Positions 1 through 64,000 of a DNA stretch of 64,000 nt are shown in pieces (position 1 is the stretch's first letter; each line of letters begins with the position of its first letter). Both the position numbers and the translations under genes were made by a program. Under the pieces are notes generated by a model. The model ran no database searches. It was given only the letters and a program-made list of their open reading frames with translations, and was not told where the DNA came from. The stretch is from Bacillus multifaciens (GTDB lineage: Bacteria > Bacillota > Bacilli > Bacillales > Bacillaceae_G): positions 1-64,000 of the forward strand of contig NZ_JAVBXD010000001.1 of assembly GCF_030756675.1 (NCBI RefSeq). The letters run 5' to 3'.

Positions 1-85
1 CCCCTAAGAGAAAAAAACATATAACTAAATACTGGATAGACCTAAGTACTAAGTCTCATTAATTTACACAGACTTCTTGACAGAA

Positions 86-115
86 CCGATATATTCCAAA
101 AAGCGCCGATATATT
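86..115. repeat. Short direct repeat at window edge
   Basis: The 10-mer CCGATATATT occurs twice with a 20-bp period (86-95 and 106-115), just downstream of a TTGACA hexamer. Nothing else is recognisable in the first 130 bases. It could be a regulatory half-site pair for a gene outside the window, or chance in AT-rich DNA. Confidence 0.3.
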
Positions 116-130
116 GGTGGACAAACAAAA

Positions 131-170
131 ATAAGAGCTAACTCCATAAGTATGGTGTCAGCTCTATTTT
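131..170 (-). terminator. Terminator after ytpR
   Basis: AGAGCT pairs with AGCTCT around an inner CCATA/TATGG stem, followed leftwards by a T-rich stretch. It sits directly past the ytpR stop. Confidence 0.75.
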
Positions 171-174
171 TTAT

Positions 175-789
175 TTAGAATTTAAACTCTTGTCCAACTT
201 CATAGCTGTCTTCAAGTACAAGAATTCCTTTTTCTTGCGGAGCATCTGGAAGCTCTAATTCACGTGCTGAGCAAATCATACCAGAAGATGGAATGCCACG
301 AAGTTCTGCTGGTTTAATTAACATACCACTTGGCATTACTGCACCGATTTTCGCAACTACTACTTTTTGACCTGCGTCAACGTTTGGTGCACCACATACG
401 ATTTGTAATGTTTCTGTACCAACTTCTACTTTACATACGTTTAATTTATCCGCATTTGGATGTTTTTCTTTTTCTGCTACGTAACCAACTACAAATTTTG
501 GTGAAAGATCTGCTTCTACTGTTTCTGTAAAATCGTTCTTCGCCAAAATTTCATTAATTTTTTCAACAAGCTCTTTCGTTAATGTAAGGTTGCCCGTTTC
601 TGTTACTTCCATATAAGAAGAAGCATTAAAAATGTTGAATCCTGCTGTTAGATTGCTTTCGCGATCGAAAACGCGTGCTACATCTCCTTTACGTTCAAAT
701 GTGCGGTTTTCTAATGTAATATCTTGCAGGGCAACAATTAATGTATCCCCAATACCTTCAAGGTTATAAAAAACGTTCACTTTGTTCAT
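175..789 (-). CDS. ytpR: YtpR, tRNA-binding domain protein
   Basis: A 204-aa protein with an N-terminal DUF4479-like part (about 1-85) and a C-terminal OB-fold tRNA-binding domain (about 90-200) of the kind found at the N-terminus of the PheRS beta subunit and in Arc1p/CsaA. Visible family features are the run [18 protein letters not shown] and the [16 protein letters not shown]-type segment (here [18 protein letters not shown]). It presumably binds structured RNA; no enzymatic activity is known. Its ATG overlaps the ytpQ stop (ATGA), so the two are probably translationally coupled, and the ytpP-ytpQ-ytpR order is the usual Bacillus one. Confidence 0.93.
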
Positions 790-1598
790 CCTTTCTCTTT
801 TTCACTTCGTTCTTTCCGATTTTTCGCCAAAATAAAGATTGGTTCAAAATTACCATCTTCATATACGAATGAAAGTGATGTAATCGGAACATGACCTTCT
901 GCAAAAAACTTCATTGTCATTTGTGCAATAATATCATAACCGATTTTGTTCTCGATATCAGCAACAATTAATACATCTTGGTGCGGAACCGCAACAACCA
1001 TGTCACCAGAAATTTGTTTCCGCATCTCTCGTAATAATGAATCGTTTAAAATACGGCTCGCATCATACCCGTCATTTGTATTTAAGAAATAAAATGTATT
1101 TCCAGCGACTTCATCTTGCTTAAATTCAGTACGTAAAGAGCGCACGTTGAATAGTGCCATTTCACGTACTTGTTCTTCTGTCATTCCAATTTGCTTCAGC
1201 AAACGCTGATCAATAAGGCGATATGTTTTATCTGCATCTAACGCATAGTAAATACGTGTTTCTGCTGTATGTTCCGTCATGACAAACGGATTTCCTTCTT
1301 CCGCTTCTTTCGGAAAAGAAGTGGAACGGATAACAGGCAAAATCTTCGCCGTACTCGTTACTTCTTTATGCATCGCAACGAGGGCTTCTTCTACGTAATA
1401 GACAACTTCTTCAATTGCCTTTTCTTTCTTTACCTCCCACTTCGCTACAATACCTGGAAGAGAAACCGTAATTCCTTTTTTCGTATTTGTCTGCTCAATG
1501 CGAAGTGTTTCCTTTTCACTATCGTACTGAAAGCTCCACTCTTCTCGTTCAAGGTGCTTCATCAGTTCGTCTTTCATCTTTTTACTTGTCATTTTCAT
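786..1598 (-). CDS. ytpQ: YtpQ, DUF1444 family protein
   Basis: A 270-aa cytoplasmic protein of the DUF1444 (UPF0354) family, function unknown. No signal peptide or membrane segment is visible. A longer reading frame exists upstream, but I place the start at 1598 because a strong GGGAGG ribosome binding site (1607-1612 on the other strand) is correctly spaced for this ATG (MKMTSKK). The gene ends inside the ytpR start codon. The hairpin between ytpP and ytpQ suggests that transcription entering from ytpP is attenuated. Confidence 0.9.
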
Positions 1599-1617
1599 AC
1601 CGTTTACCTCCCTTCCG

Positions 1618-1655
1618 AAAAAAACAACCTCCACATATGAAGATAGAGGTTGTTC
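1618..1655 (-). terminator. Hairpin between ytpP and ytpQ
   Basis: Perfect 9-bp stem (1624-1632 with 1647-1655, AACAACCTC) followed by a T run on the minus strand. It separates ytpP from ytpQ, as an intergenic terminator or attenuator. Confidence 0.75.
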
Positions 1656-1666
1656 TCAGTTTCACT

Positions 1667-1981
1667 TTATTTTAAACCTTCAATGAACTCTTCAATTTGC
1701 TCCTGCGTTTTACGATCTTTGTTTACGTAGCGGCCAATTTCTTCTCCCTTATTGTAAGCGACAAAGCTTGGAATACCAAATATGTCTAATTTGATGCATA
1801 GATCGATATATTCATCGCGGTCTACATAATAGAAAGAGAACTCGCTATACTTTTCTTCTACTTCCGGCATAAATGGATCGATAAAGCGGCAATCTGGGCA
1901 CCAATCTGCTGAGAATAAAAAGATCACTTTCTCTTCGTTTTTCAATTCTTGAAATTGCTCCATACTTTCTAATGCTTTCAT
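1667..1981 (-). CDS. ytpP: YtpP, thioredoxin-like protein
   Basis: A 104-aa thioredoxin-fold protein. The redox motif WCPDC lies at residues 27-31 (C28, C31), and the cis-proline loop is in FGIPSFVAY. No export signal is visible, so it is a cytosolic thiol-disulfide oxidoreductase; partners are unknown. It has a clear ribosome binding site (GGGAGGAATT) before ATG 1981. It is the first gene of the ytpPQR cluster but is separated from ytpQ by a terminator-like hairpin. Confidence 0.92.
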   Translation of the reverse strand: MKALESMEQFQELKNEEKVIFLFSADWCPDCRFIDPFMPEVEEKYSEFSFYYVDRDEYIDLCIKLDIFGIPSFVAYNKGEEIGRYVNKDRKTQEQIEEFIEGLK

Positions 1982-2084
1982 CTATAATTCCTCCCTAAAA
2001 AGAAGTATGTATTTACTAAATTAATTTGTAACTACTCAGCCATACATTGCATTTAGAATTTTAGTAAGGGGAAATACGCTTACC

Positions 2085-2280
2085 TATAATTGCTGCCATG
2101 AAGGTGAAAATGGACCTACACCTCGCTGCCTTTCTTTGTTTTAAAACTTTGCGCGTGGCAGGAAAAGGCCCTGACCGCTCCTATGCATCGCCAGTCCCTC
2201 TCGCCTATTTAAAAAAATGCTTTTTTTCCTTTTTTTACAGAGTAACTGAGTAGTTACTCAGGTTTTTAAATTGTATTTAT
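2085..2280 (+). repeat. Degenerate bcr1-type repeat
   Basis: This 330-base gene-free stretch (1982-2311) holds a decayed copy of the interspersed repeat seen elsewhere in the window. Recognisable parts are GCGTGGCAGGAAAAGGCCCTGA, CGCTCCTATGC, CTCTCGCC and the right end TTGTATTTATAT. A perfect 8-bp inverted repeat GAGTAACT/AGTTACTC around GAGT is inserted near the right end (2241-2260). The right end lies about 30 bp from the stop of the convergent DUF84 gene. Confidence 0.7.
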
Positions 2281-2311
2281 ATACTACCATACATCGCTCG
2301 CAGTGCAAGGT

Positions 2312-2821
2312 TTATGCTTTGCTTCTGTCATACATATATTGTCCAACTAATAGCTTTACAACATGCACAAACAAATCCGTCCGATCTACATAATTGTTTG
2401 TAAAAATACCGATTGCTCCTTCATTGCTGCGAATATCACGCTGCTTCGTGTAGTCTTCCATCACTTCACTTAATTCTTTTCCTTCTTCAAGAGGCTGAAT
2501 AAACTCATCCGGCAGTTTCATACGTGCTCCGCCTGCGGTAAATAGCTTGCCTTCTTTCGTCGCTAAAGCACCCCAGTTACACATAAACAAACCATGATCT
2601 GTATGCATCACGCCGCCTTCTAAACCAATTCCAATATCCGCTTTTCCTTCTGCTAATGCTAATTTTGCTCGGTTACTTGCCCCTTGCAGCGTTTCTTCAT
2701 CAGAAAATGGCTGCGCTGATACATGAGACGGGACAGATAGTGACATAATTTCTGCTTCTATAAGTACTTGCTGAACCGCATTTACTTTCACTTTGTTTTT
2801 CGATCCAACTACTACTTTCAT
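2312..2821 (-). CDS. Inosine/xanthosine triphosphatase (DUF84)
   Basis: A 169-aa protein of the DUF84/YjjX family of non-canonical purine NTPases, which hydrolyse ITP/XTP and keep damaged nucleotides out of nucleic acids. The N-terminal GSKNKVKVNAV and the GIGLEGGV segment are the family's nucleotide-binding signatures, and the length is typical. Cytoplasmic. It lies downstream of ytoP on the same strand, separated by a hairpin. Its stop codon faces the right end of the degenerate bcr1 copy. Function is assigned from the family, not from context. Confidence 0.88.
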   Translation of the reverse strand: MKVVVGSKNKVKVNAVQQVLIEAEIMSLSVPSHVSAQPFSDEETLQGASNRAKLALAEGKADIGIGLEGGVMHTDHGLFMCNWGALATKEGKLFTAGGARMKLPDEFIQPLEEGKELSEVMEDYTKQRDIRSNEGAIGIFTNNYVDRTDLFVHVVKLLVGQYMYDRSKA

Positions 2822-2845
2822 GTTTTCACCTCAAAATTTAAAAAG

Positions 2846-2868
2846 AAAAGGCCGCATTCGGCCTTTCC
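2846..2868 (-). terminator. Hairpin between ytoP and the DUF84 gene
   Basis: AAAGGCCG/CGGCCTTT stem with a very short loop followed on the minus strand by T-rich sequence; likely ends or attenuates the ytoP transcript. Confidence 0.65.
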
Positions 2869-2871
2869 ATA

Positions 2872-3945
2872 TTAGACATTTTCTTTAATTGTTTCAAATG
2901 TTGTTTTATCTGTCGCTTTTACTAACTGAATCAGTAATTCTTTCGCTGCTGCATAGTCATCAATATGTAAAATTGAAGCATGCGTATGAATGTAACGAGC
3001 ACATACACCAATCACAGCAGATGGTACACCAGAGTTACTTGTATGTACGCGTCCTGCATCTGTACCGCCTTGTGATACGAAGTATTGATACGGAATATTA
3101 TGTGTTTCTGCTGTGTCTAAAATAAATTCACGAATGCCGCGGTGTGTTATCATAGAACGATCATATAATCGAAGTACAGCACCTTTTCCAATTTGACCAA
3201 ACTGTGTTTTATCTCCTGATGCATCGTTTGCTGGACCTGCATCTAACGCGTAGAAAATATCAGGCTGAATCATATTCGCAGCTGTTTGTGCACCGCGAAG
3301 GCCAACTTCTTCTTGTACAGTTGCACCAGAATATAGTGTGTTTGGCAATTTTTCATCTTTTAACTCTTTCAATAACTCAATCGCAAGACCACAGCCATAA
3401 CGATTGTCCCAAGCTTTTGCCATAATTTTCTTTGGATTTGCCATCGGTGTAAACGGACAAATTGGTACAATTTGCTGACCGGGTTTCACACCAATTTCAT
3501 GTGCTTCCTCACTGCTATCTGCACCGATATCAATTAACATGTTTTTTATGTCCATTGGTCTGTTACGTTGTTCATCACTTAATAAGTGCGGAGGAACAGA
3601 CCCTACTACCCCGATAATCGGACCGTTGTCTGTCATAATTTGTACACGCTGTGCTAGTAATACTTGACTCCACCAGCCACCTAATGTTTGAAAACGAACC
3701 ATTCCGTTTTTCGTAATTTGCGTTACCATAAAGCCAACTTCATCCATATGACCAGCTACAAGAACGCGCGGACCATTTTCGTCACCCTTTTTTAAACCGA
3801 AGATACTCCCTAAACGATCTTGTACAATTTCATCTGAGTATTTACTTAGTTCTTGCTTCATAAAACGGCGCACATCATGCTCAAATCCTGAAGCACCTTG
3901 CAGTTCTGTTAACGTACGAAATAGTTCCATTGTCTCTTTATTCAT
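2872..3945 (-). CDS. ytoP: YtoP, M42 family metallopeptidase
   Basis: A 357-aa M42 (glutamyl/deblocking) aminopeptidase related to PepA/YsdC/FrvX. Metal ligands and catalytic residues are visible in [12 protein letters not shown], the AWDNRYGC aspartate, [10 protein letters not shown] (general base Glu-Glu) and LDAGPA, with a late His in HTHASI. Such enzymes form tetrahedral dodecamers that trim peptides in the cytoplasm. The length is full for the family. It is read as the first gene of a short minus-strand transcript ahead of the DUF84 gene and diverges from the PepSY gene. Confidence 0.93.
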
Positions 3946-4088
3946 CGCGGTACCCTTCCTTCAATCCAGTTATAGAATCACTCTTTTCATTGTAACGAAA
4001 TTTTCGAAATCTTTCTAGTTTCTTCTTTTTTTGTGTAATTTGATTTATACTTATGAGGAAAAACTTTAATTAGGATAGAGGTGAATGT

Positions 4089-4400
4089 ATGAACTGGAAA
4101 AGCTTACTAGCGGGTGTTGGTTTAGGTTTTGCAGCTGGATATGTTGTTGCAAATAAAGTACAAGAACAGTCCCACATTTCTTCTGAAAAAGCATTAAAGA
4201 TGGTGAAACAAGCATTAAGTCATAAAGGTGAAATTACAGGTTCTTGGGTACATATGGTTCCTGAGACGTTTGAAAAATATGATGTTACTTACGATGTATA
4301 CCGCGGTGGTATTACAACATTATTACAAGACGTACAAGAGCGATTTGAATTTTTAGTAGATGCAAAAACAGGTACAATTTTAGAAGTAAAAGTTGCTTAA
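4089..4400 (+). CDS. PepSY domain small exported or membrane-anchored protein
   Basis: A 103-aa protein. Residues 1-22 form a short hydrophobic segment (LLAGVGLGFAAGYVVA) that is probably a membrane anchor or uncleaved signal. The rest is one PepSY domain (EKALKMVKQAL...GSWVHMVPE...YDVYRGGIT...VDAKTGTILEVKV). It resembles B. subtilis YtzB, which also neighbours ytoP. PepSY domains are thought to inhibit or chaperone peptidases, so a link with ytoP is tempting but unproven. RBS GAGGTG before ATG. Confidence 0.87.
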   Translation: MNWKSLLAGVGLGFAAGYVVANKVQEQSHISSEKALKMVKQALSHKGEITGSWVHMVPETFEKYDVTYDVYRGGITTLLQDVQERFEFLVDAKTGTILEVKVA

Positions 4401-4433
4401 GGATGCAAATTGGTTTTAAGTAGTTCCAGCACC

Positions 4434-4469
4434 AAAAAGCTTGGATTACATGTAAATCCAAGCTTTTTA
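4434..4469 (+). terminator. Terminator after the PepSY gene
   Basis: Stem AAAAAGCTTGGATT / AATCCAAGCTTTTT around a short loop with T-rich 3' flank. It lies between convergent genes and can act on both strands. Confidence 0.85.
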
Positions 4470-4482
4470 TTTATATGTCTTT

Positions 4483-4929
4483 TCATAAACAGAATTTTGC
4501 TAACCGCTCACCCCAAGATGATAATTCCGTCTCTATAAAACCTGCCTTTTGATACGCAAACTTTGCTGCAAGATTTTCAGGATGATAACCAATCATTATA
4601 AGTGGAATATTTGTATCATTCATTCTCCTTATTTCTTCAATAACCAATTTTATAGCATGTATTCCTATTCCTCTCCCTTGGAACCCTTTATCAATCATCA
4701 GTCTGTAAATCCAATAATTATGATCGTCAGGGTCTATTCCAAACATAGTGAAGCCTACCATTTCGTTATCAAGATATATGCCTTTTGCATAGAAGTTGTC
4801 TAGAAACTGCACTTCTGCAATTGAATACAAATTGGAAGCGATAAATGGTTGTTGTTCTTGGTTCACCGATAATTGAATCGCATCTTCCCAGTTACTTTTA
4901 TCGATCGTTTTTAATGATAGATGTTTCAA
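4483..4929 (-). CDS. GNAT N-acetyltransferase (BltD/diamine type)
   Basis: A 148-aa acetyltransferase. The acetyl-CoA loop is visible as GFQGRGIGIHA (Q/R-x-x-G-x-G/A), followed by the beta-5 bulge and the C-terminal ENLAAKFAYQKAGF. The overall pattern resembles spermidine/diamine acetyltransferases such as BltD, so a polyamine substrate is possible. A longer frame runs upstream to 5046, but AAGGAG seven bases before a TTG at 4929 (LKHLSLKTID) fits the family's N-terminus, so I use the TTG start. It converges on the PepSY gene. Confidence 0.82.
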   Translation of the reverse strand: MKHLSLKTIDKSNWEDAIQLSVNQEQQPFIASNLYSIAEVQFLDNFYAKGIYLDNEMVGFTMFGIDPDDHNYWIYRLMIDKGFQGRGIGIHAIKLVIEEIRRMNDTNIPLIMIGYHPENLAAKFAYQKAGFIETELSSWGERLAKFCL

Positions 4930-5032
4930 TATAACTCTCCTTATTTTATTAACAATGATTGCAAAAGACCAAATCGAATCGTGATCTGGTCTGCTAATTC
5001 GTATACAATTTACAGTGTTCCTGCACCTGTTG

Positions 5033-6184
5033 TTATATTCTTTCAATAATTGTCGCCGTTGACATCCCGTGTCCGATGCAAATTGTAAGTAAGCCGTATT
5101 TTCCGTTTCTTCTTTCTAATTCATGAAGCAGAGATGTCATCAATTTCACACCTGTTGCTCCGAGCGGATGTCCTAATGCGATAGCACCGCCGTTCACATT
5201 TACTTTATGTAAATCAGCCTCCAGTTCTTTTTGCCACGCCAACACGACAGAAGCAAATGCTTCGTTAATTTCGATTACGTCCATATCATGAATTGTTAAG
5301 TTTGCTTTTTGCAATACTTTTTTCGTTGCTGGAATGACGCCGTCTAGCATCATTGTAGGATCTGAACCAACTACAACTTGATTCACAATCCGCGCCCGTG
5401 CTTTAAGCCCTAACTCTTTTGCTTTTTCACTATCCATTAACAACATGGCTGCTGCTCCGTCACTAATTTGACTCGCATTCCCCGCTGTAATCGATCCATT
5501 CTCTTTAAACACCGTCTTTAAATTTGCTAGCGCTTCAAGAGAAGTATCTGCACGCGGTCCTTCATCATTTGTAACAAGTATTGCATTTCCTTCTTTATCG
5601 ATCCCATTTACTGGGACAATTTCACGTTTAAAGTATCCTGCTTCTATTGCCTGTAGTGCGCGCTGATGACTTTCATATGCATAGTTATCTAGCTGTTCTC
5701 TTGTAATTCCATATTTTTCAGCAATCATTTCTGCCGATACACCTTGATGGACAATTTCATATTTTTCATGAAGACTACTTGGAATTGTATTTGCATTGCC
5801 ATCACTTAAAATTGGTACTTTCGTCATATGCTCAACACCAGTAGCAATGGTAATATCCATATCACCAGATTTAATCTCTTGCGCTGCAAAATGAATTGCT
5901 TGTTGTCCCGAACCGCAAAGACGGTTAATTGTTACAGCAGGAACAGTAATAGGAAAATCCGCTTCTAAAGCAGCAAGTCTCCCAATATTAAAACCTTGCT
6001 CCGCGATTGGTGTCACACAGCCCATGACAATATCCTCTACCATACCTTTTTCGATATCGGCACGCTTTATTACTTCATTCAGCGCCACTGCTGCAAGTTG
6101 CACAGGATGGAGTTCGCGAAATGCCCCATTTCTTTTTCCAACTGGCGTACGTACTGCTTCAACAATTACAACTTCTCTACTCAT
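5033..6184 (-). CDS. Acetyl-CoA C-acyltransferase (thiolase)
   Basis: A 383-aa thiolase of degradative type. The nucleophilic cysteine is in RLCGSGQQAIH (about residue 88), with the catalytic motifs INEAF, GHPLGATG and CIGHGMS near the C-terminus. It cleaves 3-ketoacyl-CoA with CoA, or condenses acetyl-CoA. Its ATG overlaps the end of the 3-hydroxyacyl-CoA dehydrogenase gene by 4 bp (ATGA). It is the last gene of the operon ligase - dehydrogenase - hydroxyacyl dehydrogenase - thiolase, comparable to the mmg-type beta-oxidation operons. Confidence 0.92.
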   Translation of the reverse strand: MSREVVIVEAVRTPVGKRNGAFRELHPVQLAAVALNEVIKRADIEKGMVEDIVMGCVTPIAEQGFNIGRLAALEADFPITVPAVTINRLCGSGQQAIHFAAQEIKSGDMDITIATGVEHMTKVPILSDGNANTIPSSLHEKYEIVHQGVSAEMIAEKYGITREQLDNYAYESHQRALQAIEAGYFKREIVPVNGIDKEGNAILVTNDEGPRADTSLEALANLKTVFKENGSITAGNASQISDGAAAMLLMDSEKAKELGLKARARIVNQVVVGSDPTMMLDGVIPATKKVLQKANLTIHDMDVIEINEAFASVVLAWQKELEADLHKVNVNGGAIALGHPLGATGVKLMTSLLHELERRNGKYGLLTICIGHGMSTATIIERI

Positions 6185-7056
6185 ATTCTCTCGCCTACTT
6201 TCCCTTTTTCATGATCATAGAATCCTTTTCCCGTTTTTCGCCCAAGATGCCCTGCCTCGACCAATTTCACAAGTGTTTGCGGAGCACGGAACCTGTCACC
6301 AAATGCTTCGCTTAAACCTTGACTTGCAAATAACATCGTATCCAATCCGACATAATCCGCTAACTCAAACGGCCCCATCGGATAGTTCAAACCAAGTTTA
6401 ATCGCTTTATCAATTTCTTCTTTACTTCCTACGCCTTCCTCATACATACGCATACACTCTAACAAATGCACCGCAATCGCTCTTGAAGTAACAAATCCTT
6501 GCATATCTTTCACAACGACGGTCTCTTTTCCAATCTCTTCTGCTAACTCTTTCACTATTTGGATTGTATGTTCTGCTGTATCAACTCCTCTCACAATTTC
6601 AATCAGTTTCATAACAGGTGCTGGATTAAACCAGTGCATTCCTAACACTTTCTCCGAGCGATTTGTCGCACTTGCAATCGCCGTTACACTTAATTCAGAC
6701 GTATTTGTTGCAAGAATAGTAGACGGGGAAGAATAGCAATCTAGCTGTTTAAAAATCTCTTTTTTCAGCTGTAAATTTTCTGGAGCAGCTTCAATAATAA
6801 GCTCGACATCTTTACATGCTTCCTCTAGCGTTATAGTAGACACGATATTCGCAAGAACTTGCTCCTTATCTTCTTCGCTCATCCGCCCTGCCTTCACAAA
6901 CCGTCCTAGACTTGTTGTAATCCCCTTGTATGCTTTTTGTATACTTTCTTCTGATACATCATACATTTTCACGCACTTTCCGCCCATCGCTAATGCCTGA
7001 ACAATACCACTTCCCATAATCCCAGCACCAATCACCGCAATATTTCGAATCATCAT
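6181..7056 (-). CDS. 3-hydroxybutyryl-CoA dehydrogenase
   Basis: A 291-aa NAD-dependent 3-hydroxyacyl-CoA dehydrogenase. The Rossmann motif GAGIMGSGI lies at residues 11-19, the catalytic His in GMHWFNPAPVMKLIE, and the C-terminal domain contains NYPMGPFELADYVGLD. It oxidises 3-hydroxyacyl-CoA to 3-ketoacyl-CoA, the substrate of the thiolase whose gene overlaps its 3' end. It follows the acyl-CoA dehydrogenase by 15 bp. It is a MmgB/PaaH-like protein of normal length. Confidence 0.92.
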   Translation of the reverse strand: MMIRNIAVIGAGIMGSGIVQALAMGGKCVKMYDVSEESIQKAYKGITTSLGRFVKAGRMSEEDKEQVLANIVSTITLEEACKDVELIIEAAPENLQLKKEIFKQLDCYSSPSTILATNTSELSVTAIASATNRSEKVLGMHWFNPAPVMKLIEIVRGVDTAEHTIQIVKELAEEIGKETVVVKDMQGFVTSRAIAVHLLECMRMYEEGVGSKEEIDKAIKLGLNYPMGPFELADYVGLDTMLFASQGLSEAFGDRFRAPQTLVKLVEAGHLGRKTGKGFYDHEKGKVGERI

Positions 7057-7071
7057 TTTCCTCCCCTTTCA

Positions 7072-8228
7072 TTACAACCCCATACTTTTCGCAATAATAT
7101 TTTTCATAATTTCATTTGTTCCTGCGTAAATAGCGCTTACTGGAATGTCTCTGTATCTCCTTGCAATCTCGTATTCTTCCATATACCCATACCCGCCGTG
7201 CAGTTGCATACACTCCGCTGCTACTTTCTTCGCAATGTCTGTGATCCACCACTTTGCCATCGATACTTTCGTTACAATGTTTTCACCTTGCATATGCGCT
7301 GCAATACATTCATTCACAAACGTACGGCCAATTTCAATTTCTGTATACATTTCAGCAAGCCTGAATTGTACAGTTTGAAAATCACTAATACTTTTCCCAA
7401 ATGCTTTTCGTTCTTTTACGTAGTCCTTTGTTACACGCAGCATCACTTCCGCAGCTGTTATAGCCGCAATTGCAACAACGAGGCGTTCTTGCTGTAATTT
7501 GTCCATTAAATAATAGAAACCTTTTCCTTCTTCCCCTAACAAATTAGAGGCAGGAACTTTCACATCTTCAAAAATGAGTTCCGCTGTATCTTGACTATGC
7601 AATCTTACTTTTTCGAGTTTTCTTCCTCGCATGAATCCTTCCATTCCTCTTTCTAAAACGAGTAAACTAATTCCTTTATGCGCCGGCTTTACAGTTGTAT
7701 CTGTCTTACAAACAACAACGACTAAATCTGCATGAATCCCATTTGTAATGAATGTTTTTTCACCGTTCACAACATAATGATCGCCTTCTTTTCGTGCCGC
7801 CATACGAATACTAGCTAAATCAGAACCAGCTCCCGGCTCTGTCATCGCAATAGCGGTAATATATTCACCACTTACACATTTAGGAAGCCATCGTTTCTTT
7901 TGCTCTTCTGTCCCATATGATGTCAAATACGGAACAACAATATCATTATGTAAACCGACTCCTACTAAACTTGAACCTACCTTTTCTAGTTCTTCATTGA
8001 TTACAACTGAGTACCCAAAATCAGCTTCAGCTCCGCCGTACTTCTCTTCTACCATTGGACAAAGAAAACCGCTTTCTCCCATCTTTCTCCCATCTTTCTC
8101 CAGAGAGACCGCGGAATGATCCCGTCCTTCTCCCATTGGTTATAGTGAGGGTACGCTTCTTTTTCTAAAAATTTACGGAAAGCATCACGGAAAATGTGAT
8201 GCTCCTCCTCTAAATAGGCATGCTTCAT
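7072..8228 (-). pseudogene. Acyl-CoA dehydrogenase, frameshifted by 11-bp tandem duplication
   Basis: The conceptual product is a full acyl-CoA dehydrogenase: start ATG at 8228 (MKHAYLEEEHHIFRDAFRKF), FAD/substrate motifs YITAIAMTEPGAGSDLAS and GHY-type segments, the catalytic base region, and C-terminal YEIARRYRDIPVSAIYAGTNEI. The 5' 45 codons and the rest are in different frames. The cause is visible: the 11-mer TTTCTCCCATC occurs twice in tandem (8073-8083, 8084-8094) followed by a further TTTCTCC. Removing one copy restores RKMGESGFL. The start overlaps the ligase stop (ATGA). Reinitiation inside would lack the first helices, and no RBS is seen there. Confidence 0.88.
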
Positions 8229-9787
8229 CGTATTTTTTTCACCTCTGTCCCTTGATTACGTAAAATAAACTTTTGAATTTTCCCGCTCGCATTTCTCGGC
8301 AGCTGCTCCGTAAATACATACCGGCGCGGACGTTTATAATCAGCGAGTTTATCGCTTTGCCTGCAATATTCATCTAACATTTCTTCTGTAAGAGACCCAT
8401 CCTTAGAGACAACGTATGCAACGACGCGCTGCCCCCATAGATCATCTTTCTCCCCCAATACTGCAACGTCTAACACACCTTCATGCGTATACAAAAAGTC
8501 CTCTACCTCACGCGGATAAATATTCTCTCCGCCGCTCACGACCATGTCATCAACGCGATCAGCTACATATAAATACCCATCTCTATCGACATACCCTAAA
8601 TCTCCTGAATGGTGCCATCCTTTATATAAAGCCTTTTCCGTTGCTTCTTGCTTATTGTGATACCCTGCCATCACACATGGGCCTCTCATAATAATTTCTC
8701 CAATTTCATATGGAGGTAACACATCATCCGGCTCAGACGGTCCATCATCGTTCGGGCGAACAACGCGAATTTCATGATTATACCCAGCCTTTCCTGCCGA
8801 GCCAATTTTCGAAAGCTGCTCATGCTCTCGTAAAAATGTAACGGCCGGTCCCATCTCTGTCATTCCGTAAGCTTGTACTAACGAAACATTCAGTTTTTCA
8901 TCGCAAGCTTTTATAAGCGCAGGGGCCATCGAAGCCGCTCCGTATAAACCGTATTGAAGCGATGATAAATCATACTGCGCTAAATCTTCCTGCAGCAGCA
9001 TATTCCACATTGTCGGTGCAGCAAACATAACTGTCACCTTTTCATTTTGAATCGTCTCCAAGACAAGCTTTGTATCAAAATGATGAAGAATAATATTTGT
9101 CGCACCGCTATGTACTCTTGGGATAAAACAACAATGAAGTTCCGCACAATGAAACATCGGCGCTGTCACAAGGCCGCGGCTATTTTCCGTGTAATGTAAA
9201 TAAGCAACGCCCATTAAGCTTTGCTCAAGAATTTCCCGGTGGCGATGAAGCACACCTTTTGGACTTCCTGTCGTTCCGCTCGTATACATAATGGAACAAA
9301 TGTCATCTTCATTCACTTCTACTTTTTCAAATTGCGGCGTAGCAGTCGCTACTTTTTCTTCATAGGAAACAGAAAACGATGGCTTATTTTGATCAATATA
9401 CCAAAACTGAATGTGAGGAAATTGTGTATGAATGCTTTGTATTTGGGAGGATAGTTGCTGTTCAAAAAGCACGATTTTAGGAGAAACGTCTTCTAATATA
9501 TAAGTAAGTTCTTGCGGTTTTAACCGAAAATTAATTGGATTGAATACAGCACCAATTTTTGCACAGGCAAAACATGTCGTTGCCAGCGCGCTACTATTAA
9601 AAAGAAATGTCGAAACGCAGTCTCCTTTTTGAATCCCGCTTTGTTGGAACGCATGAGCAAGTTTATTTACCTGTTCATTCCACTCTGCATACGTCCAGCG
9701 AATCTGTTTTTCAGGCTCAACAATCGCTTCCTTATTCGGATAATTCCCAGTCGTTAATTCCAGTAGTTTTCCAATGGTCATATACAC
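8225..9787 (-). CDS. Fatty-acyl-CoA ligase (AMP-binding)
   Basis: A 520-aa member of the ANL adenylating superfamily that activates a carboxylic (probably fatty) acid to its CoA thioester. Motifs: MYTSGTTGSPKGV (ATP/AMP-binding), YGMTEMGPAV, WHHSGDLGYVDRDGYLYV and the C-terminal catalytic lysine region PRNASGKIQKF. The start is taken as GTG at 9787 with AGGAGGG ten bases upstream; ATG two codons later is an alternative. It is the first gene of the four-gene beta-oxidation operon and its stop overlaps the next start. Chain-length specificity cannot be read from sequence. Confidence 0.9.
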   Translation of the reverse strand: MYMTIGKLLELTTGNYPNKEAIVEPEKQIRWTYAEWNEQVNKLAHAFQQSGIQKGDCVSTFLFNSSALATTCFACAKIGAVFNPINFRLKPQELTYILEDVSPKIVLFEQQLSSQIQSIHTQFPHIQFWYIDQNKPSFSVSYEEKVATATPQFEKVEVNEDDICSIMYTSGTTGSPKGVLHRHREILEQSLMGVAYLHYTENSRGLVTAPMFHCAELHCCFIPRVHSGATNIILHHFDTKLVLETIQNEKVTVMFAAPTMWNMLLQEDLAQYDLSSLQYGLYGAASMAPALIKACDEKLNVSLVQAYGMTEMGPAVTFLREHEQLSKIGSAGKAGYNHEIRVVRPNDDGPSEPDDVLPPYEIGEIIMRGPCVMAGYHNKQEATEKALYKGWHHSGDLGYVDRDGYLYVADRVDDMVVSGGENIYPREVEDFLYTHEGVLDVAVLGEKDDLWGQRVVAYVVSKDGSLTEEMLDEYCRQSDKLADYKRPRRYVFTEQLPRNASGKIQKFILRNQGTEVKKIR

Positions 9788-9913
9788 GATATTTTTTCCC
9801 TCCTATTTATTAAAACGCTTTCATTTTTAACTATCTCCCTATTAAAAACAAGATAGCTTGGGGAATATTATAACAATTTTCAGAATACTTTACAGGTGAA
9901 TCTTTCGACAAAT

Positions 9914-10109
9914 ATATAACTCTATATTTATTTTTCGACAGATAAATCGCGGCTATGCAGAATACAACATGTCAGCCACTGGCCTGCTCCTTTTGTTTAA
10001 ACCTGGCATGTGGCAGGAAAAGGCTCTGACCGCTCCAATGCGCGGTCAGACGCTCTCGCCCTCCCCTAAAAAAAAGTTTTTATGTCGTTTTTTCAGTTTG
10101 TATTTATAT
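9914..10109 (+). repeat. bcr1-type interspersed repeat
   Basis: A well-preserved ~195-bp copy. The left end is ATATAACTC..., then CTATGCAGAATACAACATG, TGGCATGTGGCAGGAAAAGG, a stem CTGACCGC/GCGGTCAG, CTCTCGCCCTCCCC, TTTTTATGTCG and the right end GTATTTATAT. The element could fold as a structured RNA. It fills most of the 338-bp gap between the ligase gene and the SAP-domain gene, and its right end lies 17 bp from the latter's stop. Confidence 0.85.
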
Positions 10110-10125
10110 ATGCACGGACAGATGC

Positions 10126-10692
10126 TTAGTTCGGTCTATATGTATTACTTCCAGGCAGTTTCTTAACCTTGTTCCAAGCTTCAATCGCTTCTTTACGAGT
10201 TTTCCCTTTATTGTTTGGATCCGTGAAAAAGTCACGAGTAAATTGGTTGTATTCAAATTGAGGAGCAATGTCTTTCTTATATGTTGGATCTTTCTTACGC
10301 TCTTCTTCTTCATACCAAGCAACTACAACATCACGAAACGTTTTTCCTACATTACTTTTGAAATAGTTTTGAATATAAGTAGAAAAGTGAAACTTTGGAA
10401 TTACTGTCTTGAAAAATGCTCTTACGTCCTGACTACAACGATGATTTTCCGTAATAATTGTATCAAGGCTTAAGTTCCCTAGTACCTGGGACTGTGCCTT
10501 ACTTTTCGGCTTTCTTAACGCTTTTTTGATCTCCCCAGTCTGAAGAAACGTTTCAATTCTATCTGTAATCTCCATCTTAGAACCAGATGCACTTATTCCA
10601 TGTTCCCTGCAAAATGATTGCAACTCTTCCTTTAGCCAATAAAAATCTTTGAAATCTTGAATTGAAATATTCTTTGTAAGATTCGGTCTCAC
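10126..10692 (-). CDS. SAP domain / DUF6434-type protein
   Basis: A 188-aa soluble basic protein. Residues about 10-50 form a SAP-like helix-extended loop-helix (FYWLKEELQSFCREHGISASGSKMEI split over the turn), a DNA/RNA-binding module. The C-terminal part (HFSTYIQNYFKSNVGKT ... FTRDFFTDPNNKGKTRKEAIEAW) carries the repeated 'F...Y/F..N.GK/T..EA...W' pattern of DUF6434-like proteins. Nucleic-acid binding is inferred; the role is unknown. It is monocistronic and flanked by a bcr1 copy at the 3' end. Confidence 0.75.
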   Translation of the reverse strand: MRPNLTKNISIQDFKDFYWLKEELQSFCREHGISASGSKMEITDRIETFLQTGEIKKALRKPKSKAQSQVLGNLSLDTIITENHRCSQDVRAFFKTVIPKFHFSTYIQNYFKSNVGKTFRDVVVAWYEEEERKKDPTYKKDIAPQFEYNQFTRDFFTDPNNKGKTRKEAIEAWNKVKKLPGSNTYRPN

Positions 10693-10765
10693 TGTTCACA
10701 CCTCCACATATACCTCCATTCTAGAACGTAGGTTCGTGAATTACAATTCTCCATAACGAAAAATA

Positions 10766-10802
10766 GAGTTTGTTTAAAAAATTCATGAAAACAAACTCTA
10801 GA
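10766..10802 (-). terminator. Terminator after the EamA transporter gene
   Basis: TAGAGTTTGTTT pairs with AAACAAACTCTA around an AT loop, followed leftwards by a T run on the minus strand. Confidence 0.75.
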
Positions 10803-10819
10803 TATCTTTTACATGTATA

Positions 10820-11692
10820 TTAAGCTTCTGCTAATTGCCGTTCTTTTTTCGGAGAATAGCACATTCCCGCAAATACGAGGAAAATGCCGAGAAGCTGATA
10901 CATATCAGGACGGTAATGCAAAATTGTAACATCCAGTAAGATTGCAACAACCGGATCAACAAAGACTAAAATAGCAATTGTTTGAGCCTTTAATTCTCGT
11001 AAACTACTAAAGAACAAATAAAACACAAACCCTGTATGAATAAATCCTGTAACAAGGATATAAAACCAATTTTCAGCGGCAAGATGCATAAATTTTGACC
11101 AATCCACAAATGGAATCAACATGACAACACCGAGGGTCGTTTGTATGAAAGTTGCTAATAGCGGGCTCAGTATTTGAATTCCCTTTCCTGTAATGGAAGT
11201 AAGTGCGTAGAATAATGCTGCGGCAAACGCCCATAGTACACCTGTGGATAAAAATTCGGAAACGGTTGTATGTTGATGAATGCCTCCAACTAACAATGTA
11301 CCTATAAAACAAACAAAGAAAAAAAATAAACCTGTTCCTGTTATTTTTTCTTTAAAGATAACAGAGCCTACAAGAAGCACAATAACAGGTGCTAAATGAT
11401 AAATCGATATCGCTACAGTAATAGGCATGACTTCAATGGAGCGAAAGAAAAAGACCCAGTTTATAATAAGAAACAGGCCGCATAGTAAGGCAAGTGCATA
11501 CTCCCGGCGCGGAATACAGTTCTTCTGTTTCGTTGTAAATGAGCGAAAAAACCATATTCCCCCTAACAGAACACTTGCACAAAGACATCGTACAAAGACC
11601 AATTCAATCGACGGAAGACCTGTTTTAATCGAAAATAGGCCGATGGAACCAAATAGGGCCATCGAGACGGCAAATTTTAATTTTGCATACAT
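10820..11692 (-). CDS. EamA/DMT family transporter
   Basis: A 290-aa integral membrane protein with about ten hydrophobic helices in two EamA halves (about 5-140 and 150-285), typical of drug/metabolite exporters of the DMT superfamily. The substrate cannot be predicted. It has a good RBS (GGAGGGGAATTAG) before ATG 11692. A 20-bp perfect palindrome lies just upstream and the TrmB-type regulator gene is 62 bp further upstream in the same orientation, so the pair probably forms a regulator-transporter unit. Confidence 0.88.
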   Translation of the reverse strand: MYAKLKFAVSMALFGSIGLFSIKTGLPSIELVFVRCLCASVLLGGIWFFRSFTTKQKNCIPRREYALALLCGLFLIINWVFFFRSIEVMPITVAISIYHLAPVIVLLVGSVIFKEKITGTGLFFFFVCFIGTLLVGGIHQHTTVSEFLSTGVLWAFAAALFYALTSITGKGIQILSPLLATFIQTTLGVVMLIPFVDWSKFMHLAAENWFYILVTGFIHTGFVFYLFFSSLRELKAQTIAILVFVDPVVAILLDVTILHYRPDMYQLLGIFLVFAGMCYSPKKERQLAEA

Positions 11693-11708
11693 CTAATTCC
11701 CCTCCAAA

Positions 11709-11728
11709 GTCGTTATAATTATAACGAC
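11709..11728. promoter_or_regulatory. Perfect 20-bp palindrome between regulator and EamA gene
   Basis: GTCGTTATAA followed by its exact reverse complement TTATAACGAC, 17 bp upstream of the EamA start. It resembles the inverted repeat before the TrmB gene (TAGTAGTTA...TAACTACTA), which suggests one repressor for both. Confidence 0.7.
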
Positions 11729-11753
11729 TATTGTTTTGTGCGAAAAAACAGCT

Positions 11754-12566
11754 TTACATTAAGTTGTTTTTTCCTGTCATAACATGAATTAAATCTTCCC
11801 TTTTCTTCCATAGTTCATCTAACTTTTCAGGACCGAACGCAGTTGTAACTTCTTCGACCATAATGTCATGGCGAATGTATTCAGTAGCAATTAAAACGAG
11901 TGCTGGATCGGTTGACTTCACAGCCCATTCTGAACCTTTGTCGCTAAACTTAGCAATTAACGCTTCTTCTTCATCTCGAACGAGAATCGTCAAATACCCA
12001 CCCATACGCTTACTAACAATGTCGGGCGCCATGTAATTGTGATGATACGTATTTCCTAGCGTCTTATCTTCTGCACCAAATAAAACTGTAAAAATAGGGA
12101 TTGATCCTTCTTTTTCTCGAACAGCTTTTTCAATATCTTTCACAATAGGAGACCAAATGGATAACCAAAGTTCTTTATTTGCCTCTCGAATCATCGAAAG
12201 CATTTCTTGAACAATATGTTCATACTGAACAATTCTCGTGACAACATCTATCTTTTGATCACTTTCTAACGTCGTAAGAGATGATTCGAGCACTTCTAAT
12301 GATGCATCCATCTCTTCTTTCAAACGAGCAAGCAACAGTTTCGGTTCAACAGGCTTATAAACAATCGGATCAGAAGGAACCGTTTGAATGGCTCCTTTAT
12401 CAAGCAATTTTCCTAATACCTCATAAATCATGGAGCGCGGAACGCCAGAACGCTTACTTAATTCGTAACCAGTAATGGCGGGTGCTTTTAATAAACCGAT
12501 GTAAGCCTTACATTCGTATTTTGAAAATCCATGTTTTTGCAATTCGGTAATTGCTTTCTCTTCCAT
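11754..12566 (-). CDS. TrmB-family transcriptional regulator
   Basis: A 270-aa regulator. Residues about 5-75 form a TrmB-type winged HTH (LQKHGFSKYECKAYIGLL ... GVPRSMIYEVLGKLLDKGAI), followed by a coiled linker (LLARLKEEMDASLEVLESSL) and a ligand/PLD-like C-terminal domain (about 110-260). TrmB regulators usually sense sugars or small ligands. It sits upstream of, and codirectional with, the EamA exporter. Palindromes precede both genes, fitting autorepression and control of the exporter. RBS AGGAGG before ATG 12566. Confidence 0.86.
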   Translation of the reverse strand: MEEKAITELQKHGFSKYECKAYIGLLKAPAITGYELSKRSGVPRSMIYEVLGKLLDKGAIQTVPSDPIVYKPVEPKLLLARLKEEMDASLEVLESSLTTLESDQKIDVVTRIVQYEHIVQEMLSMIREANKELWLSIWSPIVKDIEKAVREKEGSIPIFTVLFGAEDKTLGNTYHHNYMAPDIVSKRMGGYLTILVRDEEEALIAKFSDKGSEWAVKSTDPALVLIATEYIRHDIMVEEVTTAFGPEKLDELWKKREDLIHVMTGKNNLM

Positions 12567-12579
12567 AAATCCTCCTCAA

Positions 12580-12603
12580 TAGTAGTTATTCTATTAACTA
12601 CTA
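12580..12603. promoter_or_regulatory. Inverted repeat upstream of trmB-type gene
   Basis: TAGTAGTTA (12580-12588) and TAACTACTA (12595-12603) separated by 6 bp, directly upstream of the RBS. Likely autoregulatory operator of the TrmB-type regulator; the half-site core TAGTTA/TCGTTA is shared with the palindrome at 11709. Confidence 0.65.
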
Positions 12604-12653
12604 TAAAACATCCATAATGAAATGTCTATATTTTCAGTTTTTTATTAAAACGT

Positions 12654-12686
12654 GAAAAAGTATCAGTCAACATAGACTGATACTTT
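12654..12686. terminator. Bidirectional hairpin left of the IS
   Basis: AAAAGTATCAGTC and GACTGATACTTTT form a perfect 13-bp stem with a 6-nt loop. It abuts the left end of the insertion sequence. Confidence 0.7.
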
Positions 12687-12738
12687 TCATACTGTTGAAA
12701 AACAATCTAGTCAATAGACAAAAACTAAAAATTTAGAT

Positions 12739-12776
12739 AAAATCTCCTCGTGAATGAAATGAAGCGAGGAGATTTT
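12739..12776 (+). promoter_or_regulatory. RBS-sequestering hairpin before transposase
   Basis: A perfect 12-bp stem (AAAATCTCCTCG with CGAGGAGATTTT, 14-nt loop) contains the AGGAG ribosome binding site of the transposase and is followed by T residues. It would block translation, and may terminate transcripts entering from outside the element. Confidence 0.8.
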
Positions 12777-12778
12777 TT

Positions 12779-14018
12779 ATGTACGTTACATATTCCATGA
12801 GAAAAGTTGAAGAAAATCGAAAGTACTATGAAATGATGTATGATGCTTCGCATCATTTAGTAAAGATAGATCAAATAATGGATTGGGATTTTGTGACAAG
12901 GAAGTTAGAAGTGTTCTATCCACATCGTATTGGTCGCCCAACGAAAGATCCAATTATGTTAGTGAAAATCTTATTGATTCAGTATTTGGAGGGCTTTCGT
13001 TCGGTTCGTTTCACATGTAAACAGGTAAAACAAAATGCGACATATCGTTGGTTTTTAGGTATTTCTCCAAAAGAGAAAATTCCAGATCACTCAACAATCT
13101 CTAAGTTTCTTTCGCAACGAAGGATTTATCGCGAATGAAACATGGGTGGCGGATGAAACAGAATTAAAAGCAAACGCAAATAAACGTATCCGCGAAACCC
13201 TAATAGAGGAGAAAGTCATAGAAGAAAAAGACAAAGATTTAGCGATTATTAACAATCACCGTTTGCGTCATGGAAAAAAATCTCTACCAGCGAAACGTTC
13301 AAAAATAGAAGAAAAACAGACAAAGGTTAGCCCGGTAGATCCTGACGCACGTTTATCTATCAAACACGATAAACGCGGGCGATTTGCATATTTTGAACAC
13401 CGGGTAGTAGATTCGCTTCATAATTTTATCATTGCCACAAATATCACTGCTGCGAATGTTCCAGGACATCGTAAATTGATTGAACAAATTGAGGGATTAA
13501 AGAAATTATTTGGGAAGTATGCGGGAGAAATCGCCCTTGATTCAGGCTACTACAACGCTTCCCTCGCACGCAGATTGTTTCAACGTCACTTCTTTGTCTA
13601 CATATCTTATCGCCGATTCAGCACAAAAGAACATCCGCAGTGTCGTCGTTACCACTTTAAACAAGTAAACGAGGATCTCTATGCGTGTCCTTGCGGTGTA
13701 CCATTTTATTATAAAACAACAAATCGTCAAGGATATCATGAGTTCAAGCCACCTAAAGGAAGCTGCGAATTCTGTCCATTTGCGAAAAAAGAAAACGAAG
13801 ACCGTGTGTTGCGAATTTCGATTCATCAAGAAATTTACGATCAATTAAGAGAACAGCGCTTGTCGATGAGAGGGAAAATTCTCCGTTCTGTTCGTCCATC
13901 TACAGTGGAACTGAGTTTCGCACATAGTAAAGAACTCCACGGTTTGCGCTACGCGCGATACCGTGGAGTTCAAAAAGTTAAAACACAAGTTTTGATGACG
14001 GCCATCATACAAAACTAA
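12779..14018 (+). pseudogene. IS1182-family transposase, frameshifted with internal deletion
   Basis: Two frames encode parts of one DDE transposase. 12779-13138 gives the N-terminal DUF772-like part (HRIGRPTKDPIMLVKILLIQYLEG ... IPDHSTISKFL split). The downstream part, readable from about 13119, gives EGFIANETWVADETELKANANKR and continues to 14018. DDE residues are recognisable in VADET, IALDSGYY and TVELSFAHSKELHG. The junction around 13115-13140 both shifts frame and lacks roughly 20 residues normally between the two blocks, so the enzyme is probably dead. The cysteine pairs YACPCG and SCEFCPF of the zinc-like insertion remain. Confidence 0.85.
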
Positions 14019-14117
14019 AAAAAGTGGACCAAACTTCGCTCACTTAAGCGAGTTGGTTTACACCTAACACATCAAATTATAGAAGAAACTACTTTATAAA
14101 ACAAATATAAATCAAAG

Positions 14118-14147
14118 AAAATGCCAAAAAAATTTGGCATTTTCTTT
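14118..14147 (+). terminator. Terminator at IS right end
   Basis: GAAAATGCCAAA / TTTGGCATTTTC stem followed by T-rich sequence, inside the right end of the IS. Confidence 0.75.
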
Positions 14148-14195
14148 GACATAATCTTTTTTCAACAAAGTGAAAACTAAGAGAAAATTCTTCTC

Positions 14196-15224
14196 TTAGT
14201 TTTTTTCATTTTCACTACAAGTTTGACGTTTCACCAATTTATGAGGAATAATGATACACTTTGGTGAAGTTTCACAGTGTTCAACTTTATCAACTAAATA
14301 TCTTGCCGCTTCGTAACCTAGCTGATAAATATTTACATCTATCGTTGTTAATGGTGGATTGGCCATTTCAGATAACAATACGTTATTAAAACTAACAATA
14401 GAAATATCTTTCGGTACGGAGATTCCCTTTTCTGATAATGCACTTAATACACCTAATCCAATTAAATCATCCGTTGCGATAATAGCTGTTGGCTGTTCAC
14501 TAAGTGTCATCAGTTTTTCTACTGCTTTTTGACCGCTTTCTTGTAAAAAACCTAGATTTAAGACATACTCAGCTGGCAAAGAAATATCAGCTAATTTTAA
14601 TGCATCTGTCATCCCAGCAAGACGATCTTTCGTAACGAGTAAATCTGAATCACCACCGATAAATGCAATTCGCTTATGTCCAAGTGAAACTAAATATTCC
14701 GTTACTTCTCGCGCCGCCGCATAATTATCATTATCAATATATGTAATCTCTTCTTTTCGATCATATGGTTTACCAATAAGAACAAACGGAAAATTTTGTC
14801 CCTGTAAATATTCTAAAATACGGTCATTCATACGAGAATACAAAAGAATAATGCCGCCAATTTGCCTTCCTTGCACCATTTTCACAACAGCATCAAAAAT
14901 CTCTTCTTCCGTCTCTCCAGTTGACATATACAATGAGTATTCTTCTCCGTGTGCAAATGAGCTAATTCCTCGAATAACCTCTGGAAAAAATGGATTTTGA
15001 AACGATTTACTTGCAGAACTCGGCATAACAAGTCCAATCGTTTTTGTTGTTTGATTTGCAAGGCTTCTCGCATTTAAATTCGGATGATATCCTAATTCAG
15101 TCATTACTTTACGAACACGTCGTTTTGTTTTCTCACTAATGCTCGGATTATCAGCAATTACACGTGAAACTGTAGAAGGAGCAACATTTGCTTTTTTTGC
15201 TACATCTTTAATTGTAACTGTCAT
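14196..15224 (-). CDS. malR: MalR, LacI-family maltose regulator
   Basis: A 342-aa LacI/GalR regulator. The N-terminal HTH is TIKDVAKKANVAPSTVSRVI with the hinge LNARSLAN, followed by a periplasmic-binding-like effector domain (about 60-335). Position next to malGFE and the presence of six GAAAACGTTTGC-type sites in the mal intergenic regions identify it as the maltose/maltodextrin repressor or activator; the symbol rests on this context. It lies downstream of the permease genes on the same strand, beyond a strong terminator, with its own RBS (GAGGGGGAAC). Confidence 0.87.
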   Translation of the reverse strand: MTVTIKDVAKKANVAPSTVSRVIADNPSISEKTKRRVRKVMTELGYHPNLNARSLANQTTKTIGLVMPSSASKSFQNPFFPEVIRGISSFAHGEEYSLYMSTGETEEEIFDAVVKMVQGRQIGGIILLYSRMNDRILEYLQGQNFPFVLIGKPYDRKEEITYIDNDNYAAAREVTEYLVSLGHKRIAFIGGDSDLLVTKDRLAGMTDALKLADISLPAEYVLNLGFLQESGQKAVEKLMTLSEQPTAIIATDDLIGLGVLSALSEKGISVPKDISIVSFNNVLLSEMANPPLTTIDVNIYQLGYEAARYLVDKVEHCETSPKCIIIPHKLVKRQTCSENEKN

Positions 15225-15286
15225 AAATTTGTTCCCCCTCTCTTCTTTGATTTATATGATTTATACTATTTATATACAAGCTAAAA

Positions 15287-15330
15287 AACCGACATAAAAA
15301 CGCACACTGATTGAAGTTTCACTTTATTAA
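15287..15330. repeat. Fused remnants of two interspersed repeats
   Basis: AAAAAACCGACATAAAAACG matches the right end of a minus-strand bcr1 copy, and is followed directly by CACTGATTGAAGTTTCACTT, the end of the second repeat family seen at 42284 and 62163. Both are short relics between malR and malG. Confidence 0.6.
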
Positions 15331-15450
15331 TATCAATCTATATTTTCCCTCTTCATGTATTGTAATGGATAGATGGTTATTTTCCTATACCATATAGTAT
15401 TTTTTTGAATTTTTCTTCGTTCCTATACTTGCTAAATCGATTCTTCGATA

Positions 15451-15485
15451 AAAAAAGATAAATGGGACATAACGTCCCATTTATC
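15451..15485 (-). terminator. Terminator of malEFG operon
   Basis: A 12-bp stem GATAAATGGGAC / GTCCCATTTATC (15457-15468, 15474-15485) followed on the minus strand by six Ts. It overlaps the malG stop codon. Confidence 0.9.
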
Positions 15486-16323
15486 CCTTCGTCCCTCCAG
15501 CAGTTAAACCAGAAATAAAATATTTTTGCAAAGATAAGAACAAAATTGAAATTGGTATCGCAATTAATACCGAGCCTGCTGCAAATGTTGTAAATTCATT
15601 ACCGAATTTTTTCGCTACCATTTCATATAATCCTACAGCTAACGTATAATTTTCCGGTGTACGTAAAATGATACTTGCTAAAATAAAATCAGTAAACGGA
15701 CCAATAAAAGTAAATAACGCTACAACCGCAACAATCGGTTTTGCTAAAGGCATAATAATTTGCCAAAAAATCCGAAAATGTCCTGCGCCATCCATTCGAG
15801 CTGATTCATCTAATTCTTTCGGAATCGTATCAAAGTATCCTTTCATGAGCCACGTATTCATCGGAATTGCACCGCCAACGTAAATTAAAATTAGTGCTAG
15901 ATGCGTATCCATTAATCCTGTTAGCTGCGCTAAAATATACAATGCAATTAACGCTGAAAAGTTTGGGATCATTTGAAGAATTAAAAATGTTACTAGCCCA
16001 TTCTTTCTTCCGACAAAACGATATCTCGAAAATGCATATGCTGTAAAACTAATTGACAATACTGAGAAAATCATTGTCAAAACACTAACTTTCAACGTAT
16101 TTTTATACCAAAGTACATAGTTACTTTGGGAGAGATCCAGTAGTTTTTTGTAATGATCCAGCGTTGCATTTTTAGGAATGATACTCGATCCAGAAAGACT
16201 ATCTCCTGGATTAAAGGATGATCCTACAATCCATAATAATGGATAGAAAATAATCACACACATCATGAAAATTACGAAATAACTTAATGAAAGACGTAAT
16301 ATCTTCTGTCGTTTTATGTTCAT
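15481..16323 (-). CDS. malG: Maltodextrin ABC transporter permease MalG
   Basis: A 280-aa inner-membrane permease with six hydrophobic segments and the EAA loop ELDESARMDGAGHFRIFWQIIMPLAKP (conserved glycine in DGAG), which contacts the ATPase MalK. It is orthologous to B. subtilis MdxG (YvdI). It starts one base after the malF stop (ATG directly after TAA). Together with MalF, MalE and the distal MalK it imports maltose and maltodextrins. Confidence 0.93.
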   Translation of the reverse strand: MNIKRQKILRLSLSYFVIFMMCVIIFYPLLWIVGSSFNPGDSLSGSSIIPKNATLDHYKKLLDLSQSNYVLWYKNTLKVSVLTMIFSVLSISFTAYAFSRYRFVGRKNGLVTFLILQMIPNFSALIALYILAQLTGLMDTHLALILIYVGGAIPMNTWLMKGYFDTIPKELDESARMDGAGHFRIFWQIIMPLAKPIVAVVALFTFIGPFTDFILASIILRTPENYTLAVGLYEMVAKKFGNEFTTFAAGSVLIAIPISILFLSLQKYFISGLTAGGTKG

Positions 16324-17625
16324 TTACATCATATCCTCTTCTTGGAATGATTTTGTTCTTTTAAATTGCCATAAAGCAACTGAAATAACAATTAGTGATA
16401 AAATCATCGTAAGTGCTGCTGCTTTCCCATATTGAGCCGATGTCATCGTCAACTTATAAATCCAAGAAATTAAAATATCTGTCCCACCTGCATCTTGTCC
16501 TGCTACAGCCGGACCGCCGCCATTAAACAGATAAATAATACTGAAATTGTTAAAATTAAACGTATATTGCGTAATTAATATAGGAGCAGTTGCATATAAA
16601 ACGAGCGGTAATGTAATTTTACAAAATTGTTGCCAAGCTGTCGCACCATCTACCGTCGCAGCCTCATACAATTCACCTGGAATCGATTGCAGTATACCTG
16701 TCGTCATCGCAAAGATAAACGGAAAACCAAGCCATGTTTGAATGAAGATTAACGCGACTTTTGTCCAAAATGGATCTGTCATCCAAGCAATTTCTTTAAT
16801 TCCAAATAGAGCTAACACTTGATTGTTAATTGCTCCAAATGATTCGTTAAACATACCAGCAAATACGAGGATCGAAACGAACGCTGGAACAGCCCAAGGT
16901 AAAATAAAGATTGTACGAATTACCGCTTTCCCTTTAATTCCTTGTTGATTCACTAAAATTGCCAAGAAAACTCCAAGTGCTACTTGCAATGTTGTTGCCA
17001 AAAACGTCCAAATGATTGTCCAAGAAAATACACTTATAAATGTATTTCGCCACATTGGTAATGTGAAAATATCAACAAAATTTTTAAAACCAACCCAATC
17101 TACAAGTTTTGCAGGAGGAGAATGATATAAATCATAGTTTGTAAATGCAATTAGTATGACGAAAATAATTGGAAGTACAACAACAAAGATTAATAACAGA
17201 AATCCTGGCGAAACCATCATATACGGAAAACCTTGGTCTAATAAATGATGGTACTGCTCTTTCACAGAGTGTAACGGTATGCCTTCATCACGCTTTTTCC
17301 CATTTTGATACGCATCATATATATTAAATGCATAAATACCTAGTCCAAATGCAGTGACGATCAGCGCTAAAATCCCTTTTACTAAAAGAAAGATAGAATG
17401 ATCACGAGGAACTTCTGTACCGAGCGTTACAATTCCCCACAATCCAATATTTAACAAGTCAGCAAATGCTACAAAAAACGAACTAGTTAATATTAGAAAA
17501 ATAATACCTTTTACATATTGTTTATTGTACAGTTGACCAATACCCGGAATAATAGACAACGTTGCCGCTGTTTTTCGGTGTTTTGAACCGTTTCCTGCAT
17601 GAGCTGGTTCAATGGATGTCTGCAT
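16324..17625 (-). CDS. malF: Maltodextrin ABC transporter permease MalF
   Basis: A 433-aa permease. The N-terminal extension has the SIIPGIGQLYNKQYVKG motif (TM2-like) and extra helices found in MdxF/MalF; the transport domain is in the second half, with the EAA loop ELYEAATVDGATAWQQFCKITLPL. About eight membrane segments. It is cotranscribed with malG, while a 38-bp perfect palindrome separates it from malE, probably lowering permease expression relative to the binding protein. Confidence 0.93.
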   Translation of the reverse strand: MQTSIEPAHAGNGSKHRKTAATLSIIPGIGQLYNKQYVKGIIFLILTSSFFVAFADLLNIGLWGIVTLGTEVPRDHSIFLLVKGILALIVTAFGLGIYAFNIYDAYQNGKKRDEGIPLHSVKEQYHHLLDQGFPYMMVSPGFLLLIFVVVLPIIFVILIAFTNYDLYHSPPAKLVDWVGFKNFVDIFTLPMWRNTFISVFSWTIIWTFLATTLQVALGVFLAILVNQQGIKGKAVIRTIFILPWAVPAFVSILVFAGMFNESFGAINNQVLALFGIKEIAWMTDPFWTKVALIFIQTWLGFPFIFAMTTGILQSIPGELYEAATVDGATAWQQFCKITLPLVLYATAPILITQYTFNFNNFSIIYLFNGGGPAVAGQDAGGTDILISWIYKLTMTSAQYGKAAALTMILSLIVISVALWQFKRTKSFQEEDMM

Positions 17626-17662
17626 GGTTCTTCCCCCTTTTTTTCTTCCCCTTGGAAGGAGG

Positions 17663-17700
17663 AGAATTCGTGTCTTTTGTATACAAAAGACACGAATTCT
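17663..17700. repeat. 38-bp perfect palindrome between malE and malF
   Basis: AGAATTCGTGTCTTTTGTA is followed immediately by its exact reverse complement. No loop separates the arms, so the RNA would form a long hairpin. It lies between the malE stop and the malF RBS, where it could stabilise malE mRNA or act as a partial terminator. Confidence 0.9.
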
Positions 17701-17703
17701 ATA

Positions 17704-18966
17704 TTATTTTTTCTTACTATGATTTGCTTCAATGTTTCCTTTAATTTGTTTCACAGCCCCATCAAGTGCCGCTTTTGGATCTTGTTTGTTTGTTACAACT
17801 AATTGCAACGCATCACCAGCTGGTTTCCAAACTTCTTGCATTTCTGGAATATTCGGCATTGGAATACCATTTTCTGCTTGTGCTACTACTGCTTTTGCAG
17901 CTTCGTTATCTTTAATAATTGGATCTTCCATCACTGATTTCACTGGAGGAATTTCTTTTGTCTTTTCAAAACGAATTTTTGCATTTTCTTCATTTGTTAC
18001 CCAATCAGTAAATTTTGCTGCTAAATCTTTATTTTTTGAGAAGCTTGTTACATGCCATCCTTTTACACCAACAAATGTTTTCATCGGTTGACCATTCGGT
18101 AATTTAGGCATTGGAGCTACACCATAGTCAATCTTTGCTTTTTCAATCGCTTGAAATGCCCATGGACCGTTCATAATAGACGCTGCTTTTCCTTCATTAA
18201 ATAATCCATCTGCAGCTGATCCGCCAGACTCACCGATAATTCCTTCTGGGAATAGTTTTTCTTTATACCATTTTTGAATAAATTCTGCACCTTGTACTGC
18301 ACCGCTATTGTTTAATCCAATATCTGCAGGGTTTGGTTTACCATCTTTTTCACCAAATACATAACCACCCATACCAGCCATAAATGCATTCGCAAAGTAG
18401 AAGTTATCTCCTAATGCTAAAAATCCATATTTTCCGTTCTTTGTAAACTCTTTTGAAAAATTAAATAGTTCATCCATTGTTTCTGGTACTTTTGGCATTA
18501 ATTTTTTATTATAAATGAATATAGGGGTTTCAATAGCTTTTGGTAAACCATATAGTTTCCCATCATATGTTTGTGCTTGTAATGATAAATCAGTAAACTT
18601 ACTCTTAACAGAATCATCTACTTTTATTTCAGAAAGCAGTCCCTCTGTTGCTGCATTCCCAATTTGATCATGTGGCAATGTCACAACATCTGGTCCTGTA
18701 CCAGCTGGACCGTCAAGGCGAAGTTTTTTTACTTGCTCTGTCATCTGAACTTCTACAACTTTTACTTTTACATTATATTTCTTTTCAAAACTTTTTACGG
18801 CTGGATCTAAACCAACAGCTTTTTTCTGGTCTTCCCAAACAAGAAGATCATAATCTTTCTTCTCCTTGCTCGCTTCTTTTTTTCCTGAATCTTTCGGACC
18901 ACACGCGGATAACATTCCGATTGTCAAAGCTGAAACTGTTAATAAAGATAACGCTTTCTTCTTCAT
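17704..18966 (-). CDS. malE: Maltose/maltodextrin-binding lipoprotein MalE
   Basis: A 420-aa solute-binding lipoprotein. The signal peptide ends in the lipobox LSAC (Cys22), so the protein is tethered to the outer face of the membrane. The mature part is a family 1 (MalE-type) binding protein: WEDQKKAVGLDPAVKSFEKKY, IETPIFIYNKKLMPK, NGPWAFQAIEKAKIDYGVAPMPKLPNG split across typical positions. It corresponds to MdxE. Transcribed first in malE-malF-malG from a promoter carrying GAAAACGTTTGC sites, divergent from the neopullulanase gene. Confidence 0.94.
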   Translation of the reverse strand: MKKKALSLLTVSALTIGMLSACGPKDSGKKEASKEKKDYDLLVWEDQKKAVGLDPAVKSFEKKYNVKVKVVEVQMTEQVKKLRLDGPAGTGPDVVTLPHDQIGNAATEGLLSEIKVDDSVKSKFTDLSLQAQTYDGKLYGLPKAIETPIFIYNKKLMPKVPETMDELFNFSKEFTKNGKYGFLALGDNFYFANAFMAGMGGYVFGEKDGKPNPADIGLNNSGAVQGAEFIQKWYKEKLFPEGIIGESGGSAADGLFNEGKAASIMNGPWAFQAIEKAKIDYGVAPMPKLPNGQPMKTFVGVKGWHVTSFSKNKDLAAKFTDWVTNEENAKIRFEKTKEIPPVKSVMEDPIIKDNEAAKAVVAQAENGIPMPNIPEMQEVWKPAGDALQLVVTNKQDPKAALDGAVKQIKGNIEANHSKKK

Positions 18967-19007
18967 CCCTAACTACCTCCCAAATTATGTACATAATACC
19001 TTAAAAA

Positions 19008-19022
19008 TGAAAACGTTTGCAT
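19008..19022. promoter_or_regulatory. mal operator 1 (malE promoter)
   Basis: TGAAAACGTTTGCAT, a LacI-family/cre-type site. It overlaps the region where the malE -35 would lie (candidate -10 TATTAT on the minus strand at about 18990-18995). Confidence 0.75.
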
Positions 19023-19061
19023 ATAATGGTTTAATAGAAGCACAAACAATTCTCTAATTTA

Positions 19062-19075
19062 CGAAAACGTTTGCG
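19062..19075. promoter_or_regulatory. mal operator 2
   Basis: CGAAAACGTTTGCG in the 304-bp divergent malE/neopullulanase region; same core as the other five sites. Confidence 0.75.
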
Positions 19076-19213
19076 CTATTTGTCTATCATTATACATTCT
19101 TTTATAGATTTTGCAAATATTATTTTTCAAAAAATTTACGTAACCAATCTTTATAGTCATTGACTTTACATAAAATGAGTACTACTCTTATAAGCAATAT
19201 TAAAGTTATATAA

Positions 19214-21031
<1,818 letters not shown>

Positions 21032-21033
21032 AT

Positions 21034-21066
21034 CAGAAAAGCCTTGTTAAAAAAACAAGGCTTTTC
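21034..21066 (+). terminator. Terminator after neopullulanase
   Basis: AGAAAAGCCTTGTT / AACAAGGCTTTTCT stem with T-rich flank. Confidence 0.85.
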
Positions 21067-21150
21067 TTTATTTATAATCGGCAATGTAACGACTGCAGAC
21101 AACCATTCATTAGAAACTGAGATATGTTACATCCTGTAATTTACATATTA

Positions 21151-22827
21151 TTATTTCAGTTTATACACCCTTGTTTCATAAGGCTGTAAAGCAATATTTT
21201 CAATTAATTCACTCTGCACATCATAATTGTGTATTAATAACTCTGAACTACTATGTGTTATCTCTTCTGGCAACTCAAATACACATGATTCCTCAGTAAA
21301 GTTTGCAATAACAAGTAATTTCTCATCTTTCCATGTTCTCACATAAGCAAAAATAGACGGATGTTCTTCTAAAATCAAGTCATATGTACCATATACAATG
21401 ATTTCATGTTTTTTACGAAGCTCAATCAATTTCTTATAATAATAAAAAATTGATTGCGGGTCACGTAATGCTTGCCACGCATTGATATCTTTATAATTAG
21501 GATTTACTTGTAACCACGGCTTACCTGTTGTAAATCCCGCATGTTCGCTGTTTTCCCATTGCATTGGTGTCCGAGCATTATCGCGCCCTTTCGCATAAAT
21601 AGATTGCATCACTTTTTCATGATCTTCACCACGTTCTATTACTTTTTCACGATACATATTCAGCGTTTCGATATCACGGTACTCATCAATTGAAGCAAAT
21701 TGGACATTTGTCATTCCAATCTCTTCACCTTGATATATATAAGGAGTTCCTTTCATCATATGAAGTACTGTCGCTAACATTTTCGCTGACGAAATACGAT
21801 AAGATTTATCGTTACCAAAGCGAGACACAACACGTGGCTGATCATGATTATTCCAATACAAACTATTCCATCCTGTATGCTCCAATGCCTTTTGCCACTT
21901 TGTTAAATTTTGCTTTAGTGTAAGGAGTGAGCATGGAAGCACATCCCATTTACCATTCTCTCCGGAATCTAAGTCCATATGTTCAAATTGAAATACCATC
22001 TGTAATTCCTGGCGCCCTTCAGCTGTATACAGTTTAGCTTCTTCCGTTGTTACACCCGGCATCTCACCAACTGTCATAATGTCATATTTAGACAGTACTT
22101 CTTGATTCATTTCATGTAAATACGTATGAATATTAGGTCCATTCATAAAGTATTGATGCCCTGATACATACCCTTCCGTTTCGGTATCAACAGATGGGAG
22201 CCCTTCTGTCTTTGAAATAAAATTAATGACATCCATACGGAAACCATCAATCCCTTTATCAAGCCAAAATTTCATCATCTCATAAATTTCTTTACGTACA
22301 TGCTCATTATCCCAGTTTACATCCGGTTGCTTTTTTGAAAATAAATGTAAATAATATTCATCTGTCGTTTCATCATACTGCCAAGCCGATCCACTGAAAG
22401 CAGCTCCCCAATTATTCGGCTCTTTTCCATCTTTTCCTTTACGCCAAATATAGTAATCTCGATATGGATTATCTTTTGATTTTCGCGATTCAACAAACCA
22501 ATGATGTTCATCTGAAGTATGATTAACAACTAAATCCATCATTAATTTCATATTACGTTTATGCATTTCACTTAACATTTCATCCCAATCATTCATCGTC
22601 CCAAATTCATCCATAATCTTACGATAATCACTAATATCATAACCATTATCATCGTTTGGAGATTCATAAACTGGTGATAACCAAATTACATCTATACCCA
22701 GTTCTTGCAAATAATCAAGCTTTGAAATAATTCCACGAAGATCACCAATTCCATCACCATTACTATCCATAAAGCTACGCGGATAAATTTGATATACAAC
22801 ACTTTCTTTCCACCACTGTTTCTCCAT
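21151..22827 (-). CDS. malL: Oligo-1,6-glucosidase MalL
   Basis: A 558-aa GH13_31 alpha-glucosidase that removes glucose from alpha-1,6 branches of isomalto-oligosaccharides (EC 3.2.1.10). From memory it closely matches the crystallised B. cereus enzyme, which begins MEKQWWKESVVYQIYPRSF and has 558 residues; this sets the start at 22827 rather than upstream codons. Catalytic motifs: GFRMDVINF (nucleophile Asp199), TVGEMPG (Glu255), NNHDQPR (Asp329). Cytosolic. It diverges from malK with mal operators between them. Confidence 0.95.
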   Translation of the reverse strand: MEKQWWKESVVYQIYPRSFMDSNGDGIGDLRGIISKLDYLQELGIDVIWLSPVYESPNDDNGYDISDYRKIMDEFGTMNDWDEMLSEMHKRNMKLMMDLVVNHTSDEHHWFVESRKSKDNPYRDYYIWRKGKDGKEPNNWGAAFSGSAWQYDETTDEYYLHLFSKKQPDVNWDNEHVRKEIYEMMKFWLDKGIDGFRMDVINFISKTEGLPSVDTETEGYVSGHQYFMNGPNIHTYLHEMNQEVLSKYDIMTVGEMPGVTTEEAKLYTAEGRQELQMVFQFEHMDLDSGENGKWDVLPCSLLTLKQNLTKWQKALEHTGWNSLYWNNHDQPRVVSRFGNDKSYRISSAKMLATVLHMMKGTPYIYQGEEIGMTNVQFASIDEYRDIETLNMYREKVIERGEDHEKVMQSIYAKGRDNARTPMQWENSEHAGFTTGKPWLQVNPNYKDINAWQALRDPQSIFYYYKKLIELRKKHEIIVYGTYDLILEEHPSIFAYVRTWKDEKLLVIANFTEESCVFELPEEITHSSSELLIHNYDVQSELIENIALQPYETRVYKLK

Positions 22828-22863
22828 CATGCTACCCCATTTCATTATTTAATTGCAAAACAG

Positions 22864-22880
22864 GCGCAAACGTTTTCATT
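22864..22880. promoter_or_regulatory. mal operator 4 (malL promoter)
   Basis: GCGCAAACGTTTTCAT, i.e. ATGAAAACGTTTGCGC on the malL strand, about 40 bp upstream of malL. Confidence 0.75.
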
Positions 22881-23005
22881 ACTGAATGATAACAGATTTA
22901 AAAAAAAATGAAAACAGACTTACATTTTTTATCATCAAAAAATATAAACTTATTCCTCGATTAACACTAAATAAACAATAATTAAACTACACTTCTTTAA
23001 AAATA

Positions 23006-23019
23006 TGAAAACGTTTTAA
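23006..23019. promoter_or_regulatory. mal operator 5 (malK upstream)
   Basis: TGAAAACGTTTTAA, a half-conserved copy about 35 bp upstream of the malK -10. Confidence 0.6.
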
Positions 23020-23050
23020 TTTTTTTATTTATTTTTTTTATGCATTCGTA

Positions 23051-23078
23051 TATAATAAATCCAAAGAAAACGTTTGCA
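23051..23078 (+). promoter_or_regulatory. malK -10 and mal operator 6
   Basis: A consensus TATAAT (23051-23056) is followed 8 bp later by AGAAAACGTTTGCA (23065-23078), which would overlie the transcription start. Binding there would block transcription of malK directly. Confidence 0.75.
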
Positions 23079-23101
23079 CACTTTTGCTAGGAGGAAAAGT
23101 C

Positions 23102-24202
23102 ATGGCAGAATTAAAATTAGAAAATATTTACAAAATATACGATAACAATGTAACAGCAGTAACAGACTTTAATTTACACATACAGGATAAAGAATTTATT
23201 GTATTTGTCGGTCCATCCGGGTGCGGGAAATCAACAACATTACGAATGGTCGCTGGTTTAGAGGATATTTCAAAAGGTGAATTCTCAATTGATGGAAAAA
23301 TAATGAATGATGTTCCTCCAAAAGATCGTGATATCGCAATGGTCTTTCAAAACTATGCACTTTATCCGCATATGAGTGTTTATGATAACATGGCATTCGG
23401 CTTAAAACTTCGTAAAATTCCAAAAGAAGAAATTGATCGCCGTGTGAAAGATGCAGCCCGTATTTTAGGACTAGAAGAATATTTAAATCGAAAACCAAAA
23501 GCATTATCTGGAGGGCAACGACAACGTGTTGCATTAGGACGTGCCATTGTTCGTGATGCAAAAGTTTTCTTAATGGATGAGCCATTATCAAATCTTGATG
23601 CAAAATTACGTGTAACAATGCGGTCAGAGATTTCTAAGCTTCATCAAAAACTAGGAACAACAACTATTTATGTAACACATGACCAAACAGAAGCTATGAC
23701 AATGGCATCACGCCTTGTTGTTATGAAAGATGGGAAAATACAGCAGATTGGAACACCAAAAGAAGTATATGAAACACCCGAAAATATTTTCGTTGGCGGA
23801 TTTATTGGCTCCCCTGCGATGAACTTTTTCCGTGGTCAGTTAACAGAAAATTACTTTGTAATAGATAATAAGATAAAAATTAAAGTATCTGAAGGAAAAA
23901 TGAAACTGCTGAGTGAACAAGGCTATATTAACAAAGAAATTATTTTAGGAATTCGTCCAGAAGATATTCACGATGAACTCTTATTTTTAGAAGCTTCACA
24001 AGATACAACATTTACAACAAAAATTGATGTTGCCGAACTATTAGGTGCAGAATCTATTTTATATATGAAACTTGGAAATCAAGATTTTGCAGCACGTGTT
24101 GATGCGCGACATATGTTTGCTAACGGTGATCAAATCCAGCTTGCTTTCGATATGAATAAAGCACACTTCTTTGATGTAAAAACTGAAAATCGCATTCGCT
24201 AA
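23102..24202 (+). CDS. malK: MalK, sugar ABC transporter ATPase
   Basis: A 366-aa ATP-binding subunit of CUT1 sugar importers. Walker A GPSGCGKST, Q-loop VFQNYALYPH, signature LSGGQRQRVALGRA, Walker B VFLMDEPLSNLDA, and a C-terminal TOBE/regulatory domain (about 240-360). The start is ATG 23102 with AGGAGG at 23089-23094. It is equivalent to MsmX in B. subtilis but here sits inside the mal locus under mal operators, so it probably serves MalEFG and possibly other sugar importers. Confidence 0.93.
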   Translation: MAELKLENIYKIYDNNVTAVTDFNLHIQDKEFIVFVGPSGCGKSTTLRMVAGLEDISKGEFSIDGKIMNDVPPKDRDIAMVFQNYALYPHMSVYDNMAFGLKLRKIPKEEIDRRVKDAARILGLEEYLNRKPKALSGGQRQRVALGRAIVRDAKVFLMDEPLSNLDAKLRVTMRSEISKLHQKLGTTTIYVTHDQTEAMTMASRLVVMKDGKIQQIGTPKEVYETPENIFVGGFIGSPAMNFFRGQLTENYFVIDNKIKIKVSEGKMKLLSEQGYINKEIILGIRPEDIHDELLFLEASQDTTFTTKIDVAELLGAESILYMKLGNQDFAARVDARHMFANGDQIQLAFDMNKAHFFDVKTENRIR

Positions 24203-24207
24203 ATACA

Positions 24208-24238
24208 AAGAAACCGTCCATATTCATGGGCGGTTTTC
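24208..24238 (+). terminator. Terminator after malK
   Basis: AAACCGTCC / GGGCGGTTT stem (one G-U pair) around ATATTCAT, with T-rich flank. Confidence 0.7.
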
Positions 24239-24240
24239 CA

Positions 24241-24717
24241 TTATAATACTACTTCTGCTGTATGAAATGATTGTTGTCTTGCTCCTATAACACCAGAAAT
24301 CGGTAAATCTGTTAACATCATTTCTTCTTGCTGTTTCATAAAAGATGACGTCAATTGTTTTATTTCTATCCAGACGTCATTTATGCAAATCATAGTGGAA
24401 TCGTTCTCTTTTTCATGAGAAAATATTGGATCTATTTTATATAATCCAGCATTATTAAACAACATATCAACTCTATTATAGACTTCAAGTGCAACTTCTA
24501 AAACATGTCGCCAATCACTTTGTTTACCCATATCGTGAGTAACAAAAATTGCATCTCCACCTAATTCTACAATTTCATCAACTGTTGCTTGTCCGCTTTC
24601 CTCATCAATATCCGTCACAATTACTTTGGCACCTTGCCTTGCCAACAAAAGAGCTGTGCTACGACCAATACCAATGCCACCACCTGTTACAACGACAATT
24701 TTTCCTGCTAGCTTCAT
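24241..24717 (-). pseudogene. Short-chain dehydrogenase, truncated and decayed
   Basis: The N-terminal Rossmann part of an SDR is intact: TGGGIGIGRSTALLLA, VTDIDEE, and NNAGLY. Beyond residue 110 the sequence drifts. A segment ISGVIGARQQSFHTAEVVL aligns with the SDR active-site block, where the catalytic Tyr-x-x-x-Lys would be; here Tyr is His and Lys is Val, and the frame ends at once. About 90 C-terminal residues are missing (158 aa against the usual ~250). Probably non-functional. Confidence 0.75.
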
Positions 24718-24814
24718 CGTCATTACCCCTTCTGGTTAGTCTTACCGTCACAGTATACTCCTTTTTTCAAAGCATCCGCAAGCAGGAAAAGATAGATATA
24801 TAAGATGTAATCGT

Positions 24815-24910
24815 TTACTTTTGAACTTTCTCTTTTTTCTTACTATTATACTGGTCAAAAGCTAGACCGACAAAAATAAGAATTCCCCAAAATAATAAAC
24901 TTCCTCCCAT
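24815..24910 (-). CDS. 31-aa single-pass membrane peptide
   Basis: A small gene in an otherwise gene-free stretch. It encodes MGGSLLFWGILIFVGLAFDQ followed by a Lys-rich tail (YNSKKKEKVQK): one hydrophobic helix with a positively charged C-terminus, suggesting N-out/C-in insertion. The RBS GGGGAGG lies six bases before the ATG at 24910, which is as strong as any in the window. I do not recognise the family. Upstream DNA contains a 9-bp inverted repeat (25034-25059). Confidence 0.65.
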   Translation of the reverse strand: MGGSLLFWGILIFVGLAFDQYNSKKKEKVQK

Positions 24911-25033
24911 CAGTTGCCTCCCCAAATATAAATTTATTACTCTTTATCATAAAAATATCATTTTCTTAATTTTCAGTCTAATTAAATAAAAAAAGCACGC
25001 CTTTTTGTGGCGCGCCATCAATATGGAGGGTAC

Positions 25034-25059
25034 TATATAGGAGATGCCTGTCCTATATA
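25034..25059. repeat. Short inverted repeat in gap
   Basis: TATATAGGA and TCCTATATA separated by 8 nt, upstream of the 31-aa peptide gene. The surrounding 24911-25155 stretch holds no other recognisable feature apart from the GC-rich patch GGCGCGCC. Confidence 0.5.
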
Positions 25060-25155
25060 AATTCTATTATACCAATTAAAAATATCGAATTTTGTAAAAA
25101 TTTATACTTAGTAAAAATTTTTATTAAAAAAAGAGAAGCGGCTGCCTCTCTTTCT

Positions 25156-25611
25156 CTATACGACACTCATAACTTTTGTTTTTACTATAAGATCATGGAA
25201 ACCGCTATTATCACTTCTAAACAGCATCATATATATATTACATATCACTGGAATCCCGAGAAATAAAATATTTGGTATTAACAATACAAAAAACCTCATT
25301 GTTAATATCCCTAACGTTAACTTTTCATTTGTAAGTGATACAAGCTTTGTACGGGTAAATTTTTTCCCTGGTGTATATCCATTCCAAATGAATGGTACAA
25401 CAATAAAATAAAGCGCCATTAATAAGCATACAAGTCCAAGGTCATAACGGATGTCTCCTGAACTTACATTAAAACGATTCAAGATTGCTTTATAGTTTCC
25501 TGTTGTAATTGCGACAACAGCACCATACAGAACAGAAATGAAAAACATATCGATAATCGCAGCCCCGATGCGATTCATAACAATCGCTGGACGATGTATT
25601 TTCAGATTCAT
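25156..25611 (-). CDS. RDD family membrane protein
   Basis: A 151-aa membrane protein with three to four hydrophobic helices. The name-giving features are visible as NRIGAAIIDMFF (R and D of helix 1) and the GYTPGKKFTRTKLV loop, typical of RDD proteins. Some RDD proteins act as ion antiporters, but no function is established for this one. Divergent from the lipoprotein gene at 25758. Confidence 0.87.
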   Translation of the reverse strand: MNLKIHRPAIVMNRIGAAIIDMFFISVLYGAVVAITTGNYKAILNRFNVSSGDIRYDLGLVCLLMALYFIVVPFIWNGYTPGKKFTRTKLVSLTNEKLTLGILTMRFFVLLIPNILFLGIPVICNIYMMLFRSDNSGFHDLIVKTKVMSVV

Positions 25612-25757
25612 GTTGTGTCGTCTCCTTTTTTCTATCCTTTATTAACTGTTTCATCGTATCATGTCTAAAAACAGTTGTAAACAACTCATAAATTGGTGTT
25701 TTACTCTCTTTTCCTGTACAATATGTATCAATCACATTTCGGAAGGAGGAGCTCATA

Positions 25758-26192
25758 TTGAAACGATTCATCATCTTCTGCTCTTTCATACTTTTAGCTA
25801 GTTGTTCAACAGATTCTAATCACTCTTATTACAGTGTTAGTGATGAATATGAGCTCATTAATGTTACCGGTGACGCACTAGAACTTTTCCCTAAATCAGA
25901 CGCCTTGTATGCTTCTCAATATATTCCATCAAAAATTGTAGAAATCGCTTGGAACGACGCTTATATTTTAGCAAAGCAAATAGAACAAACAGATGATCCT
26001 AACAACCCTGACGCTTCTATTACCAATCAAGCAAAAGAAAATTATTGGATTATTGATTTAAAAAATAACCGCCGATTCGGCCCCTATACAAAAAAACAAT
26101 TTGAAGAACAAAAACAAGAATTTCGTATCTCAGAACAACTGCAATTACAGAACGTGAAAACTTACCTTACAAAAGAAAAACAAGCATCTTAA
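25758..26192 (+). CDS. Putative lipoprotein (DUF3997-like)
   Basis: A 144-aa exported protein starting with TTG at 25758 (RBS GGAGGAGC). The signal peptide ends in the lipobox LASC (Cys16). The mature part (about 125 aa) is hydrophilic, with NYWIIDLKNNRRFGPYTKKQFEEQKQ split in the C-terminal third, as in DUF3997-type lipoproteins. Function unknown. It converges on a membrane-protein gene with a shared bidirectional terminator. Confidence 0.8.
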   Translation: MKRFIIFCSFILLASCSTDSNHSYYSVSDEYELINVTGDALELFPKSDALYASQYIPSKIVEIAWNDAYILAKQIEQTDDPNNPDASITNQAKENYWIIDLKNNRRFGPYTKKQFEEQKQEFRISEQLQLQNVKTYLTKEKQAS

Positions 26193-26222
26193 AAAAGGTC
26201 AAATGTGTCATTTGACCTTTTT
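26193..26222. terminator. Bidirectional terminator
   Basis: AAGGTCAAATG / CATTTGACCTT stem with A run on the left and T run on the right, between convergent genes. Confidence 0.9.
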
Positions 26223-26582
26223 CTCATTATTTCCCTTATAAAACAACATTCCATAAACAATCGTTCCAAACATAATACAAAATAATAATATGAATGCCCG
26301 TTTAATTAATACAATATGCAATCGCAAAATGTCTTGAACATTCTCACCGTTATAGTATCCACAAACATAGAAAAAAACAAATATCAATATAAATATATAA
26401 ATTTTATGTTTATAAAAATAATGTGCAATACTCATCCCGATTCCAAATAATACTCCGATATATACAATTTCATATAGAAGATGAATAAGTGATACTTGCT
26501 CGATTCGTTGTAACATATATAATAACCCTATTTGAAAACAAACCGCTAATATAACTCCGATCAACACCGTGAATCCCCTCAC
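26208..26582 (-). CDS. Small integral membrane protein, unknown
   Basis: A 124-aa protein starting with GTG 26582 (RBS AAAGGGGAG). Four hydrophobic helices (about 3-22, 30-55, 62-80, 88-112) and a basic tail (YKGNNEKKVK). I do not recognise the family. It could be VanZ-like or a small transporter-like protein, but no motif supports either. Confidence 0.7.
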   Translation of the reverse strand: MRGFTVLIGVILAVCFQIGLLYMLQRIEQVSLIHLLYEIVYIGVLFGIGMSIAHYFYKHKIYIFILIFVFFYVCGYYNGENVQDILRLHIVLIKRAFILLFCIMFGTIVYGMLFYKGNNEKKVK

Positions 26583-26656
26583 GGATTGTCTCCCCTTTCA
26601 CTCTATTCACTTCATTATATTCACGAAGTGATAAAACGAATGGGGGGGTGTATTAT

Positions 26657-26838
26657 ATATAAATCCACTTTGACTTTTCAACATTTAGATTGCTATGCAG
26701 AAAAATAGATTCTGCTACTTTCTTTCTCTCTTTGTTTGAACTTCGCATAGACCCTGACCGCTTCTACGCATGGTCAGACGCTCTCGCCCACCTAAAAAGA
26801 AAAGTGTTTTATGTCATTTTTTTAACTTGGATTTATAT
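26657..26838 (+). repeat. bcr1-type repeat with terminal inverted repeats
   Basis: A 182-bp copy whose ends ATATAAATCC (26657-26666) and GGATTTATAT (26829-26838) are exact reverse complements. The internal blocks are GCTATGCAGAA, CCCTGACCGCTTCTACGCATGGTCAG and CTCTCGCCC. The stop codon of the convergent GNAT gene (26833-26835) lies inside the right terminus. A run of seven Gs (26642-26648) precedes the left end. Confidence 0.85.
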
Positions 26839-27342
26839 AAGAAGATTTTCTATATCTTTCCAGCCGTATGCAATTTCTTCTACGTGTAATTCTTCAATTT
26901 GTTTCTTATCTACACAAGAGCCTTGTAATGCTTCATAAAAATATTTAGAAGGATTACTTGCCACTACCCAAACAAGCATAGAACAACAGCCATTCTCATA
27001 TAAATCCGCGGCTACCGCTTTTATTAATTTTTTTCCAAGTTGATTACGCTGATATTCTTGTAAAATATATATCGCATATAACTCTCCATCATATTCATAA
27101 CTACCCGTTCTTTCTTTCCCGCCATCTGCAAAACCGATAATTTTCCCATCAATTGTTTTAGCAACATAGACATGCGACTGCTGTTCCTTTAATATTTTTA
27201 GCCATAATGCCTCCCGTTTCTCATACGACTTTTTATCTAATACTTCTTTCGGCATAATACCATCATACGTTTCTCTCCAACTATCAACATGAACACGTGC
27301 GAGTTCCTGTGCATCATTTACATTTGCTTTAACAATATACAT
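26833..27342 (-). CDS. GNAT family N-acetyltransferase
   Basis: A 169-aa acetyltransferase with the family's start NVNDAQELARVHVDSWRETYDGIMP, acetyl-CoA loop EYQRNQLGKKLIKA and C-terminal NPSKYFYEALQG. Substrate unknown. The native 3' end may have been altered: the TAA stop lies within the terminal repeat of the adjoining bcr1 copy. RBS GGGAGAGG upstream of ATG 27342. Confidence 0.85.
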   Translation of the reverse strand: MYIVKANVNDAQELARVHVDSWRETYDGIMPKEVLDKKSYEKREALWLKILKEQQSHVYVAKTIDGKIIGFADGGKERTGSYEYDGELYAIYILQEYQRNQLGKKLIKAVAADLYENGCCSMLVWVVASNPSKYFYEALQGSCVDKKQIEELHVEEIAYGWKDIENLLI

Positions 27343-27411
27343 TTTTTCCTCTCCCTGCTAATCACTATGTACATATAAATTCTCTATACAACGACATATT
27401 CCCTCTCCTAC

Positions 27412-27600
27412 TCTATAAATCCATATTCATTTCTCAACATATAATTCACCGCTATGCAGAATACATCATAACCTGTACTCGCTTGCTGTTCTCTTCGCTT
27501 TTACTTCGCATGTGGCAGGAAGATTCTATGCACTGCCAGATCATCTCATCCTCCCTAACAAGAAAGGGGTTTTTATGTCGTTTTTTTAACTTATATTTAA
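27412..27600 (+). repeat. bcr1-type repeat
   Basis: A ~189-bp diverged copy (TATAAATCCATATTCATTT at the left, CGCTATGCAGAATACATCATAA, GCATGTGGCAGGAAGATTC, TTTTTATGTCG, right end ACTTATATTTA). The central CTGACCGC stem is decayed. The right end lies 22 bp from the stop of the next convergent gene. Confidence 0.8.
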
Positions 27601-27609
27601 CAACAAAAA

Positions 27610-27637
27610 AACCATTTCACTATTATAGTGAAATGGT
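27610..27637 (-). terminator. Terminator at lipoprotein 3' end
   Basis: ACCATTTCACTAT / ATAGTGAAATGGT stem overlapping the last codons, with an A run on the + strand (T run on the minus strand). Confidence 0.8.
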
Positions 27638-28369
27638 AAATGTTTGCGGTTCTGCTATTTTTTCATGTGTGTCTCCTGCCGCCAATGTATCTGTTGTAAA
27701 AGAAACAGTTTTTACTTTTTCTTTAGGATCACTTAGTAAAAGTCCAATTAAGCCATCCCTTGTTTCACCTGGAATATAATCCTCTCTCGATACACTTTTT
27801 GTACCAACAAGCGTATCTTCCGCATATAAAAAGTTTTTCGTTGGTACATGAAATGGTTGTGTTTCATTTACAGTTACATCATTCATAGAAAAGAACTGCA
27901 TCTCTTTGTCACCTGTGTTTTCAACCTTATATGTAATTTCAATATATTTAGCAGTATCACCAATATCTTGTCCACTTAATGATGCATACAATTCTGCCTC
28001 CGTTTGCTCCAATGTCTTACCTAAGCGGCGTTGCACTTCTTCTGGAGTTAATTTTGTATACATTTTTAGCATTTCTTTTGTTTCGGTTTCCATATTTGAT
28101 AATGTAATCACTCTAACATTATCTACATAGATTTTCATTGTTCCAACTGTAAATGTTTCATTTACATGTTTGATTTGTTCTAATTTTAAAGTCCCCCAAT
28201 TTTTTTGCTTAATCTCTTGCCCTACTTTTATTAGTTGTAAACCGCCATATTCATTCGTCTCAGGAATAGCCTGTTTCTTCGGCTGCTTCACTTTTTCTTG
28301 CTGGGCACACCCACTTAAAATTATAAGAATGCTACATAAAATATAAAATACATTCCTGATTTTCATCAT
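27623..28369 (-). CDS. Putative lipoprotein with DUF4352/DUF5068-like domain
   Basis: A 248-aa exported lipoprotein: signal peptide with lipobox LSGC (Cys21), then a lysine-rich linker and a beta-rich domain. The segment YIEITYKVENTGDKEMQFFSMNDVTV is the typical 'extended immunoglobulin-like' pattern of telomeric-repeat/DUF4352-type lipoproteins, and the C-terminal region ends in an ISL strand. Cell-surface location is inferred from the lipobox; function is unknown. RBS AGGAGAAAG. Confidence 0.78.
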   Translation of the reverse strand: MMKIRNVFYILCSILIILSGCAQQEKVKQPKKQAIPETNEYGGLQLIKVGQEIKQKNWGTLKLEQIKHVNETFTVGTMKIYVDNVRVITLSNMETETKEMLKMYTKLTPEEVQRRLGKTLEQTEAELYASLSGQDIGDTAKYIEITYKVENTGDKEMQFFSMNDVTVNETQPFHVPTKNFLYAEDTLVGTKSVSREDYIPGETRDGLIGLLLSDPKEKVKTVSFTTDTLAAGDTHEKIAEPQTFTISL

Positions 28370-28422
28370 CTTTCTCCTGTCATTACATTCTATGAAACTA
28401 TCATTTCATATACTATTATACT

Positions 28423-28510
28423 ATATATATCCATTTTAATTATTCCCCATATAATTGACTGCTATGCATGCCTATATAAATACAAATAAAAAAACGACAT
28501 AAAACCATCA
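28423..28510. repeat. Chimeric bcr1 fragments fused to ATPase gene
   Basis: A left-end fragment in plus orientation (ATATATATCCATTTTAAT to ACTGCTATGC) is joined head to head with the right end of a minus-orientation copy (ATATAAATACAAATAAAAAAACGACATAAAACC begins at 28474). The latter stops abruptly in the coding sequence of the ATPase fragment. Confidence 0.75.
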
Positions 28511-28531
28511 TTCTCTGTATATCCCTTTTCC

Positions 28532-29179
28532 TTGCCTGTTGTTCGTTCACTACAATCGTTATCCTTTCATCCAAAGGTCACTTATATTATAGGAGAAAAC
28601 GGAACCGGGAAATCCACATTATTAGAAGCAATTGCCACTGCGTGGGGATTCAATCCAGAGGGGGGGACGAAAAATTTTCGTTTTTCGACAAACGCGTCTC
28701 ATTCTGACTTACATGAATATCTCACACTCATAAAAGGTTTACGAAAACCGAAGGATGGATTTTTTCTTCGTGCAGAATCTTTTTATAATGTTGCGTCTTA
28801 TATTGATGAAATAGATGCCATTCACTCTTATGGAGGTACCTCCCTTCATGAACAATCTCATGGTGAATCATTTTTCTCTGTATTTATGAACCGCTTTTCT
28901 AGTAACGGACTATATATTTTAGATGAGCCCGAAGCCGCCCTATCACCGATGCGCCAACTTTCTATGTTAATTCGAATGCACGAACTCATTGATGAAGGCG
29001 CACAGTTCATTATAGCTACACATTCTCCGATTTTAATGGGATATCCTGATGCAACTATGTATTCCTTACATCAGGAGAAGATACAAGAAATTACATTAGA
29101 AGAAACTGAACATTATCAAACGATGAAACTCTTTTTTGAAGATCGTGAAAGACTATTCCATCATCTATTCCGTTCATAA
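28532..29179 (+). pseudogene. AAA (ABC-like) ATPase, 5' end replaced by bcr1 sequence
   Basis: The remaining 215 codons encode a compact OLD/RecF-like ATPase: Walker A IGENGTGKST at about residue 21, GESFFSVF signature-like segment, Walker B LYILDEPEAALSP and H-loop FIIATHSPIL. Family members normally have an N-terminal beta strand block before this. Here the frame continues upstream (VYPFS-LPVVRS) only to a stop at 28487-28489, running into bcr1 sequence. The only start near the N-terminus is TTG 28532, without an RBS. I infer that the promoter, RBS and first ~15-20 codons were lost. Confidence 0.75.
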
Positions 29180-29185
29180 ACAAAA

Positions 29186-29216
29186 CCAGCTAGTAGACAC
29201 ACTAGCTGGTTTTGTT
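29186..29216. terminator. Bidirectional terminator
   Basis: AAACCAGCTAGT / ACTAGCTGGTTT stem between the convergent ATPase fragment and thiolase genes. Confidence 0.85.
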
Positions 29217-29217
29217 A

Positions 29218-30393
29218 TTATAATGCTTCTATAAATAAAGCTACTCCCATACCGCCACCGACACAAAGAGAAGCAATCCCTTTTTCCAATCCTCGTCTTC
29301 TTAATTCATGAATCAAGCTTACTGTAATACGTGCTCCTGTACACCCAATTGGATGACCAAGACCAATTCCACTGCCGTTTACATTTACTTTTTCACGATT
29401 TAAGCCTAATTCTTTCTCTACTGCTACATACTGTGCAGCAAATGCTTCATTAATTTCAAATAAATCCGCATCATTTACTGACCAATTTACATTTTGCAGT
29501 CCTTTTTGAATTGCCGGCACCGGCCCTATCCCCATAAATTTAGGATCTACACCTGCTACAGAGTATCCAACAATTCTCGCTAATGGTTGAAGCCCTTTTT
29601 CTTTCGCTTTTTCTTCACTCATTAAGACTAACGCTGCACTTCCGTCATTAATACCCGATGCGTTTCCTGCTGTTACTGTTCCATCCTTGCGAAAAGCTGC
29701 TTTTAAACCCGAAAGTTTTTCTAACGTAATATCTGCACGAGGATGTTCATCTTTGGAAACGACAATCTCTTTTCTCCGTTCCTTCTTCGTAATCGGAACA
29801 ATTTGCTCATCAAAATAGCCCGCTTCGATTGCATGAAGAGCACGTTGATGACTTAACAACGCTACTTCATCTTGTTCTTCGCGAGAAATTTCATATTGTT
29901 CGGCAAGATTTTCCGCAGTTTCTCCCATCATAATATGATGGATTGGATCTTCTAGCACTTCCCACACCATATCACGGATTTCTCCATGTTGTAGTCGTTG
30001 TCCCCAGCGGTTCTCTTTTAATACATATGGACTAGAGCTCATCGCTTCTACTCCCCCTGCAACAACAACATCGCTTACACCTAATTGGATTTGCATTGCT
30101 GCTGAAATTAGCGCTTGCATACCTGAAGCACATTGACGCTGAATTGTATAACCAGTAACCGTATCAGGAAATCCGGCCATAAGAGCTGCTGTTCTTGCTG
30201 TATTTGCCTCATCTGTTCGCTGAATACAGTGACCTAAAATCACTTCATCTACTTCACTGGGCGACACACCGCCTCTTTTTACAGCTTCCTGTAATACAGG
30301 AACTATAAGTTCAGTTGGTTTTACATTTTTGAAAACTCCTCCAAATGTTCCAATCGGTGAACGAACTGCAGCTGTGACAACTACATTACGCAT
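29218..30393 (-). CDS. Acetyl-CoA C-acetyltransferase
   Basis: A 391-aa thiolase, second in this window. Active-site cysteine in [11 protein letters not shown] (about residue 88), [19 protein letters not shown] and CVGGGMGVA at the C-terminus. It condenses two acetyl-CoA or cleaves acetoacetyl-CoA. It is only loosely similar to the thiolase at 5033 (different insertions), so it is not a recent duplicate. Monocistronic; no neighbouring gene of the same pathway except bdhA 5 kb away. RBS AGGAGAAAG. Confidence 0.9.
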
Positions 30394-30533
30394 CGTGTAC
30401 TTTCTCCTCTCTTATGTATCCTAGTGAATTTTGGATGAAATACCACAAGATGCATATCTATGTCTATTATATTAGGAAGTAACTAAAAAATCAAAATATT
30501 TAACAAAGTAAAAATAGAAAGATAATTCCCTTC

Positions 30534-30983
30534 CTATTCTGTCAATGCTATTAAAAATTTCCGAAAGATTTTTTCTGTTGTTATATTCAATTTCGGTAAC
30601 TTATCAATTGGAAAATATCGTATATCCAATCCTTCTTCATCACATTGTATTTCACCGTACACACGATGCGCTTGAAATACGTTGATTACATTATAAATTT
30701 CGTCTCCATGCGGATAACGATAATATAAGTCTTGACCAGAGAGCACACCTAGAAACTGTAAAGATTCGACTTGTAAAGCTGTTTCTTCTCTTAATTCTCT
30801 CTCTGCGGTTTCTTCAATTGTTTCTCCTAACTCCATTGCTCCACCTGGCAATCCCCAATCATATGTATCAGAACGAAGTTGTAATAATACTTCATTCTTT
30901 TCATTTAAAACTATAATTGCTGATCCTACTATTATAAGTGGTTTTGTTCCAACTAATTTTCTTAATTCCTGTATATACCCCAT
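30534..30983 (-). CDS. NUDIX hydrolase
   Basis: A 149-aa NUDIX protein. The Nudix box is GGAMELGETIEETAERELRE followed by ETAL, matching GX5EX7REUXEE with alanine in place of the last glycine. The catalytic glutamates are present. Likely hydrolyses a nucleoside diphosphate derivative; the substrate is not predictable. Monocistronic, own RBS (AGGGGAGTT). Confidence 0.88.
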   Translation of the reverse strand: MGYIQELRKLVGTKPLIIVGSAIIVLNEKNEVLLQLRSDTYDWGLPGGAMELGETIEETAERELREETALQVESLQFLGVLSGQDLYYRYPHGDEIYNVINVFQAHRVYGEIQCDEEGLDIRYFPIDKLPKLNITTEKIFRKFLIALTE

Positions 30984-31071
30984 TATGTAACTCCCCTTTC
31001 TTTCCCTCTCCTATAATAGCAAAATTCTTTCTTAATTTGTTTGATACCTATAAAATATTTCCCTACACAAA

Positions 31072-31098
31072 AAGAGACTAACTCACATTAGCCTCTTC
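31072..31098 (-). terminator. Terminator after the 97-aa unknown gene
   Basis: AGAGACTAA / TTAGCCTCT imperfect stem followed by T-rich sequence on the minus strand. Confidence 0.5.
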
Positions 31099-31110
31099 AT
31101 TGCTTATTAT

Positions 31111-31404
31111 CTAGCCAATATGGCTTTCGTATTTTACGTCTTCAAATGCTCTTTCAATCTCTTCATCTCGGTAATGGACATATGTAAAACGTCCTAACTC
31201 TACTAAACGTGCAATTTCCCGCAATGCTTTTTCTTGTTCATACTTTTCTTTAATTGAGACGTGAACATAAAATTTCATAAGCGGATGTTCATACAACGCT
31301 TCGCCCACTTCCACATATACATTTTCTACCCCTTGTATAACTTGAACATAACTTGCAAATTGATAAACAGCTTCACGATCTGAAACAATTTTTAATGTAT
31401 ACAT
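31111..31404 (-). CDS. Conserved hypothetical protein, 97 aa
   Basis: A soluble, mixed-charge 97-aa protein. The frame extends upstream, but GGGGGG six bases before ATG 31404 (MYTLKIVSDREAVYQF) marks the start. No motif is recognised; the C-terminal half (EQEKALREIARLVELGRFTY) is a predicted amphipathic helix. Function unknown. Confidence 0.7.
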   Translation of the reverse strand: MYTLKIVSDREAVYQFASYVQVIQGVENVYVEVGEALYEHPLMKFYVHVSIKEKYEQEKALREIARLVELGRFTYVHYRDEEIERAFEDVKYESHIG

Positions 31405-31637
31405 GTTTTTCCCCCCTTTTCTTTTACTATAACAAAAAATGGGTATATAAACGTGTCGAAGTTTGACTATTTTCTGACTTCTTTTCACCAATTTTCATCA
31501 TACTATTCAGATGTCATAAAAACACAAACATAATTTATTATTAAAACTGCTCACAAATTCATGTGAATTTAATAAATTATTAGTAACTCATGCTATAACA
31601 GGATAAAAAACCGCTTTAAACGATAGTTCATTTGTCC

Positions 31638-31666
31638 ATACACATTCTCTCTTTTCACATAAAGTA
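31638..31666 (+). promoter_or_regulatory. SigE/SigK-like promoter of the low-complexity/protease cassette
   Basis: CATAAAGTA (31658-31666) fits the mother-cell -10 (CATANNNTA), and AC at 31640-31641 (within ATAC) lies 16 bp upstream, matching a SigK spacing; ATA at 31638-31640 also fits SigE with 17 bp. It ends about 40 bp before the first start codon. No vegetative -35/-10 pair is seen in this 300-bp gap. Confidence 0.55.
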
Positions 31667-31708
31667 TGGTATAGACATTTTCTGTAGTTATTAAAGGAGA
31701 GGATTCTG

Positions 31709-32179
31709 TTGTCTTATTATTATTATGATCGCTGCCGAAGAAGAATCCAGTATGATCAACCTGATCAATCTGATCAATCTGAATCACAAGAAGAACATAC
31801 AAAGAAGCATACACATAATCATAACGTTGCTCAGATTTCAGATAGTGGAAATTCTCAGGTGAATTTAAACGTAGACTCTGATATAGATACTGATACAACT
31901 GCTACTAATCAGCAGTCTACTGATGTAGGACAGGGACAGGGACAGGAGCTGGCACAAGGTCAAGGTCAGGCACAAGGTCAAGGTCAATTGAATACAGATG
32001 TTACAAACCAATTATTAACGGCCCTGCTCCCATTTTTAACAAACGTTTTAAATAACGCTACTCAATCCTCGCAAAATAATCTAAATCAAAATAATCAAAA
32101 TCTAAATCAAAATCAAAATCATAATCATAATCTAAATCATAATCTAAATCAAAATAATCAAAAAGGAATAGGCTACTAA
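31709..32179 (+). CDS. Low-complexity Gln/Asn/His-rich protein, candidate spore-surface protein
   Basis: A 156-aa protein starting with TTG at 31709 (RBS AAAGGAGAGG). Layout: Tyr/Arg-rich start MSYYYYDRCRRR, an acidic/His stretch (KKHTHNHN), the motif ISDSGNSQVNLNVDSDID, a GQ repeat (about residues 74-95: GQGQGQ, AQGQGQAQGQGQ), a short hydrophobic amphipathic helix (LLTALLPFLTNVLNNA), and an Asn-Gln-His repeat tail (about 116-152). Composition and promoter resemble spore coat or exosporium proteins. No known family. The ISxSGNSxVN motif recurs in the next protein. Confidence 0.72.
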   Translation: MSYYYYDRCRRRIQYDQPDQSDQSESQEEHTKKHTHNHNVAQISDSGNSQVNLNVDSDIDTDTTATNQQSTDVGQGQGQELAQGQGQAQGQGQLNTDVTNQLLTALLPFLTNVLNNATQSSQNNLNQNNQNLNQNQNHNHNLNHNLNQNNQKGIGY

Positions 32180-32211
32180 ACAGTAGCCTATTTTGGTAAG
32201 GAGGATTAATT

Positions 32212-32508
32212 ATGATGCGGCGAAATAGCTCCAATATTTCAAACAGCGGAAACTCTAATGTGAATATAACCGTAAACGTCGATACAAGCTCTATTGCCTA
32301 TGCCATGATGTGTTATTGGCATACGAGCGGGATGATTACGGATGAACAGTTCACCCATATGATAACTAATTTTAACAGTTTACTAAACAAAGAGGACGCT
32401 ATCCTTCCGCAGCTCTTATCAAATAAAGAATATTCTCCGTACGTGATTCGGCAAAAAAACAATGTAAATACATTAAAAACATTTATCCCTCCTTTTTTTA
32501 ATCGTTAA
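32212..32508 (+). CDS. Unknown protein sharing the ISxSGNSxVN motif
   Basis: A 98-aa protein 33 bp after the previous gene, with RBS AAGGAGG. Its N-terminus SNISNSGNSNVNITVNVD parallels ISDSGNSQVNLNVDSD of the upstream protein, so the two share a module or common origin. The rest (AMMCYWHTSGMITDEQFTHMITNFNSLL) is helical and contains one Cys. No export signal, no recognised family. It probably acts with its two neighbours. Confidence 0.72.
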   Translation: MMRRNSSNISNSGNSNVNITVNVDTSSIAYAMMCYWHTSGMITDEQFTHMITNFNSLLNKEDAILPQLLSNKEYSPYVIRQKNNVNTLKTFIPPFFNR

Positions 32509-32551
32509 GTATATTTCGATAGAAAAATCCATAATATTTGAGGTGTCTCCT

Positions 32552-33169
32552 ATGTATCCTTACATTAATATATGTATTTGCACTACTCCTGGATCTCATA
32601 TTGACAACGACCGCATTGCTAGGGATATTGCAATTGCTGAATACATTTGGCATCCTATCATATTTAAAATTAAAGATGTCAGTGTTCTAGATGAACTATA
32701 TCGTTTTCATGATGGTGAAATTAGTTACGTATCTTCGTTAAAATCACAACCAAAGTTGGCCTCTTTATTTGCTAAATGTTCTGAGCATGCGTCGCAATGC
32801 GATATTTATATTTGTTATATTGGCAGTGATTATTTTCAAGAACACTCTGTAATCGCTTGTGCCTATTCCATATCAATTCGTAATCAAATTAAAGGTTACA
32901 TTGTATTAACAAACTCAGCTTCAGCTTCGAAGAACATATACACACTTGCCCACGAAATCGGTCACATTTTATTCACACGCCGCGTACAAGATAAGCTTAC
33001 AAATGCTGATCCTGAATGTCCAAACGGCTCCGAGCACCATCCTTCTCCTACGAATCTTATGCACTACATCATTCCTACCCCTCATAAATCACAAATAGAT
33101 TCCTTATTAACAAATACCCAAAGAGAATTATCTTTACAAAGCCCTTTATTGCGTAAAGAAAAAAAATAA
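32552..33169 (+). CDS. HExxH zinc metalloprotease-like protein
   Basis: A 205-aa protein. I place the start at ATG 32552 with GAGGTG at 32540-32545; a GTG nine bases earlier is less well placed. Residues 132-142 read LAHEIGHILFT, a zincin HExxH site (His134, Glu135, His138), and NLMHY at 168-172 looks like a metzincin Met-turn; a candidate third ligand lies between them (EHHP, 161-164). No signal peptide. The first 120 residues fit no family I know. Third gene of the cassette, likely cotranscribed. Confidence 0.75.
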   Translation: MYPYINICICTTPGSHIDNDRIARDIAIAEYIWHPIIFKIKDVSVLDELYRFHDGEISYVSSLKSQPKLASLFAKCSEHASQCDIYICYIGSDYFQEHSVIACAYSISIRNQIKGYIVLTNSASASKNIYTLAHEIGHILFTRRVQDKLTNADPECPNGSEHHPSPTNLMHYIIPTPHKSQIDSLLTNTQRELSLQSPLLRKEKK

Positions 33170-33184
33170 ACGCTGTAGTTACGT

Positions 33185-33922
33185 CTACTTTTTATCTTTA
33201 AAATAGAAACATAAAATAAGAAAAGCTATTCCCATTAACCCAGGAATTCCCCAATATAAATTTCTATCTCTTAATTGATCAAAAAGAAACGGCGCAAGAA
33301 TCATAACAATTAATATAAACAATCCACTCCAACCAATAAAGCGAATATTAATAATAGCAGCCAAAACAAACAACGTGATTCCAATGATATATCGCAACTG
33401 CCCAGCAATTTCAAATAACGTTGTCCCGTACCATTCATTAGAAAACATAAGGGTAAGAGATAATAATATAGGTGTTATAGCCATAATCGTTAATACTATA
33501 TTTCGGTTCCATTTATTATTTTGAAAAAGCATGTTTCGTGCAAATAACACATTACCTATAAGTATGAAACATACAATAAGCGGATAGCCAATGAAACTAA
33601 TAACAGATACTTTGTAAGGCTCATTCAAATTTCGAAATAATAAATCTGGAATTGTCCAATATGCGGTTACACTCATAATGAAAGTTACCAACAAAGCAAA
33701 ATTTCTCTTCCTATCTATGTCCATTTCTCTTGCTAATTCATCTGCATATTGCTTTGGAGAACCTCCGAAAATATCGATTACTGTTTTCCCTTGCTGTTCT
33801 CCTTCTATTAAATGAAGCTCGGCGTCTTCTAAAAAAGATTTTATATCTTCTTCTTTTATTCCCTTTACCGTTAAATACGCTCCTGTATCTTCTAGAAACT
33901 GCTGTGATTCCCTTGAAAGCAC
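33185..33922 (-). CDS. HAAS-domain membrane protein
   Basis: About 245 aa. The N-terminal HAAS/DUF1700-like cytoplasmic domain (about 1-70) has KGIKEEDIKSFLEDAELHLIEGE and SPKQYADELAREM. It is followed by six hydrophobic helices. The start is probably GTG 33922 (RBS GGGAGGG), giving an N-terminus colinear with its paralogue next door. HAAS proteins commonly pair with PadR regulators and are thought to sense or transport envelope-active compounds. Last gene of padR-HAAS-HAAS. Confidence 0.8.
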   Translation of the reverse strand: MLSRESQQFLEDTGAYLTVKGIKEEDIKSFLEDAELHLIEGEQQGKTVIDIFGGSPKQYADELAREMDIDRKRNFALLVTFIMSVTAYWTIPDLLFRNLNEPYKVSVISFIGYPLIVCFILIGNVLFARNMLFQNNKWNRNIVLTIMAITPILLSLTLMFSNEWYGTTLFEIAGQLRYIIGITLFVLAAIINIRFIGWSGLFILIVMILAPFLFDQLRDRNLYWGIPGLMGIAFLILCFYFKDKK

Positions 33923-33942
33923 CTTACTCCCTCCCATCTTAA

Positions 33943-34704
33943 CTATCTTTGCACAATGTTTTGACGTTTAGAATCCCACATCATAAGCAGTACTAAGCTT
34001 CCATACGACACAATCGGCTCTAAATTTCCCCATCCCGTATTATTAATTTTAAAATATTCAAATACAAACATGATAAAAAGCAAAACAAATAATGTAAGTA
34101 CCCCCATCCAGCTATTTAAACGAAAATTAATTATTATAGCTGCTGCAAATAATAAAAAACCAAGAATATAACTTTGAGTCGAGGTTAAAGAGAAAAACGG
34201 TGTACCATACTGTTTATTAAGTAGCATTAATCCAACAAGTAAAACCATTGGAATGACAGCCGTTACTACATATATAATAGAAAACTCTCTCAATTTACTT
34301 TGAAAACTGGAGCTACGAAAAGCAAAAATCATCCCTGCTATCATCAAGAATAAAACGATAGGATAGCCAATTAAATTAATAAGTGATACAGTGAATGGTT
34401 TCCCTGCATTTCGAAATACAAGTTCTGGAATCAACCAATAAGCTGCTGTTGCAATCACGAAAGAAATAAGTAAATTCCAATTTTCTTTCTTATCAACTTC
34501 CATCTCTTTAGCCAATTCTTCCGCATATTCTTTCGGAGAATCCCCAAAAATATCTATTACCGTCTTTCCTTCTTTTTCTCCTTCTATTAAATGAAGCTCG
34601 GCATCTTCTATAAAGTTATTTACATCTTCTTCCTTTATTCCTTTTGTTAATAAATACACTTTCATATCAACTAAAAATTTTTCTCCTTCTTTAGAAACTT
34701 GCAT
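33943..34704 (-). CDS. HAAS-domain membrane protein, paralogue
   Basis: A 253-aa protein with the same plan as its neighbour: KGIKEEDVNNFIEDAELHLIEGE and SPKEYAEELAKEM near the N-terminus, then six membrane helices. The pair arose by tandem duplication and has diverged most in the membrane part. It lies 41 bp downstream of the PadR gene and is presumably controlled by it. RBS GGGGGGAATC. Confidence 0.82.
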   Translation of the reverse strand: MQVSKEGEKFLVDMKVYLLTKGIKEEDVNNFIEDAELHLIEGEKEGKTVIDIFGDSPKEYAEELAKEMEVDKKENWNLLISFVIATAAYWLIPELVFRNAGKPFTVSLINLIGYPIVLFLMIAGMIFAFRSSSFQSKLREFSIIYVVTAVIPMVLLVGLMLLNKQYGTPFFSLTSTQSYILGFLLFAAAIIINFRLNSWMGVLTLFVLLFIMFVFEYFKINNTGWGNLEPIVSYGSLVLLMMWDSKRQNIVQR

Positions 34705-34745
34705 GTGATTCCCCCCATTTTTGATTTCCTTTCATCACGTCAGCA

Positions 34746-35081
34746 TTATCGTTTCCTTCCTTTTCCCTCCAACAAGCGCTGTATACTACTTTGCATTGCT
34801 TCCCACCGTTCCATGAAATCATCTAGTGCATCTTCACCTTTTTCTGTTAATGTGTAATATTTTCGCTTTGGACCAGATGGCGATTCCTTCATCGTACTTG
34901 TAATCAATCCTTCTTTTTGCATGCGAATTAATAGCGGATAAATACTTCCTTCACTTGCCATTGTAAAACCATACTGTGCCAGTTTTTCACTCATTTCATA
35001 TCCGTATATTTCTCCTTCAGAAATAATAGCAAGTAAGCATCCTTCCAAAATACCTTTTAGCATTTGACTCGTCGACATCAT
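34746..35081 (-). CDS. PadR-family transcriptional repressor
   Basis: A 111-aa PadR regulator. The winged HTH is LKGILEGCLLAIISEGEIYGYEM...GSIYPLLIRMQKEGLI, with the wing GPKRKYYTLTEKGEDAL and a C-terminal dimerisation helix. It heads the padR-HAAS-HAAS cluster. Three TATyTTG-N-CAA-type operator copies lie directly upstream, fitting autoregulation. Effector unknown; PadR proteins often respond to phenolics or antimicrobials. Confidence 0.9.
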   Translation of the reverse strand: MMSTSQMLKGILEGCLLAIISEGEIYGYEMSEKLAQYGFTMASEGSIYPLLIRMQKEGLITSTMKESPSGPKRKYYTLTEKGEDALDDFMERWEAMQSSIQRLLEGKGRKR

Positions 35082-35094
35082 TCAAATCCTTCCT

Positions 35095-35115
35095 CTATCT
35101 TGCTTTACAAGATAG
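35095..35115. promoter_or_regulatory. PadR operator copy 1
   Basis: CTATCTTG-CTTTA-CAAGATAG, an 8-bp-arm inverted repeat just upstream of the padR RBS. Confidence 0.8.
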
Positions 35116-35126
35116 ATAAGTATAAG

Positions 35127-35145
35127 TATCTTGCTTTACAAAATA
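35127..35145. promoter_or_regulatory. PadR operator copy 2
   Basis: TATCTTGCTTTACAAAATA, direct copy of site 1 with a 32-bp offset (three helical turns). Confidence 0.8.
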
Positions 35146-35158
35146 GTATAGCAAACAG

Positions 35159-35177
35159 TATTTTGCAAAGCAAGATA
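35159..35177. promoter_or_regulatory. PadR operator copy 3
   Basis: TATTTTGCAAAGCAAGATA, the same site in inverted orientation, 32 bp beyond site 2 and 100 bp before the bdhA start, so bdhA might also be affected. Confidence 0.75.
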
Positions 35178-35276
35178 GTATGCGTATTTTTTCCAAAAGA
35201 TTGCAGGATTTCCCACTCCGTTTCTATAAATAGAGCATTAGAGCTAACTATATTCATAGAGGAGATGGAATAAAAC

Positions 35277-36053
35277 ATGTTTAGAAATCGCGTTGTATTT
35301 TTAACAGGCGCTGCAAGTGGAATTGGATATGAAATGGGAAAGACCTTTGCAAAAGAGGGAGCAACTGTCATAATTACGGATCGGTTAGAGGTCCGAGTAC
35401 AAGAGGCAGTGAAACAATTAGAGAACGAAGGGTATAAAGTATTTGGAATGCAATGTGATGTAACAGTAGAACGTGAGATTGAACAAGCTACTTCTGAAAC
35501 TGTTACACGATTTGGTTCACTTGATGTATTAATTAACAATGCAGGTATGCAATACGTTTCTCCAATTGAAGATTTTCCAACTGAAAAGTTTGAAATGCTA
35601 ATTAAAATTATGCAAATTGCACCGTTTATTGCAATAAAACACGCATTTCCTATTATGAAAAAACAACGATACGGTCGCGTTATTAATATCGCTTCTATTA
35701 ATGGTCTCGTTGGCTTTGCAGGTAAATCTGCATATAATAGTGCCAAACACGGGGTAATCGGGCTTACAAAAGTCGCGGCACTAGAAGGAGCTGAGTATGG
35801 TATTACCGTAAATGCACTTTGTCCCGGCTATGTTGACACCCCTCTTGTTCGTAATCAACTTCAAGATTTAGCTACAACAAGAAATGTCCCGCTTGAACAT
35901 GTGTTAGAAGATGTCATTTACCCGCTCGTACCGCAACAACGATTATTACATACAGAAGAAATTTCAAACTACGCCTTATTTTTAGCAAGTGAAAAAGCAA
36001 AAGGAGTTACAGGGCAAGCTGTTGTCATTGACGGTGGTTATACTGCACAGTAA
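35277..36053 (+). CDS. bdhA: 3-hydroxybutyrate dehydrogenase
   Basis: A 258-aa classical SDR. NAD motif TGAASGIG, NNAG, catalytic Ser in INIASING, Tyr-Lys in SAYNSAKHG, and NALCPGYVDTPLVRNQL, the pattern of D-3-hydroxybutyrate dehydrogenase (EC 1.1.1.30). It interconverts 3-hydroxybutyrate and acetoacetate, the first step of using poly-hydroxybutyrate breakdown products. Intact, unlike the SDR at 24241. RBS GGAGATGG. Divergent from padR. Confidence 0.88.
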   Translation: MFRNRVVFLTGAASGIGYEMGKTFAKEGATVIITDRLEVRVQEAVKQLENEGYKVFGMQCDVTVEREIEQATSETVTRFGSLDVLINNAGMQYVSPIEDFPTEKFEMLIKIMQIAPFIAIKHAFPIMKKQRYGRVINIASINGLVGFAGKSAYNSAKHGVIGLTKVAALEGAEYGITVNALCPGYVDTPLVRNQLQDLATTRNVPLEHVLEDVIYPLVPQQRLLHTEEISNYALFLASEKAKGVTGQAVVIDGGYTAQ

Positions 36054-36090
36054 ATGACAACAAACTATGTTTCTTCTATATCAAATTTAA

Positions 36091-36123
36091 AAACGGATTG
36101 TGCCTATTCCACACAATCCGTTT
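36091..36123 (+). terminator. Terminator after bdhA
   Basis: AAACGGATTGTG / CACAATCCGTTT stem with T-rich 3' flank. Confidence 0.85.
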
Positions 36124-36132
36124 CCGTTACAT

Positions 36133-36316
36133 ATATAAACTTTATTTTTTTAACACACAAATCGCAACCATGCAGAATACAACATGTCTGCTCCCTTTGT
36201 TTTAAACCTGGCATGTGGCAGGAGAAAGACCTGACCGCTCCTATGCACGGTCAGACACTCTCGCCCTCCCCTAAAAAAAGAGGTTTTTATATCGGTTTTT
36301 CAATTTGCATTTACAT
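36133..36316 (+). repeat. bcr1-type repeat
   Basis: A 184-bp copy with left end ATATAAACTTTATTTTTTTA, ATGCAGAATACAACATG, CTGGCATGTGGCAGG, the stem CTGACCG/CGGTCAG, CTCTCGCCCTCCCC and right end GCATTTACAT. The stop codon of the convergent YvrJ-type gene (36311-36313) lies inside the right end. Confidence 0.85.
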
Positions 36317-36472
36317 ATTTTCTTTTGGAGATTCATACCTTTGCATTTGCTTTGGTAGCTTCTCAATTGCAACAATAACGTTATCTAACTTACTTTCAAT
36401 TCTATGAAGCAAGTATAGCGTAACAACAATCGGAAAACCAACATTACCAATAACTGATATCCATTCCTCCAT
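36311..36472 (-). CDS. YvrJ family small membrane protein
   Basis: A 53-aa protein starting at ATG 36472 with RBS GGGAGGAG. The sequence EEWISVIGNVGFPIVVTLYL, then LHRIE and a coiled tail, is the YvrJ family pattern: one N-terminal membrane helix and an amphipathic C-terminal helix. Function unknown, often near sigma/anti-sigma or phage-like genes. Its TAA stop is shared with the end of a bcr1 copy. It lies downstream of a SAM riboswitch and a mtnK-like remnant that it probably did not originally follow. Confidence 0.78.
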   Translation of the reverse strand: MEEWISVIGNVGFPIVVTLYLLHRIESKLDNVIVAIEKLPKQMQRYESPKENM

Positions 36473-36536
36473 CGTTGTCTCCTCCCTTCTTATTATAAAT
36501 AAACAGAGAGGAAAAAAAGTGGTAACTAAAAACAAA

Positions 36537-36581
36537 TTAAATCATTTCAGCTGTTTTTTCTGTTAATTGCTTATATCCCAC
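36537..36581 (-). pseudogene. Remnant of mtnK start (14 codons)
   Basis: Directly downstream of the SAM riboswitch terminator, GAGGGGG then GTG (36581) opens a 14-codon frame reading MGYKQLTEKTAEMI and stop. As I remember B. cereus-group methylthioribose kinase, it begins MGY..LTE.TA, so this is best explained as the start of mtnK with the rest of the gene (and mtnA) deleted. Alternative: an unrelated leader peptide. Confidence 0.6.
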
Positions 36582-36619
36582 TTTGATTCCCCCTCAATAT
36601 ATCAGGGCTTTTCATCATA

Positions 36620-36814
36620 AGAAAAACCCCTTTCTACAACGAAAGAGGTTTGAAGATTTTCTTCTCCCCTCTTATCTACCAGAAAGTCTCTTTCTGTTGG
36701 AATTAGCACCGTGCCTTACTAGGCGCCAAGTCTTGCGCCCCATTTTACAATGGTATTACGGTCGGTTGCCGGGTTTCATCGGGCCAAATCCCTCCACCTG
36801 CTCTTGATAAGAGT
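36620..36814 (-). ncRNA. SAM-I (S-box) riboswitch, now orphaned
   Basis: On the minus strand: P1 strands CTCTTATC/GATAAGAG (36806-36813 with 36669-36676), then AGAGCAGGTGGAGGGA, GGCCCGATGAAACCCGGCAACC and AAGGCACGGTGCTAATTCCA, all hallmark S-box segments, followed by a terminator CCTCTTTC/GAAAGGGG with five Ts (36622-36648). It should read into a methionine-salvage gene, but only the 14-codon fragment and then the YvrJ-type gene follow. Confidence 0.95.
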
Positions 36815-36876
36815 ATATATAGTTGTCTGAATTTTTCGTTTCCGATTCTGACTATACCAAGAATAAAATTTGTTTG

Positions 36877-37668
36877 TCAATACTTTTTTGTCGTGTACAA
36901 TTCTGGGCGCCGATCAAAAAAAACAGGAATCCCTCTACGCACTTCAGAAACCCTTTTTATATCTAGCGTTCCATACAAAATCGTTTCTGTTTCATCAGCC
37001 TCAGTAACGATTTCTCCCCAAGGATCAATAATAAGAGAATGGCCTGCAAATACATTATTAGGATCACTCCCCGCTCGATTACATGCTACAACATAACATT
37101 GGTTTTCAATCGCCCTTGCTTGAAGCAATACTCGCCAATGTCCTAAACGAACAAGCGGCCACTCCGCTACAACAAATAATACCGTTGCTCCATGCGCAGT
37201 ATGAACGCGCATCCATTCTGGAAAACGAATATCATAGCAAATTGTCCCTGCACACGGTATGTCCTCCAATAGAAAATGCCCCGTTTCATTTCCAGCAATC
37301 AAATATTTATGCTCATCCATCAGTTGAAACAAATGCACTTTACTATATTCAGACACAATTTTTCCGTTTCGATCACTAATATACATCGTATTCATAACAC
37401 CATTCTCTGTTTGCTTAGCAATTGAACCGCCGACAATATTTACTCCATTTTGCTTACTCCACTTTGATAATAAACCTTTTGTATCATTCCCATCTAGATC
37501 AGCAATATCAGGAAGACGCTGTAAATCATAACCTGTTGTCCATAACTCCGGTAATACAATAACATCTGGATTTCCCTTCATCGCCTCGTTTATTTTTGTT
37601 TCAGCATGTTCTATATTTTTTGCAACATCGCCAAAAGTGATATTCATTTGTACACACGCAATTTTCAT
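36877..37668 (-). CDS. mtnU: MtnU, nitrilase-family hydrolase
   Basis: A 263-aa carbon-nitrogen hydrolase. The Glu-Lys-Cys triad is visible in VLPELWTTG, SKVHLFQ and ICYDIRFPEW. It is the omega-amidase-like MtnU (YkrU), proposed to hydrolyse the alpha-ketoglutaramate left by MtnE transamination with glutamine. Divergent from mtnE; its stop is 63 bp from the 5' end of the orphan riboswitch. RBS AAGAAAAGAG region is weak. Confidence 0.88.
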   Translation of the reverse strand: MKIACVQMNITFGDVAKNIEHAETKINEAMKGNPDVIVLPELWTTGYDLQRLPDIADLDGNDTKGLLSKWSKQNGVNIVGGSIAKQTENGVMNTMYISDRNGKIVSEYSKVHLFQLMDEHKYLIAGNETGHFLLEDIPCAGTICYDIRFPEWMRVHTAHGATVLFVVAEWPLVRLGHWRVLLQARAIENQCYVVACNRAGSDPNNVFAGHSLIIDPWGEIVTEADETETILYGTLDIKRVSEVRRGIPVFFDRRPELYTTKKY

Positions 37669-37771
37669 TACTCTTTTCCTTCTTCCTTTTTATTTTTTTC
37701 TTTACAAAAAGTTGGAAAGATTATATCATTTTTCACTATAATTGCAACAATTTTCAAAAGAGGTGGAAAGT

Positions 37772-38962
37772 ATGAAACATTTTCAACCTTCCGAGATATT
37801 AACATCATTACCAACTCAATTTTTTGCTTCTCTTGTCGCAAAAGTAAATGGAGTAATGCAAGCTGGTCATGATGTTATTAACTTAGGACAAGGAAATCCA
37901 GATCAACCAACACCAGCACACATCGTATCAGCATTACAACGTGCAGCCGAACATCCTATTCATCATAAATATCCGCCATTTCGAGGACTTGAAAGTTTAA
38001 AAGAGGCTGTCGCTACATTTTATGAGCGTGAATACGGTGTACAATTAAACCCGAAAACAGAAGTAGCTGTTCTATTTGGCGGAAAAGCTGGCTTAGTTGA
38101 ATTACCGCTTTGTTTTACGAACCCAGGTGATACAGTTCTTGTTCCTGATCCAGGTTATCCAGATTATTTGTCAGGGATAGCCTTAGCAAAAACAAAGATT
38201 GCTGCAATGCCACTGCTAGCAGAAAATCAATTTTTACCTGATTATTCAAAGATTGATACACAAACTGCCGAGCAAGCAAAATTAATGTTTTTAAACTATC
38301 CGAACAATCCAACTGGAGCCGTTGCAACAACAAAATTCTTTGAGGAAACTGTATCGTTTGCAAACAAACATAACATTTTAGTCTGTCATGATTTCGCATA
38401 TGGAGCGATCGGTTTTGACGCTAAAAAGCCGATTAGTTTCTTACAAATCGATGGAGCAAAAAATGTTGGCATTGAAATTTATACGTTGTCAAAAACGTAT
38501 AATATGGCAGGGTGGCGCATCGCATTTGCCGTTGGGAATGAAAGTGTTATTGAAACGATTAACGTATTACAAGATCATATGTATGTTAGTATTTTTGGTG
38601 CCATACAAGAAGCTGCTCAAAAAGCGTTATTAAGTCCGCAAACTTGTGTCGAGGAACTTATAGAACGCTATGAATCTCGAAGAAATGCTTTCATTACTGC
38701 TTGCCGTTCTATCGGCTGGAATGTCACCTCTCCAAAAGGTTCTTTTTTTGCATGGCTTCCCGTTCCAGATGGCTATACGTCAGAGGAGTTTGCTGATGTA
38801 CTATTAAACAAGGCACACGTTGCTGTCGCTCCAGGCATCGGCTTCGGTAAACACGGAGAAGGTTTTGTTCGTGTTGGCTTATTACATTCAGAGGAACGTC
38901 TTCAAGAAGCGGTTCAGAGAATTGCAGAGTTAAAAATTTTCAAAAAAACATTGACAACGTAA
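37772..38962 (+). CDS. mtnE: MtnE, methionine aminotransferase
   Basis: A 396-aa class I PLP aminotransferase. ATG 37772 is chosen because AGAGGTGG lies 5-6 bases upstream and the N-terminus MKHFQPSEIL fits the family. PLP lysine in TLSKTYNMAGWR, NYPNNPTGA and the C-terminal arginine in GEGFVRVGLL. It converts 2-keto-4-methylthiobutyrate to methionine, the last step of the methionine salvage pathway. A separate transcript from mtnWXBD, which starts beyond its own riboswitch. Confidence 0.92.
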   Translation: MKHFQPSEILTSLPTQFFASLVAKVNGVMQAGHDVINLGQGNPDQPTPAHIVSALQRAAEHPIHHKYPPFRGLESLKEAVATFYEREYGVQLNPKTEVAVLFGGKAGLVELPLCFTNPGDTVLVPDPGYPDYLSGIALAKTKIAAMPLLAENQFLPDYSKIDTQTAEQAKLMFLNYPNNPTGAVATTKFFEETVSFANKHNILVCHDFAYGAIGFDAKKPISFLQIDGAKNVGIEIYTLSKTYNMAGWRIAFAVGNESVIETINVLQDHMYVSIFGAIQEAAQKALLSPQTCVEELIERYESRRNAFITACRSIGWNVTSPKGSFFAWLPVPDGYTSEEFADVLLNKAHVAVAPGIGFGKHGEGFVRVGLLHSEERLQEAVQRIAELKIFKKTLTT

Positions 38963-39012
38963 AAGTTCTCTGTCAAAATTCAATTATCAAAAATTTTAAA
39001 CATTTCCAAATA

Positions 39013-39162
39013 CTTCTTATCAAGAGCTGGTGGAGGGACGAGCCCGATGAAACCCGGCAACCGATCTACTTTATGTAGGCACGGTGCTAATTCTCGCAGC
39101 GTAATGCTGACAGATAAGGAGCTGGTTGTAAAAAAACCTCTCCTTAGCTGAGAGGTTTTTTT
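39013..39162 (+). ncRNA. SAM-I (S-box) riboswitch of mtnWXBD
   Basis: TTCTTATCAAGAGCTGGTGG, GAGCCCGATGAAACCCGG and GCACGGTGCTAATTC, with P1 closing at CAGATAAGGA, then terminator ACCTCTCC...GAGAGGT and eight Ts (39131-39162). The RBS AGGAGG and mtnW start follow directly. Transcription is predicted to stop when SAM is abundant. Confidence 0.96.
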
Positions 39163-39185
39163 TATTCAACTAGGAGGTTATGAAA

Positions 39186-40430
39186 ATGAGCGGAATAACA
39201 GCAACATACTTCATTCATGATGATTCTCATAATTTAAGTAAAAAAGCAGAGCAAATTGCTCTTGGTTTAACAGTTGGTTCGTGGACACACTTACCACACT
39301 TATTACAAGAACAATTAAAGCGACATAAAGGTTCTGTCGTTAGCGTAGAAAAATTAGAAGATGATGAAAAAACAAACGTATATCTTGATAAAAAAGTAAC
39401 ACGCGGATTTATTAAAATTTATTATCCATCCGCTAACTTCACCAATGACTTACCAGCAGTATTCACAACTGTTTTCGGAAAACTATCCTTGGACGGAGAA
39501 ATTAAATTAATTGATTTAGCATTTTCTGATGATATTAAAAAGTGCTTCCCTGGTCCTAAATTTGGTATCGATGAAATACGAAATAATTTAAATGTTCACA
39601 ACCGCCCTCTTCTCATGAGTATTTTCAAAGGAATGATCGGCCGGAATATCGGTTATTTAAAAACACAACTTCGCGATCAAGCAAGCGGCGGTGTTGACAT
39701 TGTAAAAGATGATGAAATTTTATTTGATAATCCGTTAACACCACTGTCCGAACGCATTCAGGCCGGAAAAGAAGTATTGCAATCTGTTTATGAAACATAT
39801 GGGCATAAAACGTTATATGCCGTTAATCTTTCAGGACGGACTTATGATTTAAAAGAAAAGGCAAAACAAGCCGTTGCTGCTGGAGCTGATCTATTACTTT
39901 TCAACGTGTTCGCATATGGACTTGATGTGCTGCAAGCTTTAGCAGAAGACAATGATATCCCTATCCCAATTATGGCACATCCGGCAGTAAGCGGAACTTA
40001 CATAGCATCTAAATTATATGGATTTTCTTCTTCTTTATTACTTGGCAAGCTTCTTCGCTATGCTGGTGCAGATTTCTCACTATTTCCATCACCGTATGGA
40101 AATGTCGCTTTAAAACAAGAAGAAGTACTTTATTTAGCCAAAGCACTTACAGATGAAAATGAACCATTTAAGCGTAGCTTTCCTGTCCCATCTGCTGGCA
40201 TTCATCCAGGACTTGTTCCACTTCTCATTCATGACTTCGGTACGGAATGTGTCATTAATGCTGGCGGCGGTATTCACGGGCATCCATCCGGAGCACAGGG
40301 GGGCGGAAAAGCATTTCGAGCTGCTATCGATGCAGCATTAACCAACACGCCGTTTCATAAGAGTGAGGATTCTTATTTACAAGCTGCTTTGCGCCTGTGG
40401 GGCAATCCAACTAAAGAGGTGAAAGCATGA
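39186..40430 (+). CDS. mtnW: MtnW, DK-MTP-1-P enolase (RuBisCO-like)
   Basis: A 414-aa RuBisCO-like protein that enolises 2,3-diketo-5-methylthiopentyl-1-phosphate. The metal/active-site block [12 protein letters not shown] carries the carbamylated-lysine position, and [17 protein letters not shown] near the C-terminus binds phosphate. ATG 39186 (eight bases after AGGAGG) is preferred to the ATG six bases earlier, and gives the family length of 414. It overlaps mtnX by 4 bp. The sequence is clearly diverged from the B. cereus protein I remember. Confidence 0.93.
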
Positions 40431-41086
40431 GCATTCAAATTTTTTGTGATTTCGATGGCACAATTACAAATAACGATAATATTGTTGCCATTATGCAAAA
40501 ATTTGCACCACCTGAGGCAGAAACTATTAAACAACTAATTTTATCACAAGAACTTTCTATTCAAGAAGGTGTAGGAAAACTTTTTTCTCTATTACCTACA
40601 AGTCTACAAGATAAAATTACGGCTTTTATAAAAGAAACCGCCGTCATTCGTTCTGGTTTTATAGAATTTGTACATTTTTTGCAAAAAAATAATATCAAAC
40701 TTTATATCATATCAGGAGGAATGGACTTTTTTGTTTATCCTCTTCTCGAAGGACTTATTGATTTTGAACATATTTACTGTAACAAAACTAATTTTTCCAA
40801 TGACACAATTCAAGTAAATTGGCCGCATTCGTGTGATGAACATTGTAAAAATAAATGTGGTCTCTGTAAATCAACACTTATTCGCAATCTAAGTTCACAA
40901 ACCGATTTTAAAATTGTAATCGGTGATTCTATTACAGATTTGCAAGCAGCAAAACTTGCTGATAAAGTATTTGCTCGTGATTTTTTAATCACTAAATGTA
41001 TAGAACATCATATTCCTTATACACCATTTGAAACATTTCATGATATTCAAAACGAAGTAGAAAAATTGTTAGGAGTGAGAAAGTGA
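40427..41086 (+). CDS. mtnX: MtnX, HK-MTPenyl-1-P phosphatase
   Basis: A 219-aa HAD-family phosphatase with motif [10 protein letters not shown], motif II IISGG and motif [13 protein letters not shown], plus the zinc-like Cys/His cluster [15 protein letters not shown] typical of MtnX. It dephosphorylates 2-hydroxy-3-keto-5-methylthiopentenyl-1-phosphate. The start ATG overlaps the mtnW stop, and its own stop overlaps the GTG of mtnB. Confidence 0.93.
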
Positions 41087-41721
41087 GGCAGCTCTTTCGT
41101 CAGTGGCAAGAACTGAGTGAACTGAAAAAAGAATTAACTGATCGAAATTGGTTTCCAGCAACAAGCGGTAATATTTCAATAAAAGTAAGTGATAATCCTC
41201 TTACCTTTCTCGTTACAGCAAGCGGAAGAGATAAAACAAAAACAACGCCGGACGACTTTTTGTTAGTTGATCAAAACGGTAATCCTGTTTTGGAAACTGA
41301 TTTACGCCCTTCTGCCGAAACATTGCTGCACACTCACATTTATAATCTTACAAATGCTGCTTGTGTGTTGCACATTCATACAACTGATAACAATGTCATT
41401 ACAAATGTATACGATCAAGAAGTCGTATTCAGTAATCAAGAAATTATTAAAGCACTCAACATTTGGGAAGAGGGCGCTTCTATTCGAATTCCAATTATCG
41501 AAAATTATGCGCATATTCCAACTTTAGGTGAACAATTTCGCAAGCATATTCACGAACATGTGGGAGCTGTTTTAATTCGTAATCACGGCATTACCGTATG
41601 GGGAAAAGATGGGTTTGATACAAAAAAAAGATTAGAAGCATACGAGTTTCTATTTCAGTTCCATATTAAACTTTTATCAATTAAAGGAGGCGTTCAACAT
41701 GGCGCAAATACGTATTCATAA
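41083..41721 (+). CDS. mtnB: MtnB, methylthioribulose-1-P dehydratase
   Basis: A 212-aa class II aldolase/adducin-fold dehydratase starting with GTG at 41083. Zinc ligands are visible in LHIHTTDNN and [20 protein letters not shown] binds phosphate. It dehydrates methylthioribulose-1-phosphate, the product of MtnA. Since mtnK and mtnA are missing beside the other riboswitch, the source of its substrate in this strain is open. Overlaps mtnX (4 bp) and mtnD (23 bp). Confidence 0.92.
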
Positions 41722-42229
41722 TGTTAACACGCGTATTGAAAATGAAATAGAAGTACATCAGTTCTTACAAAATGAAGGTGTTTTGTATGAAAAATGGGAT
41801 ATTACAAAGCTCCCTGCTCATTTACATGAAAACTATACATTAACTGATGAAAATAAGAATGACATTTTAGAAGTGTTTGCGCTAGAAGTGACTGATATTT
41901 CTAAGCGTCGCGGCTATCAAGCTAGCGATGTCATTTCACTTTCTAGTGCAACACCTAATCTAGATGAATTGCTAGTAAACTTTAAACACGAACACCATCA
42001 TACTGATGATGAAGTTCGCTTTATCGTCAGCGGACATGGCATTTTTACAATCCAAGGGAAAAATGGCTCGTTCTTTGACGTTGAACTTGAACCAGGAGAT
42101 TTAATTTCGGTCCCTGAAAACACAAGGCATTATTTTTCTCTTCAAAACGATCGTCAAGTTGTCGCAATTCGTATTTTTGTAACAACTGAAGGTTGGGTTC
42201 CTATTTATCCCGCTATTCGTGGGCAGTAA
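41699..42229 (+). CDS. mtnD: MtnD, acireductone dioxygenase
   Basis: A 176-aa cupin dioxygenase. Metal ligands HEHHHTDDE (H-x-H...E) and the late His in ENTRHYFSL. With Fe it makes 2-keto-4-methylthiobutyrate and formate for MtnE; with Ni it gives an off-pathway product. RBS AGGAGG lies inside the end of mtnB. Last gene of the SAM-controlled operon, followed by a strong hairpin. Confidence 0.93.
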
Positions 42230-42230
42230 G

Positions 42231-42277
42231 ACCCCCACCTCTAGATTGGGAGAGAAGCAAAGAAGATAGGTGGGGGT
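42231..42277 (+). terminator. Hairpin after mtnD
   Basis: ACCCCCACCT pairs with AGGTGGGGGT (42231-42240, 42268-42277). No T run follows, so it may end the mtn operon only partly or belong to the adjoining repeat. Confidence 0.55.
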
Positions 42278-42283
42278 ATAACT

Positions 42284-42362
42284 GCCCGTAAAAGCCCGAT
42301 TGGTTCAACTAACCACCAGTGGGGGATAAACCCTCCCCACTGATGGAAGTTTCACTTTATTA
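42284..42362 (+). repeat. Second interspersed repeat family
   Basis: CCGTAAAAGCCCGATTGGTT, an internal CCAGTGGGGG/CCCCACTG hairpin, and TGGAAGTTTCACTTTATT. The same modules occur inverted at 62163-62241 and as a relic at 15305. It is likely one of the B. cereus-group intergenic repeats other than bcr1; I cannot assign its number. Confidence 0.7.
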
Positions 42363-42443
42363 AGGTAGCATGTTGAATAAAGGGAATTGGTTCCCCTTTT
42401 CCTTCCTTTTATTCACTCTACATATATACATCCTCCTATGGAC

Positions 42444-42480
42444 AGGTTTATCTCCTTTTATGAGATAAACCTTCTTTTTT
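42444..42480 (+). terminator. Strong free-standing terminator
   Basis: AGGTTTATCTC / GAGATAAACCT perfect 11-bp stem followed by TCTTTTTT, 215 bp beyond mtnD with no gene between. It either ends mtn read-through or marks a small RNA. Confidence 0.75.
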
Positions 42481-42556
42481 GTCGAAATTTTTTTACAACT
42501 TTTTGAACATTTTATGAACATTTTATGAATTTTTTCTGAAAATTCTGTTTAAAATA

Positions 42557-42565
42557 TGTTATAAT
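42557..42565 (+). promoter_or_regulatory. Extended -10 promoter
   Basis: TGTTATAAT (TGn-TATAAT) about 50 bp upstream of the 92-aa membrane protein gene; the -35 is weak. Confidence 0.6.
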
Positions 42566-42615
42566 ACAAATAATAGTAAAAAAGAACGAAATTGTAAAAA
42601 GGAGGAAGGGAATAC

Positions 42616-42894
42616 ATGGAGTTAATTTTAGCAATTCTTTTTGGTGTCGTTTGCGGGGCTATACCTGCTGTCGTGGGAGCTATTATGGATGAGTTAGAAA
42701 TTGGTATGATTGGTTTCGTCGCATCTACTGTAAGCGCTTTATTTTTCGGTTTATACGGTGCGGTTCCTGTTGGTATACTGTTTGCCTTCTATATATTACG
42801 TCATGCTCGCACAAAACGATTTACCCGAAACAGAATGGCTGAAGTGATTCCCTTTCCAATTGAAAAAGCACGCCGGGCAACAAGCCTTTCCTAA
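42616..42894 (+). CDS. Small membrane protein, unknown
   Basis: A 92-aa protein with two or three hydrophobic segments (about 2-23, 30-47, 50-64), and a basic tail RHARTKRFTRNRMAEVIPF. RBS AAGGAGGAAGG. No family recognised. Monocistronic with its own promoter and terminator. Confidence 0.75.
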   Translation: MELILAILFGVVCGAIPAVVGAIMDELEIGMIGFVASTVSALFFGLYGAVPVGILFAFYILRHARTKRFTRNRMAEVIPFPIEKARRATSLS

Positions 42895-42925
42895 ATAAAA
42901 AAGTCCTCATGTGAGGACTTTTTTA
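42895..42925. terminator. Bidirectional terminator
   Basis: AAAAAAGTCCTCA / TGAGGACTTTTTT stem between convergent genes. Confidence 0.9.
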
Positions 42926-43255
42926 TTTATTCTCTTCTAAAAAATGAAACAGCTCCTGTAAATGAAGCGCATCGTCTCCGTAGCTAACCGAAACATAAAA
43001 TTTTCCGTCTACTTCTGCATTCATATATAAATCAATAAGTTCATGCTCATATTTTAGTGCCAAATAAAATTCCATCTCTTCTAGCATTTCTTTCGTTGTT
43101 CGAATAACATAACGACCTGTTGCATCTCTACCATATTCAAATAATGGTTCAAAGTTATATTTCTTTTTAAATGCAGCTAGTTGCTTATCATTAATAAGAG
43201 TCGTTTCTGTACACTGTACTGTGCGAATAATATGATCGAACTTTTCTAAACTCAT
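42923..43255 (-). CDS. Conserved hypothetical protein, 110 aa
   Basis: A soluble acidic protein (ends HLQELFHFLEENK). No motif recognised; predicted alpha/beta (DGKFYVSVSYGDDAL). It starts 4 bp after the ykwC-type gene in the same direction, so the two are probably cotranscribed. Confidence 0.72.
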   Translation of the reverse strand: MSLEKFDHIIRTVQCTETTLINDKQLAAFKKKYNFEPLFEYGRDATGRYVIRTTKEMLEEMEFYLALKYEHELIDLYMNAEVDGKFYVSVSYGDDALHLQELFHFLEENK

Positions 43256-43259
43256 ACAA

Positions 43260-44144
43260 TCACCCCTTTATGTACTGCTTATATAATGCTTGTGTACCGC
43301 TATTCTCTTCACCATTTTGCATCAATTGCTCATATAATTCTCTTGCAAGAGTTAAGCCAGGTGCAGATAGTCCAAGCTCTTCTGCTTCCGCTAAGGCAAT
43401 GTTCATGTCTTTTATAAAGTGTTTCACGTAAAATCCTGGTTCAAAATCACCTTGTAACATACGAGGTGCTAAATTACTTAATGACCAGCTGCCTGCTGCG
43501 CCAGTAGAAATACTTTGTAACACTTTTTCTGGTTGTAATCCTGCTTTTTGTGCATAAGCAAGTGCTTCGCATACACCAAGCATATTGGATGCAATCGCAA
43601 TTTGATTGCACATTTTTGTATGCTGACCACTGCCTGCTTTTCCTTGTAGCATAATATTTTTACCTAACAGTTCAAATAATGGTAGACATGCTTTATATGC
43701 TTCTTCATCTCCACCGATCATGATTGCAAGACGCCCTTCTTTTGCTCCAATATCTCCGCCCGATACAGGAGCATCTAATACATAAATCCCCTTGCTCTTT
43801 CCTTCTTCGTAAATACGTTTCGCCAAAGTTGGTGTGGATGTTGTAAAGTCAATCGTAATCGTTCCTTGTTTTGCGTGAGTAAGAATTCCATTTGCACCAA
43901 AGTATACTTCTTCTACATCATGCGGATATCCAACCATCGTCATTACGACATCAACTGTTCTTGCAATTTCCTTTGGAGAATCACACCAATGTGCACCTTC
44001 TTCAATTAAATCTGCAGTTTTTTCTTTTGTACGATTATATACGTACACCGTATAGCCTGCCTTTAGTAAATGACGCACCATACTTTTTCCCATAACACCA
44101 GTACCAACAAAACCAATAGAATTTGGTGGTAATAACTGCTTCAT
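43260..44144 (-). CDS. ykwC: 3-hydroxyisobutyrate dehydrogenase family protein (YkwC-like)
   Basis: A 294-aa beta-hydroxyacid dehydrogenase. NAD(P) motif GFVGTGVMGKSM, substrate motif DAPVSGGDIGAKEGRLAIMIGG, catalytic Lys region GSGQHTKMCNQIAIA. It oxidises a 3-hydroxy acid such as 3-hydroxyisobutyrate or a related tartronate semialdehyde; the exact substrate is unknown. The ATG overlaps the stop of the upstream serine hydrolase (ATGA), implying coupling. Confidence 0.86.
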   Translation of the reverse strand: MKQLLPPNSIGFVGTGVMGKSMVRHLLKAGYTVYVYNRTKEKTADLIEEGAHWCDSPKEIARTVDVVMTMVGYPHDVEEVYFGANGILTHAKQGTITIDFTTSTPTLAKRIYEEGKSKGIYVLDAPVSGGDIGAKEGRLAIMIGGDEEAYKACLPLFELLGKNIMLQGKAGSGQHTKMCNQIAIASNMLGVCEALAYAQKAGLQPEKVLQSISTGAAGSWSLSNLAPRMLQGDFEPGFYVKHFIKDMNIALAEAEELGLSAPGLTLARELYEQLMQNGEENSGTQALYKQYIKG

Positions 44145-45268
44145 TTTTTCATCTCCTCTTTTTCTAACAAATCGCTCACAAGTTTGCGAAATTCGGTATT
44201 AAACTCATCATTTATTCCATTTTGCACATTTGAAAACACAGTGACAAGTAGTCTTTTGTCCCAATTAAAGTTATTAAATGTATTCCAGCCGGAAAGTACA
44301 CCATGATTATGATAATAATCTGGATATATATAAAAGCTAAATGCATATTTTCTGTCTGTGGGTGGTGTTATCATTAATTTCAAACTTTCAGACGAAATAA
44401 GCTTAGTTGTCATTATTGCTTCGTCTAACTTTTGCATATCATGTACCGTGGTATACATCTCACCGCATCCATATAACCAGCTCATAATTAATTTTGGGGC
44501 TAATACAAGTTCATTTTCTTTCTTTTTATACCCTTTTGCAAAATTCACATCTCCTTCTGGTGTCTCTCCCATACCTGACTCTGTCATTCCAGCCGGAATA
44601 AAGATGTGCTCTGTAACGTATTGTGCTATAGATTGTCCCGAGCTTTTTTCTACAATATAAGCTAGCAACATATAATTATAGTCTGTATATAGCCAGCCTT
44701 GCCCCGGTTGAAAAGCAGTTGGTTGTTGTCCAAGCCACGTTACTAAATTCAGCCTAGATGCCGCATTCACTTTCCCTTTCCCGTGTTCAGGGAGTCCTGA
44801 TGTATGCGTTAATAAATGATATAATGTAATATTTTTATTCGCAGGAAAAGATGGAATATATGTATGTACATTGTCCTGTATATTTAACTTCCCTTGTTCT
44901 TGCAACTGTAAAACCGATACAGCAACAGCAGTTTTTGTAATAGAACCAATTCGATATTTTGTTTGCGGTGTATTTTCAATTTGTTTTTGAACATCCGCAT
45001 AGCCATACCCTTTATTTATGATTGTACGACCTTGATGGGAAACAAGGACTGATCCATTAAATTGTTTATCTTTTAGATACTGATCTAGTTTTTGGGTAAC
45101 AGCGGTATAATCAATTTCTTTCTCTTTTTCTTTTTCTTTCGTTGTATTAGCAGGGGCAGTTGTTTTTATTGATTGTGCTTCTTTTTTAGCAGGTACTTTA
45201 AAAAAGAAGTAGCTTCCTACTAATAAAACAGAAAGTAAAAAAATAATTGTGCTCCATAACGTCTTCAT
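44141..45268 (-). CDS. Membrane-anchored serine hydrolase (beta-lactamase/PBP-like)
   Basis: A 375-aa protein. Residues 5-22 form a membrane anchor, followed by a Lys/Glu-rich linker (KEKEKEKE) and a class C beta-lactamase-fold domain facing outwards. The nucleophile motif is SITK in RIGSITKTAV; the second motif reads YTDYNYM (usual Y-x-N replaced by Y-T-D or shifted); the third is HNHGVLSGWN. Likely a peptidoglycan- or D-peptide-acting esterase/carboxypeptidase, not a resistance beta-lactamase. Overlaps ykwC. Confidence 0.85.
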   Translation of the reverse strand: MKTLWSTIIFLLSVLLVGSYFFFKVPAKKEAQSIKTTAPANTTKEKEKEKEIDYTAVTQKLDQYLKDKQFNGSVLVSHQGRTIINKGYGYADVQKQIENTPQTKYRIGSITKTAVAVSVLQLQEQGKLNIQDNVHTYIPSFPANKNITLYHLLTHTSGLPEHGKGKVNAASRLNLVTWLGQQPTAFQPGQGWLYTDYNYMLLAYIVEKSSGQSIAQYVTEHIFIPAGMTESGMGETPEGDVNFAKGYKKKENELVLAPKLIMSWLYGCGEMYTTVHDMQKLDEAIMTTKLISSESLKLMITPPTDRKYAFSFYIYPDYYHNHGVLSGWNTFNNFNWDKRLLVTVFSNVQNGINDEFNTEFRKLVSDLLEKEEMKK

Positions 45269-45366
45269 TCCTAAAAATCCTCCATCGCATCTTATATATT
45301 TACTCCCCCCTCTTCCCCATTATCCGTTAATAAAAAAAAATCGCAACAATTTGTTGCGAAAAAATA

Positions 45367-46677
45367 TTACATTTTTTCTTTTCGATATAAGCAAACTTGA
45401 TTTTTCCCCTTCTTTTTTGCTTCATATAATGCAACATCTGCTCGATGCATTAACATTTCTTTTGTAATTCCATTTTCAAATGCAGCGACACCAAAACTTG
45501 CGGTTATCTTTGAAATTCCAGAAATTTTTTTTGTTTCAATAAAAAAACGAATCGATTCTGCAATCTGAAATGCTTCTTTTTCTGTCACTTGAGACAAAAA
45601 AAGAACAAATTCTTCTCCGCCCCATCTTGCAAAAACATGATGCGGCTGTAATTTTGCTGTCACAAGCTCCGTCAATTGTACCAATGCTAAATCTCCAAAA
45701 TCATACCCATACGTGTCATTTACTTGTTTGAAATTATCCAGATCAAATAAAACGAGAGCAAATGATTGGTTCATTCTTAAAGCAGTTTCCCAACCTTCTG
45801 AAAATAGCCTTTGAAACTTCATTCTATTATAAATATTTGTCAGAGAATCAGTTGTTGCTAAACGTTCTTGCTCTTTATAGTCTTCTTCTAGCTCTGTAAT
45901 ATCTGTACATGTCGCGATGAATCGTGATACATCATTAGGTAACGGAGCAATACGTAACAAGAATACTCTTCCTTCTCCAACCTCATTATACATTTTAATT
46001 TTTCTTGCGTGCGTTAAGCAATCATCAATCCACATTGTATTATTTTCCGCAATGTAATAGCCATTCTCCTGAGCAAAATATTCTGCAAATGTCATATGCT
46101 GCTCATGATATGACATAAGATCTTCATATCCGAAAAAACGCAAAAAATTCGTATTACAATCTATAATTTCATCATCTTCTAAAATAAGGAATAAATCATT
46201 CTGAAAATCAAATATCATTTGAAGTAACTCTTGCTGTAACATGACTTGTTTTACTAATGATAACTCATACATACTCTTTTGCACTTCAGCAAGTACAGAT
46301 TGCGGCGTAATTGGAGGTAATACAATGTTTCGTATACCAAGTTTAATAAGGTCAACAAATTGAGGTGTTACTTCTTCACTCCATACAATGATAAACGATA
46401 TATCTGAAGTGAAGAGTTCTTTTACAAAATCAACTTGAGAGGCTTGCGAGATGTATATAATGACAATTTGCGGCTGGACTTTATCAATCAATATTTTTCC
46501 TTCTTCAAAACTGTGTGCCAAAAACAGGCACTTTGGCTTTAACATTGCAATTGTCTGTTGTTCATTATGCCCTTCTTCAATATACAATACATTCATATCA
46601 AGATCCTGTAATACATTTTGAAAGACTGTATGTTCCAATAAAAAACGTAGAATGTGCACCATTAGGCTTTCACTCAC
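45367..46677 (-). CDS. Diguanylate cyclase with PAS domain
   Basis: A 436-aa signalling protein: an N-terminal receiver-like region (about 15-125) lacking a clear phospho-acceptor setting, a PAS domain (about 145-270, FDFQNDLFLILEDDEIIDCN), and a GGDEF domain (about 275-436) with TDSLTNIYNRMKF and an intact RWGGEEF. The RxxD inhibitory site that normally lies just upstream is absent (LQPHHVFARWGGEEF), so product inhibition should be weak. It makes c-di-GMP in response to a PAS-bound signal. No membrane helix. Confidence 0.9.
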   Translation of the reverse strand: MSESLMVHILRFLLEHTVFQNVLQDLDMNVLYIEEGHNEQQTIAMLKPKCLFLAHSFEEGKILIDKVQPQIVIIYISQASQVDFVKELFTSDISFIIVWSEEVTPQFVDLIKLGIRNIVLPPITPQSVLAEVQKSMYELSLVKQVMLQQELLQMIFDFQNDLFLILEDDEIIDCNTNFLRFFGYEDLMSYHEQHMTFAEYFAQENGYYIAENNTMWIDDCLTHARKIKMYNEVGEGRVFLLRIAPLPNDVSRFIATCTDITELEEDYKEQERLATTDSLTNIYNRMKFQRLFSEGWETALRMNQSFALVLFDLDNFKQVNDTYGYDFGDLALVQLTELVTAKLQPHHVFARWGGEEFVLFLSQVTEKEAFQIAESIRFFIETKKISGISKITASFGVAAFENGITKEMLMHRADVALYEAKKKGKNQVCLYRKEKM

Positions 46678-46868
46678 TTTATTTATCCCATTCTTACACC
46701 CTACTACAGAGCTACTCTTAACAACTTAATTTGTTCAACAAACCATCACATGGCAGTTTCTCGTTATATAAACCCATTAAAATACTGTTTCATCTTTTTA
46801 TTGTATGTCAACAATAAATAAGACGTCTGTGCGAATATCTTCTATTATCCATATCTTTTTTAAAAGAC

Positions 46869-46896
46869 TTGACAATAGAAATGCATATGTTATATC
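46869..46896 (+). promoter_or_regulatory. SigA-type promoter of nitroreductase gene
   Basis: TTGACA (46869-46874) and TATATC (46891-46896) with a 16-bp spacer, about 90 bp upstream of the start codon. The 310-bp gap 46678-46987 contains this promoter and the palindrome at 46911. Confidence 0.65.
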
Positions 46897-46910
46897 CTTT
46901 TACAGTATCA

Positions 46911-46927
46911 ACTTACAAAATGTAAGT
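46911..46927. promoter_or_regulatory. Palindromic operator before nitroreductase
   Basis: ACTTACA-AAA-TGTAAGT, perfect 7-bp arms, positioned just downstream of the -10. The form resembles operators of HxlR/DUF24 (YodB-type) or MarR redox repressors that control quinone-detoxifying nitroreductases. Confidence 0.65.
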
Positions 46928-46987
46928 AAAGAACATTTTTTCATTCGAAATGATTTACAATTAGAAACGAAGCTTGGAGGAACTATT

Positions 46988-47605
46988 ATGACAAAGCAAG
47001 ATTTCTTTACTGTTTTATACGAACGTACATCTAATCGTGCTTTCAACCCTGAAAAAGAAATTTCTAAAGAGGAACTAAATGATATTTTAAAAGCTGCTGG
47101 CCAAGCACCATCAGCATGGAATCTACAACATTGGAAATTCCTTGTATTCCAAGGAGAAGATGTACAACGTCGTTTACATCCAATCGCATATAAGCAACAA
47201 CAAATTCTCGATGCCTCTGCAGTTGTTGCTATATTAGGCGACCTAGAAGCATATAAAAGTGTTGATTCTGTATACGGTTCACTTGTAGAACAAGGACTTA
47301 TGCAGGAAGAAGCAAAAAATCGTTTAGCTCAAAATATTGAAAGTGCATATCAACGTGAACAATACCCGCGTGACGCAGCGTTCTCAAACGCATCTTTAGC
47401 AGCAATGCAGCTTATGCTTGCAGCAAAAGCAACTGGTTGGGATACATGTGCAATCGGAGGATTCAATCCACAAGCATTAATGGAGGAGTTTAACGTTTCT
47501 ACTCGTTACATTCCAATTATGTTAATTACAATTGGTGAATCTACCTTAGCAGGGCACCCAGCACCACGCATGAGCGTAGAACAAGTAACAGAATGGGCAA
47601 AATAA
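46988..47605 (+). CDS. NAD(P)H nitroreductase family protein
   Basis: A 205-aa flavoprotein. The start is ATG 46988 behind GGAGG (frame opens earlier, but no other start is supported). FMN-binding motifs YERTSNRAF and the C-terminal GWDTCAIGGFN, and APSAWNLQHWKF. Similar to YodC/MhqN enzymes that reduce quinones, nitroaromatics or azo compounds under electrophile stress. The palindrome in its promoter supports redox regulation. Confidence 0.88.
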   Translation: MTKQDFFTVLYERTSNRAFNPEKEISKEELNDILKAAGQAPSAWNLQHWKFLVFQGEDVQRRLHPIAYKQQQILDASAVVAILGDLEAYKSVDSVYGSLVEQGLMQEEAKNRLAQNIESAYQREQYPRDAAFSNASLAAMQLMLAAKATGWDTCAIGGFNPQALMEEFNVSTRYIPIMLITIGESTLAGHPAPRMSVEQVTEWAK

Positions 47606-47606
47606 A

Positions 47607-47632
47607 AACCTCCATAAGTGGAGGTTTTTTTC
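47607..47632 (+). terminator. Terminator after nitroreductase
   Basis: AAAACCTCCA / TGGAGGTTTT stem followed by Ts. Confidence 0.85.
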
Positions 47633-47691
47633 ATCCCTCACGAATGGAACCTCTCAACAACTTTAAATATGACAACAGTTATTATCCCTCT

Positions 47692-47889
47692 ATATAAATC
47701 CATTTTATTTTTTTGACATATACATCACAGCTATGCAGAATACAACATAACCGCTACTGGCTTTCTCCTCTTGTCTGAAACCTCGCGTGTGACAAGAAAA
47801 GGCCTGACCGCTGCTATACACGGACAGATGCTCTCGTCCTTCTCTAAAAGAAAGGAAGGGTTTATGTCATTTTTTTACTTTCTCATATC
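47692..47889 (+). repeat. bcr1-type repeat
   Basis: A ~198-bp copy: left end ATATAAATCCATTTTATTTT, CACAGCTATGCAGAATACAACATAA, CGCGTGTGACAAG, GCCTGACCGC, CTCTCG, TTTATGTCA; the right end is degenerate (TCTCATATCT). It occupies most of the 414-bp gap 47606-48019. This copy is not placed at the 3' end of a convergent gene. Confidence 0.8.
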
Positions 47890-48019
47890 TATCTTCTTCA
47901 CTTCTCTAAATATTAAAAGCAGATTACTATCTAGGAATGGTAGAGTGTAATCTAAAGGTGCTTTTTTGTTACAATTGTGATACAATAGTAACAAATTGAT
48001 AACAAGTGAGGGATTTGCG

Positions 48020-48238
48020 TTGAATTTATATGGAAGCTTTATCGCCATATTGTGCTACATGGTCACAGTACTGCTTCTGTACTTCGTTGGGGATATGACA
48101 AATATTGCGATGCTACAGTTTTCAAAAGAAACAACGCTTCAATCAGAAATTAGTCAGTATGCCTCTCGCTCTTTTGCACCATTACTATTAGCACTTCCTG
48201 TATATATTATTGTTTTATATAAAAGCAAAAAAATATAA
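48020..48238 (+). CDS. Small membrane protein, 72 aa
   Basis: I use TTG 48020, which has GTGAGGG eight bases upstream, rather than an ATG 24 bases earlier that lacks an RBS. The protein starts MNLYGSFIAILCYMVTVLLL and has two hydrophobic helices (about 5-23 and 53-68) joined by a soluble loop with a basic C-terminus (YKSKKI). No family recognised. Confidence 0.7.
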   Translation: MNLYGSFIAILCYMVTVLLLYFVGDMTNIAMLQFSKETTLQSEISQYASRSFAPLLLALPVYIIVLYKSKKI

Positions 48239-48272
48239 AGACTGCCTTGATGAAAAAGAGGCAGTCTTTTTT
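48239..48272 (+). terminator. Terminator
   Basis: AAGACTGCCT...AGGCAGTCTT stem followed by a T run. Confidence 0.85.
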
Positions 48273-48413
48273 CTATACATATCCGCTTTTTGTCCAAACT
48301 CTCATTTCCATATTCTCATATGTTATAAGAGAAATAACAGCATTTTACCTAAAGTATTTATTCCTTTCCTAAAAAATAGGAAAAAATCTAAAAAAATTCT
48401 TCATTATGTCCAA

Positions 48414-48441
48414 ACAATGCATGTACCTAAAGCATATCTTA
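48414..48441 (+). promoter_or_regulatory. SigK-type promoter
   Basis: AC (48414-48415, in AAAC) and CATATCTTA (48433-48441) with a 17-bp spacer match the SigK consensus (mAC, 16-17 bp, CATANNNTA) in full, 24 bp before the start codon of the small Arg/Asp-rich protein. Confidence 0.75.
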
Positions 48442-48464
48442 TTAATGTGAAGGGGGTGAGAATT

Positions 48465-48755
48465 ATGTTCGGAGGATGTTTTGGATTTGATGACTGCGAT
48501 CGCCGTAGCGATCGCCGTAGCCATAGACGCGACGACCGCCGTAGTGATGGTAATAGAAATCGTTTATGCAATGTTCTTAGAAACCTTTCTATCGGCACTC
48601 AAATTGCTCTATTAACAATTAGAGATAACGGTTCTTTCAATAACGTTGTATTTGAAGGCTTCTCAAATGGCGTAGCACTTTTCTCAGGAGGAGACATTAC
48701 AGGTTCAGGTTTATTACGTGTTTGCCCACACGACGTTGTAGCGATCGTTTTCTAA
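48465..48755 (+). CDS. Candidate spore coat/exosporium protein
   Basis: A 96-aa protein starting at ATG 48465 behind AAGGGGGTGAG; the longer upstream frame has no support. It begins MFGGCFGFDDC, then an Arg/Asp repeat (DRRSDRRSHRRDDRRSDGNR) and a C-terminal beta-rich domain (LSIGTQIALLTIRDNGSF, VVFEGFSNGVALFSGGDITG, CPHDVVAIVF). Four Cys could cross-link. Composition, small size and the SigK promoter point to a late mother-cell spore-surface protein; the exact family is not known to me. Confidence 0.75.
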   Translation: MFGGCFGFDDCDRRSDRRSHRRDDRRSDGNRNRLCNVLRNLSIGTQIALLTIRDNGSFNNVVFEGFSNGVALFSGGDITGSGLLRVCPHDVVAIVF

Positions 48756-48769
48756 TAAAAGTCAGTACT

Positions 48770-48800
48770 TTCCAGGAAAGCTATTGCTTTCCTGGTTTTA
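48770..48800 (+). terminator. Terminator
   Basis: CCAGGAAAGC...GCTTTCCTGG stem followed by TTTTATTTATT. Confidence 0.85.
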
Positions 48801-48832
48801 TTTATTCAACTACTCACGAAGAAATGAATTGC

Positions 48833-48874
48833 ACAAAAAAACTGGGACCGATTTCAAATCAGTCCCAGGTTTTT
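48833..48874 (-). terminator. Terminator of ptsHI
   Basis: AACTGGGAC... / ...GTCCCAG stem with inner GATTT/AAATC pairing, T run on the minus strand, just past the ptsI stop. Confidence 0.8.
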
Positions 48875-48878
48875 TTCA

Positions 48879-50591
48879 TTAAATACTTTTTACAAGTTCA
48901 ACTACTTCTTCAGCAGTTGACATGTTTAAAGCTTTTTGTGCTAATTCTTCCATTTGTACTTTTGAAAGCTTGCGAATTTGTGTTCTCGCTGGAAGAATAG
49001 ATGTTGCGCTCATACTAAATTCATCTAATCCTAATCCAACTAACAATGGAATTGCTAGGGCATCTCCTGCCATTTCACCGCACATACCAGCCCATTTTCC
49101 TTCTTTATGAGCTGCATCAATAACCATTTTTACAAGGCGTAAAATCGCCGGATTATATGGTTGATATAGGTATGCTACGCGTTCATTCATACGATCCGCT
49201 GCCATTGTGTATTGAATTAAATCATTCGTTCCGATAGAGAAGAAATCTACTTCTTTTGCAAATTGGTCAGCTAATACCGCTGAAGCAGGAATTTCAACCA
49301 TCATACCTACTTCAATAGCGTCTGAAACAACTACATTAGCTTGTACAAGTTTCTCTTTCTCTTCTAATAAAACTGCTTTTGCTTGACGGAATTCATCAAG
49401 AGTTGCAATCATCGGGAACATAATTTTTAAGTTACCGTATACACTTGCACGAAGCAAAGCACGAAGTTGTGTACGGAAGATATCCTGTTCTTCTAAGCAT
49501 AAACGAATTGCACGGTAACCTAAGAACGGGTTCATTTCTTTTGGTAAATGTAAGTATGGAAGTTCTTTATCGCCACCAATGTCAAGTGTACGAACGACAA
49601 CTGGTTGACCTTCTCCTACACCCTCAAGAACAGCTTTGTATGCTTCAAATTGTTCTTCTTCTGTTGGAAGATTGTCACGGCCCATATATAAGAATTCTGT
49701 ACGATATAAGCCAACGCCTTCACCGCCGTTATCAATAACACCTTTTACATCTTTCGGTGTACCGATATTTGCCACAAGCTCTACATGGTGATTATCAGCT
49801 GTAACTGTCGCTTCATTCTTTAATTTTGCCCACTCTGCTTTTTGTTCTTCAAATTGTGCTTTCTTTTCTTCATAAGCACGAAGAGTTTCTTCAGATGGGT
49901 TTACAATTACTTCTCCGTCTAAACCGTCGATAATTACGATATCGCCGTTTTGGATTTGTTCCATAACAACTTTTGTACCAACAACAGCTGGTATTTCCAT
50001 AGAGCGAGCCATAATTGCAGAGTGAGATGTACGTCCACCAATATCAGTTGTAAAACCTTTTGCATATTGGCGGTTTAACTGAGCTGTATCAGATGGTGTT
50101 AAATCTTCTGCAATAATGATTACTTCTTCAGAAATTGTGCTAGGGTTTGAGAAGTTAATTCCAAGTAGATGTGCAATAACACGCTTTGTCACATCACGAA
50201 TATCAGCTGCACGTTCTTTCATATATTCGTTATCCATGCTCTCAAACATAGTAATGAACATTGATGCAACTTCATCCATCGCAAAGTCAGCGTTTACTTT
50301 CTCGTTTTTCACTTTATCTTTTACTGGGTTTACTAGTTCTGGATCATTTAATACTAATAAATGTGCTTCAAAGATAGCCGCTTTATCAGCACCAAGCTCA
50401 GCAAAAGCATGATTTTTAATTGCTTCTAATTCAGATTTTGATTTCTCAAGCGCAGCTTCTAAGCGTGCGATTTCCGCAGCTTCATCCAAAATCGTTTTCT
50501 TTACAAGGTTAAATTCAGGATTTTCTAAACGGAATGCCTTTGCAATGGCAATACCACTTGATGCAGCAATCCCTTTAATGTTAAGAGTCAT
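48879..50591 (-). CDS. ptsI: PTS enzyme I
   Basis: A 570-aa phosphoenolpyruvate-protein phosphotransferase. The phosphorylated histidine lies in [21 protein letters not shown] split around His189, and the PEP-binding barrel has [31 protein letters not shown] and the catalytic GMCGEMAGD. It passes phosphate from PEP to HPr. Its ATG overlaps the ptsH stop by one base (TAATG). Normal length. Confidence 0.96.
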
Positions 50592-50854
50592 TATTCCCCT
50601 AATCCTTCGTTTTTCATAGTTTCTTCGATAGCTGCTACTGCTTGAGCTGCATCATCACCATTTGCAGTAATTTTGATTTCTGCGCCTTGTTGAATACCTA
50701 AAGACATAACACCCATAATTGATTTTAAGTTTACAGTTTTGCCATTATACTCTAAGTTAATATCTGCACCAAATTTGCTTGCAGTGTTCACAAGTAAAGT
50801 TGCTGGACGAGCATGAATTCCAGAATCGCTAGTTACTTTAAAGATTTTTTCCAT
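50591..50854 (-). CDS. ptsH: HPr phosphocarrier protein
   Basis: An 87-aa HPr. The active-site His15 is in [12 protein letters not shown] and the regulatory Ser46 in [12 protein letters not shown], so both PTS transfer and HPrK/CcpA signalling forms are possible. RBS GGAGATAG before ATG 50854. First gene of ptsHI; a terminator lies between it and ptsG, so it may have its own promoter or depend on read-through. Confidence 0.96.
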
Positions 50855-50929
50855 AATGATCTATCTCCTTTAATCACAATATATTTTAAGTTGTATAGAC
50901 GTGAGTATCACATCATCTTTATTTTATAA

Positions 50930-50972
50930 AATAGGCGATGAGCGGTCAACTACATCGCCTATTTTTATTATC
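50930..50972 (-). terminator. Terminator of ptsG
   Basis: AATAGGCGATG / CATCGCCTATT stem (10-11 bp) with A/T runs on both sides, between ptsG and ptsH. Confidence 0.85.
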
Positions 50973-50992
50973 AACATTTTGTGTCTAAATTT

Positions 50993-53053
50993 TTAATGGA
51001 TGTCAATAACGCTTGTTTCACCTGTCTTAACATTACCTTGCTTTTTGATTTCAACTTGTTGTCCTTCTTGTAAGTTTGTGAAAACAATTGGCGTAATAAT
51101 AGAAGGTGCATTTTCTTTTACAAACGCTATATCTACTTTTAATAACGGCTGGCCTTGTGTTACTTTGTCTCCTTGAGAAACTAACGCTTCAAAGCCTTCT
51201 CCATTTAGTTTCACTGTATCAATACCGAAGTGAATTAAAATTTCTTTTCCGCCTTCTGATTGAATACCGATTGCATGTTTTGTTGGGAATACGTTCACAA
51301 TTTCACCATTTACAGGAGATACTACTGTTCCTTCTGTTGGTTCAATTGCAAAACCATCACCCATCATTTTCCCAGAGAATACTTGATCTGGCACTTCAGT
51401 AATTGATAAAATTTTACCTTCAATTGGAATCGCAATTACTTCATTTGTATCTTTTTGTACAGGTTCTTCTACTTTCGCAGGTGCTTGTTTTTCAACATGT
51501 ACTGCACGGCCTGCCATAATATCTTGAATTTGTGATTTTAAAGTATCTGATTTTGGGCCGAAGATTGCTTGAATATTGTTACCAACTTCAAGAACACCTG
51601 CTGCTCCAAGCTCTTTTAAACGATCTTTGTTTACATCCTTTTGTTCCTTTACTTGCACGCGTAAACGTGTAATACAAGCATCTAAAGAAGCGATGTTTTC
51701 TTTTCCACCAAGTGCTACTAAAATCTCACCTGGAAGCTCGCCTGCTTCTACTTTTCCTGCTCCGTCATTTTCTTCAACTACTTCACGACCTGGTGTTTTT
51801 AAATTCCATTTACGAATTGCGAAGCGGAATCCGAAGTAGTATATCACTGCTAGTACAAGACCAACAATAATTACCCACCACCATGCTGTACGGTTTGGTA
51901 ATACACCGAATAAGATAAAGTCAATTAAACCACCAGAGAATGTCATCCCGATTTTAACGTTTAAAATTTGCATAGTCATAAATGATAAACCAGCAAATAC
52001 TGCGTGAATTCCAAATAGTACAGGTGCTACGAATAAGAATGAGAACTCAATCGGTTCTGTAATACCAGTTAAGAAAGATGTTAACGCAGCAGAAGCTAAA
52101 ATACCAGCTGCCAATTTTTTATTTTCTGGACGTGCTTCATGGTACATCGCTAACGCTGCTGCCGGAAGACCGAACATCATGAACGGGAACTTACCAGTTG
52201 TAAATGTACCAGCTGTTAACTCCACACCATCTTTTAATTGTGCCATGAAAATCTTTTGGTCACCGTGAATAATTTCACCTGCAGCATTTGTATATTGACC
52301 AAACTCAAACCAGAATGGCGCATAGAAAATATGATGTAATCCAAATGGAATTAAAGAACGTTCAATTAGACCGAATATAAATGCTGCTAATGTTTTATTT
52401 GTATCAATCATGTGATGCGAGAATGAATTTAAACCACCTTGAATTGTCGGCCAAATAAAGCACATTACAATCCCTAAAATTAAAGAGAATGTTGCTGTTG
52501 CAATTGGTACGAAACGTTTACCAGCAAAGAATCCTAAGTATGATGGTAATTCAATATTAAAGTATTTATTATAACAATATGCTGCTAATATCCCTACAAG
52601 AATACCACCAAACACTCCCGTTTGAAGTGTTGGAATGCCTAATACATTTGCATAAGATGGATCTGCAAAACCAGTTTTAATTGGATCTCCAGCTTTGCTT
52701 GTTACTTGAACTAACTTGTCTACTCCTAAGAATACGCTCATCGTTTTGTTCATAATCAAATATCCAACGAATGCTGCTAATCCAGCTACTCCGTCTCCAT
52801 TTGCTAACCCGATGGCAACCCCTACTGCGAATAATAGTGCAAGGTTTGCGAAAATAATGTCACCAGATTGTTCCATAATTTTTGCAACTAGAACAAACCA
52901 ATCTGCTTTTAACGCTGGGATATGATTTGTTAACTGAGGGTTTTGGAATGCATTACCAAATCCAAGTAAAATCCCTGCAGCCGGTAAGATTGCAACTGGT
53001 AACATAAGCGCTTTACCGACTTTTTGAAGAACACCAAAGATCTTCTTAAACAT
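50993..53053 (-). CDS. ptsG: Glucose PTS permease EIICBA
   Basis: A 686-aa glucose-specific enzyme II. Order: EIIC membrane domain (about 1-400, starting [19 protein letters not shown]), EIIB (about 420-500, Cys in [11 protein letters not shown]) and EIIA (about 545-680, His in [17 protein letters not shown]). It imports glucose and phosphorylates it using HPr-P. ATG 53053 (RBS GAGGAAGGG) is chosen over an upstream codon. Expression is controlled by the GlcT antiterminator leader that precedes it. Confidence 0.95.
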
Positions 53054-53101
53054 AAATACCCTTCCTCTCTTAATATAATAGATACTTTCGACAAACGCCA
53101 A

Positions 53102-53214
53102 AAGGCATGAGAAAAAAAGATAGAACGATAGCTATACAAAGGGTAGTATGTCCCTTTCTTTAGCTTACATTCCTAACTTTCTTCACTCATGCCTGATCGA
53201 ATCAGTAACACGTG
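53102..53214 (-). promoter_or_regulatory. GlcT RAT antiterminator/terminator in ptsG leader
   Basis: On the minus strand a RAT-like hairpin (53214-53186, containing ACTGATTCGATCAG) overlaps the 5' arm GGCATGAG (53193-53186) of a terminator whose 3' arm CTCATGCC lies at 53111-53104, followed by TTTT. An inner AAAGGG/CCCTTT hairpin fills the loop. Phosphorylation-controlled GlcT binding to the RAT would prevent terminator formation. Confidence 0.85.
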
Positions 53215-53247
53215 TCAAAAATAGGTATACATAATAAGTTCACAAAT

Positions 53248-53263
53248 TAAAGCAAACGTTTTC
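53248..53263. promoter_or_regulatory. cre-like site in ptsG leader
   Basis: AAAGCAAACGTTTTCT (AGAAAACGTTTGCTTT on the ptsG strand), the same core as the mal operators; a candidate CcpA site about 50 bp downstream of the promoter. Confidence 0.6.
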
Positions 53264-53313
53264 TTTGTGTACTGTTATTCATTTGTCGAATTTAGTAGAA
53301 CTTTGTATAACTG

Positions 53314-53342
53314 ATTATACATAACAATTGTAAGCGATTCAA
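53314..53342 (-). promoter_or_regulatory. ptsG promoter
   Basis: TTGAAT (53342-53337) and TATAAT (53319-53314) with a 17-bp spacer on the minus strand, upstream of the RAT leader. Confidence 0.75.
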
Positions 53343-53377
53343 TAGTTTTTTTTTAACGTTTACATTTCCGACAAAAT

Positions 53378-54226
53378 TTAAACTTGTTCAACCTTTATTA
53401 AGCGCTGCAAGTGCATCGTTAAATAAACCGTTTCTGCCTCATACACAGAAAGTTGTAATTGTTTTTGCATAACTTTTACAAGTTTCCAGGCTAAATTATA
53501 GCACTCTGGAAATTCAGTTTTTAATAAATCTGCAAAATTTTGTGATTCTTCCACTTTCTCACCATTCTTTACTCGTTCGATTGCAAATTGTAGATGACGA
53601 ACAAGACGTAAATAATGAATGCTCTCTTTGTCTAACTCGATTTGTAAGTTTGTTTCAATTAAAGAAACAAGGTGGGCAATTAATTTAGAATTTTGATTAA
53701 CAGAAGATAATTCAGAGTTTGTAACAGAGCTATAAATATGCAGTGCAATAAATCCAATCTCTCCTTCAGGAAGATGAATATTTAAGCGGGAATTAATTAA
53801 TTCTACAACTTCTTCTGCAATTTTATATTCTTTTGGATACAACACTTTTGTTTCCACTAAAAATGGATTATCAACTGTAAACCCTTGCTTTAGTCGCTTT
53901 ATTGCAAAAGCAATATGATCCGTTAAAGCAATATGAATATGCTCATTTAACGGTGTTTCTACTCGATCTTGAATATAAAACATAAGATCGTTCATTAATC
54001 CAATCAATTTCTCACTCACATGCGGAACAAGAAGTTTGTATTGTTCGCGCTCACGTTCGTTCGTTAACACAAACATTTTCTCAATTTGTTCTACTTGCAA
54101 CATCTCTTTTGCTTTTTTCCCAAATCCAATTCCTTTTCCAATGACAACAACTTCTTCATGTTCTGGATGAGCAGCAATAATAACATTATTATTTAAAACT
54201 TTTTTAATTTCGAGACAATTATCCAT
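53378..54226 (-). CDS. glcT: GlcT transcriptional antiterminator
   Basis: A 282-aa BglG-family antiterminator. N-terminal RNA-binding CAT domain (about 1-60, KKVLNNNVIIA...VVVIGKGIGFGKKAKE), then PRD1 (about 70-170, conserved His in NEHIHIALTDHIAFA) and PRD2 (about 175-280, His in HYLRLVRHLQFAIERV and YLTMHLQRL). It binds the RAT in the ptsG leader when EII(Glc) is dephosphorylated by glucose uptake. It lies directly upstream of ptsG. Confidence 0.95.
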   Translation of the reverse strand: MDNCLEIKKVLNNNVIIAAHPEHEEVVVIGKGIGFGKKAKEMLQVEQIEKMFVLTNEREREQYKLLVPHVSEKLIGLMNDLMFYIQDRVETPLNEHIHIALTDHIAFAIKRLKQGFTVDNPFLVETKVLYPKEYKIAEEVVELINSRLNIHLPEGEIGFIALHIYSSVTNSELSSVNQNSKLIAHLVSLIETNLQIELDKESIHYLRLVRHLQFAIERVKNGEKVEESQNFADLLKTEFPECYNLAWKLVKVMQKQLQLSVYEAETVYLTMHLQRLIKVEQV

Positions 54227-54390
54227 ACAACACCACCCCCGCGCGTAAAACGTCTACTTTCATGTTACAGAACAATCTTATTTTTCGTCAATGTCAAACA
54301 TCTGCCATTTTAGAAATGTCATTTTTTAGACATCAATGTACGAGATGCGTATAATGTAATGGCATACGTCTAATCGAAAGGAGAAATAGT

Positions 54391-55206
54391 ATGATTAAAA
54401 TGTTTATAAGCGATATTGATGGCACAATGATGCAACACGGAGGTGTAATCGATACCCAAGATGTAGATGCACTCCGTAGCCTTGCTGACCAAAATATAAT
54501 TCTTTGTTTCGCATCCGGAAGACTTGATAATGAGATTGCCGATTTAATGAATAAAGTTGATATCAACTTTCATCGGATTAGTGTGAATGGAGTATTTGTG
54601 TATACACACGAAAATAAACAATTATTATCTGCAACATTTGATTCTACTATTTTACCCGAACTGTTGTCTATAACAAACAAAGAACCTTTCTTTCGTTATG
54701 TAAGTGATGAATATAATTATTACATTGAGGAAAAAACACCATTTATTCATGAACTCGAAAAGCAGGTAAAGATGACTTCCGTTGAAGAACCAAACTTGCT
54801 CGAAAAAATTGATACAACAATTTTCCCAAATAAAATTTCAGTCGGTGGTACAAAAGAAAATTTAATTATTCTTCAAAAACAAATTGAGGAAAACTTCAAA
54901 GAAAAAGTAAGCACTTTTATTTCTGCCGAGCAATGTTTAGATGTAATGCCCCCTAACATTAGCAAAGGTTCTGCTATTTCTGTTTTATTAAACGAGTTTA
55001 ATATTCAATCTAATGAAATAGCTTGCATTGGTGATTCTTATAATGATATTCCTATGTTTGCTTTAACACCTCATAGCTTTGCAATGGCTGGTGCAGACGC
55101 TGAAGTTAGACAGCATGCATCACATACCGTTCCCTCTGTCAAAGATGCAATTGAATATGTTCTTCGTTATAATGAAGAACAAAAAAATACGACTCCCTCC
55201 TTATAA
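54391..55206 (+). CDS. Cof-type HAD hydrolase
   Basis: A 271-aa HAD-IIB phosphatase. Motif I FISDIDGTMM, motif II FASGR, motif III Lys in NISKGSAISVLL and motif IV IGDSYNDIPMFA. It probably dephosphorylates sugar phosphates or FMN-like metabolites. Located between glcT and nag genes, so amino-sugar or sugar-phosphate detoxification is plausible. RBS AAAGGAGAAA. Confidence 0.9.
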   Translation: MIKMFISDIDGTMMQHGGVIDTQDVDALRSLADQNIILCFASGRLDNEIADLMNKVDINFHRISVNGVFVYTHENKQLLSATFDSTILPELLSITNKEPFFRYVSDEYNYYIEEKTPFIHELEKQVKMTSVEEPNLLEKIDTTIFPNKISVGGTKENLIILQKQIEENFKEKVSTFISAEQCLDVMPPNISKGSAISVLLNEFNIQSNEIACIGDSYNDIPMFALTPHSFAMAGADAEVRQHASHTVPSVKDAIEYVLRYNEEQKNTTPSL

Positions 55207-55226
55207 GGATGAGTCGTATTTTTATT
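55185..55226. terminator. Bidirectional terminator
   Basis: AAATACGACTC / GAGTCGTATTT with an inner CTCCTTATAAGGATG pairing, between convergent genes. Confidence 0.9.
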
Positions 55227-55236
55227 TCTACTACTT

Positions 55237-55968
55237 TTACTTATTGCGTGAAATATTCGTAATAAATTTATAACGATCTCCTCTGTAAATACACTTCACA
55301 TATTCCAGCGGCAAGTCATCTTCTGCATATGACCATTGCCTCATTACAAGCACTGGTGCTTTCTTCGGAATATGAAGATGCTCTGCCTCTTCGTCTGTTG
55401 CAATAGACGCTTCAATAGATTGCGTAGCACGAACTAACTTAAAACCCAGTCTTTTTTCTAAGTGCTCATACAATGATTGCTGCAAAATTTCTTCATTTAT
55501 ATCTTTTACAAGAGATGGTGACAAATACGTTGTTTCAAACGCAATTGGCTCTTCATCAGCTAAGCGGATACGCCTTACTTCGTATACCGATTCTCCCTCT
55601 TGAATTCTAAGCCTATCTGCTATTTTAGCAGTAGCTGGAACAAGGTGAAAGCTTAATAACGCACTACTCGGGTTCATTCCACGAGAGAGCATATCCTCTG
55701 TAAAGCCTGTCAAGCCTTGCAACTTTTGTTCAACTTTCGGAAGTTGTACAAAAGTGCCAATTCCACGCTTTCGATATAAATAACCTTGTTCAACTAAGTT
55801 ATTAATCGCCTGTCTGATTGTCATTCGACTTACTTCAAACTTATCACATAATTCATTTTCAGATGGAATTTTATCTCCCGGCTTCCATTCACCGTATTCA
55901 ATTAGTTGCTTCACCCACTCTTGAATCTGATAATAGATCGGAAATGGTGAATACTTGTCGATGTTCAT
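55237..55968 (-). CDS. nagR: NagR, GntR/HutC-family repressor of amino-sugar genes
   Basis: A 243-aa regulator: GntR winged HTH (about 5-75, [21 protein letters not shown]) and a UTRA effector domain (about 95-240, [24 protein letters not shown]). It is YvoA/NagR-like and responds to glucosamine-6-P or GlcNAc-6-P. ATG 55968 with GAGGCG gives the usual N-terminus [18 protein letters not shown] and overlaps nagB by 71 bp. A matching operator lies upstream of nagA. Confidence 0.9.
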
Positions 55969-56686
55969 CAGCAATCGCCTCACTGCATAAAGATAGAGCT
56001 TCTTGATCTGCGATTACGGTTACATTCGGATGCCGTTGTAAAACTGTAGCCGGACACCCTTCGCTTACTTCCCCTTGTAGCATTTCCTTAATTGCTTCTG
56101 CTTTTTTCAAGCCAGAAGCGACAAGTAAAATTCGCTTAGCTTTCAAAATGCTACCAATCCCCATTGTAATAGCATGTGTTGGCACACCTTCTTCTTTTTC
56201 GAAGAAACGACGGTTTGCTTGACGGGTAGATTCTGTTAACTTCACAATGTTCGTTACAGAATCAAAAGATGTTCCCGGCTCATTAAATCCGATGTGACCG
56301 TTTTCACCGATTCCAAGAATTTGTAAATCAATTGGATTGGCATCAATAATACTTTCATAACGCTTACATTCCTCTTGTAAATCGCCTGCCATTCCATTTG
56401 GTACATAAGTTTCTTTAAACGGAAGATGATTAAACAACTGTTCTTGCATAAAATAATGATAGCTGTTTTTGTCATCAAGTGGTAAATTTACGTACTCATC
56501 TAAGTTTACAGTGGTTACACGGCTTGTATCAAGTTTATTTTTTCTCATTAATGTATAAACTCCTAATGGAGAGCTTCCCGTAGCCATTCCTAACACTGGA
56601 TTTTCTTTTGATTTTACAATTTTTTCAATTACTTTATAACCTGCTTCTGCTAATTCCTCTGGCGTTTTCACAACAACGATATTCAT
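55898..56686 (-). CDS. nagB: Glucosamine-6-phosphate deaminase
   Basis: A 262-aa deaminase/isomerase (EC 3.5.99.6). TGSSPLG binds phosphate, NLDEYVNLP carries the catalytic Asp, and [15 protein letters not shown] the Asp/His/Glu set. It converts glucosamine-6-P to fructose-6-P and ammonia. The start follows the nagA stop directly (TAAATG). Its 3' end overlaps nagR in another frame, adding about 15 residues past the usual end. Confidence 0.94.
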
Positions 56687-57829
56687 TTATTTCCCCTCTT
56701 TCATATGAATTCCTAATCGAACTGTATCTTGTACATATAAATCCTCAGACATAATAACAAAATCTGCATCTTTTCCGGTTTCTAAAGCTCCCTTGTTTAC
56801 TAAACCAAATTCCTCCGCTTGGTTAACTGATGTCATCAGAACAGCTTCTTCAATGGAACATCCAGTAAACGCTATTACGTTGCGCAATGCTTCGTCCATT
56901 TTCAAAATACTACCTGCTAATGTGCCATCTTCTAATCGTGCACTACCATCTTTTACGATAACTGGTTGACCGCCCAGTTCATATAATCCATCTTCTAAAC
57001 CTTTTGCACGCATCGCATCTGTAATCACGCTCATTTTTTGCGGACCTTTTAATTTATAGGCTAATTTCACCATATCCGGATGAATATGAATGCCATCTGT
57101 AATCACTTCGACCATTACATCTGGATTTAACAACACATGACCAACTGCACCTGGTTCACGATGATGCAAACCACGCATTTGATTGTAAAGATGTGTTGCA
57201 TGTGAAATGTTTCTACCAGTTAATTGTTCATTTGTTGCATCTGTATGTCCCATCGTACCGATAACACCTGTTTCTGCAAGATATTGTTCAAACTCACGCG
57301 CGCCTCCTTCTTCAGGAGCATATGTTACGAGTTTAATTAAATTCCCACTTGCTTTTTGCCATTGTTTAAATTGCTCAATATTTGCAGGGACAATGTATTC
57401 CAGCGGCTGTGCACCTGCACGTTTTTTTGAAACGTATGGGCCTTCTAAATGAATATATGCGAAATGAGCCCCTTTTTCCTTTGCTTCTTTTGCAGCATTC
57501 AACGCCGCTTCAATTGCTTCAGGAGACTGTGTCATTGTTGTTGGAAAGAAAGTTGTAACCCCTTCTTGTAGCATCTGTTTACCGAGAGTTACTAATCCAT
57601 CGCTATTTGCATCCATTGCATCAATATCGTATCCACCATGAATATGAACGTCAATCATGCCTGGAATGACTATATTCCCTTTTATATCATGAATCGTTTC
57701 ATTTTCCTGTGGTACATACTGAGCCATCAATCCCAGATTTTGAATTTGATCAGTGTAACGAATAAAACCTCTTTCTAAAATTTCACGACCTGTATAAATT
57801 TTGGCATTGATGACAACTTGCGTTTTCAT
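56687..57829 (-). CDS. nagA: N-acetylglucosamine-6-phosphate deacetylase
   Basis: A 380-aa amidohydrolase (EC 3.5.1.25). Metal/substrate motifs DVHIHGGYDIDAMD, HLEGPYVS, MGHTDATNEQ, ATHLYNQMRGLHHREPG and VITDAMRA. It deacetylates GlcNAc-6-P for NagB. ATG 57829 (MKTQVVINAKIYTG) is chosen over ATG 57835, since AAAGGA is nine bases upstream and this matches the B. cereus N-terminus I know. First gene of nagA-nagB-nagR. Confidence 0.93.
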   Translation of the reverse strand: MKTQVVINAKIYTGREILERGFIRYTDQIQNLGLMAQYVPQENETIHDIKGNIVIPGMIDVHIHGGYDIDAMDANSDGLVTLGKQMLQEGVTTFFPTTMTQSPEAIEAALNAAKEAKEKGAHFAYIHLEGPYVSKKRAGAQPLEYIVPANIEQFKQWQKASGNLIKLVTYAPEEGGAREFEQYLAETGVIGTMGHTDATNEQLTGRNISHATHLYNQMRGLHHREPGAVGHVLLNPDVMVEVITDGIHIHPDMVKLAYKLKGPQKMSVITDAMRAKGLEDGLYELGGQPVIVKDGSARLEDGTLAGSILKMDEALRNVIAFTGCSIEEAVLMTSVNQAEEFGLVNKGALETGKDADFVIMSEDLYVQDTVRLGIHMKEGK

Positions 57830-57908
57830 TTTCATCGATCCTTTCTCATGTAATCCCTACTTGTATTATTACCCATTTATCTATCTCCATCATAATATAC
57901 ACACGAGT

Positions 57909-57924
57909 AGTTGTCTATACATTT
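57909..57924. promoter_or_regulatory. NagR (dre-type) operator
   Basis: AGTTGTCTATACATTT, matching the YvoA/NagR box (ATTGGTATAGACAACT, reverse complement AGTTGTCTATACCAAT) at 13 of 16 positions, 80 bp upstream of nagA. Confidence 0.8.
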
Positions 57925-58048
57925 AGAGTGAGTTTATAGTATTTAGGACTATTTATTCAAAAGGATGAATTTATAATAGATGAAGAAGTCGATAATTACT
58001 TTATTTATTTTTGTAACTAAATTCAAATTTCAGAACTATTTTAGCAGC

Positions 58049-58101
58049 ATATACCGTCTGTTGAAAATGCTTTATAAAAAGACTTTCAACAGACGGTATA
58101 T
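58049..58101. repeat. 18-bp perfect inverted repeat
   Basis: ATATACCGTCTGTTGAAA (58049-58066) and its exact reverse complement (58084-58101) around a 17-nt loop, with no T run on either side. It lies in the 380-bp gap 57836-58217, which otherwise contains only the NagR operator. Confidence 0.85.
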
Positions 58102-58217
58102 CATACAATGAAACTGGCCCGTAACTACATTTGTAAAAATACATTGTATTATAATGAAATGAATATCAAGAAGAAATAATGTTACTGTATATAAAGTTAA
58201 AATGAATTATACTTACG

Positions 58218-59120
58218 CTATTTTAGCAATGGTAAAGGCAGCTTATGCTGAATAGTAATGTTCTCACCATCTGTTTCAATTTCAACATCACTTTTTATTG
58301 TAGTATGCACAGTGACACCATGCCGATTTAAACGTTTCATCACACTTCGATGGGGATGACCGTACGGATTTTTTTTGTCATATGAAATAATAGCAAATTG
58401 CGGCGCAACAGCCGTTATAAACTGTTCACTCGTTGATGTATATGACCCGTGATGACCAACTTTTAATACATCCGCATGAACATCATATTTCCTTATAATG
58501 TCTTCCTCAGTGTGTGTATCAGCATCCCCCATAAATAAAAAATCAGCCTTACCATAACGAATTTTCAATACAATAGATGACTCATTATTTTCTCGTTTTG
58601 CTTTACCATCATTTAATACTTGAATTGCAATATGAGGATCCAGGGGAATATACTGTCCTTCTTTTACACGTAAAAATGGAACTCCTCTTTTTTTAATGCT
58701 TCTTATATACGTATGATATGTAAACGAACTATATAATTTCCCGCTATCTAACACAAGCGCAACTGGCATTTGTTCAATAATTGGAATTAATCCTCCGATA
58801 TGATCCATGTCAGGATGTGTACCGATGACAACATCTAGACGTTTAATTCCTTTTCTCATTAATTTATCAATAATAGGTTCCCCAGCTTCATGCGGTCCAC
58901 CATCAATTAAAATTGTTTTCCCGTTCGGTAAAGAAATAATCGTTGCGTCTCCTTGTCCAACTCTTAAAAAACTTACCGTCATCTTACCTAAATGCGTACG
59001 CTGACTCGAAAAGGAGGAAGCCGTATGTATAGAAGCATACTGACGCGTAAGGGATGTACTATTTAAAGTTATACATAATATTGCTGCAAATAGAAAAAGA
59101 GCGATACGCACATCTTTCAT
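58218..59120 (-). CDS. Exported ComEC-like MBL-fold hydrolase
   Basis: A 300-aa protein with an N-terminal signal/anchor (about 4-22) and a metallo-beta-lactamase fold resembling the C-terminal domain of ComEC/Rec2. Metal ligands: THPDMDHIGG, MGDADTHTE and VGHHGSYTSTSE, with a final H in YGHPH. Stand-alone homologues are secreted phosphodiesterases or nucleases of unproven substrate. RBS AAGGAGAAGG. Not linked to other competence genes here. Confidence 0.87.
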   Translation of the reverse strand: MKDVRIALFLFAAILCITLNSTSLTRQYASIHTASSFSSQRTHLGKMTVSFLRVGQGDATIISLPNGKTILIDGGPHEAGEPIIDKLMRKGIKRLDVVIGTHPDMDHIGGLIPIIEQMPVALVLDSGKLYSSFTYHTYIRSIKKRGVPFLRVKEGQYIPLDPHIAIQVLNDGKAKRENNESSIVLKIRYGKADFLFMGDADTHTEEDIIRKYDVHADVLKVGHHGSYTSTSEQFITAVAPQFAIISYDKKNPYGHPHRSVMKRLNRHGVTVHTTIKSDVEIETDGENITIQHKLPLPLLK

Positions 59121-59170
59121 ACACCTTCTCCTTTTTCTATTTAGTATGACGCAGCTTGGATTTCATATAC

Positions 59171-59200
59171 AAAAAAGCTTGGCAAAATGCCAAGCTTTTA
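59171..59200 (-). terminator. Terminator of scpB
   Basis: AAAAGCTTGGC / GCCAAGCTTTT stem overlapping the scpB stop, with T run on the minus strand. Confidence 0.85.
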
Positions 59201-59770
59201 CTTCGAAATTTCTTGTAAAGAACCAAAGAATAAATCCGCTTCATTCATTCCTTCACCGTCTTCTGATAGAGAAGGTAGTTCATCTAATGTTTGTAATGCA
59301 AATGTATCTAAAAATTCTTTTGTTGTGCCGTATAAAATAGGACGTCCCGGCCCTTCTGCACGTCCTACTTCTTTAATTAACAAATGAGACACAAGCGTTT
59401 GCAGAGCCCTGTCTGTTTTTACACCGCGAACCTCTTCAATTTCTGTTCTTGTAATTGGCTGACGATAGGCAATAATCGCTAACGTTTCTAATGCTGCTTG
59501 CGATAAAGATGCAGCTGTTGGTGCATCCATCAATTTTTGATAATACGGGGCATGCTCTTTTTTCGTTGTAAAACGATACACTTTTGCAAATTGAACAATT
59601 TGTAAACCTCGGTTCAATTGTTCATATTCTTCCTGCAGCTCTTCTACAAGCTTTATGACATCTTTCACTTTTTCTTCTAATACTTTTGCAATTTGTTCTG
59701 GGTAGATTCCTTCATCTCCTGCTACAAATAACAGACCCTCTATAACAGCCTTTTGTTCTTGTCTATCCAA
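59198..59770 (-). CDS. scpB: ScpB, condensin accessory subunit
   Basis: A 190-aa winged-helix dimer that binds ScpA in the SMC-ScpAB condensin complex and supports chromosome segregation. Signature [18 protein letters not shown], and [21 protein letters not shown] split, then [16 protein letters not shown] choose TTG 59770, eight bases after AAAGGAG, giving the family length of 190; a longer frame to 59815 lacks support. Downstream of scpA with a hairpin between them. Confidence 0.93.
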
Positions 59771-59819
59771 CGATAAAAGCTCCTTTCTCACATTCTCTGT
59801 ATCCATATACGTCATAAAG

Positions 59820-59848
59820 ACCGAACAGCAAAATATTGCGTTCGGTCA
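59820..59848 (-). terminator. Hairpin between scpA and scpB
   Basis: GACCGAAC / GTTCGGTC 8-bp stem with inner GC-AAAATATT-GC; no long T run, so more likely an attenuator or RNA-processing site. Confidence 0.6.
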
Positions 59849-59858
59849 AAGATTACAG

Positions 59859-60590
59859 CTATTGTTTCTTTAAAAAGATTTCATCAAAATTACGCTCTTG
59901 CTCAATAACAATTTTCTGATGTTTCATGAGTTCCAAAATTGCTAAAAATGTAACAACAACCATATCTCGATTATCATCTACAAATAAATCATAGAAACTT
60001 TGGCGCCCTCCTGCAAGTTCCAATTGCTTTAAAACATCGCCCATTCTTTGTTCAATGGGGATTTCCTGCCTAGTAACTGTAGCTGTTACTGGCCGCTGTA
60101 TTTTCTTTCGGCGCATGAGCTTTTGAAACGCTGCTAGCATATCATATAACGTAACGTCAATCGGCAGCTTTTCAGCCTCTTCTTTTTGAAACATCATATA
60201 ATCAAGAGGAGGCCGTGTATATAACTGCGCTCGTTCTTGTTCTTTTTCTTTTAATTGAGTAGCAACTTGTTTATATTTCTTATACTCAATTAAGCGTTCC
60301 ATTAACTCTTGCCGAGGATCTTCGATAAACTCTTCACTGCTATCCTCTACATCTTCTTCATACTTTGGAAGTAACATTTTGCTTTTAATTTGTAATAGCG
60401 TCGCAGCCATAACTAAATATTCACTTGCAATATCAAGCTGCAATTCCTTCATCGTATGGATATATGATAAATACTGTTCTGTAATTTCCTTTACAGGAAT
60501 GTTATATATATCAATTTCATAACGATTAATTAAATGTAATAGTAAATCTAAAGGGCCTTCAAATGCCTCAACTTTAAAATTATATTGCAC
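59859..60590 (-). CDS. scpA: ScpA kleisin subunit of condensin
   Basis: A 243-aa kleisin that bridges the SMC heads. The N-terminal [22 protein letters not shown] and ITEQYLSYI are characteristic, as is the C-terminal winged helix [16 protein letters not shown] before ATG 60590 is GGGATGAG (weak). First of scpA-scpB; the usual upstream gene ypuF is present but in opposite orientation. Confidence 0.94.
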
Positions 60591-60759
60591 AACTCATCCC
60601 ACCACAATTTTTCTGTAACACCCTAAGTATAGTGCATACTCATACACTATCCAACCTTTTTCAAAAAATTAATTAAAAATAGACGTATACCTAGGCCACA
60701 ATGCCCATCCCCTTCATATGATGACAGTGTAATGAGTACATTGTAGGAGGTTACAAACT

Positions 60760-60855
60760 ATGGGTCATGTTACCGGAGGTTTCCACGGCGGGTTTGCTCT
60801 ACTAGTTGTGTTGTTTATTTTATTAATTATTGTCGGCGCAGCTTGTTTCTGCTAA
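60760..60855 (+). CDS. YjcZ-family small sporulation protein
   Basis: A 31-aa hydrophobic peptide, MGHVTGGFHGGFALLVVLFI followed by LLIIVGAACFC. The Gly-rich start, single membrane helix and CFC-type end are typical of the YjcZ/YczN-like family of spore-associated peptides. RBS AGGAGG nine bases before ATG. CATATGATG at about 60715, with ACs upstream, could be a mother-cell promoter with imperfect spacing. Confidence 0.85.
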   Translation: MGHVTGGFHGGFALLVVLFILLIIVGAACFC

Positions 60856-60859
60856 CTGA

Positions 60860-60895
60860 CATAAAGCGACTAGAGCACTCTCTAGTCGCTTTATA
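60860..60895 (+). terminator. Terminator after yjcZ-type gene
   Basis: ATAAAGCGACTAGAG / CTCTAGTCGCTTTAT stem, 15 bp, T-rich flank. Confidence 0.9.
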
Positions 60896-60908
60896 TTTAT
60901 GCTACAAT

Positions 60909-61030
60909 ATATAAATCCAAATTAAAAAACCGACATAAAACCATTCTTTTTCGGTGGGCGAGAGCATCTAACCATGCATAGAAGCAGTCAGGGCCTTTTT
61001 CTGCCACATCAAAATGGATTCATATATATG
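60909..61030 (-). repeat. Internally deleted bcr1-type repeat
   Basis: A minus-orientation copy with both ends (ATATAAATCC at 60909, ATGGATTCATAT near 61014-61026) but only about 122 bp long. The block from CTATGCAGAATAC to the TGGCAT stem is missing; CTGCCACATC is joined directly to the left end. Its right end faces the 3' end of the yjcZ-type gene. Confidence 0.8.
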
Positions 61031-61058
61031 CACACTACTTAGAATAGGAGTGAAAAAC

Positions 61059-61577
61059 ATGTATCACGGAGCATACATACAGTTTTTAATTCATTTTCAT
61101 AGTGATTATGATTACTTTGAATGTCACGAAGTTTTAGAAGAACATTGGAAAACAAAACCACGCGGAGAGCGGGAACAGCATTGGGTTGGACTTATCCAAA
61201 TTGCCGTCGCTTTATATCACCATAGACGCTGTAATTGGAACGGCGCCAAAAAAATGATGAAAAGTGCGCTATTCATTTTACAAAATGAAAAACAGCATAT
61301 AGAGGCATTAGGTTTAAACCATTCAAAACTACTATTGCTTCTTGAAGAGCGATTGCACATCATACAAAATCATGAGTCTTATACAACACTATTTCTCCCG
61401 TTTGCTGATTCAAATTTAGAAAACATATGTATACATTTATGCAAAACAAAAGGATTTCTTTGGAAAGATACTTCTTTCACACCAAGCGAAGACATTATTC
61501 ATAAACACTCCCGCCGCAATCGTGAAGATGTAATTGCCGAACGAAATATGCAATTAAAAAAGAAAAAGCAGGGATAA
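61059..61577 (+). CDS. ypuF: YpuF, DUF309 protein
   Basis: A 172-aa helical protein. ATG 61059 (RBS AGGAGTG) gives the DUF309 start YIQFLIHFHSDYDYFECHEV with the hallmark FECHEVLEEHWK and HWVGLIQIAVALYHHRRCN. Function unknown. In B. subtilis it is codirectional between ribT and scpA; here it is on the opposite strand to both, directly beside a deleted bcr1 copy. Confidence 0.9.
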   Translation: MYHGAYIQFLIHFHSDYDYFECHEVLEEHWKTKPRGEREQHWVGLIQIAVALYHHRRCNWNGAKKMMKSALFILQNEKQHIEALGLNHSKLLLLLEERLHIIQNHESYTTLFLPFADSNLENICIHLCKTKGFLWKDTSFTPSEDIIHKHSRRNREDVIAERNMQLKKKKQG

Positions 61578-61594
61578 TGTAATCTCTGCTTTTA

Positions 61595-61960
61595 TTAATA
61601 CACGTTCTGTTCAAATTCTTTGCATTTTTTACAAAAACTAGATGTTTGGTCATTTCCGCATACCGTAATATTCGGCATCATAATTTGTAATTCTTGCACC
61701 ATTTTTGTTCCAATTCCAGCATGACGATGTGAAGGATTCACACTAATATGTTGAATTTCTAATACATCCTCTGCTTGTTTTACCGTCCCAATAATCCCAA
61801 CAATCGCTTCATCTTCTTTCCATAAGTAAAGCTGCCAATTATCATTTTGTTCATAATCCTTCATCGTCGCTTGCAATCGCTTTATATCTTTTTCCATTGG
61901 CATAAAAGAAAGAAGTCCCATTGCAATTTTTTCATAACTTTTTTTAAAACGAATTAACAT
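61595..61960 (-). CDS. ribT: RibT, GNAT-type protein
   Basis: A 121-aa GNAT-fold protein. MLIRFKKSYEKIAMGLLSFMP at the N-terminus and VNPSHRHAGIGTKMVQEL (acetyl-CoA loop) are typical of RibT, which in B. subtilis ends the riboflavin operon. Catalytic role unproven. It converges on ypuF with 17 bp between stops. No rib genes adjoin it in this window. Confidence 0.88.
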   Translation of the reverse strand: MLIRFKKSYEKIAMGLLSFMPMEKDIKRLQATMKDYEQNDNWQLYLWKEDEAIVGIIGTVKQAEDVLEIQHISVNPSHRHAGIGTKMVQELQIMMPNITVCGNDQTSSFCKKCKEFEQNVY

Positions 61961-62162
61961 GAAATTTATCCCTTCTTACAAAAGTTACAAATCATATCCC
62001 CTTAATCAGCATGTTCATATCATGTCTATTTTACAACATTTCTAACCTACTGAGAAGGCTTGCCTAAAAACAACTTTATTATCATACAAAGACGTACATA
62101 GGAAGTCAAATGTTGATATTTTGTTTATATTATGCTAACGGCATTGTATGGTTCGTACCCAT

Positions 62163-62241
62163 ATAAAGTGAAACTTTAATCAGTGGTTTTTTTCATCCTC
62201 CACTGATTATCAGCCCTCACCAATTGGGCTTTTACGGACAA
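62163..62241 (-). repeat. Second interspersed repeat family, inverted copy
   Basis: AAAGTGAAACTTTAATCAGTGG, TCCACTGATTATCAG and CCAATTGGGCTTTTACGG, the reverse complement of the copy at 42284-42362 with different loop sequence. It is the only feature seen in the 424-bp gap 61961-62384. Confidence 0.7.
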
Positions 62242-62345
62242 TATTTAAAGAAAAGGGAGGAAGCAAGTAGCGATCACTTCTGTATAATAACAGCTTATAT
62301 GTTAACAAATTCAAATGACACAAAAGATACACAAATTCTTTTTTA

Positions 62346-62378
62346 AATAAAAAAAGAGAGAGCATTTTGCCCTCTCTT
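62346..62378 (-). terminator. Terminator of ppiB
   Basis: AAAGAGAG / CTCTCTTT stem around GCATTTTGCC, with a T run on the minus strand. Confidence 0.8.
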
Positions 62379-62384
62379 TACATT

Positions 62385-62822
62385 TTACTCTTCCCAAACT
62401 TTAACTTCTTTCATAACATCGCCTTGACGCATATTTAATACTGTTTCGATGCCGCTTGTTGCTTTTCCGAATACAGTATGAACACCATCTAAATGCGGTT
62501 GTGGTTCATGTACAACAAAGAACTGGCTTCCTCCAGTATTTCTTCCAGCGTGCGCCATAGAAAGTGCACCTACTGTATGCTTGTGAGGGTTACCATCTGT
62601 TTCACATGGGATTGAATAGCCTGGTCCGCCAGTTCCGTTTCCAATTGGGCAACCCCCTTGAGATACGAAACCAGGAATAACGCGGTGGAATGTTAATCCA
62701 TCATAAAAGCCTTCATTAGCTAATTTTCTAAAGTTTTCTACTGTTTTTGGTGCTTCTTCTGCGAAAAATTCTAATTCGATTTTTTCACCATTTTCCATTA
62801 ATATGTATCCTAAAGTTTTCAT
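62385..62822 (-). CDS. ppiB: Peptidyl-prolyl cis-trans isomerase (cyclophilin)
   Basis: A 145-aa cytosolic cyclophilin that accelerates proline isomerisation. Catalytic and binding motifs [23 protein letters not shown] and [11 protein letters not shown]. Normal length for bacterial PpiB. RBS AAAGGAGC. Divergent from ypuA, the same neighbourhood as in B. subtilis. Confidence 0.95.
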
Positions 62823-63030
62823 GTATAATAAGCTCCTTTCAACAATCTCAGCCTTATATTACCACAATCACTGTAATAAACAAAAATATTATTGTGAAAA
62901 CCTTGATAAAATCCGACAATCCTGCTATTTCTTTCTAAAATCAATCTAAAGACGGATGACAAATATAAAAAATATACTATAATTACTTTGTTGCCCGAAA
63001 ATTTCAGAAAGAGAAAGGGAGCGATTTTTC

Positions 63031-63897
63031 GTGAAAACGAAATTGTTAGCACTGCTATTAGCTGTTATGGTCTTTTTGATTCCAACAGCTTCATATGCAG
63101 ACATTATTGAGGGAGAGTCTATTGTTACATTAGGAGAAAATTTATCAGAACAACAAAAACAACAGCTTCTCCAAGAAATGAAAGCGCCAAAAGATGCGCA
63201 AATTATTACGGTATCAAATGCGGAAGAACATAAATATTTAGATGGGGTTGTACCAAACGCTCAAATCGGCACGAAAGCAATTTCTTCTTCTATGATTACG
63301 TATACAAAAAAAGGATCTGGTCTTGTTGTACAAGCGCATAATATCAATTGGGTAACAGATGCAATGTATACAAACGCATTAATTACAGCAGGTGTAAAAG
63401 ATGCGAATATTTACATTACAGCACCATTTAAAGTATCAGGAACTGCCGCTTTAACAGGCTTAATGAAAGCTTACGAGACAGCAGCGAAAAAAGAAATTCC
63501 AGAAGAAGTTAAAAAAGTAGCTAATGAAGAAATGGTTCAAACAGCAAAACTTGGTGACCAAATCGGAAATGACAAAGCTGTACAACTTGTTGCAAAAGTT
63601 AAAGAAGAGATTGCAAAAGAGCAACCAAAAACAACAGAAGATTTACGCTCACTCATTAAAAAGATTGCAGATCAGCTTGGAATTACATTAACTGATGAAC
63701 AACTTGATAATTTAGTAGCACTCTTTGACAAAATGAAAAACTTAAACATTGATTGGAATCAGGTTAGTACCCAATTAAATAAAGCAAAAGAACACGTGTC
63801 AGCGTTCCTAGGTTCTGAAGAAGGTCAAGGCTTTTTAGATAAATTAAAAGGCGTATTCTCTAGTTTTATTGATTTTATAAAATCACTATTTAAGTAA
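63031..63897 (+). CDS. ypuA: YpuA, exported DUF1002 protein
   Basis: A 288-aa secreted protein. It starts with GTG 63031 (RBS AAAGGGAGCG) and has a signal peptide cleaved near ASYAD (residue 23-24). The DUF1002 domain includes IVTLGENLSEQQKQQLLQEM and the helical C-terminal half (LRSLIKKIADQLGITLTDEQ). Cell-envelope role, function unknown. Divergent from ppiB. Confidence 0.92.
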   Translation: MKTKLLALLLAVMVFLIPTASYADIIEGESIVTLGENLSEQQKQQLLQEMKAPKDAQIITVSNAEEHKYLDGVVPNAQIGTKAISSSMITYTKKGSGLVVQAHNINWVTDAMYTNALITAGVKDANIYITAPFKVSGTAALTGLMKAYETAAKKEIPEEVKKVANEEMVQTAKLGDQIGNDKAVQLVAKVKEEIAKEQPKTTEDLRSLIKKIADQLGITLTDEQLDNLVALFDKMKNLNIDWNQVSTQLNKAKEHVSAFLGSEEGQGFLDKLKGVFSSFIDFIKSLFK

Positions 63898-63899
63898 TA

Positions 63900-63928
63900 A
63901 AAAGCTCGTTATTAACGAGCTTTTTTCT
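63900..63928. terminator. Bidirectional terminator
   Basis: AAAGCTCGTTA / TAACGAGCTTT stem followed by Ts, between ypuA and the convergent partial gene. Confidence 0.9.
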
Positions 63929-64000
63929 TATGCTAACAATGGTAGTTTCATAATCGCTTCTTCTACAGAACGAACAACATAACTTGCTTTTTCTTTTACA
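63928..64000 (-). CDS. 3' end of an unidentified gene (partial)
   Basis: The frame ends ...KEKASYVVRSVEEAIMKLPL-LA-stop at 63928 and runs off the window edge. Only about 23 residues are visible, an amphipathic helix ending hydrophobically. Too short to identify; from B. subtilis gene order lysA might be expected here, but the orientation and residues do not clearly support it. Confidence 0.6.
   Translation of the reverse strand, partial: VKEKASYVVRSVEEAIMKLPLLA

What the first reader, a model, noticed from the sequence alone, without database searches (positions are those of the whole stretch)
31638..33169. Candidate undescribed spore-associated cassette: two low-complexity proteins sharing a motif plus an HExxH protease
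Three tightly spaced genes (gaps of 32 and about 43 bp) encode a Gln/Asn/His-repeat protein, a 98-aa protein sharing its ISxSGNSxVNxxVxVD motif, and a protein with LAHEIGHILFT and NLMHY, i.e. a zincin with a possible Met-turn. The only promoter I see fits SigE/SigK. Seen: motifs, spacing, promoter letters. Known: HExxH chemistry and mother-cell promoter consensus. Inferred: the protease could process or assemble the repeat proteins on the spore surface. I know of no described system with this layout.
Basis: partly seen in the sequence, partly recalled or inferred. Interest (0 to 1): 0.8.

Follow-up and report, generated by a model that had tools for sequence, protein, structure and literature searches.

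The report
Spore-type operon with metzincin-like protease
Three neighbouring genes behind a late-sporulation-type promoter encode two small asparagine-rich proteins and a leaderless zinc protease of an unnamed metzincin-like lineage, probably a spore-surface set; related proteases lie on Priestia plasmids, one of which is reported as needed for the outer spore layer.

Summary
In detail: three co-directional genes (31709-32179, 32212-32508, 32552-33169), gaps 32 and 43 bp, a shared ISxSGNSxVN module, and an HExxH protein. A consensus SigK-type box (31640-31666) ends 42 nt before gene 1. None of the three reaches a Pfam or NCBIfam cut-off. The protease has relatives on Priestia and Peribacillus plasmids, one unnamed bacterial plasmid and one viral contig. 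In 9 of 9 sequences read the signature is HExxH, 23-37 residues, His, x5, N-x-M. The His-to-Met spacing is the one I recall for matrixins, but the third zinc ligand would sit behind an inserted loop and the usual Gly is F/L. Profile and fold searches point to metzincins, on a weak model. SigK-like boxes precede 5 of 9 family genes against 2 of 62 neighbours. One relative lies on pBM600, reported with pBM500 as needed for the P. megaterium exosporium. Three of nine carry repeat-rich tails in the same chain. So 'spore-associated' and 'zinc protease' gain support; cleavage of the two partners is untested. Co-occurrence of the three genes in the B. cereus group could not be tested. Verdict: a new metzincin-like variant in a probable late mother-cell operon.

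The parts
31640..31666 (+). SigK-type promoter box, AC-N16-CATAAAGTA, 42 nt before gene 1
   Evidence: SigK boxes of B. thuringiensis exosporium genes in PMC4750369 (passages)
31709..32179 (+). Gene 1: 156-aa protein, 17% Gln and 17% Asn, N-terminal MSYYYYDRCRRR, shared module ISDSGNSQVN at residues 43-52, Gln/Gly stretch, Asn/Gln/His repeat tail
   Evidence: no family over a cut-off
32165..32194 (+). Hairpin across the stop codon of gene 1 (-16.3 kcal/mol, z -5.3); may attenuate transcription into genes 2-3 or protect the 3' end of a gene 1 mRNA (inference)
   Evidence: the terminator scan lists it on the - strand only; no Rfam family
32212..32508 (+). Gene 2: 98-aa protein, 15% Asn, shared module ISNSGNSNVN at residues 9-18; ribosome-binding site AAGGAGG
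   Evidence: no family over a cut-off
32552..33169 (+). Gene 3: 205-aa leaderless metzincin-like protease; zinc ligands H134, H138 and proposed H162, base E135, proposed Met-turn M170

Best explanation
A late mother-cell (SigK) operon that supplies a small set of outer-spore proteins. Genes 1 and 2 make leaderless, Asn/Gln-rich proteins that share a short module and probably build into, or dock on, the coat or exosporium through it. Gene 3 makes a leaderless metzincin-like protease that is laid down on the same layer and trims spore-surface proteins there, possibly the products of genes 1 and 2 themselves. The hairpin between genes 1 and 2 could keep the structural protein in excess over the enzyme. 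Shown here: gene order, motif, the SigK-type box and its recurrence upstream of relatives, conserved candidate ligands, and a likeness to metzincins by profile and by a weak model. Inferred: location on the spore, catalysis, and the substrates.
Against: Four of nine family genes (L001, L003, L006, L008) show no box by the rule used, and the rule was set; in 3000 random 200-nt stretches of the loci a box with at most one mismatch turns up in 7%. L006 lies among central-metabolism genes and L008 near phage terminase genes, not beside spore genes. The structure model is of low confidence (pLDDT 49, pTM 0.51) and its Foldseek TM-scores are only 0.42-0.45 in the first six rows. The role of pBM600 cannot be told from that of pBM500 in PMC4674009, and no gene for the protease is named in the passages seen. 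No relative has genes like 1 and 2 beside it. The terminator scan does not list the hairpin on the + strand. No expression or proteome record was found (locus numbers recalled).
Confidence: 0.42

Rival explanations
1. Spore-borne cargo: the protease is displayed on, or stored in, the spore surface and acts on outside substrates after release or germination; genes 1 and 2 are its display scaffold, not its substrates.
For: Same spore-context evidence; fusion of the catalytic domain to repeat tails in 3 of 9 looks like tethering; patchy occurrence on plasmids and one phage-like contig suits niche cargo.
Against: No outside substrate is suggested by any search; no secretion signal by hydropathy.
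Confidence: 0.3
2. An IrrE/ImmA-type (M78) regulatory protease, with gene 2 as a partner or inhibitor.
For: Weak matches of gene 3: Pfam M78 E 0.0014, below its cut-off; PADLOC RmrA 2.7e-6 and capP 2.3e-5; NCBIfam spr1629 antitoxin 6.5e-5, far below its cut-off; the 9-row profile also touches CapP (E 0.34) and IrrE (E 0.47) in the PDB; 2 of 9 members match M78 at E 0.01.
Against: The M78, spr1629, RmrA and capP matches of gene 3 cover about 26-50 residues round HExxH. The only invariant His, Asp or Glu after HExxH is H162, followed 8 residues on by an invariant Met (9 of 9); M78 uses a Glu and no Met-turn (recalled). No HTH family matched gene 3. The 50 fold rows seen per search are mostly metzincins.
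Confidence: 0.07
3. A fast-evolving accessory locus with no settled function; the SigK-type box and the spore links are coincidence.
For: No relatives of genes 1 and 2 found; the protease is only 21-28% identical to its relatives; SigK-type strings are common in AT-rich DNA (9 found, 5.25 expected).
Against: Candidate ligands and Met conserved in 9 of 9; ribosome-binding sites before all three genes; promoter enrichment.
Confidence: 0.18

Closest known systems
Metzincins at large: adamalysin/ADAM, fragilysin, snapalysin
   Same: HExxH in a predicted helix, predicted order strand-helix-strand-(helix)-strand-strand-strand-HExxH helix-...-C-terminal helix, conserved Met after the proposed third ligand
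   Different: No HExxHxxGxxH/D: Gly is F or L and the conserved third His comes 23-37 residues later; no signal peptide by hydropathy, and with 205 aa and its first predicted strand at residues 4-11 no room for a prodomain
Leishmanolysin (M8, gp63)
   Same: Metzincin with an insertion between the HExxH part and the third His (62 residues in Leishmania; PMC11957388, passages)
   Different: No Pfam match of any of 9 members to M8 at E 0.01; shorter insert; Gly not kept; 7 cysteines in the window protein against 19 named for M8
Exosporium genes under SigK in the B. cereus group (bclA, bxpB, exsY and others)
   Same: SigK-type promoter; bclA of B. thuringiensis has CAC-N16-CATATGTTA (PMC4750369, passages)
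   Different: No match of genes 1-3 to a named family over a cut-off; CotX likeness tested and not supported
YabG, the coat-processing protease of sporulation (recalled)
   Same: Protease thought to work on the forming spore surface (recalled)
   Different: Not a metzincin (recalled); no YabG model was among the matches of gene 3

Membership tests
Metzincins (MEROPS subclan MA(M)) | HExxH motif in a helix | tested here: met
   9 of 9 sequences; helix 125-148 in the model
Metzincins (MEROPS subclan MA(M)) | Third zinc ligand in the compact motif HExxHxxGxxH/D | tested here: not met
   The Gly position is F/L and no His/Asp is conserved there; a conserved His lies 23-37 residues further. Leishmanolysin shows that an insert here is compatible with the clan (PMC11957388, passages). 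I therefore write 'metzincin-like'
Metzincins (MEROPS subclan MA(M)) | Met-turn below the zinc | tested here: inconclusive
   Invariant Met 8 residues after the proposed third His in 9 of 9; its place in space is not resolved, residues 147-186 have pLDDT under 50
Metzincins (MEROPS subclan MA(M)) | Overall fold | tested here: inconclusive
Leishmanolysin M8 | Match to the family model | tested here: inconclusive
   No M8 match in 9 members at E 0.01; HMMER filters may miss remote kin
M78 / IrrE-ImmA | Family model over its cut-off | tested here: not met
   Window protein 18.8 bits against 22; 2 of 9 members match at E 0.01, best 0.0014
SigK regulon | SigK-type promoter | tested here: met
SigK regulon | SigK-dependent expression | not testable with these tools
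   needs RNA data
Spore coat/exosporium proteins | Presence in purified spores | not testable with these tools
   needs proteomics
CotX/CotV domain (PF07552) | Sequence kinship of the shared module | tested here: inconclusive
   Against a profile of four CotX repeats of pBM600, 240 of 500 shuffles of protein 1 and 45 of 500 of protein 2 score at least as well as the real ones

The most novel reading that the evidence does not exclude
Probability: 0.35. Interest if true: 0.65.

Novelty: new variant of a known kind. Interest (0 to 1): 0.5.

Why it matters
Outer spore layers are made by late mother-cell genes, and few proteases that shape them are known (recalled). PMC4674009 names the identification of the essential plasmid-encoded exosporium parts of P. 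megaterium as a future challenge (passages). A metzincin-like family with SigK-type boxes before several of its genes, one of them on pBM600, is a concrete candidate that a single gene deletion in a laboratory strain can test.

Tried and rejected
Family searches with the three proteins gave nothing over a Pfam or NCBIfam cut-off, and weak PHROG matches (best E 0.00046); PADLOC gave RmrA and capP type matches round HExxH of gene 3 and two weak others; no Rfam family. The protease and its L001 relative have no match in 50,697 phage records. Kinship of the SGNS module to the CotX domain looked possible by eye and was not supported. The single-sequence model of the protease (pLDDT 42) was not used for fold search. 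Viral scans: none with the window protein alone, one contig with alignment A1, the same contig with A3 (L009), none with A4 or A5. Identification of the locus as BC4024-BC4029 of B. cereus ATCC 14579 rests on recall plus the PadR/membrane-protein order in PMC2774856 (passages); two primers of BC4028 (PMC2774856) and one of BC4029 (PMC3506622, passages) do not occur in the window within 3 mismatches, so the window is at most a divergent relative. Locus-number paper searches gave nothing on the cassette. No tRNA gene in the window; GC of the locus does not stand out.

Full report
Observation. The three ORFs, the spacings, the shared motif and the HExxH/NLMHY motifs are present. Gene 3 most likely begins at ATG 32552 and not at GTG 32543, which lies inside its ribosome-binding site. 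Protein 1 holds 17.3% Gln and 17.3% Asn; proteins 1 and 2 align locally over 27 columns (score 57). None of 5000 shuffles of protein 2 reaches that against residues 1-75 of protein 1, and 13 of 5000 do against all of protein 1. None of the three has a hydrophobic stretch like a signal peptide or membrane segment.

Promoter and operon. A perfect AC-N16-CATANNNTA box lies at 31640-31666, 42 nt before gene 1. Nine such strings occur in the window where a first-order Markov model expects 5.25, so the string alone proves little; a loose SigE pattern fits the same place. Sigma-70-like sites are at chance level (15 against 13.7), the best lying inside gene 3. A hairpin of -16.3 kcal/mol (z -5.3) spans the stop codon of gene 1. 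The terminator scan lists it on the - strand only; I read it as a possible attenuator.

Spore links. By a rule set after (exact CATANNNTA, at least one letter of AC at 16-17 nt, within 110 nt), 5 of 9 family genes have a box against 2 of 62 other uncut annotated genes in L001-L006; without the near-copy L005 it is 4 of 8 against 2 of 54 (p 0.0017), and without the window too 3 of 7 against 2 of 54 (p 0.009). For the window the box counted is that of gene 1. The L007 start is unannotated and was set by me; L007 and L008 gave no control genes. L002-L005 also share an aligned upstream block. L002 is pBM600. PMC4674009 reports that strains without exosporium lack pBM600 and pBM500, that the part of pBM500 cannot be ruled out, and that bxpB lies on pBM600 (passages); pBM600 also has two CotX-domain genes, a YjcZ gene and 8 genes annotated as glycosyltransferases. 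L004 and L005 carry Lys-rich repeat tails and L007 a repeat and Cys-rich tail in the same chain as the protease. Against this, L006 sits among metabolic genes and L008 beside phage terminase genes.

Limits. No relatives of genes 1 and 2 were found in plasmids or phages (BLAST masks low-complexity stretches, so gene 1 was tested poorly), of gene 2 in viral contigs, or of either by phmmer in the fetched loci L001-L008 (best E 1.1 and 1.5). The B. cereus group could not be searched: both genome scans found nothing, even for the DUF3928 neighbour, so absence there says nothing. No paper on this cassette showed in the listings of my nine paper searches; apart from the papers cited by passage I saw listings and starts of abstracts only.

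Judgement. The enzyme is better described as a metzincin-like variant. Processing of the products of genes 1 and 2 is a reasonable but untested proposal.

Noticed in passing
L002-L005, upstream of the protease genes; also pBM600 near 95472 (L011:47472): A block like GGACAAGCATACAAGC precedes the -10 box in L002 and L003, with a looser form in L004 and L005, and recurs once more on the searched part of pBM600 before BMQ_RS26890; possibly a regulator site.
   Followed up: partly
L007 (LC810154.1), 1-19104: The record repeats itself at an offset of 9666 bases (84% of positions identical without gaps), with a second copy of the protease region split over two ORFs near 61-796; it may be a dimer or an assembly effect.
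   Followed up: partly
L006:5767-5875: The reading frame is open upstream of the annotated start and, read by eye, looks like a charged Lys/His/Tyr-rich tail; no usual start codon was seen there.
   Followed up: no
window 33185-35081: Two HAAS membrane proteins and a PadR-like regulator on the other strand resemble the AS-48-induced BC4027-BC4029 group of PMC2774856; the peptide LHLIEGE, which one printed primer would encode, is in both HAAS proteins.
   Followed up: partly
L001 4922-5404: A collagen-like protein gene with its own SigK-type box lies on the same small P. megaterium plasmid as a protease relative.
   Followed up: no
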